Positions 1 to 41,640 of a DNA stretch of 41,640 nt are shown one piece after another. Numbering within the stretch: position 1 is the first letter of the stretch; every line of letters starts with the position of its first letter. The notes beneath the pieces were generated by a model that was not told the DNA's origin, searched no databases, and saw nothing but the letters and a program-made list of their open reading frames with translations. The stretch is from a virus. The DNA is taken from positions 1 to 41,640 of IMG/VR virus record IMGVR_UViG_3300049791_000049. One strand, written 5' to 3'. The translations under genes and the position numbers were made by a program.

Positions 1-34
1 ATGCACACCGCCGGGGCCACCTTCTGTCCAGGGA
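1..34 (-). other. short gap after capsid gene, continues across the window ends
   Basis: Non-coding bases between the capsid stop and, across the window ends, the start of the next minus-strand gene at 41629. Read on the minus strand it holds an AGAAGG element (about 18-26), which is too far from the ATG at 41629 to be its ribosome site if the ends join directly. Either a few bases are missing at the junction or that gene is translated from a weak site. Confidence 0.5.
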
Positions 35-1486
35 TCAGGTGCCGTCGTACACCGGCGGCACGGTGCCGGTTCCGGAGATCACGACGGTTGCGTTCGTGAA
101 ACGCCGGAACGAGTAGGCGAAGTAGCCGTAGAGCACCAGGAGGACGCCGAGGTTCGCGGCGGCCGGCTGCTCGGCCCGGATGAACACCGGGGCCTGCGGG
201 TCCTCCCACAGGTGACATTCCTGCGACGGCACGACGTAGATGTGGTCCTGCGTGCCGCCCGTGGTGGCCTGCGCGAGACCGACGGTCGTCACGTTGTTGT
301 CGACGCAGACGTTCAGCCCGTTGGCCAGCTGGCCGCGGATGCCCTTCGCGTAGCCGAGGCCGCTGTTCGAGCCGGTGGACACGGGCGGGAGGTTTCCGCC
401 CGCCTGGTAGATCATCGGCCAGGACGCCGACACGGCGGACAGCAGCTTGTACCAGCGCCGCGAGTGCATCACGACGAGGTCAGGCTGCGCCCAACCCAGC
501 AGAGTCCCCTCGACGCTCGCCGCGCCCGCAATGATCTGCGAGTAGATCTCGGGCGAGGTCGGGGAGGCGTCCGTGTAGGTCTGCAGCGATGACACTGGAG
601 CCAACCCGGTGGTTGCCTGGTTGATCAGCGTGCTGTCCAGCGCCGTCGCGTAGCGGCGGAACAGGTCATCCATCACGATGCCCTCGACGCCCGTACCGCG
701 GTCGATCGCCTGCCGGGACAGCGTCTGCTGGCCGGCCGCGGTCTGCACGTTCTCCGTCAGCAGGGTGTCGTCGATGTTGGTTTCCTGCACGGCCGAGTTC
801 TCCGACGCCTGCAAGGCAACACCGGTGGCCGTAGTGATCCGGGAGATGTTCACGGTCATCCCGTCCGGCGGCAGGTCGTGGTGGTTGCACTGGTCCGCGA
901 ACGGGCGCAGCGCCGCCACCGCCGGGGCGTACATGTCGGTCAGGTACTGCGGCACCGTCAGGCCCGCGAACGCGCCGGTGCCAGCGGCCCGCTGCAGGTA
1001 CTGGGCGCGTTCCACCCGCTCCTCCTGCATGTGCCGGACCAGGCGCTGCTCGGCCTCCATGTCCCGGTACAGGAACTGCTTGGTGACGTCCTGGAGGAAC
1101 TGCGAGCCCGTCCGGTCGTTCTTGGCGTGGTAGGTGCGCTCCTCCATGCCGACCCGGGCGACCCGGTCGTAGGCGGGCCGGGCCGCAGTGTTCGCGGCCC
1201 CCGAGATCCGTTCCTGCAGGTGCAGGTCCGTGTCCTCCTCGGCGGTCTTCACCTTCCGGGCGTTCGCCAGCTTCGAGTCGATGCCGGTGATCTCGGTCAG
1301 TGCCCGGTCGCGGGTGGCGAACGCGGACTTGACGTCGGCGTCCTCCTCCTCGGTCAGGTTCGCGCGGCCTTCCTGCCGGGCGCGGGCGAGGATCGACTTG
1401 ACCGTTGCCACGGCCCGTTCCTTGCGCTTCACGGCCTGCTCGTGCTCCACCTCGATCGAGGTGATCAGGTCTTCAATCGTGGTCAT
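35..1486 (-). CDS. HK97-type major capsid protein
   Basis: 483 aa. Builds the icosahedral head shell. Residues 1 to about 110 are charged and helical, rich in Glu, Lys and Arg, like the delta (internal scaffold) domain of HK97-type capsid precursors. The rest has the mixed alpha/beta character of the HK97 fold. The ATG at 1486 is preceded by AAGGA (1495-1499) and begins MTTIEDL; the open frame continues 132 codons further upstream without coding character, so I reject the longer start. It lies downstream of the prohead protease, the usual order, and is separated from it by a 184-bp leader. No separate scaffold gene is present, which fits a delta-domain capsid. The stop is TGA at 35-37. Family by pattern and position; high confidence in the role. 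Confidence 0.93.
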   Translation of the reverse strand: MTTIEDLITSIEVEHEQAVKRKERAVATVKSILARARQEGRANLTEEEDADVKSAFATRDRALTEITGIDSKLANARKVKTAEEDTDLHLQERISGAANTAARPAYDRVARVGMEERTYHAKNDRTGSQFLQDVTKQFLYRDMEAEQRLVRHMQEERVERAQYLQRAAGTGAFAGLTVPQYLTDMYAPAVAALRPFADQCNHHDLPPDGMTVNISRITTATGVALQASENSAVQETNIDDTLLTENVQTAAGQQTLSRQAIDRGTGVEGIVMDDLFRRYATALDSTLINQATTGLAPVSSLQTYTDASPTSPEIYSQIIAGAASVEGTLLGWAQPDLVVMHSRRWYKLLSAVSASWPMIYQAGGNLPPVSTGSNSGLGYAKGIRGQLANGLNVCVDNNVTTVGLAQATTGGTQDHIYVVPSQECHLWEDPQAPVFIRAEQPAAANLGVLLVLYGYFAYSFRRFTNATVVISGTGTVPPVYDGT

Positions 1487-1670
1487 TACGGTGTCCTTCG
1501 GTAGCAAGCGAATAGGGGCTTGCTCCGCGCGCGGGCGCACACCTCGGGTCATCTGCCGGGGATGGGGCGTCAGCACGTCACCGTTCGTCTTCTGCTTGGG
1601 TGACGACGCCACCGGTAGGGCCTCTGCCCGCGGTGGTCTCGCGTGAGCTGGTCGAGCGGTGGTGCCGTTC
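1487..1670 (-). promoter_or_regulatory. capsid leader with 5'-UTR hairpin
   Basis: 184-bp gap between protease stop and capsid start. A 6-bp stem (AGCAAG at 1503-1508 with CTTGCT at 519-524 of the same kb, i.e. 1519-1524) with a 10-nt loop sits just upstream of the capsid AAGGA site. Such a stem could protect or expose the ribosome site of a highly expressed gene. I see no convincing -35/-10 pair in the gap. Confidence 0.35.
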
Positions 1671-2609
1671 TCACGCCTCGAGAAGTGCCTCGATGTGCGA
1701 GAGGGTCCGGCCGGTCGCCCGCGTCTGGGACGGCTGAGCCGAAAGGGTCTGCGTGGCCGGCGCTTCGTCGGCCACGCTGATGTCCGGGGGGGCGACGGCG
1801 AGGTAGGCGGCCAGGGCCTCCTGGCCCTCGCCGACGATGCTGTCGATCGCCGACAGCATCGAGCGCACCTGCGACACCACATCGGTGTCGACGGCCGTCA
1901 GCGCGCGGGCCGGGGTCAGGTCCTTGCGGTGCTGCAGCAGCCCGAGGGCGGCGCGGGCCGCACCGGTCGGCATCCGCTGCAGGTCCCGCATCACCTGCTG
2001 GGAGCGGGCCGCGATCGACGTGAACGGGTTCGCGCCATAGTTCACGGCCGACACGTCACCGCGGTTCAGGTTCACCCGCTCGATCGTGAACTCGGTGAAG
2101 TCGTCGTTCCACGATGCCTCGTCGATCATGAAGGCGAACGACATCTCGGTGACGTTCTTGTCGTCGATCGCCAAAGCCAGATTGCGGGCCTCATCCCGCT
2201 GCGGGTTCAGCCACGCCATGCTCCGCAGACCCAGCGCGTCCGCCGACAACTCCAGCGTGCCGCTCGTGGTTCGCGCAAGCGTCAGACCAGTGTGGTTCAC
2301 CAAGAACGCCACGTCCGGCTGCGCCGCCAGCGTCGCATCGAAGGCGCCGGCGGAAACCTTCTCCGAGTAGGGGCCGAAGAAGTCCCACATCTCGTAGGAA
2401 CGCTCCACGATCGAGGCGTAGCCCACCAGCTCGTGGAACTGCTTGCCGTCGCGCTCCACCAACTGCGCGCGCATCTCGGCCGGAGAGTCGACCAGTCGCG
2501 CCCGCTCGCCGTCGTTGGGGGCGAGCCGGCGCGCCTCCGGCTTGCCGGCCGCCGCCGCCGCACGTTGGACCGCCGCCTCGCGGGCGGTGGTGCTCGGGCT
2601 ATCGGTCAT
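1671..2609 (-). CDS. HK97-family prohead protease (peptidase S78)
   Basis: 312 aa. Serine protease that matures the prohead by cutting the capsid delta domain. The protease core is residues about 45-200: the His motif AFLVNHTG (about residue 105-112) and the Ser motif EMSFAF (about 155-160) match the S78 His/Ser pair, followed by the family-typical stretch ending DVSAVNYGANP. The C-terminal third is Ala- and Gln-rich and possibly a scaffold-like tail. The start ATG overlaps the portal stop by 4 bp (ATGA), so translation is coupled. Between portal and capsid, as in most HK97-like phages. Confidence 0.92.
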   Translation of the reverse strand: MTDSPSTTAREAAVQRAAAAAGKPEARRLAPNDGERARLVDSPAEMRAQLVERDGKQFHELVGYASIVERSYEMWDFFGPYSEKVSAGAFDATLAAQPDVAFLVNHTGLTLARTTSGTLELSADALGLRSMAWLNPQRDEARNLALAIDDKNVTEMSFAFMIDEASWNDDFTEFTIERVNLNRGDVSAVNYGANPFTSIAARSQQVMRDLQRMPTGAARAALGLLQHRKDLTPARALTAVDTDVVSQVRSMLSAIDSIVGEGQEALAAYLAVAPPDISVADEAPATQTLSAQPSQTRATGRTLSHIEALLEA

Positions 2610-3790
2610 GGTGTGGCTCCATCCGTCGCGGGGGCAGCGCTCGCCGCGGCCTCGGGCTTCTTGGCGAACAGCCGATCGAACCCGGCCATCTGGTCCTCGG
2701 TCAGCGGCGGCCGGTCGTAGAACTCGCGGCCCTCATCCGGGGTCAGCGTCCGCGAGTCGATCTGCGTCTTCATCACCAGCGCCTGCGTCTGCGGGTCCAT
2801 CCGCAGCAGCGCGCCCGTGTTCAGCTTCACGAACCGCGGTTGCGGCAGCAGGGTGCTCAGCGCCAGTTCGCGCCGGACGATCGCCGGGCCGAGATGCATG
2901 ATCAGGAACTGCAGGTTCCGCTGGGTGACGTTGGCGTAGGTGATGTTCCCCGACTGGACGGCGGCGTCGATCAGGTCGCCAGGACAATCGAAGAACCGGG
3001 CCACGTCGCCGATTCCGTACTTCTGCGCCTCCAGCCAGTCCGCGCCCACCGACTCGGCCTGGATCGGCGTGTACTCCCAGTCCTTGCCGGTGGTGAACAC
3101 GTCCCGGCCCTCGACGGAGGCCTTGAACCGGGCCTTCATCTCCTGCGCGACCTTGACGTCGACGGTCTCCTCGGTGTTGCGAAGCATCGCCTTCGGGATA
3201 CCGCCCGATCCGTACCAGTCCACCGCGAACTGCTGCGCGGACTGGTACTGGCCGATCGACCACGCCGCATACGCCACCGGCGAGAGGCCAACTGGCAGAC
3301 CCGAGATCGTGTACTGCTTCTCGTGCCACACCTGCTCCTCCGGGTACTCCACACCCTGGATCCGGTATGTCAGCACGCCGTCCCTCTCGCGCAGCGAACA
3401 CGCCGAGAGGGTCTGCAGCTCGATCCGCGACGGCAGCTTGGCCGCGTTCCGCTCCGTGATCAGGCCGAAGCTGTTACCCGAACGGTCCAGGTCGACCTGC
3501 GAGGAGTACATCCACTCGGCCATGCCGACCCGTGTACCGCCCGGGGAGATAAGCACCGGAGGCTTCGGCATCTCCACCTGGATCCCGCCCACCCGGCGGA
3601 ACACATCCACCGGCAGCGTCGAGACCAGGTTCGCTCGCAGGCGCAGGCACGCCCACACCGCCGAATGCCGCATCGCCGTATCCGGCGACACATGCACCGA
3701 CCCCGTCCCCGACGGCGACCCACGCAACGGCAGCAGATCCTGCGCACCCGAAATACCGAAGAACCGGGCCTGCCGCCCGAAGAGACTCAC
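2606..3790 (-). CDS. phage portal protein (HK97 type)
   Basis: 394 aa. Dodecameric ring at one head vertex through which DNA enters and leaves, and docking site for terminase and connector. Sequence signs are the N-terminal SLFGRQARFF, then HSAVWACLRLRANLVSTLP (about residues 38-57), a classic portal opening, and the FFDCPGDLID and NITYANVTQRN motifs around residues 275-300. The C-terminus is disordered (Ala/Pro). Start is the GTG at 3790, which overlaps the stop of the upstream membrane-protein gene (GTGA). A longer open frame reaching 4012 is the wrong frame for the upstream gene and has no coding character. Confidence 0.93.
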   Translation of the reverse strand: MSLFGRQARFFGISGAQDLLPLRGSPSGTGSVHVSPDTAMRHSAVWACLRLRANLVSTLPVDVFRRVGGIQVEMPKPPVLISPGGTRVGMAEWMYSSQVDLDRSGNSFGLITERNAAKLPSRIELQTLSACSLRERDGVLTYRIQGVEYPEEQVWHEKQYTISGLPVGLSPVAYAAWSIGQYQSAQQFAVDWYGSGGIPKAMLRNTEETVDVKVAQEMKARFKASVEGRDVFTTGKDWEYTPIQAESVGADWLEAQKYGIGDVARFFDCPGDLIDAAVQSGNITYANVTQRNLQFLIMHLGPAIVRRELALSTLLPQPRFVKLNTGALLRMDPQTQALVMKTQIDSRTLTPDEGREFYDRPPLTEDQMAGFDRLFAKKPEAAASAAPATDGATP

Positions 3791-3978
3791 TGGCCCCCCG
3801 GCTTCGACACGCGAGGCGGCCGGGCCTGCCAGTCCGCGAACGCCGAGCCGGCCAGCACCACGACACCCGCAACGGCCAGCGCCGCCCAGCCGATGGACCG
3901 GTACGCCAGTGCGCCCACACCAGCCGCGAGCAGCAGCAGCCCCAGCACGTCCAAGAGGTTCGTGACCAGGTCGCGCAC
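3787..3978 (-). CDS. small two-TM membrane protein between terminase and portal
   Basis: 63 aa with two hydrophobic segments (about residues 4-22 and 29-48) and a basic, Pro-rich C-terminus. Start chosen as the GTG at 3978 because GGAGG lies 8 bases upstream; a TTG at 3999 in the same frame is possible. The stop overlaps the portal start (GTGA). Small membrane proteins at this place are common in actinophages, but the function is unknown to me. Confidence 0.65.
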   Translation of the reverse strand: MRDLVTNLLDVLGLLLLAAGVGALAYRSIGWAALAVAGVVVLAGSAFADWQARPPRVSKPGGQ

Positions 3979-3995
3979 GGGCCGCACCTCCGATC

Positions 3996-5564
3996 TCAAT
4001 GGAAGGAATCAAGGAGGTTGTACGACTTCTTCGCCACCGTCAGACCCCACCGGGCCTGAGTGATCACCACGACCGGGGCCACATCCACACCCGCACCGGC
4101 CGACTTCCTGCGGCCGAACGCCCAGTTCCCGTCACCCAGGTCCCGGCGCACCGCACCCTCGATCGCCGCATCGACTAAGGCCGAGCCGCGGTGCCACACG
4201 GTGCGCTGCGCCAGTGCATCCTGCATCCCGGCACACGAGGCGCCGACCTCGGCCGCCGTCATCTGCACCGGATCAAATCCTGCCTTCTGCAGCGGGTCGA
4301 TCAGCATGCCCGCCGGCGACGTCGGGTCGATGATGATCGCCGGGTGCAGCTTGCGAGTGTCCGGCTTCCCCGGCTTCGGCTCCGACCCACGCCGGATCTT
4401 GTGCAGCCGGTGCTTGCCGGCCAGCTCGAGGATCCGGGCCAGCGCGCCATCCACACCCGGCAGATAATCGATCAGGCCAACATGCGCGTTACCGTCCGGC
4501 CGCCACCCGGCCACACCGATCGCCGTCGACCGGCGCGACAACGGGATCTCCACCGAGATCACGATCGGCGCATCGTCAGCGATCGCCGATTCCGGGTCGA
4601 CCTGCTTCTGCCAGTCGGCCACACTCACCGGCGGTGTCCCGGCAGCGTCCGCAGCCTCATGCCAGCCGTACCGCTCCCGGGCGAACCCCCGCGGCGTCAG
4701 CGTGCGCCGCTCATTGCGCAGGAAGTGGTACCCGATCCGGCGCCCAGCCGCATGATTGCCGAGGTGCCACAGCTCCTCACGATCCAGCACGCACCCAGTC
4801 ACCCCGAAGGCATGCGTGCAACCGGGCGACTCACACCCCGGCTCCTCCCAGCTACCCGGCGCGCAGTACTCGATGTAGATCAGCGACGGGTCCGACATCG
4901 ACCGGCCCCGCTTGACCAGCTTCGCCAGATGCTCGGAATCCTCCTTCCCAGCCGACGACGCGTACCGCACCTGCGGGTTCGGCCGAGCCGACAGCGTCGG
5001 CAGCCGGGCATCCATCACCTTCGCCGGCAGGATCAACGCCTCATCACCGACCCACGTCTTCCCGCCCTCACCACGACCACCGCCCGGCGTGCGCGCCGCG
5101 AACTCGAAAACCGAGCCGTTGACATGCTCGATCGCCTCCTCGGAGGAGGAGTCGTTGATGTCGGCGACCCGCGCCGACAACACCCGGTTCGCCTCGATCA
5201 GCCGCTTCACCGTGTCGAACGCCCCACGGCACGTCTTCATCAGATGCGCAGTCCACGTGATCTTGTCCGCGCCGAACACGTCCGTGAGGATGAAGAACTC
5301 GAACATCGTGATCGGCAGCAGCGTCCGGTCCGTCTTCCCGTTCTGCCGGCCCTCGATGATCGCGACCTCAAGCGCGTGCCACAGGCCGCCCGGCCCGAAA
5401 CTCGCCAACGCGTCGATCGCCGCAGCCTGCTCCGGATCCGGCGCGTGACCGATGCCCGTCGACCAGTCCACGATCTCCGGGCCGTACGTACCCCGCCGCC
5501 CCGGCGGCACCCACAAGTACGCCGGCTCGACGAACGGCGGCGGATAGTCCAGCAGGGCGCTCAC
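3996..5564 (-). CDS. large terminase subunit
   Basis: 522 aa. ATPase/nuclease motor that packages DNA into proheads. The N-terminal ATPase part shows a deviant Walker A, EGRQNGKT (about residues 71-78), and a Walker B-like TWVGDEALIL (about residues 167-176). The C-terminal half (IVISVEIPLSRRSTAIGVAG, IIIDPTSPAG) looks like the RNase H-like nuclease with its acidic residues. Length is typical of actinophage TerL. The GTG start overlaps the small-terminase stop (GTGA). The stop TGA is at 3996-3998. Confidence 0.94.
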   Translation of the reverse strand: MSALLDYPPPFVEPAYLWVPPGRRGTYGPEIVDWSTGIGHAPDPEQAAAIDALASFGPGGLWHALEVAIIEGRQNGKTDRTLLPITMFEFFILTDVFGADKITWTAHLMKTCRGAFDTVKRLIEANRVLSARVADINDSSSEEAIEHVNGSVFEFAARTPGGGRGEGGKTWVGDEALILPAKVMDARLPTLSARPNPQVRYASSAGKEDSEHLAKLVKRGRSMSDPSLIYIEYCAPGSWEEPGCESPGCTHAFGVTGCVLDREELWHLGNHAAGRRIGYHFLRNERRTLTPRGFARERYGWHEAADAAGTPPVSVADWQKQVDPESAIADDAPIVISVEIPLSRRSTAIGVAGWRPDGNAHVGLIDYLPGVDGALARILELAGKHRLHKIRRGSEPKPGKPDTRKLHPAIIIDPTSPAGMLIDPLQKAGFDPVQMTAAEVGASCAGMQDALAQRTVWHRGSALVDAAIEGAVRRDLGDGNWAFGRRKSAGAGVDVAPVVVITQARWGLTVAKKSYNLLDSFH

Positions 5565-5962
5565 GCGCCGCGCACCAACTGCAGCACCGCCGCCGTCGCC
5601 CGGTCCATCCCGTCCGGCTCGCGCGGCGCCTTCTTCTGCAGCGGCTCCAGCGTGCGGATCAGCTGCGCCGAGATCGACGACACCTGAGCGGCCCCCAGTG
5701 CCGGGTCATCGAGCGAGCGAGCTAGGCGCAGCGCCACCGCGCCGGCCACCGAGGCGACCGCGGCCAGACGCTCCAGCTCCACCCGGACCGCCTGCTGCAT
5801 CTCACCATCGAACCGGACGGCGTCAACGGACTCGACGGCCATCGACTCGGGGCCGCTGGCCAGCCGCTCCGGCCGGCACGCGTAGCAGTTGACCCGCCGC
5901 GTGCCACGCCGCGGCGTGAACTGCTTGCGGCACGTCTTGCACGAGCGGCGAAGAGCTGCCAT
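5561..5962 (-). CDS. small terminase subunit-like protein with zinc ribbon
   Basis: 133 aa. The likely DNA-recognition subunit of the packaging motor, judged by its place directly upstream of and overlapping the large terminase. The N-terminus has four cysteines, CKTC at residues 8-11 and C..C at about 26 and 29 (NCYACRP), a zinc-ribbon pattern. The middle and C-terminus are alpha-helical (EMQQAVRVELERLAAVA). Some actinophages place a Cys-rich protein here. The function call rests mainly on position. Confidence 0.68.
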   Translation of the reverse strand: MAALRRSCKTCRKQFTPRRGTRRVNCYACRPERLASGPESMAVESVDAVRFDGEMQQAVRVELERLAAVASVAGAVALRLARSLDDPALGAAQVSSISAQLIRTLEPLQKKAPREPDGMDRATAAVLQLVRGA

Positions 5963-6104
5963 CGGTGATCACCGCCGTCGGGGGCCTCGGGAAGGCCAGC
6001 GCAGTTGAGGTGGCCCGGTGAACCTCAGGAAAAAAAGCGGCGAAACAATGGCGGGGTCGGACGAGGCCGCCAATAAAAAACGATCACGCCTCTGACCTGC
6101 ACGT
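5963..6104. other. packaging-region gap with A/T tracts; possible cos site or terminator
   Basis: 142 non-coding bases between the HNH gene and the small terminase. Unlike the surrounding DNA it has A-tracts at 6030-6036 and 6075-6080. Read leftward, a TGGCGG/CCGCCA stem (6067-6072 with 6049-6054) is followed within 12 bases by seven Ts, which resembles a factor-independent terminator. In phages with an HNH nuclease beside terminase, the cohesive-end site often lies near this place. I cannot identify a cos sequence by eye. Confidence 0.35.
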
Positions 6105-6443
6105 TTACCAGGCACGCGATGTGTCGAGGTTGACGACCATCTTGCGCACTCTGCGCTTGCGGTTGCCGTCGCTCGCACCGGCACTGCGGTTGCATCGACT
6201 GTGCTCGGGCCTGGTGTCGTTCACGGTCCACACGGTGCGCTGGTCGCGGTCACGGCTGACGATGTGGCCGACGTCGAGGGAGTCGGGCCCACGACCCCCG
6301 GTGTATCGGATGGGCAGGCCGGGGAGTAGGCATCTGGGTGCCTGGCAGTAGGGCGCCTTCTGCTGCTGCCAGTAGGCGACGATGGCCCGCCAGGATGCGG
6401 ATTGCAGTCGGGGGTCTGTGCCTTTGCTGGCCCGGCGTGGCAT
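6105..6443 (-). CDS. HNH endonuclease upstream of terminase
   Basis: 112 aa. Metal-dependent nicking/cutting nuclease. The beta-beta-alpha metal motif is visible: SLDVGHIVSRD (His of HNH), then NDTRPEHSRCNRSAGA, with Asn and Cys/Arg in place. CQAPRCL before it may supply zinc ligands. HNH proteins encoded next to terminase work with it in cos cleavage in several siphoviruses (established for HK97 gp74). Start taken as ATG 6443; the GTG at 6452 adds three residues and neither has a strong ribosome site. Probably the first gene of the late operon. Confidence 0.82.
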   Translation of the reverse strand: MPRRASKGTDPRLQSASWRAIVAYWQQQKAPYCQAPRCLLPGLPIRYTGGRGPDSLDVGHIVSRDRDQRTVWTVNDTRPEHSRCNRSAGASDGNRKRRVRKMVVNLDTSRAW

Positions 6444-6452
6444 GTCGTTCAC

Positions 6453-6560
6453 CGCCTGGGCGCGCGTGTCCCTGCTTGTGAGGCAGGATGCATCACTGCT
6501 GGTGGTGCCGTCAACTCATGCGTGCGGCGTATAGACGCACGTCACAGTGGTTCGCTTCGA
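6453..6560. other. gap between early operon end and HNH gene
   Basis: 108 bases without a gene. It holds the candidate promoter at 6485-6514, a CCTGC/GCAGG hairpin (about 6473-6489) and a CGTGCG/CGCACG hairpin (about 6520-6542). It is the likely boundary between early and late transcription. Confidence 0.4.
6485..6514 (-). promoter_or_regulatory. candidate late promoter
   Basis: Minus-strand TTGACG (6509-6514), 18-base spacer, CATCCT (6485-6490). The -35 box and spacer length match the early promoter at 24.7 kb. It lies in the only sizeable gap upstream of the HNH and terminase genes, which fits a late promoter. A CCTGC/GCAGG stem follows directly. The -10 match is poor. Confidence 0.3.
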
Positions 6561-6872
6561 TTATCTATCTGGTCTGAGGGCGGTGCCGCGCGACCCTGGC
6601 TGACCTCCGAGGATGCTGTCATCCCAGGCGACCAGCATCGGCACGGTGACCTGCTTCAGGGCGACCGTGTTGGGGATGAACTTGCTGATCTTCGCCTTGC
6701 CGTTTCGATCCTTGTCCACCACGTCGACGGTGATCGTCTTGGCTTCGGGATTGATCACGAAGTCGGCATCGATGGGGATGTCCATAGGGTCCAGGTTGTT
6801 CGCCCTCAGCCATATCATCACGGCCTCGCGCTTGAGGTCCCGCTCTCGGAGCCAGGCGAAGTTGAGTCTCAT
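6561..6872 (-). CDS. hypothetical protein, last gene of early operon
   Basis: 103 aa. Starts MRLNFAWLRERDLKREAV, then a predicted beta-rich part (KTITVDVVDKDRNG) and ends in a short basic tail. I do not recognise the family. The ATG at 6872 overlaps the upstream stop (ATGA), so it is translationally coupled to the DUF6221-like gene. Stop is TAA at 6561-6563, followed by the gap with the candidate late promoter. Confidence 0.7.
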   Translation of the reverse strand: MRLNFAWLRERDLKREAVMIWLRANNLDPMDIPIDADFVINPEAKTITVDVVDKDRNGKAKISKFIPNTVALKQVTVPMLVAWDDSILGGQPGSRGTALRPDR

Positions 6873-7390
6873 TCGGTCGCGCTCCATTCGTGTTGCCAGC
6901 CGTCGCGGCCAGCGTACGGCTGGGCCATGGCCTCGACGACCCTGACCGATAGGCCATCGGTCGCCATTTCGGAGCCGTCGTATTCGGCGCAGTCGTCGAG
7001 GATGGCGCGTTTGGCTTTCACCTCGGCCAGCACGCGGGCCGGATCCCAAGCGGCGATGTGAGCGTGAATGCCCTGACTGAACTCGGGGTACGACGTGGCG
7101 CCGTCGACGACCATGGCGTCCTGGTCGTCGGCCACGCAGTCGTTGCCGATCTTCCATTGATCGGTGACGACTGTGTCGCCAGTGGCCGCCAGTGCCACCC
7201 GCTCGTCGGCGTCGAGCTGGAGGCGCAGCCACTGGGTCAGGGTCATGCTGCATTCGGGGCAGTACGTGTCGCCGTCGACGAGGTCGGTGCCGGGCGGGTT
7301 GCCCAGCTTGGTGACGTCCACCTGGTGACGTTGCAGGGGCGCGCCGCAGGTTGGGCATGCGCTGCCGGTTGGCTCGCTCGACGAGGTCAT
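6869..7390 (-). CDS. DUF6221-like protein with N-terminal zinc ribbon
   Basis: 173 aa. Residues 10-50 contain CPTC and CPEC, a zinc-ribbon pair. The rest resembles the DUF6221 family of actinobacteria and their phages: DERVALAA, HIAAWDPARVLAEVKAKRAI, and the C-terminal AMAQPYAGRDGW with a final EW. The function of that family is unknown. ATG at 7390 overlaps the stop of the preceding gene (ATGA). Confidence 0.72.
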   Translation of the reverse strand: MTSSSEPTGSACPTCGAPLQRHQVDVTKLGNPPGTDLVDGDTYCPECSMTLTQWLRLQLDADERVALAATGDTVVTDQWKIGNDCVADDQDAMVVDGATSYPEFSQGIHAHIAAWDPARVLAEVKAKRAILDDCAEYDGSEMATDGLSVRVVEAMAQPYAGRDGWQHEWSATE

Positions 7391-8367
7391 GCTGTGGCTC
7401 TCCGTCCGAGTCGTGCGTGCGCGACGACGGCGACGCCTTCGGGGTCGTACAGCAGCGTAGAACCCTCGGCCGCGGCGTCGGTGAGGTATCCGCGGTCCCG
7501 CCAATTCCGCAGCTGCTTCGGGGTGACGATCAACGAGTGGTAGGCGAACAGCCAGTCCGGCAGATCGCGCAGTGAGAGCGGGCCTTCGACGGGTGGTGCT
7601 TCGCGGGTGCGCCACCAGTGCAGGTCACCCCATTCGCCGCAGCCGGGGCAGGTGATGCTCGCCCCGGGCTCGGTGTTGATGGGGACGTGCCGGCCGCAGG
7701 CGCAGAGGATGCGGATGGCGGCCCTGGTGGGGTAGGCGGTGCGGCGTGCTTCGTGGTGGGCGAATTGGACGTCGTGCACGAGCTGGTCGGCGTGGTCGGC
7801 GTTGGCGAGGATCCAGGCGAGGTGCCGGTCGATGTGCTCGCGCAACGCTTCGATGATGTCGGCGTCGGTGAGCCGGGCGTCGTGGGCGAGTTCGGCGCGG
7901 CTGCGGTGGACGGCGGCCGCGCAGTGCAGGTTGTGGCGTCTGACCGGGTCCTGCTCGGCGCGGGCCGCCTGGTAGGAAGTCTGGGCGTCCCATTGGTGGC
8001 GCAGCACGTCGGTGCGGGCCCGCTGGGCGATGACCCGTTCGTCTGGGAGTGGTGACCCGCGTTCTTCTTCGAGGACTTTGCACCAGGTGACGAGCATGGC
8101 GCGCATCGCGGAGCGGGCGGTGCGGGCGTCGTCGGAGAGGGGTTGTGGTGGTTCCCCGGTGCCGCCTCCTTCAGACCCGCCTTTGGACGGTTTCGCGCCG
8201 AGGACGGACCACAGTTCGGGGAGTTCGCGGAGGTGGTCGCGGGTGCTGTCGGCATGGTGGGCGCAGACGAATGACCCGGTGGCGGCGAGCGCTGGGCGGC
8301 AGTCACAGTTGTCGCGTTCGCAGTCGGGGACGTGGATCTGGCAGGTGTCGACGAGGCAGAGTTTCAT
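7387..8367 (-). CDS. Cys-rich protein with C-terminal MerR-like HTH
   Basis: 326 aa. The N-terminus (residues 1-40) is rich in Cys and His (CERDNCDC, CAHHAD). A second zinc-ribbon pair, CACGR and CPGCGEWG, lies around residues 230-252. The last 60 residues (LIVTPKQLRNWRDRGYL) look like a winged HTH of the MerR/excisionase kind. Proteins of this build are common in Streptomyces and its phages. A DNA-binding regulator is the best guess. Coupled on both sides by 4-bp overlaps. Confidence 0.72.
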   Translation of the reverse strand: MKLCLVDTCQIHVPDCERDNCDCRPALAATGSFVCAHHADSTRDHLRELPELWSVLGAKPSKGGSEGGGTGEPPQPLSDDARTARSAMRAMLVTWCKVLEEERGSPLPDERVIAQRARTDVLRHQWDAQTSYQAARAEQDPVRRHNLHCAAAVHRSRAELAHDARLTDADIIEALREHIDRHLAWILANADHADQLVHDVQFAHHEARRTAYPTRAAIRILCACGRHVPINTEPGASITCPGCGEWGDLHWWRTREAPPVEGPLSLRDLPDWLFAYHSLIVTPKQLRNWRDRGYLTDAAAEGSTLLYDPEGVAVVAHARLGRRATA

Positions 8368-9083
8368 CGGCGTCCGTCCGGTCCGAGGCTGACCCCCGAC
8401 TCACCCTGCGGTGGCCTGCTCGGCTTGATGCCGAGCTCCTGGCGGACGTTCAGGTCCGCCATCGACAGGTCGGCTCGTTTCCCGCCGTACCGGCGGCGTT
8501 GACTCCAGGTCGCTGGTTGCCAGGCGTAGCCCATGGTGTGCGTTCCCCGGCCGTTGTGCCGGTCGAAGTCGCCACCGCATTCGCAGGCTTCGCCGACCAC
8601 CCACAGGTGCCCTTCTGGGCACTGCCAGAGCGTCCCTGGAGTCCACTGCTGCGGCAGTGGGCACTGATGGTCAGCCTTGCGCTTGGTCGGTTCGATGAAC
8701 CGGCCCTCCGGTGGGATGGCGCCGTAGCGTGGATCTGGTGGCCTGCCCGATCCCCTGATCGGCCGGGACGCGTCGGCGGTCACCGACGGGGTGGGGTCTC
8801 CGGCCGGGTGACTGACGGTCCACGGGCCATAGGCGACCGTCCGGTGGGCGAATCCGCCGCCGACGAGCCACTGCATCTGCTCCATACCTTCGTCGGGATC
8901 GTCGTGGAGTTCCATGTGGGCGGCGTTGTCCGGGTCCTCGCCGCCCGCGAACGTGGCCCACTGCTGGTAGGTCGGCCAGCCGTCACTGTTGACTCTGCCG
9001 GGTGAGTCGAACCGCGAGGGCGCGATGAACGGCTCCGGTGACGCCTCATCCCTGACGTATATGCCTTCTGGTATGTCGCTCAT
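8364..9083 (-). CDS. hypothetical protein with CxC-type zinc site
   Basis: 239 aa. Mostly polar, with WPTYQQWATFAGGE early and a Cys cluster CPEGHLW...CECGG around residues 165-183. I do not recognise a family. It overlaps the LuxR-type gene upstream and the Cys-rich HTH gene downstream by 4 bp each. Confidence 0.68.
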   Translation of the reverse strand: MSDIPEGIYVRDEASPEPFIAPSRFDSPGRVNSDGWPTYQQWATFAGGEDPDNAAHMELHDDPDEGMEQMQWLVGGGFAHRTVAYGPWTVSHPAGDPTPSVTADASRPIRGSGRPPDPRYGAIPPEGRFIEPTKRKADHQCPLPQQWTPGTLWQCPEGHLWVVGEACECGGDFDRHNGRGTHTMGYAWQPATWSQRRRYGGKRADLSMADLNVRQELGIKPSRPPQGESGVSLGPDGRR

Positions 9084-9460
9084 TTGAGGCTCTCCAGGGT
9101 TGTCCAGGCGAGGTATTCGGGTGGGTCGGTGACGCTGATGTCGCCGCAGTGCTCGGTGCCGTCGGTGCCTCGGATCCGGGTGTGGCCGGGTGGCACGTCA
9201 GCCCATGGGGTGCCGCACGGGCACAGGTCGCCGGTCATCTGCCGGGCGGCCACTATGGCGATCAGGTTCGCCCGGGACACGGCGCCGGTTTTCTCGTAGA
9301 TGTCGTTCAGATGCGTCTTCACCGTGGACAGCGACAGGAATAGTTGCTCGGCGATTTTCTCGTTCGACAGGCCGTCGCCGACGAGCTCGACGACCTGCCA
9401 CTGGCGGGCGGACAGCGGCATCCACGGTTTCGGCTGCCACGCACCCCGGGCCCGGGTCAC
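9080..9460 (-). CDS. stand-alone LuxR-type (GerE) HTH regulator
   Basis: 126 aa. Residues about 15-75 form a GerE HTH: LSARQWQVVELVGDGLSNEK, then IAEQLFLSLSTVKTHLNDIY and EKTGAVSRANL. These carry the typical LS-R-QV, NKEIA-like and TVK-H-- positions. There is no receiver or ligand domain, so it would act by dosage or with a partner. The C-terminus has CPCGTPW and a lone Cys, possibly a zinc site. GTG start at 9460 overlaps the Cro-like gene stop. Confidence 0.83.
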   Translation of the reverse strand: MTRARGAWQPKPWMPLSARQWQVVELVGDGLSNEKIAEQLFLSLSTVKTHLNDIYEKTGAVSRANLIAIVAARQMTGDLCPCGTPWADVPPGHTRIRGTDGTEHCGDISVTDPPEYLAWTTLESLK

Positions 9461-9786
9461 TGGGCATCTCCGATCAGGAGGCTGAGGGCGGCCATTGCCG
9501 CCTCGGAGGCGCGCAGTGCCGCAACGGTGCGCCGCACGTCGTCCGCCAACGGTGTTGCGAGAGCGCGAGTCCGGACGATGAACGCGTCGACGGGCAGTCC
9601 AGCCCAGTCGGCCAGGATGGCGAGGCTGTTGGCGTCGGGGTTCTTGCCCTGCCGGATGGCCCGGGTGACGGTCGACGGGTTGATCCCGGCCTGCTTGGCG
9701 GCCTGTCGGTCCGAGAGGCCCCGGGCGCTGATCACGGCGGCGATGGCCGCAGCGAAGGCGTGCGTGTCGAAGGCTGCGCGGTTCAC
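9457..9786 (-). CDS. Cro/C1-type HTH regulator
   Basis: 109 aa. Residues about 20-70 form a lambda-repressor-like HTH: LSDRQAAKQAGINPSTVTRA, then the linker IRQGKNPDANSL and the closing helix AILADWAGLPVDAF. It lacks a C-terminal peptidase or dimerisation domain of the LexA kind. Start GTG 9786, coupled to the tiny membrane gene upstream. It is next to the LuxR-type gene, so the two may form a regulatory pair for the end of the early phase. Confidence 0.83.
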   Translation of the reverse strand: MNRAAFDTHAFAAAIAAVISARGLSDRQAAKQAGINPSTVTRAIRQGKNPDANSLAILADWAGLPVDAFIVRTRALATPLADDVRRTVAALRASEAAMAALSLLIGDAQ

Positions 9787-9911
9787 ATCGACTCCCAGAC
9801 GTAGACGACGGCGAGCGCCAACAGCAGGATCCCGAGCCACGGCAGCCAGGGCATGGCAGCGAACGCGGCGATACCGACAGCGATACCGGTGTTGCGGTGG
9901 CGGCGGTTCAC
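9783..9911 (-). CDS. tiny membrane protein
   Basis: 42 aa, one long hydrophobic stretch from about residue 8 to 36 (GIAVGIAAFAAMPWLPWLGI and the following Leu/Ala/Val run). Basic N-terminus (RRHR). Start GTG 9911 overlaps the upstream stop, and its TGA overlaps the GTG of the Cro-like gene. This double coupling, with no leftover bases, is the main argument that it is real. Function unknown. Confidence 0.62.
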   Translation of the reverse strand: MNRRHRNTGIAVGIAAFAAMPWLPWLGILLLALAVVYVWESM

Positions 9912-10534
9912 GCCCTCACCTCACTGACGACCTCGACGGACACCGGGACCGGCGGCGGAACGACAGGCGGGTGACCGAACACGATCTGGTGCGACTCGCG
10001 GCCGTCAAGGTCGTCGATGAAGTACGCCTGGCAGCGGGCACAGCTCGCGCCACCTCGGCCGTCGACCGGCTTCAACTCCTCGGGCTGGGCGAAGTCGCGG
10101 CGGTCCGACTTCGGGGTCACCCGGCGGTGCCGCTCGGCCACGGCGGTGATCTCAACCGGCGGCGGCGCGGGCTGCATCGGCGTTGCGTCGATCTCGGTCT
10201 CGGCCAGGCGCTCGGCGGCGCATGCACGGCAGTTCCTGGCCAGCTCGTGTTCGTGGCCGACCCGATCGCAGGCTGATTCGCGGCCGGGCCCGGGGGTTTG
10301 GGTCTGCTGGCGGGTGGCCGTGGCGACGGCCTGCCACCACGGGCCGTGCTCCAGCAGCAGCCGCAGCGTCTGGTTCTGTTCGTCCATGGCGACGCACATC
10401 ATGGCGATGGCGACGTCGGCGTAGGCCCTGGTGGCGAGGTTCTTCGCTAGGAATGCCCGGATGCTGCGGTGATTCCAGTCTGGGCGGGCGGCGGCGGCGA
10501 TGTCGGCTAGGCGGGTCAGTTCGCGATCATTCAT
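9908..10534 (-). CDS. hypothetical Cys-containing protein, first gene after the origin-like gap
   Basis: 208 aa. The N-terminus has a helical region with WNHRSIRAFLAKNLA. CRACAAERLAETEID lies in the middle and CARCQAYFID in the C-terminal third, giving two CxxC pairs. Family not recognised. I chose ATG 10534 (MNDREL) over a TTG at 10552. It directly follows a 216-bp repeat-rich gap, from which it may have its own promoter. Confidence 0.68.
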   Translation of the reverse strand: MNDRELTRLADIAAAARPDWNHRSIRAFLAKNLATRAYADVAIAMMCVAMDEQNQTLRLLLEHGPWWQAVATATRQQTQTPGPGRESACDRVGHEHELARNCRACAAERLAETEIDATPMQPAPPPVEITAVAERHRRVTPKSDRRDFAQPEELKPVDGRGGASCARCQAYFIDDLDGRESHQIVFGHPPVVPPPVPVSVEVVSEVRA

Positions 10535-10750
10535 TTTTCGGCCAATCGTCAATCGTTCGAGCGCCGCGCGTCACCAAAGTGACGATTGACGCTTGAGCCA
10601 GCCACAAGAAGTTCTTAAGGACGGGTCGGGTCGGGTTTGGTCGGGTCGGGGGCGGCGTTACGAACGCGATTGAAACGCCGTTGCAGGAGCGCGTTTCCGC
10701 TGGCGCAAACCGGACATCAGCCTTCGCATGAAACGCTGTTACTGGCAGCG
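10535..10750. other. repeat-rich non-coding region, candidate replication origin or operator
   Basis: 216 bases with several ordered elements. There is a 10-bp inverted repeat (10547-10556 with 10582-10591) and a tandem 7-bp direct repeat CAATCGT (10543-10556). A CGTCAC-CAAA-GTGACG hairpin lies at 10569-10584. A G-run array GGGTC occurs near 10621-10652. Two direct copies of GAAACGCyGTTrC (about 10673 and 10730) and an inverted GCGTTTC complete the set. It sits directly downstream of a winged-helix replication-type gene, a usual place for a phage origin. Confidence 0.45.
10547..10591. repeat. inverted repeat with nested hairpin
   Basis: Arms CGTCAATCGT (10547-10556) and ACGATTGACG (10582-10591), perfect over 10 bp. 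The 6-bp hairpin CGTCAC/GTGACG (10569-10574, 10579-10584) overlaps the right arm. The left arm is part of a tandem CAATCGT repeat. This arrangement suggests a protein-binding site upstream of the 10534 start. Confidence 0.55.
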
Positions 10751-10752
10751 TT
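10732..10752 (-). terminator. small hairpin at the end of the winged-helix gene
   Basis: A perfect 7-bp inverted repeat AACGCTG (10732-10738) and CAGCGTT (10746-10752), with a 7-nt loop, overlaps the TAA stop of the upstream gene. It could attenuate leftward transcription. Without a T-run it is only a candidate. Confidence 0.3.
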
Positions 10753-11095
10753 ACCCACCGTCTTTCAGCGCCTGTTCCTCCCGCCATTTCTGCAATCTCT
10801 TGGCGTTCGATTCGCGTTTCGCTTCGACCTGCGCGCGGGTCGGATTTCGGCCCGGTCCTGACCAGTCGTGGAACTGGTAGCCGTTGCCGTCCGGGATCCA
10901 CAGGCCGGCGTCCACGAGCCGTCCGGCCTCCTTCGCGGTCCCCAGCTGGCGGGCCAGGTTCTCGGGGATGAAGCCGTCGGTGAGTTGCTGGGACGACCAG
11001 GACCCGGACCGGACCCAGAGCCCGCAGGCTGCGTTGCCGGCGGCGAGAGTCTTGGAGTGGAAAGCGAATCCGTCGTCCACCTTGAACCACGTCAT
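10751..11095 (-). CDS. winged-helix replication-type DNA-binding protein
   Basis: 114 aa. Opens MTWFKVDDGFAFHSKTLA and continues with ACGLWVRSGSWSSQQLTDGF, LVDAGLW and YQFHDW. This pattern is shared by actinophage and Streptomyces prophage proteins that resemble the N-terminal domain of phage replisome organisers. The last 25 residues are basic (AKRESNAKRLQKWREEQ). It probably binds DNA near the adjacent repeat-rich gap, an inference from position. ATG 11095 has GAGGTG upstream. Short compared with complete replication initiators. Confidence 0.72.
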   Translation of the reverse strand: MTWFKVDDGFAFHSKTLAAGNAACGLWVRSGSWSSQQLTDGFIPENLARQLGTAKEAGRLVDAGLWIPDGNGYQFHDWSGPGRNPTRAQVEAKRESNAKRLQKWREEQALKDGG

Positions 11096-11125
11096 GCGGC
11101 AACACCTCTTTCGTGCGTCGGGGAG

Positions 11126-11578
11126 TCACCGGGGAACCTCGGATCGTTGCGCCGTCCACAGGTCCGGGTTTTCGGGTGCGCTGCGGCGCGACCCCTTCAC
11201 TGAGGTGAGGGCGTTCGCGGTGCGGGCGAGGATCCGCCTCGCCGGGGGTTGCCCTTTCCAGGGCACCCCGTACATCAGCCGGCGGACGGTGTCCCGGGCG
11301 ATCCCGGCTTCTTTGGCGATGGCCTGTAGGTCTTTGGACCAGAGCAGGTCGTATACGTAGGTGCGTACGGGTTCTGCGTCGACGTAGGAAGCCCACCGCC
11401 CGTAGGACATCTGTTCGCGGCGGTTCCGGTCGTAGTTGAGGCTGGCGGCTGAGCAGGGGGCGCACCGGCACCGGTCCTGCTTGTACCGCTGGAGGGTGCC
11501 GTGTTGGTGGTTGGCGCGGGGGTGGTGGCAGGGGCGTGCTGCGGGGCTGTCCTGCAGCAGCTCGTCGGCGGCCGTCAC
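11126..11578 (-). CDS. HTH protein with Cys/His-rich N-terminus
   Basis: 150 aa. Residues 15-45 hold a CHHPRANHQHGTLQRYK and CRCAPC cluster that could bind zinc. Around residues 80-105, LQAIAKEAGIARDTVRRLMY is a clear helix-turn-helix. Probable DNA-binding regulator; similar proteins occur in many actinophages. GTG start at 11578 overlaps the previous stop. A 30-bp gap separates it from the winged-helix gene. Confidence 0.72.
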   Translation of the reverse strand: MTAADELLQDSPAARPCHHPRANHQHGTLQRYKQDRCRCAPCSAASLNYDRNRREQMSYGRWASYVDAEPVRTYVYDLLWSKDLQAIAKEAGIARDTVRRLMYGVPWKGQPPARRILARTANALTSVKGSRRSAPENPDLWTAQRSEVPR

Positions 11579-11946
11579 GCTGCCACCCGCATGCCGGCGG
11601 CGCGCTGGATGTCGGCGCGGTCGCGGACCACGAGGGTGCCGTCAGGGTTGAGGGTGACGGCCAGGCGGACGCCTTTGACGGGGACGGCTTTCCGGCAGTC
11701 GCAGCCGCGCACCTCGCATGCCCAGCGACAGATCGAGTGGACGATCTGGTGGTGCTGGCAGGTGCGGCAGGCCCCGGGCGCTTCGGTTGGCATGGTGCCT
11801 CCCGAGCATCCTGTCTCCTGCTCTTCGACGCATGCCTGGATGGCGAGTAGGTCGATGAGGTCGGGGGCGAAGTTCGGCCAGCCGGCAGCGGAGTAGGGCA
11901 GCATCCAGTAGCCGCGGTCAGCGAGCGCGCGCTGGTCGAGGATCAC
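11575..11946 (-). CDS. hypothetical Cys-rich protein
   Basis: 123 aa. It has a cysteine cluster in the middle (CRTCQHH, then CRWACEVRGCDCRK), followed by a beta hairpin-like VRLAVTLNPDGTLVVRDR. Unknown family; a zinc-binding small protein. Start is the GTG at 11946, which overlaps the upstream stop (GTGA); an in-frame start at 11988 would run into the upstream gene. Confidence 0.66.
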   Translation of the reverse strand: MILDQRALADRGYWMLPYSAAGWPNFAPDLIDLLAIQACVEEQETGCSGGTMPTEAPGACRTCQHHQIVHSICRWACEVRGCDCRKAVPVKGVRLAVTLNPDGTLVVRDRADIQRAAGMRVAA

Positions 11947-12185
11947 AGCATCTGCCCGACGGGCACGGTGGTGATGGGCCGCACGCATTCAGCACACCCG
12001 TCGCATCCGCCGAGTTCGGGGATGTCGTCGGGGGTCATGCCCGAACCGAGGACGGTGAAGGATCGTCCGGCGAGGGTGCGGGCGGCTGCGGTTGCGGCGC
12101 GTGCGTCGGCGCATTCGATGGTTTCGTCGTCGTCGAGTAGGTATTTGAGTAGGCGCTGGGTGGCGGTCGCGGTGTCGACGTTCAC
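11943..12185 (-). CDS. hypothetical protein, 80 aa
   Basis: 80 aa, acidic N-terminus (MNVDTATATQRLLKYLLDDD), then a helical Ala-rich part and a CDGCAEC motif near the C-terminus. No family recognised. GTG start 12185 overlaps the upstream stop and its own stop overlaps the downstream GTG, so it belongs to the coupled early operon. Confidence 0.66.
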   Translation of the reverse strand: MNVDTATATQRLLKYLLDDDETIECADARAATAAARTLAGRSFTVLGSGMTPDDIPELGGCDGCAECVRPITTVPVGQML

Positions 12186-12526
12186 GCTGTCCTCCTGAGT
12201 CGTTCGATGTGGTGCGCCGAGTCACAGCACGGGTGGTCTGTCCACCGTTCGAGTAGGGCGAGTTCGCGGTCCATCGGCAGGGTGCAGCGTGCGCAGGGCG
12301 GCCCGGGTCTGGGCTTGGCGGGGCATTCGTGTTTGCGGTATGCGTCGCCTTCGTAGGGCATTTCGGGCCCGGTGAGGACTTGGGCGCGGATGCTGCCGTT
12401 GTCGCGGGTGATGATGATGTGGTTGCCGTCGGGGCGTGGGCTCGGGTCGAGGTCGCGGACAATGGTCCCGATCGTGATGACTCGGCGCACCTCCGCGCCG
12501 CACTTCGAGCACACGTCCCCGGCCAT
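12182..12526 (-). CDS. zinc-binding hypothetical protein
   Basis: 114 aa. It opens MAGDVCSKCGAEVRRV, a zinc-knuckle, and later has CPAKPRPGPPCARCTLP, then CCDSAHH. There are probably two zinc sites. A short beta segment (HIIITRDNGSI) lies between. ATG 12526 overlaps the methyltransferase stop as TGATG. Function unknown. Confidence 0.67.
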   Translation of the reverse strand: MAGDVCSKCGAEVRRVITIGTIVRDLDPSPRPDGNHIIITRDNGSIRAQVLTGPEMPYEGDAYRKHECPAKPRPGPPCARCTLPMDRELALLERWTDHPCCDSAHHIERLRRTA

Positions 12527-13281
12527 CAGGCGTTCGTCCCCGCGAGGTCGAGTGGCTGGTTAGCGAGTCGCCGGGCAGCGAGTTCGCATTGTTCTTCGCG
12601 CATCTCGATGCCGACGGCGCGCATCCCGAGGTTCCGGGCCGCCACGAGGGTGGAGCAGGAGCCGGCGAACGGGTCGAGGACCAGCCCGCCCGGCGGGCAC
12701 CCGTAGGCAATCAGCGGGGTGAGAATCGCCTCTGGCTTCTCGGTCTCGTTGATCGTGCCCCGACGCCACATATTTGGCGCCTTGATCACTGACCTGGTCA
12801 GCCGGGTTCCGTCGTCGGACCACCCGCGTGACCCGATGGCGCCGAGGTGTGGCGGCTGACCTCGACCGCTGTTCGCCGCCGTGAACCAATCGACCTTGAC
12901 GCGAGGCGTCTCATGGCGGACGTCAGCCCAGGAGCCTCGATACCAGTGCACCGCGTGCTCGTGGACCCGCTTGAACCGGTCCACGGCCATCCCGGATCCG
13001 TTCTGCTTCTCCCACACGACGTCTTGGGAGAGCTTCCAGTCGGCGAACTCGTCGCGCCGCTCGAGGAACATCCGCATCGACCCGAAGCACCACATGCTCG
13101 CTCCGTGCTCGGTGAGTAAGGCGGGCCAGTCGTCCGGCCACCGGTCCCAGGCGAGCGCTGTTTCGGCGTACGGCGGGTCGGCGACGATCAGGTCAGCGCG
13201 GACGTCCAGGTCGGGGAGCACGTCCTCGAGGCGGCCCTGGTACAGGGTCACCTGGTCGTCCTGGTAGTAGGGCGCGGCCAT
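12526..13281 (-). CDS. site-specific DNA methyltransferase (N4-C or N6-A type)
   Basis: 251 aa. Transfers methyl groups from AdoMet to DNA bases. The catalytic motif IV, DLIVADPPYAE, is at about residues 31-41. The AdoMet motif I, LVLDPFAGSCSTL, is at about 203-215, followed by AVGIEMREEQCELAARRL. The order IV before I is the beta-class arrangement. MTFCF-like WCFGSMRMF lies between. No restriction enzyme gene is near, so it is an orphan enzyme that probably protects phage DNA from host restriction. Start MAAPYYQDD at ATG 13281 overlaps the previous stop. Confidence 0.9.
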   Translation of the reverse strand: MAAPYYQDDQVTLYQGRLEDVLPDLDVRADLIVADPPYAETALAWDRWPDDWPALLTEHGASMWCFGSMRMFLERRDEFADWKLSQDVVWEKQNGSGMAVDRFKRVHEHAVHWYRGSWADVRHETPRVKVDWFTAANSGRGQPPHLGAIGSRGWSDDGTRLTRSVIKAPNMWRRGTINETEKPEAILTPLIAYGCPPGGLVLDPFAGSCSTLVAARNLGMRAVGIEMREEQCELAARRLANQPLDLAGTNA

Positions 13282-13913
13282 CAGATCGAGTGGTTGTGGG
13301 GTCGGGTGTTGCGGGCGCCTACCGATTCGTCGCGGCAGCCGGGGCAGCGCGCTGGTGCTGTGGTGGGGATCGGCCCGGGCGGCGGGACGTCGTCGGGGTT
13401 GTTGACGATCTGGACGCGCGGTTTTGTGAGTTGCTCGCGGAACCACTCGGCCGTGTGGACTAGGTCGGCACGACTGTCGTCGTCAGTGCACCTCGATGCG
13501 GCCAACTGGAGCGCGTCCCGCCACACCTGATAGTCGGTCGGCCCGGTGGTCTCCAGCGCGGCCGTGACGGGTTCGGCGGCCATCGCTTCGAAGGCCTGAT
13601 GGATGTGTCGGTAGATGCGGTCTGTGCGGGCTTCGACTGCGAGGGCACTCTTGGCGTTGAGGTCGGTGAGTCGTTGTTCCATGCGGAGGACGACGTCGAC
13701 CAGCCCATCGAACCGCTTCTCGATGCGTGTCTGCGGCTCCAGGGGCATGCCGTCGGCGTCGGTGAGGTGGGGCAGGGCGGCCTCGATTGCGGCGCGCATG
13801 GCGTCGATCTGGGCGTCCGTGAACGTGATCAGGGACAGCGAGAGGCGGTTGAACCATGCCTTCAGGGCGGCGGCGGTGGCGGCCGGATCGATCGGCGGGT
13901 CGTAGTCGACCAT
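13281..13913 (-). CDS. hypothetical protein with C-terminal CxxC
   Basis: 210 aa. A long helical region runs from about residue 15 to 150 (IDAMRAAIEAALPHL, RFDGLVDVVLRMEQRLTDL), probably coiled coil in part. The tail is Pro-rich and carries CPGCRDE. I do not recognise it. Coupled by TGATG to the methyltransferase and to the small gene upstream. Confidence 0.68.
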   Translation of the reverse strand: MVDYDPPIDPAATAAALKAWFNRLSLSLITFTDAQIDAMRAAIEAALPHLTDADGMPLEPQTRIEKRFDGLVDVVLRMEQRLTDLNAKSALAVEARTDRIYRHIHQAFEAMAAEPVTAALETTGPTDYQVWRDALQLAASRCTDDDSRADLVHTAEWFREQLTKPRVQIVNNPDDVPPPGPIPTTAPARCPGCRDESVGARNTRPHNHSI

Positions 13914-14038
13914 CAGCGTGCCTCCTTACAGGCGGTGCACCACTGCTCGTAGGACAGGGCCAGGGCTTCGCAGCCATGGGCGCACATCTCGTCCCAGTAG
14001 GCCTGGTAGTGCTCGCGATCGAGCACGGCGGCGGTCAT
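13913..14038 (-). CDS. tiny zinc-knuckle protein
   Basis: 41 aa, too short for most gene callers. It has four cysteines and a histidine spaced like a treble-clef knuckle (CAHGC about residues 20-24, then C..C about 34-37). ATG 14038 overlaps the upstream stop (ATGA) and the TGA overlaps the next ATG (TGATG). It fills the otherwise empty gap exactly, which supports it. Confidence 0.6.
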   Translation of the reverse strand: MTAAVLDREHYQAYWDEMCAHGCEALALSYEQWCTACKEAR

Positions 14039-14235
14039 GACTGCTCCTGGAGAATGGCTGTGTAGAAGGCGATCTGGACGCCCTCCGAGTCGAACACCCG
14101 GACCCGCAGCTCGTCGACGTCGGGCGCGAACACGGCCCGTACGTACAGCCCCTGCGGGTTGGCTTCGTCGAGGGGCTGCCCGTCGTTCTGGCAGAGGAAC
14201 GCGCCGACCTGCTCGACGACCGTCCGGGCGCTCAC
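14035..14235 (-). CDS. hypothetical protein, 66 aa
   Basis: 66 aa, mixed alpha/beta (GLYVRAVFAPDVDELRVRVF), no known motif. GTG start 14235 overlaps the stop of the clamp gene. Family not recognised. Confidence 0.63.
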   Translation of the reverse strand: MSARTVVEQVGAFLCQNDGQPLDEANPQGLYVRAVFAPDVDELRVRVFDSEGVQIAFYTAILQEQS

Positions 14236-14990
14236 GCGCTCGCCAGCGTTCGCGGCTTCAAGTCGAACAGCCAGTCCGTCGTGAACTTGCTGTCACGCTG
14301 CGTGCCCTCGTCGCCGCGCATCGACGAGATGGTCCCCACGAACTGGGAACCGCACTCGACGACGAAACCCAGGGCCGCCTCAGATGTCCCAGTCGCGCGG
14401 AGCCGCAGAGGTGCCCCGTACTGGGTGCCCGCCGCCTTGAACAGGTCGATCAGTTTCCCGTCCTGCTTCAACGTCTTCGCCCGCTCCGACTCCCCGGCCG
14501 CTTCGGCCAGGGCGCGGCCGGTGATCTCGATGACGTCGGGGAACAACTCGTGCGGGTCCGTGTACGGGAAGGTGAGGCGTTCGCCGGCTGAGTTGAGGCC
14601 GCCGATGTTCTCGAACTCGACCTCGTCCTTGGTGTCGACGGTGATGGCGGTGAGGAGGTCCGCGCCTTCGTCGTCGCCGTCCGCTTTGGCGGAGAACGCC
14701 TGGTTGATCAGGAGCACCTGCCGGGGTTGGAGGTCGACGACGAGGGGCCCGTCGTCGGGTTCCCAGAGGTTGCCGCGGCTGTCGTCGACGTAGGACATTT
14801 TCGCGAGGGCGGTGGTGGTGCCTTGGGTGGCGGCGGCGTAGAGCTTTCCGTTGGCGAGGGTGAGGCGGACCCGGTGGAGGGCGATGTCGTCGTCTTTCTT
14901 GGTGCGTTTGCGGTGGGGGAACACTGAGGCGAGGGCGGCCCTGAGTTCGGGGGTCCGCACTTTCACGGTGGCTTTCGTGGTCACAGACAT
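14232..14990 (-). CDS. sliding-clamp-like (DNA polymerase III beta) protein
   Basis: 252 aa. Resembles the phage clamp-like proteins of actinophages. It has an N-terminal helix VRTPELRAALASVFPHR, beta segments such as ALHRVRLTLANGKLYAAATQ, and a late FVVECGSQFVGTISSMRGDE like the clamp terminal strand. At 252 aa it is shorter than bacterial DnaN (about 370 aa), so it would have two rather than three domains, or it belongs to a related regulatory family. It could tether the host polymerase or modulate transcription. ATG 14990 lies inside the RuvC-like gene end (10-bp overlap). Confidence 0.65.
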   Translation of the reverse strand: MSVTTKATVKVRTPELRAALASVFPHRKRTKKDDDIALHRVRLTLANGKLYAAATQGTTTALAKMSYVDDSRGNLWEPDDGPLVVDLQPRQVLLINQAFSAKADGDDEGADLLTAITVDTKDEVEFENIGGLNSAGERLTFPYTDPHELFPDVIEITGRALAEAAGESERAKTLKQDGKLIDLFKAAGTQYGAPLRLRATGTSEAALGFVVECGSQFVGTISSMRGDEGTQRDSKFTTDWLFDLKPRTLASA

Positions 14991-15562
14991 GGGAGCCCTT
15001 CTGGTAGGTGGAGTTTCGCGAGGGAGGTGAGGTTCTTGGCGGGGATGTCGGGGTCGGCGGGGTGGCCGAGCATGCGTAGGCCGATGGCGGCGAGGATCAC
15101 GGCGTCCGCTTCGTCGGAGGTTCGGACGGCGATGCCGCCGCGCATCAGATACCGCTCGTTCACGGCCGAGGTCACCATCCGTTTGGTGACTTTCGTTGCC
15201 CCGCGGCTGGACCCGGACCCGGTGGCGTACCGCTTCAACGACAGGGGCGGTACTTCCATGACCGGCATCGTGTTGGCCAACAGCCGGCTGACGATCCGCC
15301 ACCAGTTCCCTGAGATGTCGTGCGCGCCCTGGATGCTGCCCATGCTTGGGCCTTCGACGACGATCAGGGTCGGGCATTCGGGGCGCAGGACCAGTTGTGC
15401 GACGGCGTCCTCGATGTACTTGAGGCGATGGTGGCGTTGCAGCAGGGTCGGGTGCTCTTGGGGGTCGGTGCCGATCCGGGCGGTCGTGAACGTCTCCCGG
15501 GTGTCTGTCCAGTCGGCGTACCCGGTTCCGGCTATGGAGATGTCCAGCCCGATGACCCTCAT
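14981..15562 (-). CDS. RuvC-like Holliday-junction nuclease
   Basis: 193 aa. RNase H-fold nuclease. The acidic signature is intact: GLDISIAGTGYADW at residues 4-17 (first Asp), LIVVEGPSMGS about residue 70 (Glu), and TSDEADAVILAAIGLRML near residue 150 (Asp pair). The length and motifs fit RuvC-like resolvases encoded by phages. It could resolve branched DNA from recombination-dependent replication before packaging. Start ATG 15562 (MRVIGLD) overlaps the upstream stop by 4 bp. Confidence 0.85.
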   Translation of the reverse strand: MRVIGLDISIAGTGYADWTDTRETFTTARIGTDPQEHPTLLQRHHRLKYIEDAVAQLVLRPECPTLIVVEGPSMGSIQGAHDISGNWWRIVSRLLANTMPVMEVPPLSLKRYATGSGSSRGATKVTKRMVTSAVNERYLMRGGIAVRTSDEADAVILAAIGLRMLGHPADPDIPAKNLTSLAKLHLPEGLPCL

Positions 15563-15771
15563 CGCGGGTTCTCCTTGAACCAGGTGGCGGCTTCGGTTTT
15601 CGCGGCTTCGTGTTCGGCGGCCGAGTCGCGGAAGTGTTTCTGTCGGCGTCCCCAGGCTTGGAGGATCGCGAGGCGCATCCGGGATGGGAGGCGCCGCCAG
15701 CAGGTGCCGCACGCGTACATGGCGGGCCGGGGGACGTCTGTCCCGCAGCCGGGGCACGGGTGGCCGCTCAT
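15559..15771 (-). CDS. small zinc-ribbon protein
   Basis: 70 aa. The N-terminal MSGHPCPGCGTDVPRPAMYA is followed by CGTCWRRLP, so four cysteines form a zinc ribbon over residues 6-26. The rest is a basic amphipathic helix. Start ATG 15771, coupled by ATGA on both sides. Possibly a nucleic-acid-binding helper of the RuvC-like enzyme; inference from position only. Confidence 0.72.
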   Translation of the reverse strand: MSGHPCPGCGTDVPRPAMYACGTCWRRLPSRMRLAILQAWGRRQKHFRDSAAEHEAAKTEAATWFKENPR

Positions 15772-16235
15772 ACGTCGTCCCGGTTGGCGAGATCGAGCAG
15801 GACATCCGCGTGGCACGGCTGATCAAGTGGGCACCAGCACGCGAGGTCGTGGCCAGCCAGTTCGCGGCGGATGTCGTCGACCGTCACCTTCGCGAACCGG
15901 CCGCCACGACTCGGGTAGGACATCAGCATGGACGGCGTCGGCTCAGTCAGCGTCAGCCGGAAGAGTTCGACCACCTCGGCCGCTGTCGCCCACCGGTTCC
16001 AGCAATGGACGATCCGGCCGTCACTGAAGTAGAAGTCGTGGCGGCTGTCGGGCCCGCTGATCCTGCCCTCGTAGTCCCATTCCCGGCCGCCACCGATGCC
16101 GGGGACCTGCACCAGCCCCATCATGGGATCGCGGAGGATGAACGGGTTTCCCCACTTGGTGGGCCGTCCGACGTGGATGGCACCCTCGGGCATGCGCCAG
16201 CCCTTGGCCCGCTTCAACTGCACCCGAGCGCTCAT
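15768..16235 (-). CDS. DUF4326 domain protein
   Basis: 155 aa. The family signature is clear: HVGRPTKWGNPF at residues 21-32 and LACWCPLDQPCHADVLLDLA near the C-terminus. DUF4326 proteins are common in phages and actinobacteria and have no established biochemical role that I know of. It lies in the DNA-metabolism part of the early operon. Overlaps its neighbours by 4 bp at each end. Confidence 0.88.
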   Translation of the reverse strand: MSARVQLKRAKGWRMPEGAIHVGRPTKWGNPFILRDPMMGLVQVPGIGGGREWDYEGRISGPDSRHDFYFSDGRIVHCWNRWATAAEVVELFRLTLTEPTPSMLMSYPSRGGRFAKVTVDDIRRELAGHDLACWCPLDQPCHADVLLDLANRDDV

Positions 16236-16516
16236 CGGTGCACCGCCGGGGCGGTGAGCGTCGGCTGCGGGTACGGCCTCGGCGTGGTCGGTGCGGACCC
16301 GGCGACCAGGACCACGAACAGGATGATCCCGACCGCGACCGCGAGAACGGTGAGCGTCCGCCGTGTCTCGATGCTGACCCGCGGGCGGGGCTTGGTGTGC
16401 TCGAACGCGGTACGGAGCATGTCCTCGTACTCGACCCGCCCGGACACCGGGTCAGTGGGCTGCCACAGTCGGGACAGTGCGGCGTGCGCGATAGCGCGCT
16501 CCCGGCGGGCGTTCAT
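16232..16516 (-). CDS. single-TM membrane protein
   Basis: 94 aa. A cytoplasmic helical part (residues 1-50) precedes one TM segment at about residues 53-73 (TLTVLAVAVGIILFVVLVAG). A short Pro-rich tail would be outside. Start ATG 16516, coupled. Unknown function; an early membrane protein may alter the host envelope or exclude other phages. Confidence 0.66.
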   Translation of the reverse strand: MNARRERAIAHAALSRLWQPTDPVSGRVEYEDMLRTAFEHTKPRPRVSIETRRTLTVLAVAVGIILFVVLVAGSAPTTPRPYPQPTLTAPAVHR

Positions 16517-16704
16517 GCGTTCTCCTTCAGCCCGGCCAGCAGCAGTTCCCCGGTCAGGCGCGGGTCGGGGTCAATCAGGAGGGACCGGTGCCCGTACTTC
16601 CGGTACCCGCCACCGTGGCCCCGGCTGTCGGGCTGGTTGAACGTGATGACCAACTGCGTGAGCAACCGGTTCATCGCTGATGGCGTCGTCTTCGTCCGCC
16701 TCAT
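16513..16704 (-). CDS. hypothetical protein, 63 aa
   Basis: 63 aa, basic N-terminus MRRTKTTPSAMNRLL, a GRGHGGGYRKYGHRS-like Gly/His-rich centre (residues about 27-43) and an Leu-rich end. Not recognised. ATG 16704, coupled by ATGA. Confidence 0.6.
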   Translation of the reverse strand: MRRTKTTPSAMNRLLTQLVITFNQPDSRGHGGGYRKYGHRSLLIDPDPRLTGELLLAGLKENA

Positions 16705-17027
16705 GGCTGCACCTCGACGGCTTCCCGGCAGCCCACACCCTGCTCAACCCACTCGGCGTACAGGTCCGGGTCGCCCGCCCAGTCCCGCACCACGACCAGA
16801 GGGCAGGCCGCTGGCATCTTCGCCGACGCACGACCGAGCTCCGGGTCATCGGCGCCGAGACGACTCGAATCCCGCTCAGCCACAGCGAGCGCGTAGACCA
16901 GGCGCTCGACGTCGGCCAGCGGCAGGGTGTGTACGGCGTTGTGCTGCCAGCAGTACAGCCGGACCGAGAAGTCAGTCCCGACATACGACGGCGGCGTCAC
17001 CGAGGTCCGGATGAAGAGATCGCTCAC
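16701..17027 (-). CDS. hypothetical protein, 108 aa
   Basis: 108 aa. Starts VSDLFIRTSVTPPSYVGTDF, then LYCWQHNAVHTLPLADVERL and ACPLVVVRDWAGDPDLYAEW. Alpha/beta character with three cysteines. No known family. GTG start at 17027 overlaps the upstream stop (GTGA); a longer in-frame start at 17300 would cover a whole upstream gene. Confidence 0.67.
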   Translation of the reverse strand: MSDLFIRTSVTPPSYVGTDFSVRLYCWQHNAVHTLPLADVERLVYALAVAERDSSRLGADDPELGRASAKMPAACPLVVVRDWAGDPDLYAEWVEQGVGCREAVEVQP

Positions 17028-17281
17028 GTGTTCCTCACCGCCGCCAGATACGCCTCGAACGACGGCGCGGGCTGGCCGCTGACCATCTCGGCCGTGTCCG
17101 CAATGACGACGAGCCAGGCTGCGAACGACCGGGCCTGAGCGGCCGACAGCGGCCCGCCAGTCGGCATGATGACGATCACTTCGCCGCCACGAAGGGCGAC
17201 CAGTTGCGCGTTCGTGGTGTCGACGGTCAGGCCGCCGCTGATCGGTGGTCCGTCGTCCTTCGGTAGCTCGGTCGCGGTCAT
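17024..17281 (-). CDS. hypothetical protein, 85 aa
   Basis: 85 aa, with a beta part (AQLVALRGGEVIVIMPTGGP) and a helical C-terminus (LSAAQARSFAAWLVVIADTA). Not recognised. ATG 17281 overlaps the upstream stop as TGATG. Confidence 0.66.
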   Translation of the reverse strand: MTATELPKDDGPPISGGLTVDTTNAQLVALRGGEVIVIMPTGGPLSAAQARSFAAWLVVIADTAEMVSGQPAPSFEAYLAAVRNT

Positions 17282-17736
17282 CAGAACGGTGGCTCCTCAA
17301 TCCCGAGAGCTTGAAGGGTCGGGCACGGGTACGGCACCTGCCTGATGTCGAAAGTGCAGGCCCCGCATAGCTGCCGGTTCCACTCCGCTGGCGCGTGAAG
17401 GCCGACGGCCTTCATCTGCCGCTCGTGCACCTGGGCGGCGATCTTCCTGACCCACGCCAGTTCGTCGTCCTCGGTGACCGTGGGCACGCGCCGGATGCTG
17501 GCCCGGTCGGCGGCCATCAGCGCGAACAGGCTGTCGAGGGTGCCTCCCGGCAGGGTGCCGAGCGCCTTCCGGACCGCCTTCGCCTGGTCGACGAAGAACT
17601 CCTGGTGCTCGGCCAGGGTGCGTGGAGCATCGAAGTCGGGGACCTTGTCGGCGATGATCAGCACGGCGCCCTCGCTCAGGTCCTCGATCCAGATCGGGTC
17701 CGCCTTACAGACCCTGATCGTCGGCGACTCACCCAT
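17281..17736 (-). CDS. hypothetical protein downstream of RecT
   Basis: 151 aa. Mostly helical (EHQEFFVDQAKAVRKALGTL, DELAWVRKIAAQVHERQMKA) with a late CGACTFD and CPTLQAL. The ATG at 17736 lies inside the RecT stop region (8-bp overlap); an in-frame start at 17847 has no ribosome site. It could assist recombination, but this is only position. Confidence 0.66.
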   Translation of the reverse strand: MGESPTIRVCKADPIWIEDLSEGAVLIIADKVPDFDAPRTLAEHQEFFVDQAKAVRKALGTLPGGTLDSLFALMAADRASIRRVPTVTEDDELAWVRKIAAQVHERQMKAVGLHAPAEWNRQLCGACTFDIRQVPYPCPTLQALGIEEPPF

Positions 17737-18919
17737 GGTCGGCCTCCGCTTCGGCCTCGGCGCCGTCCATCGGCTCCCACCCGGGCGGGTCCTCAACCTC
17801 GGCCACCGGCTCAGCGGCAGGCTGTTCGGCGGCCGGTGCGGGCCCACGGCGGCCGAGCATCTCGTCGATCGCGTAATCGCCGTCCGCCTGCGGCAGCGAC
17901 GCCACCGACTCCAGGGTGTCGATCAGCACCCGGGCCTCGCCGAGCGTCAACTCCTTCGAGCTCGACAGGGCCCGGTTCGCGACCTTCGACGCGATCGTCA
18001 ACCGGTCCTCACGCTCACCCTTGCCCTTGATACCCAACTGGGCGAACAGCACGCCGAGCTTCCGCATCTGCGGGTCCGTGATCCCGGGCTGGGCCTGCTC
18101 GACGGGATCCTCCTCACCCGGCAACGGCGGGCCCGACTGCTGGCGTTGCGGCGGGGTGACATTCGCAGGAACAGGATTCGCCCGGTTGTCACCCGACGGC
18201 TCGGACGGCAGCGCCGGGCGCTCCCCGGCGGCCGGGGCCACCTCCGCCCGCTTCACAGTCCGGGTCCGGGCCGGCTGCGCATCGGCGGCCACCTCGTCGG
18301 CGATATCCTCGACCGACGCGATGCCCATCAGGACGTCCGGGGCGATCCGGTCGCACACCCGGCCGGCCGCGCGGGCGTACAGCATGTCCTGCGGTGTCTT
18401 CGTGTACGTCTGGTTGGACGTCCACCCGGCCTTCTTCGCCTGGTCCATGGTGATGACCACACGCTCGACGTTCTGGCTGCCCTTGCGCCGCCCGCAGACG
18501 ACGGCGCGAGCATCGGTGAGGTCCTCCGTCCACACCTCGTGCCCGTGGGAGGTGACGAGGGCGACCTTGATCCGGGCGTACATGCCGGGGCGGCCGTGGA
18601 CGACGTAGATCTGCTGGAGGCTGGTCAGCGGGTCCAGGCCGAGGGACAGGCCCTGCAGTACGGCGGCGGTGCCGGTGGCGACGGCCACGTTGTACGCGTC
18701 GCGTTTCTGCTCTTCGGTGGCCCGCGGGTCGACTTTCGGCCGGTAGGAGTCCGGGACGAACGGTGTCGACACGAGCGGGGCGACGAGCTGGTGGGCGTTC
18801 TGCGCGGCGGTCACCCACTGGGCGAGCTGCTCCAGCGCGGCGGACGTTCCGGTCGCGGAGAACACGGGTGGGGCGACGACACCGTTCAGGGGGTCGGCCT
18901 CGAAGGTTTGGACGGTCAC
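17729..18919 (-). CDS. RecT-family single-strand annealing protein
   Basis: 396 aa. Promotes strand annealing and exchange in phage recombination. Core signs between residues 60 and 215 are LQGLSLGLDPLTSLQQIYVV, GRPGMYARIKVALVTSHGHE, VVITMDQAKKAGWT and the TPQDMLYARAAGRVCDRIAP region, which match actinophage RecT proteins. A long disordered Pro/Ala part (about 225-285) and a helical end follow. Start is GTG 18919 with GGAGA upstream, overlapping the exonuclease stop. The pair with the exonuclease is a lambda-Red-like system. Confidence 0.9.
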   Translation of the reverse strand: MTVQTFEADPLNGVVAPPVFSATGTSAALEQLAQWVTAAQNAHQLVAPLVSTPFVPDSYRPKVDPRATEEQKRDAYNVAVATGTAAVLQGLSLGLDPLTSLQQIYVVHGRPGMYARIKVALVTSHGHEVWTEDLTDARAVVCGRRKGSQNVERVVITMDQAKKAGWTSNQTYTKTPQDMLYARAAGRVCDRIAPDVLMGIASVEDIADEVAADAQPARTRTVKRAEVAPAAGERPALPSEPSGDNRANPVPANVTPPQRQQSGPPLPGEEDPVEQAQPGITDPQMRKLGVLFAQLGIKGKGEREDRLTIASKVANRALSSSKELTLGEARVLIDTLESVASLPQADGDYAIDEMLGRRGPAPAAEQPAAEPVAEVEDPPGWEPMDGAEAEAEADHG

Positions 18920-19722
18920 TTGGTCTCCCGGGTCAGGCGGTACGTGGACGTGGTGGGCGGGACGATGGCGGCGCCAACGAGGTCGCGGGATTCCTTGACG
19001 AAGGCGGCCACCTGCTGCGCGTAGAGGAAACTGCGGTGCTGCTCGGCTTCGGCAGTCACCGGGATCAGCGAGCATCCGTCGGCCCGGACGTGCACTGCGC
19101 CGCAGCCGACCACCTCAGGCATCGACTCTTCGGTGGTCTTGCCGGCAGGGGTGAGGTTGTCGGCGAAGCGGTAGGCGGCGAGCTGGAGAGCCGTCTCGCC
19201 GAAGATGCCTGACCGGTTGGTCTTCAGGTCCAGGAGGAGCACGCGCCGCTCACCGCCGGGCATCTTCACGCTGGCGATCAGGTCCCCGGTGCCGGCGTAC
19301 CCGTACCGGTAGGAGGCGATGGAGAACTCGACGTGGATTGGTTGGACCTCGAACTCGTCGAGGAATCGGGCGTAGGCCTCGGCGTGACCGGCTAGCTCGT
19401 CTGGGACCTGGACGGCCTCGCCCTTGATGAGCTTCTCGCCGATGAGGTGCACGGCGGTGCCCTTGTTGGCTGCGGCGTCCTTCTCCTCGTACCGGGCCTT
19501 CTTCAGTCGGTCGAGGCGCTTGCTGGCCGGCATGTCGCCAAGCTCGTCCCATCTGTCGACGGCGTAGTCGGCGGTTGTGTTGGCCGCCCAATTGATCAAG
19601 GCTGGCTTGGGCACGCCGTCGCCGATGATCGTGGTGACGCCCGGGACCCGGCGGCCGGTGGCGTCGACATAGTGGTGTCCGCGGGCGGTTTCCTTGCGGA
19701 CGATGGGCGCGGTGAAGCTCAC
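18916..19722 (-). CDS. Cas4/RecB-like PD-(D/E)XK exonuclease
   Basis: 268 aa. Exonuclease partner of the adjacent RecT. The nuclease motifs appear in order: NKGTAVHLIGEKLI (about residues 93-106), GTGDLIAS (about 150-157), LLLDLKTNRSG with the D-L-K triad element (about 170-180), and GETALQLAAYRFA, the Q-x3-Y motif (about 182-195). It generates single-stranded ends for RecT to anneal. The GTG start at 19722 has GAGG upstream and overlaps the previous stop. Confidence 0.88.
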   Translation of the reverse strand: MSFTAPIVRKETARGHHYVDATGRRVPGVTTIIGDGVPKPALINWAANTTADYAVDRWDELGDMPASKRLDRLKKARYEEKDAAANKGTAVHLIGEKLIKGEAVQVPDELAGHAEAYARFLDEFEVQPIHVEFSIASYRYGYAGTGDLIASVKMPGGERRVLLLDLKTNRSGIFGETALQLAAYRFADNLTPAGKTTEESMPEVVGCGAVHVRADGCSLIPVTAEAEQHRSFLYAQQVAAFVKESRDLVGAAIVPPTTSTYRLTRETK

Positions 19723-20303
19723 TTGCTGGCCTCCAGATCGGCGAGGGTCGGTAGGTGCTCGCCCGGCCACGCGGCGATGACGGTCAGCCCGGATGTCGAC
19801 AGGTGCCGGCGGTGGCCGGGGTGCAAGGCGCGGGAGCACGAGTAGCCGTGCGACTCGTGACGGCAGATCGCGATCGATCCGGTTGGCGCTCCCGGGTGGT
19901 CCTGCTCGGCGAGGACAGCGGCCGCGACGTCCGGGAGATCGAACCGGTTCAGGAAGTTCTCCCAGATCCCAGGGAGGCCGGGCAGGGCCGGGGGGCCAGG
20001 CTTCGGCCGGTCGGCGGCGGCCTGGGCGCGCTCAGCGTGCTGCGCAGGCGTCGGTGGCGCCTGAACCGCCCGGCTGGTCGCGACGTCCCGCAACGCCTCA
20101 CGCAGGCCCTGGATCTCCCCCTGCTTGGCCAGGAGGTCGTCCTGCATGCGCCGGACACCCGGGTGCATCGGCCGATAGGTCGCCAGGGTGGCGTGGACCT
20201 GGGCGCGCTGTACACAGGCGACCGCGTCGGGCATGGTCGCGTCGTAGTCACCGGCCCGCTCGAGCAGGCGCTCGGCCTCGTCACGGTGTTCGTCCGGCGT
20301 CAC
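19719..20303 (-). CDS. hypothetical protein, 194 aa
   Basis: 194 aa. N-terminal half helical (DEHRDEAERLLERAGDYDA, MQDDLLAKQGEIQGLREALR), the centre Pro-rich, and the C-terminal half with CRHESHGYSCSR, two Cys and His that may bind zinc. Not recognised. GTG start 20303, coupled to both neighbours; transcribed with the recombination genes. Confidence 0.67.
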   Translation of the reverse strand: MTPDEHRDEAERLLERAGDYDATMPDAVACVQRAQVHATLATYRPMHPGVRRMQDDLLAKQGEIQGLREALRDVATSRAVQAPPTPAQHAERAQAAADRPKPGPPALPGLPGIWENFLNRFDLPDVAAAVLAEQDHPGAPTGSIAICRHESHGYSCSRALHPGHRRHLSTSGLTVIAAWPGEHLPTLADLEASK

Positions 20304-20554
20304 AGCGCACCAGCCTCAGGGCTGGGCTCACGCAGGTACCGCTCGAACAGCCGTGCCGTCTCCACCACGCGCTCGGCGTTGTAGCCGCTGTAGGCCTGAT
20401 TCCGGGAGTCGGGGCCAGCGGAGTAGACCGCCGCCCAGTGCAGGGCGTGGATCCGCAGATCCACGTCTCGGGGAAGGTCCTCTTCCTTCTTGGACGGGGT
20501 GATGCCGAGCGAGGAACCCCACGGCTGCTGCCCGGGCTGTTCCGGCGCCGTCAC
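20300..20554 (-). CDS. hypothetical protein, 84 aa
   Basis: 84 aa. VTAPEQPGQQPWGSSLGITP, then a KKEEDLPRDVDLRIHALHWA helix and YSGYNAERVVETARLFERYL. Likely all-alpha. Unknown. Start GTG 20554 overlaps the upstream stop (GTGA); a longer in-frame start lacks support. Confidence 0.65.
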   Translation of the reverse strand: MTAPEQPGQQPWGSSLGITPSKKEEDLPRDVDLRIHALHWAAVYSAGPDSRNQAYSGYNAERVVETARLFERYLREPSPEAGAL

Positions 20555-20754
20555 AGGACGCTCGCCGTCTGCTCGTGTGCGGCCAGCCGGTCGAGGTCGC
20601 GGGCGGCTTGGAGCGCGAAGTCCCATGCTGCCTCGATCCGCTGATCGAACGGCAGTGCGGTGGCCAGCACGTGATCGATCTGGTCCTGGGCGCGGCGGAA
20701 GATCATGCGCCGGGTCGGGACTAGCCGTTCGGCGTCTGGGGTGAGGGTGATCAT
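20551..20754 (-). CDS. hypothetical helical protein, 67 aa
   Basis: 67 aa, helical (RRAQDQIDHVLATALPFDQR, AAWDFALQAARDLDRLAAHE). ATG 20754 (MITLTPDAERL) overlaps the stop of the repeat-bearing gene. The open frame extends upstream through the 21-bp repeats in a basic, Cys/Arg-rich reading that is a shadow. Confidence 0.64.
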   Translation of the reverse strand: MITLTPDAERLVPTRRMIFRRAQDQIDHVLATALPFDQRIEAAWDFALQAARDLDRLAAHEQTASVL

Positions 20755-21551
20755 GCTGCGGCCTGGGCGGCGGCGGTGAGGTGGTGGATGAGCCGGTCGG
20801 CGACCCATTCGTTGCTGGCAGCCCCGGCGGCGTTGCGGGCAGCCCTGGCGGCGTCGCTGGCAGCCCAGGCGGCGTTGCTGGCAGCCCCGGCGGCGTTGCG
20901 GGCAGCCCCGGCGGCGTTGCTGGCAGCCCTGGCGGCGTTGCGGGCAGCCCTGGCGGCGTCGCTGGCAGCCCAGGCGGCGTCGCTGGCAGCCCCGGCGGCG
21001 TCGCTGGCAGCCCCGGCGGCGTCGCTGGCAGCCTCCCAATCAGAGGTCGGCGGCAGACCCCTCAACCGGGCCGCCTCCGGAGCCAGACCAGCCGACTCCA
21101 GACCGGCCGCAGCGGACGCCAACGCACCATGCTCGGCGTCGAACACCACGTCCCGCAGCCACGCCTCACGAGCCGCCCGAAGATCCACACCGACCGGGAC
21201 CGCCTCCAGCAACCGGACCGGCCAGTCCTTCGACACCTCGACCGGCAGCGACTCGAACAGGTAATCGTCCAGGTGCGCCAACCACTCCGGCAGACCGGTC
21301 ACCCGCGCCCACTCCGAATGCCACTCGTGGGGTCGGCCGTTGAGCGCCCACTCGGTCAGGGGCATGCCCTCCTCGGCGGCGAGGGCGTCAGCGACGGTGC
21401 AGCCGACCGCGCAGCCGCGCCCGTCTTCGGTGAAGTAGTCGCCTCGGATGAGCCGGTCCTGCTCGCGGTGGGCGCGCATGTCGGTGACGAGGCGGGCTTT
21501 CAGGTCGGGGTCGCCGCGGTAGGTGAGGGCGGTGTCGGTGGTCGTGGTCAC
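20751..21551 (-). CDS. protein with unknown globular head and Ala-rich heptad tail
   Basis: 266 aa. Residues 1-170 belong to a group seen in phages and bacteria, marked by RAHREQDRLIRGDYF, GCAVGCTVADAL, a WHSEWARVTGLPEWLAHLDD stretch, and FESLPVEVSKDWPVRLLEAV. From about residue 175 to 248 the protein is 11 heptads of the form A-A-S/R-D/N-A-A-G/W/R, encoded by a 21-bp tandem repeat. The tail would be a long Ala-rich helix. Function unknown. GTG start 21551 follows GGAGAA; unusually for this operon it does not overlap the gene before it. Confidence 0.78.
   Translation of the reverse strand: MTTTTDTALTYRGDPDLKARLVTDMRAHREQDRLIRGDYFTEDGRGCAVGCTVADALAAEEGMPLTEWALNGRPHEWHSEWARVTGLPEWLAHLDDYLFESLPVEVSKDWPVRLLEAVPVGVDLRAAREAWLRDVVFDAEHGALASAAAGLESAGLAPEAARLRGLPPTSDWEAASDAAGAASDAAGAASDAAWAASDAARAARNAARAASNAAGAARNAAGAASNAAWAASDAARAARNAAGAASNEWVADRLIHHLTAAAQAAA
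20812..21033 (-). repeat. 21-bp coding minisatellite, 10 full units plus a partial
   Basis: Units TTGCTGGCAGCCCCGGCGGC... of 21 bp run from 20812 to 21021, with a 12-bp partial unit to 21033. Units differ only at a few positions (T/C at base 2, T/G at base 5, base 15). Two neighbouring variants recur together five units apart, a sign of larger duplication. Because 21 is a multiple of 3, copy number can change without loss of frame. Confidence 0.92.
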
Positions 21552-21748
21552 GGTGGTTCTCCTTCGGGTGGGGAGTTGCCTTGATGCGGGCTGGAAGCGG
21601 CCGGGCCGAGGGGAAGTTCGGTCGGGTCGCCACCGGCCGGCACCGTGGGATCCTTGGCGGGCGCGGCCGGGGTTCGGGCCCCGGCCGCGCACCAGGTGGT
21701 AGCCGGGCGGGCTGCGGTGGTTGGTTCTGTCGCTGCCCACCCGGCGGT
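21552..21748. other. 197-bp gap inside early operon
   Basis: No gene seen. It contains the strong hairpin at 21661-21690 and, close to the 21551 start, a good ribosome site (GAAGGAGAA). It probably separates two transcription sections. No clear -35/-10 pair is visible. Confidence 0.45.
21661..21690 (-). terminator. strong 12-bp hairpin, probable terminator or attenuator
   Basis: GCGCGGCCGGGG (21661-21672) pairs perfectly with CCCCGGCCGCGC (21679-21690) around a 6-nt loop. It lies 58 bp after the stop of the gene at 21749-21910. There is no T-run, but many actinobacterial terminators lack one. Confidence 0.55.
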
Positions 21749-21910
21749 CTAGGTGTGTAGCCAGAACTGCGGCCCGGTCGAGTTGAGGACGAGGGTGACG
21801 GCGAAGATCTGGGTGCTGGCCCGGGTGAATGCCCACGCGAACTCGACCCACGTTTTGGCTCGGGCGGCCACGTTTCGGGGTGCCAGGTGGCGGCCGTGGT
21901 AGGCGCTCAT
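21749..21910 (-). CDS. small hydrophobic protein, 53 aa
   Basis: 53 aa. Basic N-terminus (SAYHGRHLAPRN), then WVEFAWAFTRASTQIFAVTL, a likely membrane-associated helix. ATG 21910 overlaps the upstream stop (ATGA). Stop TAG at 21749. Not recognised. Confidence 0.6.
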   Translation of the reverse strand: MSAYHGRHLAPRNVAARAKTWVEFAWAFTRASTQIFAVTLVLNSTGPQFWLHT

Positions 21911-22044
21911 GACGTCACCGCGCTGGCGGGTGCGTCGCGGAACCAGAGCTTCGCGATCGGGTGGACCACCCAGTTCCACCCGCACTCACGGCAGTGGAAC
22001 CTGCGCACCATCACATCGGGTAGCTGGCAGATGTGATGCTTCAT
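21907..22044 (-). CDS. tiny CxxC protein, 45 aa
   Basis: 45 aa, starting MKHHICQLPDVMVRRFHCRE, then CGWNWVVHPIAK. A His/Cys cluster (C..C..H) suggests zinc binding. ATG 22044 overlaps the upstream stop (TGATG) and its stop overlaps the next ATG (ATGA); it fills the gap exactly. Too short for usual calling limits. Confidence 0.62.
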   Translation of the reverse strand: MKHHICQLPDVMVRRFHCRECGWNWVVHPIAKLWFRDAPASAVTS

Positions 22045-22349
22045 CACGCACCGCCTTTCACGTTATCGACGAGGGCGGCGAGGCCAGGATTCAGGTCACG
22101 CCAGTGGGTTTCGGCGTCCTGAGCGGCGCGTGTCTCGGAGGTGAAGGCGCCCCGGAAGAACACGGCCTCCGCCTTGACCCGGTCGAGTTGCCGGAACGCG
22201 TCGACAGCGGCGACGGCCAGAAGCTTGTCGTCGTCCTGGATCTGCTTGACGGCGCGGTCGATGAGTTCCGTGGGGAGCTGCACCTTGCTGGGCTTGGTGA
22301 GGCCACGGAACGCGATCCGGGTGGCCTTGTCCCAGTTGAGGGGGCTCAT
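22044..22349 (-). CDS. hypothetical helical protein, 101 aa
   Basis: 101 aa, basic and helical (LNWDKATRIAFRGLTKPSKV, LIDRAVKQIQDDDKLLAVAA, FRQLDRVKAEAVFFRGAF). No family recognised. ATG 22349, coupled to both neighbours. Confidence 0.67.
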   Translation of the reverse strand: MSPLNWDKATRIAFRGLTKPSKVQLPTELIDRAVKQIQDDDKLLAVAAVDAFRQLDRVKAEAVFFRGAFTSETRAAQDAETHWRDLNPGLAALVDNVKGGA

Positions 22350-22618
22350 CTGGCGCTCACCACCAGGTGCGTGGTGACGCTGTCGTAGCCGAGCCAGGCG
22401 GCACCGCAGAGCAGGATGATGGTCAGGAACACGACAGGCAGCAGGGCGGCCACGACAGCGGTAGAGCGCAGCACCTCGACCAGCCAGCGCAGCGGGCCGT
22501 GGGCGCGCGGCCGGGCCAGCACCAGCACCAGCACGTACCGGGTGCCCTCACCGCACACGTACTCCGGGGTCGACCGGAACCAGCGCGGCGACGGGCGCCG
22601 GGCACGCCGCGCCCTCAC
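22346..22618 (-). CDS. membrane protein, 90 aa
   Basis: 90 aa. Arg-rich N-terminus, then hydrophobic RYVLVLVLARPRAHG and a clear TM segment at about residues 52-76 (TAVVAALLPVVFLTIILLCG). GTG start 22618 overlaps the upstream stop. Unknown role at the envelope. Confidence 0.65.
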   Translation of the reverse strand: MRARRARRPSPRWFRSTPEYVCGEGTRYVLVLVLARPRAHGPLRWLVEVLRSTAVVAALLPVVFLTIILLCGAAWLGYDSVTTHLVVSAR

Positions 22619-22920
22619 CGGTCGACCCCGTACGTGCGGTCGGAGATGTCAGCCCACGCGTTCAGCCGTTCGGTGATGGCCCGGATCAGCGCCTGATCGC
22701 CGGGCCCCCAGTCGTCGAGGTTGGTGGGCAGCCCGAGGACCTCGGTCACGTTGTTCGCGTACCGCAGAGCCGCCCGGGTGACCGTCCAGGGCACTGGTGC
22801 CCGGTCACAGACCTCGTAGTAGCCGTCCCTGTGGCCGGATGCGAGCTTGCCGCACTGGTAGCAGTAGTCGTCCGGGACCGGCCGGTTGACCGCCGCGACG
22901 TCGAGCACCGTGGCGCTCAT
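22615..22920 (-). CDS. hypothetical protein with CxxC, 101 aa
   Basis: 101 aa. DDYCYQCGKLASGH near residue 20 is a zinc-knuckle pair, with a further Cys at about 37. The remainder is helical (RAALRYANNVTEVLGLP, LIRAITERLNAWADI). Start ATG 22920 (MSATVL) overlaps the upstream stop; a second ATG nine bases upstream is also possible. Not recognised. Confidence 0.65.
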   Translation of the reverse strand: MSATVLDVAAVNRPVPDDYCYQCGKLASGHRDGYYEVCDRAPVPWTVTRAALRYANNVTEVLGLPTNLDDWGPGDQALIRAITERLNAWADISDRTYGVDR

Positions 22921-23819
22921 GGCCGCCACCCGGTCGGGTCGTGGTCGACGTCGACCGAGTAGAACGGGTCGAACACCTCAGCCGCAGCCGAGTCAGCCGG
23001 GTCCGGGTCGTCGCCCCAGTCGGCCAGCTCGTAAACAGCCGGCTCAGGACGGCGGCGGAAGGCCACCCAGAGGACGGCGAGCAACGCGGCCAGGACCAGC
23101 AGGGTGAACCCGTTCGCCGGGGGAATGACCGGCAGGTGGTCGACGAGGTAGCCGAGCTTCCCGGACGCGGCGGCGAGCAGGAGCATCCCGCCGCCCAGGC
23201 CGGCCACCGGGACGATGAGGGAGAGTCCGGCGTGGCCCTGGTCTCGGGGTCGGTGACTGGTGTGCTGTTGGCCAGCAGTTCGGCGCGAGCCGAGGCCAGT
23301 GCGTCGGCCATGGTGCGGGGGCGGCAGGGTCGGGTCAGCGAGGACGGTCGGCTGCCCGAGGGAGCTGACCCGCAGCACTTGGTCGCCGTCGTGCAGGCGC
23401 AGGATGCCGTGCTCCCGCAACCAGGCGTCCGGCCGGTTCAGGGTCGAGCGGAGGACGGTGCCCGTGTAGTGGCGTCCGCCGTCAGCCTCGGACCAGTAGT
23501 CGGCCAGCACGTACTCCGGGTCGACGGGCGGGGCGATCACGGCGCGGGCGGCTTGGAGGGCGGCGATCAGGTCGTCGACCTCGGCCACGGTCAGCCGGTT
23601 CGTCGCGCTGCCCATACCGCGCTCGACGACCTCCACCACCACGTGCTGCTGGTCCTCGTCGGTGTCGACCTCGACGCACCCGCCGTCCCACGCCTCGCAG
23701 ACGCGGACCGGCCACTTCGGGCGTGAGGTGGGGAGGCCGGGCACGGGGGGTAGCCCGGCCTCCCCGGTAGCCCCGGCCGCACGGGGGGGAACGGCCGGGG
23801 TGTTCTTGGATGCGGTCAT
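22917..23819 (-). CDS. two-TM membrane protein with probable frame disruption in the middle
   Basis: 300 aa as read. N-terminal part (residues 30-160) is soluble, with VRVCEAWDGGCVEVDTDEDQ and HVVVEVVERGMGSATNRLTV. Then come two TM segments (about 197-216 and 227-247) and an acidic tail. Between about 23321 and 23225 the third-position GC pattern moves to another frame, where it begins ATG GCC GAC GCA CTG. The switch starts at a run of five G (23317-23321). Either two compensating single-base errors or a real change occurred, so residues 167-197 may be wrong. ATG 23819. Confidence 0.6.
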   Translation of the reverse strand: MTASKNTPAVPPRAAGATGEAGLPPVPGLPTSRPKWPVRVCEAWDGGCVEVDTDEDQQHVVVEVVERGMGSATNRLTVAEVDDLIAALQAARAVIAPPVDPEYVLADYWSEADGGRHYTGTVLRSTLNRPDAWLREHGILRLHDGDQVLRVSSLGQPTVLADPTLPPPHHGRRTGLGSRRTAGQQHTSHRPRDQGHAGLSLIVPVAGLGGGMLLLAAASGKLGYLVDHLPVIPPANGFTLLVLAALLAVLWVAFRRRPEPAVYELADWGDDPDPADSAAAEVFDPFYSVDVDHDPTGWRP

Positions 23820-24217
23820 GCGGACACCTGCCTGGTGTACGCGGCCACTGCCTTCGCGTCAGCGATGAGCTGCCTGAGGAAGACGATCGCCTCGGACTCA
23901 TCGAGATCGAGGAACAGGTGCTCCGCCGCCTCCAGGTCGAGGCCGAGCAGTTCGCGGCCCGCGACCTCGGGGTCGGTCACGCCGTAGTCGGGCAGCGAAA
24001 CACCGTCGATCTCGAAGCCGTCATCCCAGGGCCGCCACGTGAACTCGACGCCGGGGCTGAGCGCTATGGCCCACCCGGCGACGCAGTGCGTGGTCCCGCA
24101 GTCGCGGCGCATCCCGTAGTACTGCTGGTCGTGCAGTTCGGGGTGTTCGGTGATCTGGGCGAGGACTTTCTCGGCGAGGTCGATGTTCAGGGTCGGGGTG
24201 TTCTCGGGGGCGCTCAC
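23816..24217 (-). CDS. hypothetical protein, 133 aa
   Basis: 133 aa. Shows TLNIDLAEKVLAQITEHPEL, CGTTHCVAGWAIALSPGVEF and EAAEHLFLDLDESEAIVFLR. The phrase C-x3-HCVAGWA is a recognisable motif of a small family found in actinophages and bacteria, of unknown function. GTG start 24217 overlaps the next stop. Mid-confidence on the gene, none on the role. Confidence 0.72.
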   Translation of the reverse strand: MSAPENTPTLNIDLAEKVLAQITEHPELHDQQYYGMRRDCGTTHCVAGWAIALSPGVEFTWRPWDDGFEIDGVSLPDYGVTDPEVAGRELLGLDLEAAEHLFLDLDESEAIVFLRQLIADAKAVAAYTRQVSA

Positions 24218-24465
24218 GGGAGCACCGGGCCACGCGTCGGCAGCACGTCCGTGCGGCACGACAGGTCACCCTTGGCCAGGGTGATCGCCACACCGTGCTT
24301 GCTCGACGCGTAGTAGACCCGGTTGCCGTGATCGCAGAAGCTGACGACCCCGAAGTGGCGGGGCGCGGCGTCCGCTGACCCGCCGCCGAGGACGAGGGCG
24401 ACGAAGATCAGGGCGGCGAGAGTGGCGGCGCTGGCGGCGGCGAGGATGCGCTTGGTCGCCTTCAT
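24214..24465 (-). CDS. small secreted or membrane-anchored protein
   Basis: 83 aa. N-terminal signal/anchor: MKATKRILAAASAATLAALI and a further hydrophobic run to about residue 27, followed by GGGSADAAPR with an A-x-A-like cleavage site. The short mature part has two cysteines (FCDHGNRVYY, DLSCRTDVL), possibly a disulfide outside. ATG 24465 overlaps the regulator stop. Export to the host surface early in infection is an inference. Confidence 0.68.
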   Translation of the reverse strand: MKATKRILAAASAATLAALIFVALVLGGGSADAAPRHFGVVSFCDHGNRVYYASSKHGVAITLAKGDLSCRTDVLPTRGPVLP

Positions 24466-24695
24466 GATGTGGCCGCCGTCTCGGTGTCGGTGTCTGGAGT
24501 GCGCTCGCCGAGCGCTTTCGCGGCGGCGACTTCAACGGAGGTGTAGCGGGCGTGGCCCATCGGGGTCCGGAAAGCGGGCTTGACCAGGCCTTTCGCCTGC
24601 CACCGCTGAAGCGTCCGCTTGTCGATGCCGAGGACGCGGCAGAACTGCACCGGGCCCATCGGGATCTCGTTGGTGGAGCTTTCGGAGGAGGTCAT
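24462..24695 (-). CDS. small MerR/excisionase-type HTH regulator
   Basis: 77 aa. VQFCRVLGIDKRTLQRWQAK and the following GLVKPAFRTPMGHARYTSVE match the MerR-like helix-turn-helix and wing (residues 17-57). No effector domain. It is the first gene of the early operon, and its ATG lies 7 bases after the -10 box of the leftward promoter, so the transcript is probably leaderless. It probably binds the operator-like dyad at 24737-24754 and controls itself and the divergent cassette. It could also be an excisionase, but no integrase is visible. Confidence 0.8.
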   Translation of the reverse strand: MTSSESSTNEIPMGPVQFCRVLGIDKRTLQRWQAKGLVKPAFRTPMGHARYTSVEVAAAKALGERTPDTDTETAATS

Positions 24696-24702
24696 GTCGC
24701 AG

Positions 24703-24732
24703 ACCGTATGCCACTACCCGCCACCACGTCAA
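24703..24732 (-). promoter_or_regulatory. leftward early promoter, leaderless start
   Basis: Minus strand: TTGACG (24727-24732), 18-base spacer, TACGGT (24703-24708). The start codon of the regulator begins 7 bases after the -10 box, so the expected mRNA starts at or next to the A of ATG. A CCCGCCAC half-site lies in the spacer. Confidence 0.6.
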
Positions 24733-24754
24733 CGCCGTGGCGGGTTCCCGCCAC
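24716..24754. promoter_or_regulatory. operator-like dyad and half-site between divergent promoters
   Basis: GTGGCGGG-TT-CCCGCCAC (24737-24754) is a perfect 8-bp dyad. A third CCCGCCAC copy lies at 24717-24724, which also makes a 9-bp inverted repeat with 24737-24745. The dyad lies just upstream of both -35 boxes, and the half-site is in the spacer of the leftward promoter, a typical MerR-type position. Probable binding site of the HTH protein encoded next to it. Confidence 0.65.
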
Positions 24755-24784
24755 TTGACTTACTGTCAGCATGTGCCGCACTAT
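24755..24784 (+). promoter_or_regulatory. rightward promoter of the divergent cassette
   Basis: TTGACT (24755-24760), 18-base spacer, CACTAT (24779-24784). A leader of about 30 bases with GGAG (24810-24813) leads to the ATG at 24822. The -35 box touches the operator-like dyad. Confidence 0.55.
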
Positions 24785-24821
24785 GTCGCCACGCCATTTT
24801 ATCCGAACTGGAGAAACCGCT

Positions 24822-25481
24822 ATGACCGACAACTACCCACAACCCCCCAGCTACCCGACCGCCTACCAGCACGTCATCACCGAACGGTCCCGCCCCAACC
24901 ACGTCCTGCACTTCGTCCTCACCCTGCTGACCTGCGGCTGGTGGTCGAACGTGTGGATCGTCCTCACCGCCCGCTACTGGGGTGTCGGCGACTACCGCAA
25001 CCCCACCGAACGCCCCGGCATGAAGCGGCGCACGATCATCGCCGTCCTCGTGCTGGTCGCCCTGAACATCGCCACAGCCGTCGCCCTCAGCGCCGCACTC
25101 ACCGCATCCTCGACCAGCTCGGCCTCACCGACGATCGCGGTCGGCACCACCGGCGACTCGACCACCGGGGACACCGCGCCCGCCCGGCCGACCATCACCA
25201 CCGCGAACTACTCGATCAAGGTCAAAACACTGTCCAAACACTGCTTCGGATCGGCCGGCTGCAACATCGAAGCCCGCCTCACCCTGTCCGGCGACCCGAT
25301 CACCGACGGTGTCCCCGTCGAGCTGACCGTGAAGGTCACCGGCAGTGAGGACGGCCCGGACGTCGAGACGATCACCCTCGACGAGGACGGCCACTACGAC
25401 GCCCCCGAAGTCCTTCTCTCGACCCGGTCGGCGGCCATGAAGATCCGGGCGAAGATCACCGACCTCGAGATCGTCGACTGA
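24822..25481 (+). CDS. two-TM protein with exported domain, first gene of divergent cassette
   Basis: 219 aa. Residues 25-50 (NHVLHFVLTLLTCGWWSNVW, then IVLTARYW) form a hydrophobic hairpin like a motif found in actinobacterial membrane proteins. A second TM follows at about 70-92 (TIIAVLVLVALNIATAVALS). After a Ser/Thr-rich linker, residues 125-219 are beta-rich, with two Cys (HCFGSAGC) and repeated V-E-L-T-V-K-V-type strands; this part is probably outside the cell. Start ATG 24822 with GGAG 8 bases upstream. Role unknown; surface alteration or exclusion of other phages is an inference. Confidence 0.8.
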   Translation: MTDNYPQPPSYPTAYQHVITERSRPNHVLHFVLTLLTCGWWSNVWIVLTARYWGVGDYRNPTERPGMKRRTIIAVLVLVALNIATAVALSAALTASSTSSASPTIAVGTTGDSTTGDTAPARPTITTANYSIKVKTLSKHCFGSAGCNIEARLTLSGDPITDGVPVELTVKVTGSEDGPDVETITLDEDGHYDAPEVLLSTRSAAMKIRAKITDLEIVD

Positions 25482-25482
25482 A

Positions 25483-26169
25483 ATGCCTGTCGGCTGGGAC
25501 GACATGGCGGACCGGGCGCGCCGGGCCGCCCAGGAACGCATGGCCAAACGCCAGCAGGACCGCCAGCGAGCCGAACGGCTCGTACGCGACATGTTCTCCG
25601 ACCCGGAGAAACGACCCACACCACCGACCTTTCAACCACCTATCAGAACGGGGAACACCAGCATGGAGAACATCGAGGAAGCGACCGCCGCGCTCGCAGG
25701 CATCGCCTCAGCCACCATGGACCAGATCAACCACCTCGGCCTCTACAAGGCCGGGATCGAGGAAGACGCCGCCGCGATCAGCGCATCGAAGGCGTCGCTC
25801 GAGGTCCTGGCCGCCGAGATGGCTGATCAGGTGTCGATGACCGAGCAGACGCAGGCGATCGTCGAGGAGATCCGTGAGTACGTCGAGGGCCTCGCTGAGC
25901 TGAACGCGGCGAACGGGCAGACCGCGACCGCTGACCGGTGCGCTGCCGCCCTGGAAGAGATCGAGCGGGTCAAGGAAGCCGCGCAGGTCGCGCAGGACGC
26001 GACGGAGAGGTTGAAGAACGAGTTGACCGTGCCGATCCAGATGGCCGCCGACCTGTCGGAGGATCTCGCTGGGCGCGCTGAGCAGACGGACGACGTGCGG
26101 GCGCGGATGTCTCAGGTGCGGCACGAGTCCGACTCAGCGCAGGTCGCGGTCGACGCCATCGACGGATGA
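25483..26169 (+). CDS. coiled-coil protein, second gene of divergent cassette
   Basis: 228 aa. Residues 1-40 are very basic and helical (ADRARRAAQERMAKRQQDRQ). After a Pro-rich hinge (residues 45-58), residues 60-228 are a long helical rod with heptad spacing (AEEMADQVSMTEQ-like stretches, EIREYVEGLAELNAANG, ERVKEAAQVAQDATERLKNE). It resembles methyl-accepting or phage structural rods in composition only. The ATG is 1 base after the previous stop; MENIEEATAALAG at 25663 is a possible internal start. Unknown function, perhaps an oligomeric partner of the two membrane proteins. Confidence 0.75.
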   Translation: MPVGWDDMADRARRAAQERMAKRQQDRQRAERLVRDMFSDPEKRPTPPTFQPPIRTGNTSMENIEEATAALAGIASATMDQINHLGLYKAGIEEDAAAISASKASLEVLAAEMADQVSMTEQTQAIVEEIREYVEGLAELNAANGQTATADRCAAALEEIERVKEAAQVAQDATERLKNELTVPIQMAADLSEDLAGRAEQTDDVRARMSQVRHESDSAQVAVDAIDG

Positions 26170-26396
26170 GCGGCCTCGTCTTCTGGGTGGCCGGGGTCTA
26201 CTCCGGTGCCCTGCCCGCCGCCGGTGCCGCTTACGCGATGGGTCGGCGGGCGGGATGGCACAAGGGTGTCGCGGATGAGCGGGAGGCTGATGCCCGGTTC
26301 AAGGATCAGATGCGCCGCCGAACCGCCGAACTCCAGCACCAGGCCGATGAACACATCTGCTACCCCGGGTGCCCCGGCACTGACCCCGCCGCGTAG
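26166..26396 (+). CDS. single-TM protein, third gene of divergent cassette
   Basis: 76 aa. N-terminal TM (LVFWVAGVYSGALPAAGAAY), then a charged helix (ADEREADARFKDQMRRRTAE) and a C-terminal HICYPGCPG. ATG 26166 overlaps the coiled-coil gene stop (ATGA), so the two are coupled. The stop is followed by the terminator at 26410-26446. Unknown role. Confidence 0.72.
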   Translation: MSGLVFWVAGVYSGALPAAGAAYAMGRRAGWHKGVADEREADARFKDQMRRRTAELQHQADEHICYPGCPGTDPAA

Positions 26397-26409
26397 CTGC
26401 AAACGACGA

Positions 26410-26446
26410 AACCGCCCCGCGACCTCAGTAGAGGTGCGGGGCGGTT
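26410..26446. terminator. bidirectional terminator between convergent operons
   Basis: AACCGCCCCGC (26410-26420) pairs with GCGGGGCGGTT (26436-26446), with an inner ACCTC/GAGGT stem (26422-26426, 26431-26435) and an AGTA loop. It lies between the ends of the rightward cassette and the leftward 26475 gene, so it can serve both strands. Confidence 0.88.
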
Positions 26447-26474
26447 CCCTTGGTTCTATTCCGGTGTGGCCAGG

Positions 26475-26954
26475 TTACCCGGCGACCGCCATCGCGAGCG
26501 CGGTCCGTGTCGTCATCTGATCGTCGGCCAACTGCGGGTCGAGCCAGGCGATCAACCGGTCGACCCTCTCGGCGTACCCGGTCACGTTGTCGGCCTTCAC
26601 CCTCGCCTGCCGCTGCCAGGCGTGTAGTTGTGCCCGGTTCGCGTCGAGGAGGTTGACGAACCGGTTCGGGCCGACCTCGATGCGGGTGGGGACGTCACCG
26701 AAGAGCTCGATCATCATCTGCAAGTCGGCCGTCGGCTGGCCGACTTCCTTCGACCGCTTCCCCAGCCACTCATTGAGCTTGCCTCGTGCCCAGTCGCGGA
26801 AGACGTCGCGCATGAGGTCCGGAATGAGATCGGGCCTGTCTCCGGACGCCCACCGTACGAGCAGATCGAGTGCGGCTTCCTGATCGGTCTTTCCGGCGAG
26901 GACCCTCTGACCGATCTTGTCGACCTCGACGCGAAACGCTGTCGGCGTCCTCAT
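26475..26954 (-). CDS. hypothetical protein, last gene of the leftward transcript
   Basis: 159 aa. Helical, with AFRVEVDKIGQRVLAGKTDQ, LIPDLMRDVFRDWARGKLNE and RQARVKADNVTGYAERVDRL, ending AALAMAVAG-like. No known family seen. Start ATG 26954 (MRTPTAF) overlaps the stop of the HTH gene by 4 bp, so the two form one unit. Its end faces the bidirectional terminator. Confidence 0.7.
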   Translation of the reverse strand: MRTPTAFRVEVDKIGQRVLAGKTDQEAALDLLVRWASGDRPDLIPDLMRDVFRDWARGKLNEWLGKRSKEVGQPTADLQMMIELFGDVPTRIEVGPNRFVNLLDANRAQLHAWQRQARVKADNVTGYAERVDRLIAWLDPQLADDQMTTRTALAMAVAG

Positions 26955-27196
26955 CGGACCTCCCCGACGGTGTCGCATTCCGCTTGGGGGCTGTCGCATA
27001 TCGCCTCGTTATGCGACGGCGATTGCGACAGCGATTCGAGGAATTGGTTGTGCCAGCGAGCGAGGTCGCGGCGGACGGTTTCATGGTGGACGCCTGTCAT
27101 GTCTGCGATCTCTCGCAGCGACAGCTTCCCTTCGGCGTGCAATCGCACATGCAGCTCGACGAGACCTTCCCGGTCTCCGATCTTCCTTCGGCTCAT
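26951..27196 (-). CDS. HTH DNA-binding protein
   Basis: 81 aa. Residues about 24-48 (KLSLREIADMTGVHHETVRR) form a helix-turn-helix of the resolvase/HTH_38 kind, with a basic N-terminus. ATG 27196 follows a GGGAAGAGAG ribosome site and the hairpin at 27216-27255. It is the first of two coupled genes isolated from the late operon by hairpins, so it may have its own promoter within 27197-27316, though I see none clearly. A regulator is likely. Confidence 0.76.
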   Translation of the reverse strand: MSRRKIGDREGLVELHVRLHAEGKLSLREIADMTGVHHETVRRDLARWHNQFLESLSQSPSHNEAICDSPQAECDTVGEVR

Positions 27197-27215
27197 TGCT
27201 CTCTTCCCTGAGAAT

Positions 27216-27255
27216 GCAGCAGCCCCCGCCTCAGGGAGGGCGCGGGGGCTGCTGC
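27216..27255 (-). terminator. terminator after the late operon
   Basis: A 14-bp perfect stem, GCAGCAGCCCCCGC (27216-27229) with GCGGGGGCTGCTGC (27242-27255), and a 12-nt loop. It lies downstream of the holin gene and upstream of the HTH gene, and probably ends late transcription. No T-run. Confidence 0.78.
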
Positions 27256-27287
27256 GGTGGTGAGGTTACCCGGTTGGGCACCTCGGG

Positions 27288-27313
27288 CTAAGTCGCACGG
27301 CCGTGCGACTTAG
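27288..27313. repeat. perfect 26-bp palindrome
   Basis: CTAAGTCGCACGG (27288-27300) is followed directly by its own reverse complement (27301-27313), with no spacer. It begins 4 bases after the holin stop. It could form an 11-bp hairpin with a GGCC loop as a first terminator, or be a dimer-protein site. Confidence 0.85.
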
Positions 27314-27316
27314 AGG

Positions 27317-27493
27317 TCAGTTGGTCGGTGGCCGGTTGGGGATCTGGAAGACGGCCACCCCGGCCACGATCGCGGCGCCGACGATGGCGCTGACCTCGAG
27401 GCTGGTGAACCCGTCCGGGTACGCGGTGACGGCGGCCGCGAGTGCAGCGGCGACGGAGGCGGCGAGCGCCTTCCGGATGCTTGCGAGCGACAT
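27317..27493 (-). CDS. holin
   Basis: 58 aa. Small protein with two hydrophobic segments: about residues 9-26 (AASVAAALAAAVTAYP) and 34-50 (VSAIVGAAIVAGVAVFQIPN), ending NRPP. The pattern, with a Pro-Asp-Gly turn and a closing PNRP, matches short holins of actinophages encoded downstream of the endolysin. It would form membrane lesions that time lysis. Start ATG 27493 (MSLASIRKAL). Confidence 0.75.
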   Translation of the reverse strand: MSLASIRKALAASVAAALAAAVTAYPDGFTSLEVSAIVGAAIVAGVAVFQIPNRPPTN

Positions 27494-27519
27494 GGCTTCT
27501 CTCCTTCGAATCAGTGGGG

Positions 27520-27912
27520 TCAGTGGCAGCCGAACGCGCCGGCGAGGGTGGTGGCCCGGCCGATCACGTCGCGGCCGCGGTCGCCTTCCGGTCCGGCGGG
27601 TGGTTGTGGGTCGGTCGGGCCCGGGATGAGGATCGTGACCATCGGGCACATCTTGTGCTGCAGGGCGGTGACCCGGTTGTGGTTGTCGACGACGACGCCG
27701 CCGAGCGCGATGAGGATGATCGCGCCGATAGCGATCGCGATCCAGGTGGTGCGGGTCTGACGGCGGATGTCCTTGCGGAGGCCCTCGATGTACCCGGCGG
27801 TCAGGACGCCTTGCGAGATGAGCTGTTTCGCGACCTGGACGACGTCGTCGAGGTCGGCTCCCCGATCCGGCTTCTCCACGTGGTCAGTGATCTTCTCGGG
27901 GCCGGTCGTCAT
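27520..27912 (-). CDS. lysis-cassette membrane protein, 130 aa
   Basis: 130 aa. A helical N-terminal part (residues 1-52), one TM (about 56-76, WIAIAIGAIILIALGGVVVD), then a Pro-rich tail with CPMVTILIPG and a final Cys. It could be a second holin or a spanin-like envelope protein. ATG 27912 has AAGGA upstream and is overlapped by the small gene at 27884-28051. Position between endolysin and holin is the main argument. Confidence 0.68.
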   Translation of the reverse strand: MTTGPEKITDHVEKPDRGADLDDVVQVAKQLISQGVLTAGYIEGLRKDIRRQTRTTWIAIAIGAIILIALGGVVVDNHNRVTALQHKMCPMVTILIPGPTDPQPPAGPEGDRGRDVIGRATTLAGAFGCH

Positions 27913-28051
27913 CGTGGGGTGTCCTTTCCCGGAGCCGGTCGACTTCGTCCTGAAGTTGCTGCGTCACGAGGGTGTGCACTCGCAGCCAGTCGTCCAGTGC
28001 CAGTAAGACTTCTTCGACGGTGCGCTGAGGTTGCTTCTCAGGTGGTGCCAT
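27884..28051 (-). CDS. small charged helical protein in lysis cassette
   Basis: 55 aa. Mostly one amphipathic helix (TVEEVLLALDDWLRVHTLVT, then QQLQDEVDRLRERTP). No membrane segment. It overlaps the start of the next gene by 29 bp in another frame. A possible cytoplasmic regulator of the lysis membrane proteins; this is an inference. Confidence 0.6.
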   Translation of the reverse strand: MAPPEKQPQRTVEEVLLALDDWLRVHTLVTQQLQDEVDRLRERTPHDDDRPREDH

Positions 28052-28055
28052 GCGG

Positions 28056-28316
28056 CTACCTGCGCTCACTTCGGGAGTAGTCCACGAAATCGCGTGTCGC
28101 GCGGGTCGATTCCAGGAGGGCGGGAAGGACCTTGTCGATGAGTTCGCGGACGAGAGCATCTTTGGCAGCTCGCTCGGAATCAGCACGGTCACGCTCCCTT
28201 TTCCAGGCCACCCAGAAGAACGCGATGGCGACGATGGCGACCGCACCGATCGGCCCGGCCGCGAGCAGGGAACCGGTGACACCCTGGACAACCTCAGGTG
28301 TCACCGTCCCGAACAT
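28056..28316 (-). CDS. lysis-cassette membrane protein, 86 aa
   Basis: 86 aa. TM at about residues 16-38 (LLAAGPIGAVAIVAIAFFWV), then a long charged helix (KRERDRADSERAAKDALVRE). One TM plus a cytoplasmic coil is a common layout for phage holin-associated proteins. ATG 28316 overlaps the amidase stop (TGATG). Confidence 0.7.
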   Translation of the reverse strand: MFGTVTPEVVQGVTGSLLAAGPIGAVAIVAIAFFWVAWKRERDRADSERAAKDALVRELIDKVLPALLESTRATRDFVDYSRSERR

Positions 28317-29188
28317 CAGCCGGCGGTGGGATCGAGTGCACTGCCCAGCTTCGCCAGCGCGGCCTCAGCGGCGGCCTGCGCGACCGCTTGGATCTCGACC
28401 GGGGTGATATCGCCGGTGCCCTTCGTCGCGGCGGTGAGCGCGGCGAGGGTGGCTGCTTCCCGAGCGGTGCTGGCCTTGATGAACGCGTTTAGCTCCTGCT
28501 CGAGCTTCCGGACACTGGTCGGGTAGCGCAGCATCAGCCCGAGCGTTACTTCGTCGCCGGCCTTGTAGTCGCCGCCCCAGATCTTCGCGTCGGTCGGGGT
28601 CAGCTTGATCTTGTCGTCCCAGTTCACGTCGGGCTCCTTCGCAGCAGTCTTCAGGTTGACCTTCAGCACATCGGCCCGGAACTTCACCATGTCGAAGTCG
28701 GGGTCCGTCTTCCTGCCCTTCGGCGAGCAGGTCTCCTTGTGCCCGCGGACGTCGGAGACGGACAGGTGGAACTCGGCGATCAGCGCCCGGCACAACTGGT
28801 GGTAGGCGTCCATCTGCGCCGGGGGCCAGTCCGTCTTCGTCCCCGGCACACCCTTCGCCTCAGCCTCGATGCCCACCGCGTACGAGTTCTGGTAGTCCGT
28901 TTTCAGGCTGACCCCGGCGTGATTGCACTTCCCCGCGGCCACCACATGCACTGTGCCGTCCACGGCGAGCAGGTAATGGGCGAGCGGCCCGGGCAAACCC
29001 GGCCGGCCGTGCACGACAGTGCCCAGGGATGGGGCGTTACCTGATGCGCCACCGTTCGCCGTGTGGTGGCAGGTGATGGTGCGGACGCCGAGCATCCCAC
29101 CCGGTCTGCCGGCGGACTTCCAGCCCGGTTGCTCAACGACTTTCAGGCCTGCCTTGCGGGCGACGTCGGCGAGCTGGGTGAGCATCAT
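28316..29188 (-). CDS. endolysin, N-acetylmuramoyl-L-alanine amidase (Amidase_2)
   Basis: 290 aa. Cleaves the amide bond between MurNAc and the stem peptide at lysis. The catalytic zinc site is visible: ITCHHTANGG (about residues 38-47) and VRGHKETCSPKGRKTDPDFD (about 150-169), the second zinc His and the C-terminal Asp/Cys region. The stretch between has SYAVGIEAEAKG with the structural Glu. Residues 180-290 form a second part with a long Ala-rich helix, possibly for wall binding or oligomerisation. ATG 29188 has AAAGGA at a good distance. Confidence 0.92.
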   Translation of the reverse strand: MMLTQLADVARKAGLKVVEQPGWKSAGRPGGMLGVRTITCHHTANGGASGNAPSLGTVVHGRPGLPGPLAHYLLAVDGTVHVVAAGKCNHAGVSLKTDYQNSYAVGIEAEAKGVPGTKTDWPPAQMDAYHQLCRALIAEFHLSVSDVRGHKETCSPKGRKTDPDFDMVKFRADVLKVNLKTAAKEPDVNWDDKIKLTPTDAKIWGGDYKAGDEVTLGLMLRYPTSVRKLEQELNAFIKASTAREAATLAALTAATKGTGDITPVEIQAVAQAAAEAALAKLGSALDPTAG

Positions 29189-29199
29189 CAGGTTTCCTT

Positions 29200-29523
29200 T
29201 CAGGGGGTCGGGGTGAACGTGCCGATCTTCCGCCAGCCCAGCGACGACCATGCCGGGCTACCGGACACGGCCGGGGACCACTGCGTGTTGTTCGTCGGGG
29301 CCACCCACCGCACCACCGCGCTGGCGCCGGTGTCGGACTTCTCCAGCACGTCGCCCACGGTCAGGGGGATGGACACCACGGTCAGGATGCCTGCGGGAAG
29401 GGGCACGGCCGCGGTCAGGAACCCGCCGTTGTCGTCGACCACCCGCACGGACGCGGTCAGCCCGTCGCCGGCCACCGCTGTCACTGCTGCCCGTACCGTC
29501 ACGATCACGCCTGGAATCAGCAC
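29200..29523 (-). CDS. small tail-tip or structural protein
   Basis: 107 aa, beta-rich (VIVTVRAAVTAVAGDGLTAS, GGFLTAAVPLPAGILTVVSI). No family recognised. It lies between the baseplate hub gene and the endolysin, usually the place of minor tail or receptor-associated genes. GTG start 29523 has AGAAGGTGA upstream. Confidence 0.62.
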   Translation of the reverse strand: MLIPGVIVTVRAAVTAVAGDGLTASVRVVDDNGGFLTAAVPLPAGILTVVSIPLTVGDVLEKSDTGASAVVRWVAPTNNTQWSPAVSGSPAWSSLGWRKIGTFTPTP

Positions 29524-29529
29524 GCCGGG

Positions 29530-31158
29530 TCACCTTCTCACTGAATGCCACAGTATGGCCCGGGGCGGTTTGCGCTTCGGGATGATCATCCTTGCGAGGG
29601 TGCGGGCGTACGAGTCCAGCTCTAGGGAGACGGAGGCGGTGTCCTGGGAGAACTGGGTGCTGATGATCCTGAACACGGTGACCCCGTCCCGGTCGGACGG
29701 GTTGAGCGCGTCGATGCGGGGCAGCACACCGGTCACCCGGATCAGGTAGCCGGGCACGATTTCCCACGGGTCCACCATTCGCCCGGTGTCGTTGTCCAGG
29801 ATCGCACTCGCCACGGTCAGCGTCCCGGCGTTGGGTGGGTGCTGGTGCTCGGCGAGGAAGTTATCCCCGACGTAGGTCGCCTGATCGCTGCTGCCCATCT
29901 CGTCCCCTAGGTCGATGAACGCCTGCTTGGTGATCCCGGCGTCGGTCAGTTCCTGCACGGTCTGGGTCCGGATCGTGACGTGAGGAAAACCTAGGGAGTC
30001 TTTCCACCGGACCGTCACGGAGTTGTACAGATCGGCGCCGCTACCTGGGCTGTCGAACCCGTCAACCACCGTGGCCTCGTACCGGACGGTGGTCGGCCAC
30101 GGCTTGAACTCGAACCGGTGCAGGCCGGATGTGTTCGACTCCCACGCTGCCCAGTAGTACGCAGGGTCGAGGATGAGTAGGTCGGAGAGCACCTCGTCAG
30201 CGCTGACCCCGTCCGGGTATGCGAACTGGTCGATCGTGAAACTGGATGCGCTGATGGTTGCGCCCGGCCCGTCGAACTTCGGCAACCAGCGGCCGAGCAG
30301 ATCCTTGACCACCTCGGTCGGCGTGACCGTGTTCGCGGAGTATCCGGTCGTGATGTCTGACCCATCAACATCTTTCAGCATGGCCCGGATGACGATGCTG
30401 TACATCTGTGCGCCGAAGGTAGCAGTGGCTGTGATGGTGGCCGTAGTCCGGTGGGCCCGGAGACTGACTATGTTCGTGGTCAGATCCCATAGAGCCGTGC
30501 TCGTGGACGCACCCAGGCTGGTCGTAGCGGTGCTCCACGCCTGATCCAGGTTGAAAAGTGTTGCTCCCCCGTCCAGCCGGGCGTAGATGGACACGAAGCA
30601 GTTGGCCTGTACCGATTCCTCGATGTGGTCGCATCGAATACGGGCCACTTTCTGGCCGGCCCGCTGGATGGCGTGATACATGAAATCGCCCTGCCACGCC
30701 GTGGTGACCGTGACGCCCTCGGTGGCGCGGACCTGCAATGCGGGGAACCCGTCGAAGACTTCGCTCGTGTCGGTCTCTGCGTTCGCCGTCGACAGATAAG
30801 ACCGCTCCCACCTGTCCAAAGACGTGTCCACGTAAATGATCGGCTCGGTCCGGTCCTTGGTGAACGCGCTCGGCCCCACGGCGGTGACGTTCCAGATCTC
30901 GCCGTCGCTGCCGGCCGAGCGGCCTGGGTCTTCGAGTCTGCCCTCGAACACGACGGTTCCGTTGCGGGTGTCGTAGACGATGACCTTGCCGTAGTACTCG
31001 ATCTCGTCCGGCTGCATGTCGAGAGGCCGGGACAGAGCCGTGGTGAACGACGCGAATCCGCCGGGGATGGTGCTGCCGAACTGGAGGGACCGGCAGTCCG
31101 CGGTGATGTCCATGATCTTGCGGCTGGTTTTCAGCATCACCCCCAGGGGGACGTCCAT
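29530..31158 (-). CDS. baseplate hub / minor tail protein
   Basis: 542 aa. Comparable to the second baseplate protein that follows the distal tail protein in actinophages. N-terminal residues 1-100 and C-terminal residues 270-540 fit the hub fold (TVTPTEVVKDLLGRWLPKFD, YNSVTVRWKDSLGFPHVTIR, then TASVSLELDSYARTLARMII). Residues about 110-265 are a separate beta-rich block (FDGFPALQVRATEGVTVTTA) like a carbohydrate-binding insert. Coupled by TGATG to the distal tail protein gene. Confidence 0.8.
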   Translation of the reverse strand: MDVPLGVMLKTSRKIMDITADCRSLQFGSTIPGGFASFTTALSRPLDMQPDEIEYYGKVIVYDTRNGTVVFEGRLEDPGRSAGSDGEIWNVTAVGPSAFTKDRTEPIIYVDTSLDRWERSYLSTANAETDTSEVFDGFPALQVRATEGVTVTTAWQGDFMYHAIQRAGQKVARIRCDHIEESVQANCFVSIYARLDGGATLFNLDQAWSTATTSLGASTSTALWDLTTNIVSLRAHRTTATITATATFGAQMYSIVIRAMLKDVDGSDITTGYSANTVTPTEVVKDLLGRWLPKFDGPGATISASSFTIDQFAYPDGVSADEVLSDLLILDPAYYWAAWESNTSGLHRFEFKPWPTTVRYEATVVDGFDSPGSGADLYNSVTVRWKDSLGFPHVTIRTQTVQELTDAGITKQAFIDLGDEMGSSDQATYVGDNFLAEHQHPPNAGTLTVASAILDNDTGRMVDPWEIVPGYLIRVTGVLPRIDALNPSDRDGVTVFRIISTQFSQDTASVSLELDSYARTLARMIIPKRKPPRAILWHSVRR

Positions 31159-32555
31159 CAGGCGCCGGTCCCGACGGCCAGGTAGCGGGGCCAGTACGAG
31201 CCGTTGATGGTCACCGTGGAGGAGACGATGTCAGTTGAAAGAGGCGACGGCTGGACATCGTTGATGTAGTAGAGCCGGTTGGTGACGCCGGGGCTGACGG
31301 TCGGCCACCCGAGCCCGACGTAGTCAACGGAGTCGATGTCCGCGATCCGGCCGGACCCGTCGATTCCGTACACCGTCTTGCTGGTCCCGTCGATGACGAA
31401 AGTCGTTGGGGCGGTGTCACCCCACTTGATGATGAACATCGCGTCATCGGCCGGGACGAACAGCAGGTAGTCCCAGATGAGAGGGTTCGCGCCGGTCAGC
31501 CGGTCCGCGTGCACCACGACGGAAACACCGACCACGGACAGGTTCGCTCCACCCGGACCGTCCGTTACCGGGTCCACACCTTCCGGGATCTGCACCAGCC
31601 CCAGGTCCACCATGGTGTAGATATTCGTCGGCAGCGTATACGTTTTCAGCGTGTTGTTGATCTGCCGTGCACCGTGTGTGATCCGCATCCGGAAGTTCGC
31701 GACGGAAAGACATCTCACTCTGGCGAACACCCGGTAAGTGCCCCGGGCATCCACGGACGGCGACGCAGGCACGGTCGCGGTCAGCCGGGGCACCACGAAA
31801 GTGTTGGTCGCGAAAGTGGTCGCCGACGAATTGGACGCCGCCCCGGACGGCGACGCCCCGCCGCCGGCCGAATCGGTCGCCACGGTCACCGTCGTATCGG
31901 TGCCCTGAGTCATGCTCTCCGCCTGGACCAGGAACGGTGCCGCCGACGGGGTTCCGCGCCGGCGCATCGCGAACAAGCTCTGACGGCTGACGACGGAGCT
32001 AGGGATCGTCAACCGCAGCGGTGTCTCGACGTCGCCCTTCACTCCGGTGATGTCGAAGAACCGGCCGTTCGCGGCGTTCGGATCGTTGGACACCACGGCT
32101 GCCGACAGGTCGGTTTTCAGGCCGTAAGCGAATGGTTGCGCCGGGATCTGCACCGTGAACTCGTGCAGGTTGATGCCGTGGTCGATGCTGTCCGACGTGT
32201 CCGGACTCCGGTAGGTGAGGAAGTACACGGCCGGGACGGTCGGCTCTGGCTGCCACCTGATGACGTTCGTCGGCCGGTCAAGTTCCTTACGCAGGACCTG
32301 GATCTGCGTCTGGGCCGTGACCGGGTCGGTGGCGTCCACCTGCAGGCGCAGCGTAACCACCCGGTTGTCGTAGGCAGACGCCGCGATCGGCGTACCGTCC
32401 GTCAGCATCGTCGGCGCAACCACACGCTTCAGCGGCGGCGGCGACACATCGGTGCCAGCGAACAGAACCCGCCACGGGGCAGTGGTCAGCGACAGCCGGA
32501 TCGTGGCCGTGGCCGAGACGGAGTCCACGAACTCAACCCGCTCGAAACCGGTCAC
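31158..32555 (-). CDS. distal tail protein (Dit-like), enlarged
   Basis: 465 aa. First gene after the tape measure, the usual place of Dit, the ring joining tail tube and tip. N-terminal residues 40-165 fit the belt domain (ASAYDNRVVTLRLQVDATDP, REL-DRPTNVIRW, DHGINLHEFTVQIPAQPFAY). Residues about 200-380 add a beta-rich block (VTVATDSAGGGASPSG, FRMRITHGARQINN) that ordinary Dit proteins (about 250 aa) lack and that resembles a carbohydrate-binding module. GTG start 32555 overlaps the tape-measure stop. Confidence 0.8.
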   Translation of the reverse strand: MTGFERVEFVDSVSATATIRLSLTTAPWRVLFAGTDVSPPPLKRVVAPTMLTDGTPIAASAYDNRVVTLRLQVDATDPVTAQTQIQVLRKELDRPTNVIRWQPEPTVPAVYFLTYRSPDTSDSIDHGINLHEFTVQIPAQPFAYGLKTDLSAAVVSNDPNAANGRFFDITGVKGDVETPLRLTIPSSVVSRQSLFAMRRRGTPSAAPFLVQAESMTQGTDTTVTVATDSAGGGASPSGAASNSSATTFATNTFVVPRLTATVPASPSVDARGTYRVFARVRCLSVANFRMRITHGARQINNTLKTYTLPTNIYTMVDLGLVQIPEGVDPVTDGPGGANLSVVGVSVVVHADRLTGANPLIWDYLLFVPADDAMFIIKWGDTAPTTFVIDGTSKTVYGIDGSGRIADIDSVDYVGLGWPTVSPGVTNRLYYINDVQPSPLSTDIVSSTVTINGSYWPRYLAVGTGA

Positions 32556-35272
32556 GACGTCCTCCCGTACAAGTCGGCTTGCCGGCCGATGATCTGCCCG
32601 ACCGCACGGCCGTCCATCTTCACGGCGATCCCCGCCTGGGCGAACGCCCGCACGTTGGCCTTGGCCATCCGGTCGTAGTCGATGTCAGCGCCGGCGGAAG
32701 CCGTGCTCGCGGCCGGGCGGCGGTCGAGGACCCGGGTGAGCCGGTCGAATGAGCGGGTCTGCGCCGGGCTGAGCACCCGCTCGGGGCTGAGCGTGTTCTT
32801 GGCCATGAACCCCTGCCCGGTGGCGATACCGCCCTGGTCGTACCAGTGGTGGGCGCGCCAGAAGTTCGCCGCGTTGGTGGCGTTTCCGTACCGCTCGTGC
32901 ACGTACATGCGGAACATTTTCAGCTGGGCGGCGTAGTTGGTGGTGTTCGGGCTGACGCCGAGGATCCGCCCGTAGTGGGCGCGGTTGGCGTAGATGAGCT
33001 GGCCGAGCCCGAACGCCGTGCTGGTTGGGTTCTGGGCGTTGGTGCGGCCGCCGGACTCGTGCATGATGATGTACTTTTCCGGCCCGGACAGGCCGCCCCC
33101 GCCGCCGCCGAAACCGAACAGCCCGGCGAACTTCCCACCCAGCCCAGAAAGAGCGTTCAAGGCCTTGTCGGGCAGGTTCTTGATGTCAACCAGCGACTTG
33201 TTCACCAGGGCGCCGAGCGCTTGGGGCATCCCACCGAAGATCTTCGTTACGGCCGCCACCGGGTTGTGATCGATCATGCTGCCGAACAGGGACCGGATCA
33301 GGTTGCTGCCGATCCCGGCGAACACCTTGCTCGGGCTCTTGATCCCGAAGAAGTTCTTCACCGCTCGCACGATCCGGCCACCGATGTTCGCCGCCCAGCT
33401 CCCCGCCGCCTGAACGCCGTTGAACATGCCGTCGCGCAGGCCCCGCAGCACCTCCCGGCCGGACTGATACAGCCACGACCCGGCCCGGCGGAACGGTGAC
33501 GTGATTCGGTTGATCACCTGACCGGCCGCCTGGCCCACTGTCATCAGCCGGCCGACCGTTCCCCGGACCAGCCCGCCGACGACGTCCCGCCCGGCGTTGA
33601 TCAGCCAGCGATCGGCGGCCCGGAACGGCCACGTCACGGCCCGGACGACGCGGCCTATGACCAGGACGACCCTGCCGATTCCGCGACCCGCTCCAGTGGC
33701 GAGACCCCAGACGAAGTCACGAGCTGCCAGAGCCACTATCCGGCCCTGGAAACGAACACCCTCGATCAGTCCTCCGAGCCGCAGACCAAGCATCTTCTCC
33801 ATGCCCGGAATCACTTCCCTGATACCGGTGAGCATCCCCCGTCCGAGGAACTTGACGAAGTTCCAAGCCGCATCGAAAACCGGTACAGCGGAACGATCTA
33901 GCGCAGCACCGACCCACTTACCGAACGGGAGCTTCTCCAGCAGGAACCGCAGCGGCTTGAACGCGGCGAACAGCTTGCCCAGGGGGATGAACGAGACGAT
34001 GGCCAGCGCGACATCGAAGGGGTGTTCCTTGATCGCTTTGAACAGGCCGTCCACCAGGGTCAGGCTGAACCCGATCGCGAACGGGGCCGCGGTCAGCCCT
34101 ACCTTCTTCCCCAGCTCCAGCCAGTCGATCGACCCGAACAGGTTGCCGATCGCTTTGCCGATGCTCTTCCCTGCGCCCGCGGCCCCGTTCAGCGCCTTAC
34201 CCAGGCCATCGCCCAATATGCGCCCGAGTTCGCCCCAGTTGCCCGTCTGCATGCCCACCTGGACGCCGAGGAGGATTAAGCCGCCCCAGTCCTTCGCCTG
34301 GTCCTCGATGTCCGCCGCCCACCCGGTCAGGTCCAGCTTCGGCAGGTGGTCACCGATCCCGTCGAACGCCGTCGTCAGCGTCGGCACCAGCTTCTTCGTC
34401 ACGAAGTCCCGGGACGTCTTGAACGCCCCGGTCATCGTGTCGAGGATCCCCGGCAACTTCTCCAACGCCTTACCCGCCACCACCGATGCACCGGCAAGCC
34501 CGGTCTTCAGGGCCGGGATCATCGGAGTGATCGCCTTCGCCAAACCCAGCGACAGGGTGTCCGTGAACGTCGACCATAGGCCGTTCAGGGTGGCGGACTG
34601 CTTGGCCATCGCGCCGCCGTAGTCCTTGTGCATCTGCGACTGGAGCGCGGGCAGGACATCCTTCGAGAGGAGCTTGCCGTGCGAGGCCAGGTCCCGCAGT
34701 TCCGGGACCGTCTTGTGCATCGACTCGGAGAGGATTTTCCAGATCGGGATGCCGTTGGTGGCGATCTGGTTCAGGTCTCCTGCCATGAACTTCCCGGCGC
34801 TGATCGCCTGGGAAGTTGCGAGCATGATCCGCTGGAAAGCTTCCTGACCGACACCAACGGCGGACGCGGCATCGCCGAAGTCCTGCAACGCCTTCTGGGT
34901 CTGCTTCGTGCTCAGGCCTACACCGATCAGAGTCCGCGATGATTCGATCAGCCCAGACAGCTCGAACGGCGTGCTCGCCGCGAACGCGGTCAAACCCTTC
35001 AAGAACGTTTGCGCCTTCTGACCTGAGTGCAGCAGGGTCGCGAACCCGATCTGCGCCTGCTCCAGTGACGCAGCCGTCTTGACGCCGAGCACCGCCCCCG
35101 CCGCACCCAGCCCAGCCATAGCGGTACCCACGCCCACCAACGCCGTGCCTGCGAACTTCCCGAACTTCCCGATCTTGGAGCCGAGGGAGTCGGTGGACCG
35201 TTCGACGTCGCGGGCCGTCTTGGTGAACTTGTCGTTGGCCAGGAACGTGAACTTGAGTACGTTCTCACTCAT
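32552..35272 (-). CDS. tape measure protein with C-terminal lysozyme-like domain
   Basis: 906 aa, the longest gene. Sets tail length and later crosses the cell wall. N-terminus VLKFTFLANDKFTKTARDVE is typical of TP901-type tape measures. It has long helical and hydrophobic stretches (about residues 390-620), with repeated WLxxAGRDVVGGLVRGxxxR-type units. Residues about 725-808 form an SLT/goose-lysozyme-like domain: EKYIIMHESGGRTNAQNPTS with the catalytic-like Glu, AFGLGQLIYANRAHYGRIL. By the 0.15 nm per residue rule, the tail would be about 130 nm long. Confidence 0.93.
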   Translation of the reverse strand: MSENVLKFTFLANDKFTKTARDVERSTDSLGSKIGKFGKFAGTALVGVGTAMAGLGAAGAVLGVKTAASLEQAQIGFATLLHSGQKAQTFLKGLTAFAASTPFELSGLIESSRTLIGVGLSTKQTQKALQDFGDAASAVGVGQEAFQRIMLATSQAISAGKFMAGDLNQIATNGIPIWKILSESMHKTVPELRDLASHGKLLSKDVLPALQSQMHKDYGGAMAKQSATLNGLWSTFTDTLSLGLAKAITPMIPALKTGLAGASVVAGKALEKLPGILDTMTGAFKTSRDFVTKKLVPTLTTAFDGIGDHLPKLDLTGWAADIEDQAKDWGGLILLGVQVGMQTGNWGELGRILGDGLGKALNGAAGAGKSIGKAIGNLFGSIDWLELGKKVGLTAAPFAIGFSLTLVDGLFKAIKEHPFDVALAIVSFIPLGKLFAAFKPLRFLLEKLPFGKWVGAALDRSAVPVFDAAWNFVKFLGRGMLTGIREVIPGMEKMLGLRLGGLIEGVRFQGRIVALAARDFVWGLATGAGRGIGRVVLVIGRVVRAVTWPFRAADRWLINAGRDVVGGLVRGTVGRLMTVGQAAGQVINRITSPFRRAGSWLYQSGREVLRGLRDGMFNGVQAAGSWAANIGGRIVRAVKNFFGIKSPSKVFAGIGSNLIRSLFGSMIDHNPVAAVTKIFGGMPQALGALVNKSLVDIKNLPDKALNALSGLGGKFAGLFGFGGGGGGLSGPEKYIIMHESGGRTNAQNPTSTAFGLGQLIYANRAHYGRILGVSPNTTNYAAQLKMFRMYVHERYGNATNAANFWRAHHWYDQGGIATGQGFMAKNTLSPERVLSPAQTRSFDRLTRVLDRRPAASTASAGADIDYDRMAKANVRAFAQAGIAVKMDGRAVGQIIGRQADLYGRTS

Positions 35273-35732
35273 CGTGTTTCACCTTCCTGGTCGAGAATGA
35301 CTTTCATGTACAGGTAGAGCCGGTGCTCTAGTCGATCGAATTCCCAGGGCCGAAGTCCCCAGCGGGTAAGGAATCTGACGACGTCGGCGTCGTATCGCTC
35401 GGCGAGGGAACCGGGGCCGCAGTCGAAACTGAAAGGAAGGCGCTCGCCTCGACCAGCTCCGCCTCCGTAGGGTCTTTTCCCGAATCCTCGTCCTCCTCCA
35501 TGTCCAGGGTGTCCGGGTTGAATTCAACGTCGTCGAACCGCAAGGCCGGGTCCTCATCACGGCGACGCAGAATCCAGATGAGCCCGGTGATCGCGAGCAT
35601 GGAGCTCTTGTTCAGGCCGTCCCGCCATTCGATAGCGGTCATCCCGAGCTCGCGTTCGATGGCGATGAAATCCTTGTTCGAGAAACCGTTCTGCTCGAAC
35701 TCGTAGGTACTGCCATCGACATGGACTCTCAC
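35269..35732 (-). CDS. tail assembly chaperones gpG and gpGT, joined by -1 frameshift
   Basis: The zero-frame protein (gpG-like, 35732 to 35328, 134 aa; GTG start) opens MRVHVDGSTYEFEQNGFSNK and has DFIAIERELGMTAIEWRDGL and WILRRRDEDPALRF, the usual actinophage chaperone pattern. At the heptamer GGGAAAA (35475-35481) a -1 shift moves reading into a second frame that continues RPYGGGAGRGERLP, FSFDCGPGSLAERYDADVVR, FLTRWGLRPWEFDRLEHRLY and ends at 35269, overlapping the tape-measure ATG. The fusion is 154 aa. This second frame has no start codon of its own. Both products guide tail tube assembly around the tape measure. Confidence 0.88.
35475..35481 (-). other. slippery heptamer for -1 frameshift
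   Basis: Minus-strand G-GGA-AAA in the frame of the gpG-like gene, in the X-XXY-YYZ form used by lambda and other siphoviruses for gpG/gpGT. After the shift the frame stays open to the tape-measure start codon, with good third-position GC. Confidence 0.88.
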
Positions 35733-35744
35733 GGGCCTTGCCTC

Positions 35745-36233
35745 TCAGTAGTTTTCGATGCGCTTCTGAATGGTGTCCACGACCCGCTTCAGTTCCCGGC
35801 CCACGCTGCCCGCAGCCGAAGCGGCGGCTCCGTCGAACCAGCCTCGCCGGGACAGCTGCCTGACCCAGTGCTCGCGGTTGCCGTACACCGGGTGCCGCCA
35901 CAGCCCCTCGTTGGTGACCTTAGGGAGGGACGCTTGCGACCCCATCCGGGCGCGGGAGATCCGCACTTTCACCCCGGCCTGGTTGCCACCGGTGCGCACC
36001 TGGACGTTGGTGACCCGGGCCATCTTCTTCCGCAGGCCCGTCGACTTGCCGCCCGGCTTGGCGGGCAGGGCGAGCGCCGCAGCCTTCACCTTCACCGCTG
36101 CCGGCTGGGCCCCTGCCTTCAGCCCGGCGGTCAGGTCCTTACGGATCTGCTTGGGAGTGGCCGTCGAGCGGATCCGCTTGCTGATCGCCTTCAGATCAGC
36201 CGGACCATTGCCGGTCATCTTCATTTCCATCAT
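35745..36233 (-). CDS. HK97 gp10-like tail completion protein
   Basis: 162 aa. Helical, basic N-terminal half (LKAISKRIRSTATPKQIRKD) and the signature ASLPKVTNEGLWRHPVYGNR then EHWVRQLSRRGWFDG, which is shared by HK97 gp10-type proteins of actinophages. Such proteins sit at the head-tail junction or tail end. Here it lies between the tail tube and chaperones instead of before the tube. ATG 36233 chosen because GGAGG is 10 bases upstream; ATG 36242 is nearly touching it. Confidence 0.75.
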   Translation of the reverse strand: MMEMKMTGNGPADLKAISKRIRSTATPKQIRKDLTAGLKAGAQPAAVKVKAAALALPAKPGGKSTGLRKKMARVTNVQVRTGGNQAGVKVRISRARMGSQASLPKVTNEGLWRHPVYGNREHWVRQLSRRGWFDGAAASAAGSVGRELKRVVDTIQKRIENY

Positions 36234-36274
36234 TCGGCTCATACCTCCGCATTCGGGCGCGCATAATCGGGCGC

Positions 36275-36499
36275 ATGGAGATACCTGGTGGCCTGGTCCT
36301 GCTCGCGATCGTGTGGGGCATCCAATTGCTGCGGATGCGTGCCAAGAAGAACCGAGAGACCGCGGCCCTCTCGGAAGCGAATGCCCTGCTCAACGAGTCA
36401 CGGAACCGAGACGTGAACCGCCGGCAAGAACTACTCGACCGTCTTGGTGTCGACCTCCGGCTCGTCGAGAGCCGGTCGAAGCTCGATCGGGATCAGTAG
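36275..36499 (+). CDS. rightward single-TM coiled-coil protein inside the tail operon
   Basis: 74 aa. TM at about residues 5-20 (GGLVLLAIVWGIQLLRM), then a long charged helix (KKNRETAALSEANALLNESR, RRQELLDRLGVDLRLVESRS). It is the only plus-strand gene in the late region. It fills a 190-bp gap between two minus genes and overlaps the 3' end of the gene at 36431 by 69 bp. CATAAT (36262-36267) stands 7 bases before the ATG, with no ribosome site, so it may be a leaderless transcript. Good third-position GC. A moron-like gene expressed apart from late genes is likely. Confidence 0.55.
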   Translation: MEIPGGLVLLAIVWGIQLLRMRAKKNRETAALSEANALLNESRNRDVNRRQELLDRLGVDLRLVESRSKLDRDQ

Positions 36500-36823
36500 C
36501 GCTGACGGCGACGGCCGGGACTGCATAGCGTTCGTCACCTGGTCGAGCGTGGTGCACCGGTGGCAGCGCAGCTCCAGCATCGGCTTGTACCGGAACTCGT
36601 TCTCAGCCAGCGTCGTCTCGGCCAGCGGCTGATGGCATCCCGGGCACAGTTCGGACTCGTACTGCGCCAGGTCCATGGCCGCCTGCCGGTCCGCTTCCAA
36701 CCACTGCGGGATACCCAGGGCCGGGTCGACGACGCGGCCGAGGAACACCGACATTGGCACACCCCACGCCCGGGCCACCAGCAGCTGCTGCCGGACGCGG
36801 GGGTCCTCGACGTCGTACTGCAC
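36431..36823 (-). CDS. zinc-ribbon tail-region protein
   Basis: 130 aa. QQLLVARAWGVPMSVFLGRV in the N-terminal third, then LCPGCHQPL and LRCHRCTTL, a two-pair zinc ribbon around residues 59-91. Such proteins occur in many actinophage tail regions just upstream of or within the chaperone block; the role is unknown. GTG start 36823, directly after the endonuclease stop. Confidence 0.7.
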   Translation of the reverse strand: MQYDVEDPRVRQQLLVARAWGVPMSVFLGRVVDPALGIPQWLEADRQAAMDLAQYESELCPGCHQPLAETTLAENEFRYKPMLELRCHRCTTLDQVTNAMQSRPSPSALLIPIELRPALDEPEVDTKTVE

Positions 36824-37450
36824 TCAGACCCGCACCGGGACTGCAGCGATACGAGCCACCTCGATGTAATCCGCCGCAGCACGCAGACGGGCCGGATCAT
36901 CCCGCATCATCCCGACCGCCAGATTGCAGGCCGCACAGATCAGGCCCCGGACGCACGAGCCGCACGACCGGTCGCCGTCACAACACGCGTGGTCATGGTC
37001 GACACTGAGCGCCTTGCCGTTGGAATTCACGCCACCACAGATCGCGCAGACACCATCCTGGCTTTCCAGGATCGCCATGAACCGATCCAGAGTGAGATTA
37101 AACCGGCCGAGGTTATAACCGTATTGAAGATGCTTACAACACCGGAGCTTGGCAACCGATGCTTCCTCGCATCCCGCAATGCCGCACGGCGCGTCAAGGT
37201 TGTACACCTTAATCGGGCGCACCTCCCCATATTTCTTCATGTGTTTCCGATGCGTCAGGCACAGCCCACGGGCGCTATGTTTCCGCCCGCAACCAACCAC
37301 TGAGCACGCCGTCATGCCCTTCGTCTTCACGTACACCCTGAGCGGCGTCAGGTCCTTACCCAGCGACCACTGCTTGTAGTGACTCGGGCAGTAGCCCAGG
37401 TCACCGCCGCGCCGCGTACAGGCAGGGCCCGTGCATGTACGATCCGCCAT
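36824..37450 (-). CDS. endonuclease VII-type HNH (probable homing) endonuclease with zinc repeats
   Basis: 208 aa. C-terminal residues 115-190 show the Endonuclease VII signature: AICGGVNSNGKALSVDHDHA, CCDGDRSCGSCVRGLICAAC and NLAVGMMRDDPARL. In front are three Cys/His units: CTGPACTRRGGDLGYCPSHY, CSVVGCGRKHSARGLCLTHR and CGIAGCEEASVAKLRCCKHL, each C-x4-C...C-x2-H. ATG 37450 (MADRTCTG). The DNA here is visibly richer in A/T than its neighbours, and it interrupts the tail genes, which suggests recent insertion. Confidence 0.85.
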   Translation of the reverse strand: MADRTCTGPACTRRGGDLGYCPSHYKQWSLGKDLTPLRVYVKTKGMTACSVVGCGRKHSARGLCLTHRKHMKKYGEVRPIKVYNLDAPCGIAGCEEASVAKLRCCKHLQYGYNLGRFNLTLDRFMAILESQDGVCAICGGVNSNGKALSVDHDHACCDGDRSCGSCVRGLICAACNLAVGMMRDDPARLRAAADYIEVARIAAVPVRV

Positions 37451-37485
37451 AGCCAGTGCACCTCTTCCGTAGGTGTAATCGGTCA

Positions 37486-37519
37486 GGCCCCGGGACGCGC
37501 GCAATCGCATTCCGGGGCC
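37486..37519 (-). terminator. hairpin after the major tail gene
   Basis: GGCCCCGG (37486-37493) pairs with CCGGGGCC (37512-37519), loop 18 nt, in the 88-bp gap between the tail-tube gene and the endonuclease. It may reduce read-through into the endonuclease and the tape-measure genes, giving more tail tube protein. No T-run. Confidence 0.5.
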
Positions 37520-37538
37520 GTTTAATTCTATCGAGGAA

Positions 37539-38018
37539 TCACGCCACCGTCGCCCGAAGATTGGGCTGATTGGTGACCATGGTCTTTATCTCAAACTTAT
37601 GGACCTCGTTAGCAGCCGGGGGAAGGTTGCTGACTTCTCCGCATTGAACGGGGTACACCTCGACCTTGTCGGAGGTGGCCCATGCGGTACTCGAAGTGAC
37701 ATCCCGACGAATAACAATGTTCGTCGAGAAGCCATAGACGAGAGTGTTGTAGACCGTGTCAGTTCCGGTCTGCTTGATGAGCCGCAGCAGGGTTCCGGAG
37801 AGCGAGACACGCCCAGCGCTGGACGTGTTGAACGTCGAGTTCAGCTTCGAGTTGTCCACGGCGCCGGTGTCGGTCTCGAACCCGACCAGCCCATCCGGGG
37901 TGATCAGACCCGATAGGTCCACCCCCGCGTTCAGTTCGGCCACGGTCGGCGCGGCGATGTTCGAGATGGACGGGACCGAGTACACCCGGGTCCTGCCGTC
38001 AGCATTGCTATCGGCCAT
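37539..38018 (-). CDS. major tail tube protein
   Basis: 159 aa. Forms the stacked rings of the tail tube. Beta-rich with GDLSGLITPDGLVGFE-like elements (VDLSGLITPDGLVGFETDTG), STFNTSSAGRVSLSGTLLRL and VIRRDVTSSTAWATSDKVEV, typical of siphovirus tube proteins. ATG 38018 has GAAGGAG upstream, the best ribosome site in the region, fitting an abundant protein. A hairpin follows the gene. Confidence 0.86.
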   Translation of the reverse strand: MADSNADGRTRVYSVPSISNIAAPTVAELNAGVDLSGLITPDGLVGFETDTGAVDNSKLNSTFNTSSAGRVSLSGTLLRLIKQTGTDTVYNTLVYGFSTNIVIRRDVTSSTAWATSDKVEVYPVQCGEVSNLPPAANEVHKFEIKTMVTNQPNLRATVA

Positions 38019-38024
38019 CGGTGA

Positions 38025-38402
38025 TCACTCCTTCGTTTCATCGGTGGCCGGCGGCGTGCTGGCCTTCGTGGTGGACTTGCTCGGTGCCGATTCAGGTGCG
38101 GACTTCGGTGCTGGCTTCGGCGGTTTCGGGATCTGCCACCCGGCTTCGATCGCGCCCTCCAGCGCCTCCGCGTTAGAGGGGAAGGTGTGCCGGGCGCCGG
38201 TCACCTTGTGGGTCAGATCGACCCACCCGTCATCCGCCGGTGCGTCGCCGGGGACCGGGGTGAACGGCTTCGGTGCGGGCCGGTCGGCGACCACCCAGCC
38301 GAGACCCTTCTGCCGCTCGACGACACCCGGCTCGTCCGGCACTTCCTGCGTCGCGTCATCAATCCCCGGGTGAGTCATGTAGACGAACTCGGCGGCGCTC
38401 AC
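38025..38402 (-). CDS. hypothetical structural-region protein, Lys/Pro-rich tail
   Basis: 125 aa. VERQKGLGWVVADRPAPKPF and GWVDLTHKVTGARHTFPSNA, ALEGAIEAGWQIPKPPKPAP are recognisable stretches, the remainder a disordered Lys/Pro/Ser end. Often found just upstream of the tube gene in actinophages; role unknown. GTG 38402 overlaps the preceding stop (GTGA); ATG 38414 would overlap it by 16 bp. Confidence 0.7.
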   Translation of the reverse strand: MSAAEFVYMTHPGIDDATQEVPDEPGVVERQKGLGWVVADRPAPKPFTPVPGDAPADDGWVDLTHKVTGARHTFPSNAEALEGAIEAGWQIPKPPKPAPKSAPESAPSKSTTKASTPPATDETKE

Positions 38403-38722
38403 CGGCTGAACCATTCAGCGGTGACGGTGGTGAGGTTGGACCAGGTGACCGTGATCAGGCCCGTGGTCGGCGCGACCCGCGCGGGGTTCACGGCGATGAG
38501 GTACTTGGTGTTCGCCGCGATGGTGACCACGACACCGACCCCCGCCGACCCGGCGGGGGTGACGCTGCCGTCCTGCAAGGTCACCGTGGCGGCGGTCGCC
38601 CCGTTCTCGACGTGCAGAATCAGGTCATCCGTCGCCAGGATGGTGTCGGTCGTGGATGCCGGAACTCCCAGCGCGGGCACGACGCCTGCTTCCGTGATGA
38701 TCCTCAGTGGTCCGGTTGCCAT
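38399..38722 (-). CDS. hypothetical beta-rich structural protein
   Basis: 107 aa. LILHVENGATAATVTLQDGS, GVGVVVTIAANTKYLIAVNP and LITVTWSNLTTVTAEWFSR suggest a beta sandwich. It may be a head decoration or neck protein; family not recognised. ATG 38722 lies two bases after the upstream stop. Confidence 0.7.
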   Translation of the reverse strand: MATGPLRIITEAGVVPALGVPASTTDTILATDDLILHVENGATAATVTLQDGSVTPAGSAGVGVVVTIAANTKYLIAVNPARVAPTTGLITVTWSNLTTVTAEWFSR

Positions 38723-38724
38723 GG

Positions 38725-39039
38725 TTACTCCCCTGCCGCGAGGTAGATGTGGAGTGCCGCCGAGTTCGACGGCAGGGGACTTGTGTCCCAGACGCTCAAG
38801 TTGATCCGCACGTACCTGACCAGATGGCCATCCGTTGAGGAGAAGAGGCCCGCCGTGCCGGTCTCCACGAGGGGCTCGAACTCATACCCTGCGACTGACC
38901 CCTCCAGGGTCACATCGAAGACGGGCGAGCCGTCGCCCTGCGGGTGCACCTCGATCGTGAAATGTCGATACAGCGTCCGGAGATCGAACTGCTCAGAGAT
39001 TCCCGCCTCGTTGTTGGCGAAGATTTCGAACGGCGTCAT
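38725..39039 (-). CDS. hypothetical beta-rich structural protein, 104 aa
   Basis: 104 aa. FDLRTLYRHFTIEVHPQGDG, FDVTLEGSVAGYEFEPL, HLVRYVRINLSVWDTSP; a beta sandwich like the neighbouring gene. Probably a neck or head decoration protein. ATG 39039 has AGAAG upstream. Family not recognised. Confidence 0.7.
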   Translation of the reverse strand: MTPFEIFANNEAGISEQFDLRTLYRHFTIEVHPQGDGSPVFDVTLEGSVAGYEFEPLVETGTAGLFSSTDGHLVRYVRINLSVWDTSPLPSNSAALHIYLAAGE

Positions 39040-39054
39040 TTACTTCTAACTCCT

Positions 39055-39507
39055 CTACTCGCTTGCCTGGACGCTGACCTGGAAGACGACGGTCGCGTTG
39101 CGCGTCGACTCGTCCGCCGTCTCGGTCAGCTCGAACTCGGACATCGGTTGCGATGAAAGGACATTGGCGACCCCGAGAGTGCTATCCGCCTGACTCAACA
39201 CCGCCGAGCGGGTCGCGACGTAGAAGCCCATCGCGGCCTCGGTCGCGGTCTGCTGCGAGTCGGCGCCCGGACGGGAGCAGGAAATGACGATCTCGACCGT
39301 GTAGTCCTCGGCCAGCCGGTTGTATGCCAGCGACGCGAACCGCGGTGTGCCCACCACAGTCCCGACCGTCACGACGTCCAGGCCGACCACCGTCTTCGTG
39401 GAACGCGGCCCGTAGATCACCTGCGCGGTCGACAACGCTGTGGTGAGCAGAGCGACCAGGGCGGCCTTGTACGCCGGGACCGTGCTCGTCGCCGGGATCG
39501 TGCTCAT
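39055..39507 (-). CDS. tail completion / terminator-like protein
   Basis: 150 aa. VPAYKAALVALLTTALSTAQ, RFASLAYNRLAEDYTVEIVI, then ATEAAMGFYVATRSAVLSQA and NATVVFQVSVQASE. The alpha-beta-alpha layout and its place after the connector gene fit the tail terminator group that caps the tube. ATG 39507 overlaps the connector stop (ATGA). Confidence 0.72.
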   Translation of the reverse strand: MSTIPATSTVPAYKAALVALLTTALSTAQVIYGPRSTKTVVGLDVVTVGTVVGTPRFASLAYNRLAEDYTVEIVISCSRPGADSQQTATEAAMGFYVATRSAVLSQADSTLGVANVLSSQPMSEFELTETADESTRNATVVFQVSVQASE

Positions 39508-40337
39508 GCGAACCCCGGTGCCCGCAGCGCCTGGTAGGCGCCCATCTCCAACGGTGTCAGCGTCCCCGCGGCCGCGAACACCGCCTGCTCAGCGGACACG
39601 TCATCGAGGTACGGGTGCGACGCCTGCTGGGAGGACTGCCACATCCGCTGAATCCCATTGAGGGCGACTTTCCGGGCGATCCTCGGTGGGCTCAGGTAGC
39701 CGGCCACGATGGTGACAACGACGTTCTGCCGGCCCGACAGCCAGCACCTGGGGGACTGCTGGCCGCCCCGGTACAGCAGACCCGCGGCCAGGTCCGCCGT
39801 GTAATCAGCGGCGGCCAGCGTGATTCCCGACTCGACCACACTCGTCAGCGAGATGACCGGGGTGTTGTGCAGGACCAGGGCGGTCACGCCGCCGTTGAAC
39901 GTCTCGACCACAGCGCGGCGGGCGATGACCCTTCCGAGGTCCCGTTCGACGGCGTCGCAGGACACCTGGCATAGCCACCGCAGTTGCTCAAGGTCAGGGG
40001 CCGTCACGATCACCCCGGTAGCCCGCAGGTGAGCGAGCGCCTCGTCGGTGTCCACGAACGCCGACGCCGGTTCCTCGACGGTGAAGTTCCGGCGGATCAC
40101 GACCGTGACGCCGGCGACGATGGCTGTCCATACCTCTTGGTGCAGCCCGAACACGGTGTTCGGGTACACCACGTAGTACTCGCCCGTCACCCCGTGCTGC
40201 ACGCCCGGCGCGATGCCCCCGGTCCCGTCCGGCAGGGTCACCGCATAGGCGGGCGTCGAGTCGGCGTCGGCGGCGACACCGGCCGCGTTCGTCAGGTTGA
40301 CCGACCGGGTGGTCGACTCGAGCAGGTCGATCGGCAT
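39504..40337 (-). CDS. head-tail connector protein (gp6-like)
   Basis: 277 aa. N-terminal residues 1-85 are a beta-rich extra part. Residues about 95-230 match gp6-type connectors: FVDTDEALAHLRATGVIVTA, LRWLCQVSCDAVERDLGRVI, VVETFNGGVTALVLHNTPVI and LTSVVESGITLAAADYTADL. It docks on the portal ring. Length is larger than simple connectors because of the N-terminal part. ATG 40337 overlaps the preceding stop (TGATG). Confidence 0.82.
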   Translation of the reverse strand: MPIDLLESTTRSVNLTNAAGVAADADSTPAYAVTLPDGTGGIAPGVQHGVTGEYYVVYPNTVFGLHQEVWTAIVAGVTVVIRRNFTVEEPASAFVDTDEALAHLRATGVIVTAPDLEQLRWLCQVSCDAVERDLGRVIARRAVVETFNGGVTALVLHNTPVISLTSVVESGITLAAADYTADLAAGLLYRGGQQSPRCWLSGRQNVVVTIVAGYLSPPRIARKVALNGIQRMWQSSQQASHPYLDDVSAEQAVFAAAGTLTPLEMGAYQALRAPGFA

Positions 40338-41629
40338 CAGGCACCACCTTCGATCGTCGGCCCGGACCTGGTGCCCGGGGAGGCGGCCGCGCTGCCGTGC
40401 GTGCCTGGTGCGGCGCCGGCCGAGCTGCGGGTGCCGGGAGCCATGCGTGGGGCTTTCGGGGTCACGGTCGGGGCGGTGCTGGTCGGGGTCGGGAGGAACC
40501 GTCGGATGCCGCGGCGGATCAGGACCGGCAGGGTGCGCCGGCGGACCGGCCGGACTGGGTAAGCGGGCGGGACAATGAGCTGCACGGGCGGAGGCGAGAC
40601 GACCAGCTGTCGGCGCAGCTTCCGCCCGACCCGCCGGCCACCGACCACCGACGGTGCTTTCGCCGGGGCAGCGACGATGACCTGCTGCGGGGCCGGCGCG
40701 GTGAGCTTGGCCCGACGCCCGGGGAGGGCAGCGCGCCGTGAGCGGGCCGAGGCCGGCTTCCAGGTGGACGCCGTTACCGCCGCCTGTGTGGGGACGGGTG
40801 TACTGGTTCTCGGCCTGCGTGCGACCGCTGGTGCCCGCCTCAGCACCCGGACCGGCGGGGGTGACCAGTCGGGTGCATCCCACAGTGCGGGGGACGCAGG
40901 GACGCTCAGGGGCCGCCTGGGCGGGCTGACGATGATGCGGTGCCTGACGAACTGCGCGGGCATGTCCGGGTACTCGATCCCGATCGGCAAGCTGCTGCCG
41001 GCGGTGATGTGGAACCCATCCCAGTCGAAGTCCGTGATGGCCGACGCGCCGGAGTTACCGGCCCGGGCACGGTCGATGAGCCCGGTCGTCACCACCGAAC
41101 TGGCGGTGATCGAATCGATCGGCGTCAGCGAGTCGCTGACGTATGCCTGGACCGCCCACACGCCGGACGACCCGTTGATGCCTGAGTGCTGGCTCTCATA
41201 ACGGGTGTACGTGCCGGTGCTGATAGGCACGGTGCCGGTGGCCAACGTGGTCCCGCCCGAGTTGTAGAGGGTCAGCAGGCCGGCCGCGGTGAGTCTCCAT
41301 CCGCCCTGCTGCGCGTCAGCGATCGTCCGCAGCTGGACACCCATCGAGGCGCCAAGGACCGAGGGCAGGCCGGTGAGGTTGTAGTAGATCCGGGTCGCGA
41401 AATCGGTGGATCCCGAACCGTCGCGCAACTCGTAGACGCTGGCCGCGGTGCCACCTTTGGTGACCCGATAGCCGTTCGCGCCGTGCATCGCCGCAGCCGA
41501 GTTGAAGGCAGACGAATTGGACGCCCCGTTGCTGACGACTGAGAGCGCGGTGCCGGATCCGCCGCCTGAGTTTCCAGCGTTCAGCGCGGTCCCGGACGGT
41601 TGCCCCTCCGCATTGTTGCGTGACGTCAT
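40337..41629 (-). CDS. lectin-like (LamG-type) head or neck protein with basic Pro/Arg-rich tail
   Basis: 430 aa. Residues 1-220 show a jelly-roll lectin pattern: NNAEGQPSGTALNAGNSGGG, ATRIYYNLTGLPSVLGASMG, GWRLTAAGLLTLYNSGGTTL, SVVTTGLIDRARAGNSGASA, DFDWDGFHI. Residues 235-430 are low-complexity and strongly basic, rich in Arg, Pro, Val and Ala (PPRRPLSVPASPALWDAPDW, VRVLRRAPAVARRPRTS, PVRPVRRRTLPVLIRRGI). Lies between the capsid gene (across the window ends) and the connector. A head fibre or adhesion protein is likely; ATG 41629 has no clear ribosome site. Confidence 0.7.
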   Translation of the reverse strand: MTSRNNAEGQPSGTALNAGNSGGGSGTALSVVSNGASNSSAFNSAAAMHGANGYRVTKGGTAASVYELRDGSGSTDFATRIYYNLTGLPSVLGASMGVQLRTIADAQQGGWRLTAAGLLTLYNSGGTTLATGTVPISTGTYTRYESQHSGINGSSGVWAVQAYVSDSLTPIDSITASSVVTTGLIDRARAGNSGASAITDFDWDGFHITAGSSLPIGIEYPDMPAQFVRHRIIVSPPRRPLSVPASPALWDAPDWSPPPVRVLRRAPAVARRPRTSTPVPTQAAVTASTWKPASARSRRAALPGRRAKLTAPAPQQVIVAAPAKAPSVVGGRRVGRKLRRQLVVSPPPVQLIVPPAYPVRPVRRRTLPVLIRRGIRRFLPTPTSTAPTVTPKAPRMAPGTRSSAGAAPGTHGSAAASPGTRSGPTIEGGA

Positions 41630-41640
41630 CAGCCGTTATG

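Follow-up and report, generated by a model that had tools for sequence, protein, structure and literature searches.

The window analysed here is the whole of an IMG/VR virus record, 41640 bases long. Its minus strand carries a head-tail operon, with the terminase, portal, protease, and major capsid genes within positions 35–5564, and the adaptor, a weak terminator-like gene, the tail tube, and the tape measure within 32552–40337. The open reading frame (ORF) of interest occupies 40337–41629 on the minus strand and encodes 430 residues. The major capsid gene (35–1486, minus strand; phrog_2263, E 1e-46) is located at the opposite end of the record. Directly after the ORF comes the head-tail adaptor gene (39504–40337, minus strand), which matched phrog_442 (E 9.8e-15) in a scan whose query had one extra leading codon, and whose product is 41–74% identical to nine aligned relatives. 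The place in the head module that the preliminary description gave to the ORF is therefore confirmed. An endonuclease VII family gene (PF02945, E 8.7e-21) is found at 36824–37510, between the tail tube and tape-measure genes. In INPHARED, the capsid protein has 57 matching records, every one from a Mycobacterium phage (identity 27–30% among the 40 matches listed), and a 13-sequence capsid alignment retrieved 36 GTDB contigs, 34 of which were assigned by name to Actinomycetota by the authors. Because of these capsid matches, the host of the phage would be an actinobacterium.

The N-terminus of the ORF appears complete because an in-frame TAA (41636–41638) sits two codons ahead of its ATG; the record has 11 nt before this ATG. 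The stop codon overlaps the ATG of the adaptor as TGATG. From the sequence, a three-part anatomy can be established, namely a jelly-roll tip, a tandem-repeat stalk, and a C-terminal PGxR module (C-module). The tip (residues 1–219; 40973–41629, minus strand) is a concanavalin/Cip1-like jelly roll by AlphaFold2 (AF2), profile, and fold matches. The stalk (residues 220–390; 40460–40972, minus strand) comprises five degenerate 34-residue Pro/Arg repeats and is the basic tail of the preliminary description. The C-module (residues 391–430; 40340–40459, minus strand) comprises PKAPRM, three PGxR-type decapeptides, and IEGGA. The earlier delimitation of a Pro/Arg/Val-rich tail of about 195 residues is thus valid for residues 220–390, which are Pro/Arg-rich with a net charge of +29, whereas the last 40 residues form a separate conserved module.

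Codon statistics are weak at residues ~226–300, where the frame scores fall below zero, and in one scored interval of that stretch another frame on the same strand outscores the frame of the ORF. The ORF frame, stalk included, is taken as real because the 34-residue repeat holds its register across the poor-codon stretch, the related locus L075 has a like stalk, and the conserved C-module follows the poor-codon stretch in frame with it. For the whole ORF, Pfam, PHROGs, NCBIfam, PDB sequences, and INPHARED gave no match, and Pfam and PHROGs at E up to 1 gave no head-fibre family. No direct relatives of the whole ORF or of the tip were found by a peptide-pattern scan of IMG/VR or in INPHARED. 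Single-sequence AF2 of the full ORF gave a pLDDT of 35, with the stalk and C-module lacking a usable model.

The position next to the capsid gene, which had also been claimed for the ORF, is not shown by the window. The two genes are at opposite ends of the record, and in a sibling contig (L006/L003) with a capsid 94% identical to that of the window, six genes separate the capsid gene from the ORF homologue. The ends of the record are not simply joined, since the sibling has seven genes between the capsid gene and the adaptor, the last being the ORF homologue (genes called with the authors' own caller). The slot of the sibling holds a homologue of the Gp80-fibre/phrog_240 head protein. Directly after the sibling capsid gene there is a strong hairpin (L006 ~2554–2592; −47 kcal/mol over an 85-nt stretch, z −4.3). 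The window record seems to break off at this hairpin, with an unspecified length missing, because its first base aligns to the hairpin loop (window 1–34). Circular closure of the record is not favoured, as one end lies within the hairpin and the other arm is missing; no exact end repeat of 12–30 bases was found. A 233-aa protein of L002 (2345–3046) and L006 (4898–5599) has a domain that by eye resembles the tip of the next gene, and has no stalk. It ends in DPDQFGTLAWQ in both phages, and is a second tip with a different end.

The tip was modelled by AF2 over residues 1–217 with a pLDDT of 89.2 and a pTM of 0.88, using an alignment of 33 sequences. A tip search of 396 genomes from the phylum of genome G006 gave nine matches at E up to 0.01, of which only L131 was strong (E 2.1e-15), and a search of 12 genomes with capsid relatives gave a single chance-level match (E 0.036). 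Alignment A6 was built with L131 and the weak match L134, and its search led to 37 viral loci. The tip alignment has 33 rows and uses 32 of these 37 loci; L147, L150, L151, L155, and L168 were excluded because they are duplicates or match only in part.

The predicted model has a two-sheet jelly-roll fold across the whole tip domain. Its Foldseek and VIA-align neighbours include PL14 alginate lyase, Teredinibacter X122 domains, glucuronan lyase, Cip1, ERGIC-53, and legume lectins, with lyase and lectin folds ranking highest. VIA comparison gave Z 18.1 with 8q2a (rmsd 2.8, 193 aligned), Z 17.1 with the glucuronan lyase 2zzj, and Z 16.9 with Cip1, 3zyp (rmsd 2.7, 185 aligned). The tip profile also matches 3zyp among PDB sequences (E 1.7e-6). 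Structure prediction, which had been proposed as a check, therefore agrees with the lectin-like N-terminus of the preliminary description, and the tip is predicted to be a concanavalin-like jelly roll. A plain connector had been considered as well. Pfam and PHROGs gave no connector match for the ORF, the connector being the next gene (the adaptor), and the folds nearest to the tip are those of lyases and lectins.

According to PMC3764139, the calcium side-chain ligands of Cip1 are Glu7, Ser37, and Asp206. Tip residues E8, G50, and D204 fall at the places of this calcium grip. Asp206 corresponds to D204, which is Asp in 33/33 rows. E8 (32/33 rows, one gap) lies outside the HMM alignment and is assigned to Glu7 solely by its position. 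Ser37 is not kept, as its column is mostly His (22/33), and the next column is Gly in 33/33 rows. Binding looks likelier than cleavage for the tip. Sugar binding would suit the lectin-like fold, which alone is no proof of it.

An alignment search with the adaptor found ten IMG/VR loci with a related adaptor; in GTDB contigs it gave 30 stretches and no relative. At seven of the ten loci (L070–L076), the gene directly before the adaptor ends in the same C-module, which brings the number to eight with the window. Among the remaining three, the gene is missing from L077, the long protein of L078 has a different end, and that of L079 is shorter and L078-like. The eight C-module proteins range from 229 to 687 aa, and the stop codon overlaps the adaptor start in every one of them. 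The slot proteins of the more distant adaptor relatives L078 (2672–5950) and L079 (135–626) contain Trp/Arg-rich repeats (RREVPQQR), and the last 45 residues of L078 also show a period of 10 (p 0.006).

The consensus of the C-module in the relatives is PKAxRIEPGTRxxAG...EPGTRTGPTIEGG, and the window module aligns with all seven at Z 8.0–14.5. PGxR (or PGxH/K) is spaced by ten residues or a multiple of ten in 8/8 sequences. When the last 45 residues were shuffled, the ten-residue period had p < 0.01 in six of the eight (L073 0.02, L071 0.17). Identity by codon position is 64% at the first, 64% at the second, and 45% at the third, and among fourfold sites whose residues are identical, third-base agreement is 195/440 (44%) vs 34% expected from composition. 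Since third codon positions drift, the conservation established here is mainly at the protein level, with some DNA kinship remaining. A DNA-level joint is not favoured, given the 45% vs 64%. The Shine-Dalgarno-like GAAGGTGG before the adaptor (40344–40351, minus strand) lies within the EGG codons of the module. The final EGG would double as the ribosome-binding site of the adaptor, and needs no further reason for its conservation. Scanning IMG/VR for PGTRxxxxIEGG gave ten stretches, and the C-module looks confined to this clade at that stringency, because two of them are slot genes already known (L084, L086) and the other eight are unrelated. No description of the C-module or the slot was found in the literature searched, which does not prove its absence from print.

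Exchange among the eight proteins was assessed by local alignment against 60 shuffles (20 for the adaptor), with segment borders set by eye. Between the window and the seven relatives, the adaptor scores above Z 100 and the tip from −0.6 to 0.1, while the stalk reaches 4.4 with L075, stays between −1.6 and 0.8 with five others, and is missing in L073. The tips of L070, L072, and L076 are alike (Z 13–71), and that of L075 is weakly like them (3.4–6.2). The tip of L071 is a Laminin_G_3 lectin domain (E 7.7e-13) and is weakly like that of L074 (Z 4.2), and the L073 tip reaches at most Z 3.4 with the other relatives. Related stalks are found in L074 and L076 (17.3), L070 and L072 (5.7), and L071 and L074 (4.7). 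The pattern established by these alignments is that exchange of tip and stalk is common and incomplete; it is not free in every pair, because some relatives have like tips or stalk pieces. In INPHARED, full-length L071 and L075 have no relatives, and full-length L074 has seven records at 25–34% over the tip part only. Just before the stalkless tip protein of L073, positions 3966–5255 encode a GDSL esterase (PF13472, E 2e-13) whose start weakly resembles Mtd_N.

The stalk of the window is composed of Pro (19%), Arg (16%), Ala (13%), and Val (12%) among other residues, over 171 residues in total. Its autocorrelation peaks at 34, 33, and 68. Offset 34 has a Z of 4.3 vs a 95% null of 3.4, the largest value of 200 shuffles being 4.7. 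When written in lines of 34 residues, the five copies show recurring Pro, Arg-Arg, Arg-Arg, and Pro-x-Pro-x-Gln places. The stalk of L075 aligns over window residues ~223–374. A tandem period above the 95% null is present in 7/7 testable stalks, the window being included and having the weakest. The best periods are 34 in the window, 67/35/33 in L070, 18 in L071, 60/20/40 in L072, 20 in L074, 29 in L075, and 56/18/38 in L076. Among the eight proteins, stalks are 0–406 aa long and span net charges of −20 to +64, with +64 in L075, +28 in L072, +6 to +8 in L070, L071, and L074, and −20 in L076. Due to this variation, the Pro/Arg tail is best described, at the level of sequence, as one version of a changing stalk, and its overall basic charge is not a conserved trait. 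By eye, a short basic stretch directly follows the tip in L070, L072, L074, and L076, and is common to L074 and L076, the pair with the most similar stalks. Because four relatives show this stretch, a local basic linker after the tip may matter.

The wider tip family provides further loci. Of its 37 proteins, 28 extend for 100 residues or more past the domain, eight are too short, and one is a duplicate. The best period beats all 60 shuffles in 19 of the 28 (L147 barely passes, and L154 and L155 are near-duplicates) and does not in nine; it lies at 18–22 residues in 15 of the 19. The design of a tip on a repeat stalk, as judged from these sequences, is wider than the present clade. A decapeptide-like C-terminus as a rule of the tip family is unsupported (4/26 at p up to 0.01). 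The upstream gene is a capsid or capsid-protease gene in four of five scanned loci (L144, L145, L164, and L178) and of unknown family in L172. A downstream adaptor was recognised in one of four scanned loci, and not in L144, L164, or L178. The one locus is L145, where the capsid is of a different family (phrog_10) and the tip-stalk gene is immediately followed by a phrog_442 adaptor. The tip segments of L158 and L164 have no relatives in INPHARED.

A tip-family gene also exists in the cultured Microbacterium phage Cassita, in which gp33 lies between the capsid and head-to-tail stopper genes. This gene was found through L159 and not directly with the window, and it has matches in WaterT, Lifes, BarnCat, and LeeroyJenkins. 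It resembles the ORF in its tip-family domain and its place in the capsid-to-stopper interval, and differs in being 263 aa long, with no long stalk and another C-terminus. Alongside it are a head fiber protein that matches phrog_6994 (E 3e-10), a collagen-like fibre, and a beta-helix protein. Three neighbouring fibre-like proteins of Cassita, gp29–gp31 (L181 4520–6902), have by eye an N-terminal tag like PKPV...PEPLVVVG, and one of them is the annotated head fiber protein; this tag could serve all three for docking. A WxGSGY-like motif, also seen by eye, is shared by gp32, at its N-terminus, and gp33, at its C-terminus (L181 6906–8777).

The ORF has a somewhat better than even chance of encoding a modular adhesin borne on the head or neck of an actinobacterial tailed phage. 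In the proposed arrangement, the N-terminal jelly roll would serve as the grip, its most likely target being a surface polysaccharide of the host or of the host's surroundings, and the Pro/Arg repeats would be a stalk setting reach and flexibility, with the overall charge incidental. The C-terminal decapeptide module would be the constant dock on the virion, near the co-translated head-tail adaptor. Related phages would swap tips and stalks while the end module and adaptor stay. This reading is favoured because a single constant C-module carries varied tips and repeat stalks before the adaptor. The head-borne place is favoured because tip-family genes adjoin capsid-type genes, as in four of the five scanned loci and in Cassita, and because of the head-protein homologue in the sibling slot. 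Docking is suggested by the constancy of the module; the module may also travel with the physically linked adaptor gene without any contact to the adaptor. The head-borne adhesion foreseen by the preliminary description hence stands as the likeliest reading, with presence in the virion, docking, sugar binding, and adhesion as properties that the product would be expected to have.

A purely structural role, in which the jelly roll caps or stabilises the shell or collar as a neck or capsid decoration without any ligand, is rather unlikely. It would suit the adjoining adaptor gene, and the only PDB sequence match of the A6 tip profile is the capsid decoration protein 8cjz, at a weak E of 0.071. 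However, dissimilar tips on stalks of such different lengths with one constant end are hard to explain for a cap fitted to a shell, and the slot of L073 also holds the GDSL esterase with its weakly Mtd_N-like start. Less probable still is a virion polysaccharide depolymerase with the jelly roll as a glucuronan/alginate-type lyase, a type to which some of the nearest folds belong (PL14 alginate lyase and glucuronan lyase, with Cip1 beside them); the top BFVD match and Cassita gp33 are both named hydrolase, as annotated. The tip resembles Cip1 and glucuronan lyase (3zyp, 2zzj) in fold and some calcium-grip positions, but in this phage operon it is joined to a repeat stalk, and the plausible cleft residues of Cip1 are mostly replaced. 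In a local alignment of low confidence, His98, Gln104, and Asp116 correspond to G110, A116, and G126, and Arg100 to R112. Moreover, Cip1 itself showed no significant lyase activity (PMC3764139).

Binding of packaged DNA, capsid, or the anionic cell wall by the basic Pro/Arg tail, as first suggested, is very improbable: the charge of the window, L072, and L075 stalks and the short post-tip basic stretches speak for it, whereas the segment is absent, near neutral, or acidic in the other relatives and the conserved part is the module that follows. Equally slim is the chance of a moron product that acts at the cell surface or is secreted, for which a weak tip-family match (L134, E 0.0012, genome G139) located C-terminally in a GH26-type protein (2bv9, E 1.1e-24) can be cited, against the overlap with the adaptor start in all eight phages and an N-terminus that is not signal-like by inspection.

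The three-part order of tip, repeat stalk, and constant C-terminus resembles that of the periscope proteins of bacteria, which according to Whelan et al. 2021 (PMC8201768) have an N-terminal ligand domain, a tandem-repeat stalk of variable length that sets reach, and C-terminal attachment. In contrast, the ORF is a phage gene with no cell-wall anchor, and the likeness does not amount to membership. Periscope repeats are nearly identical and vary in number between near-identical strains, whereas the 34-residue repeats of the window are degenerate; no near-identical strain pairs of the ORF gene were found. In phages 7-7-1 and phiCbK, head-borne appendages can take hold of the host earlier than the tail, and the head fibres of 7-7-1 are reported to bind host flagella (PMC12796354). 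The ORF product would be a similar host-gripping appendage on the head. It differs from these head fibres in lacking a family match, in its constant C-terminal end, and in its exchanged tips; matches to head-fibre or head-protein families do exist for its slot neighbours in L006 and Cassita. The head fibres of phi29 are a further phage case. In tail fibres the constant end is usually N-terminal, as opposed to C-terminal in the slot proposed here.

What is new, as far as the sequences go, is that tips and stalks are exchanged on a constant decapeptide C-terminus. One reading, offered tentatively and at less than even probability, is that actinobacterial phages possess an exchangeable 'periscope' slot through which head-borne tropism for hosts or surfaces evolves apart from tail-fibre tropism. 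The parts of such a slot could, with the same reserve, be a lineage-specific C-terminal dock, a lectin-like tip that recombines, and a tandem-repeat stalk that changes fast. Exchangeable grips may, as the findings suggest, be carried on the heads of phages as well as on their tails. If true, a constant short-repeat C-terminus before the adaptor, a swapped lectin-like tip, and a repeat stalk would together be a signature for head-borne adhesins, a class that is hard to find by homology. An adhesion function of the head that evolves apart from the tail would then become testable, and Cassita gp33 would allow part of this.
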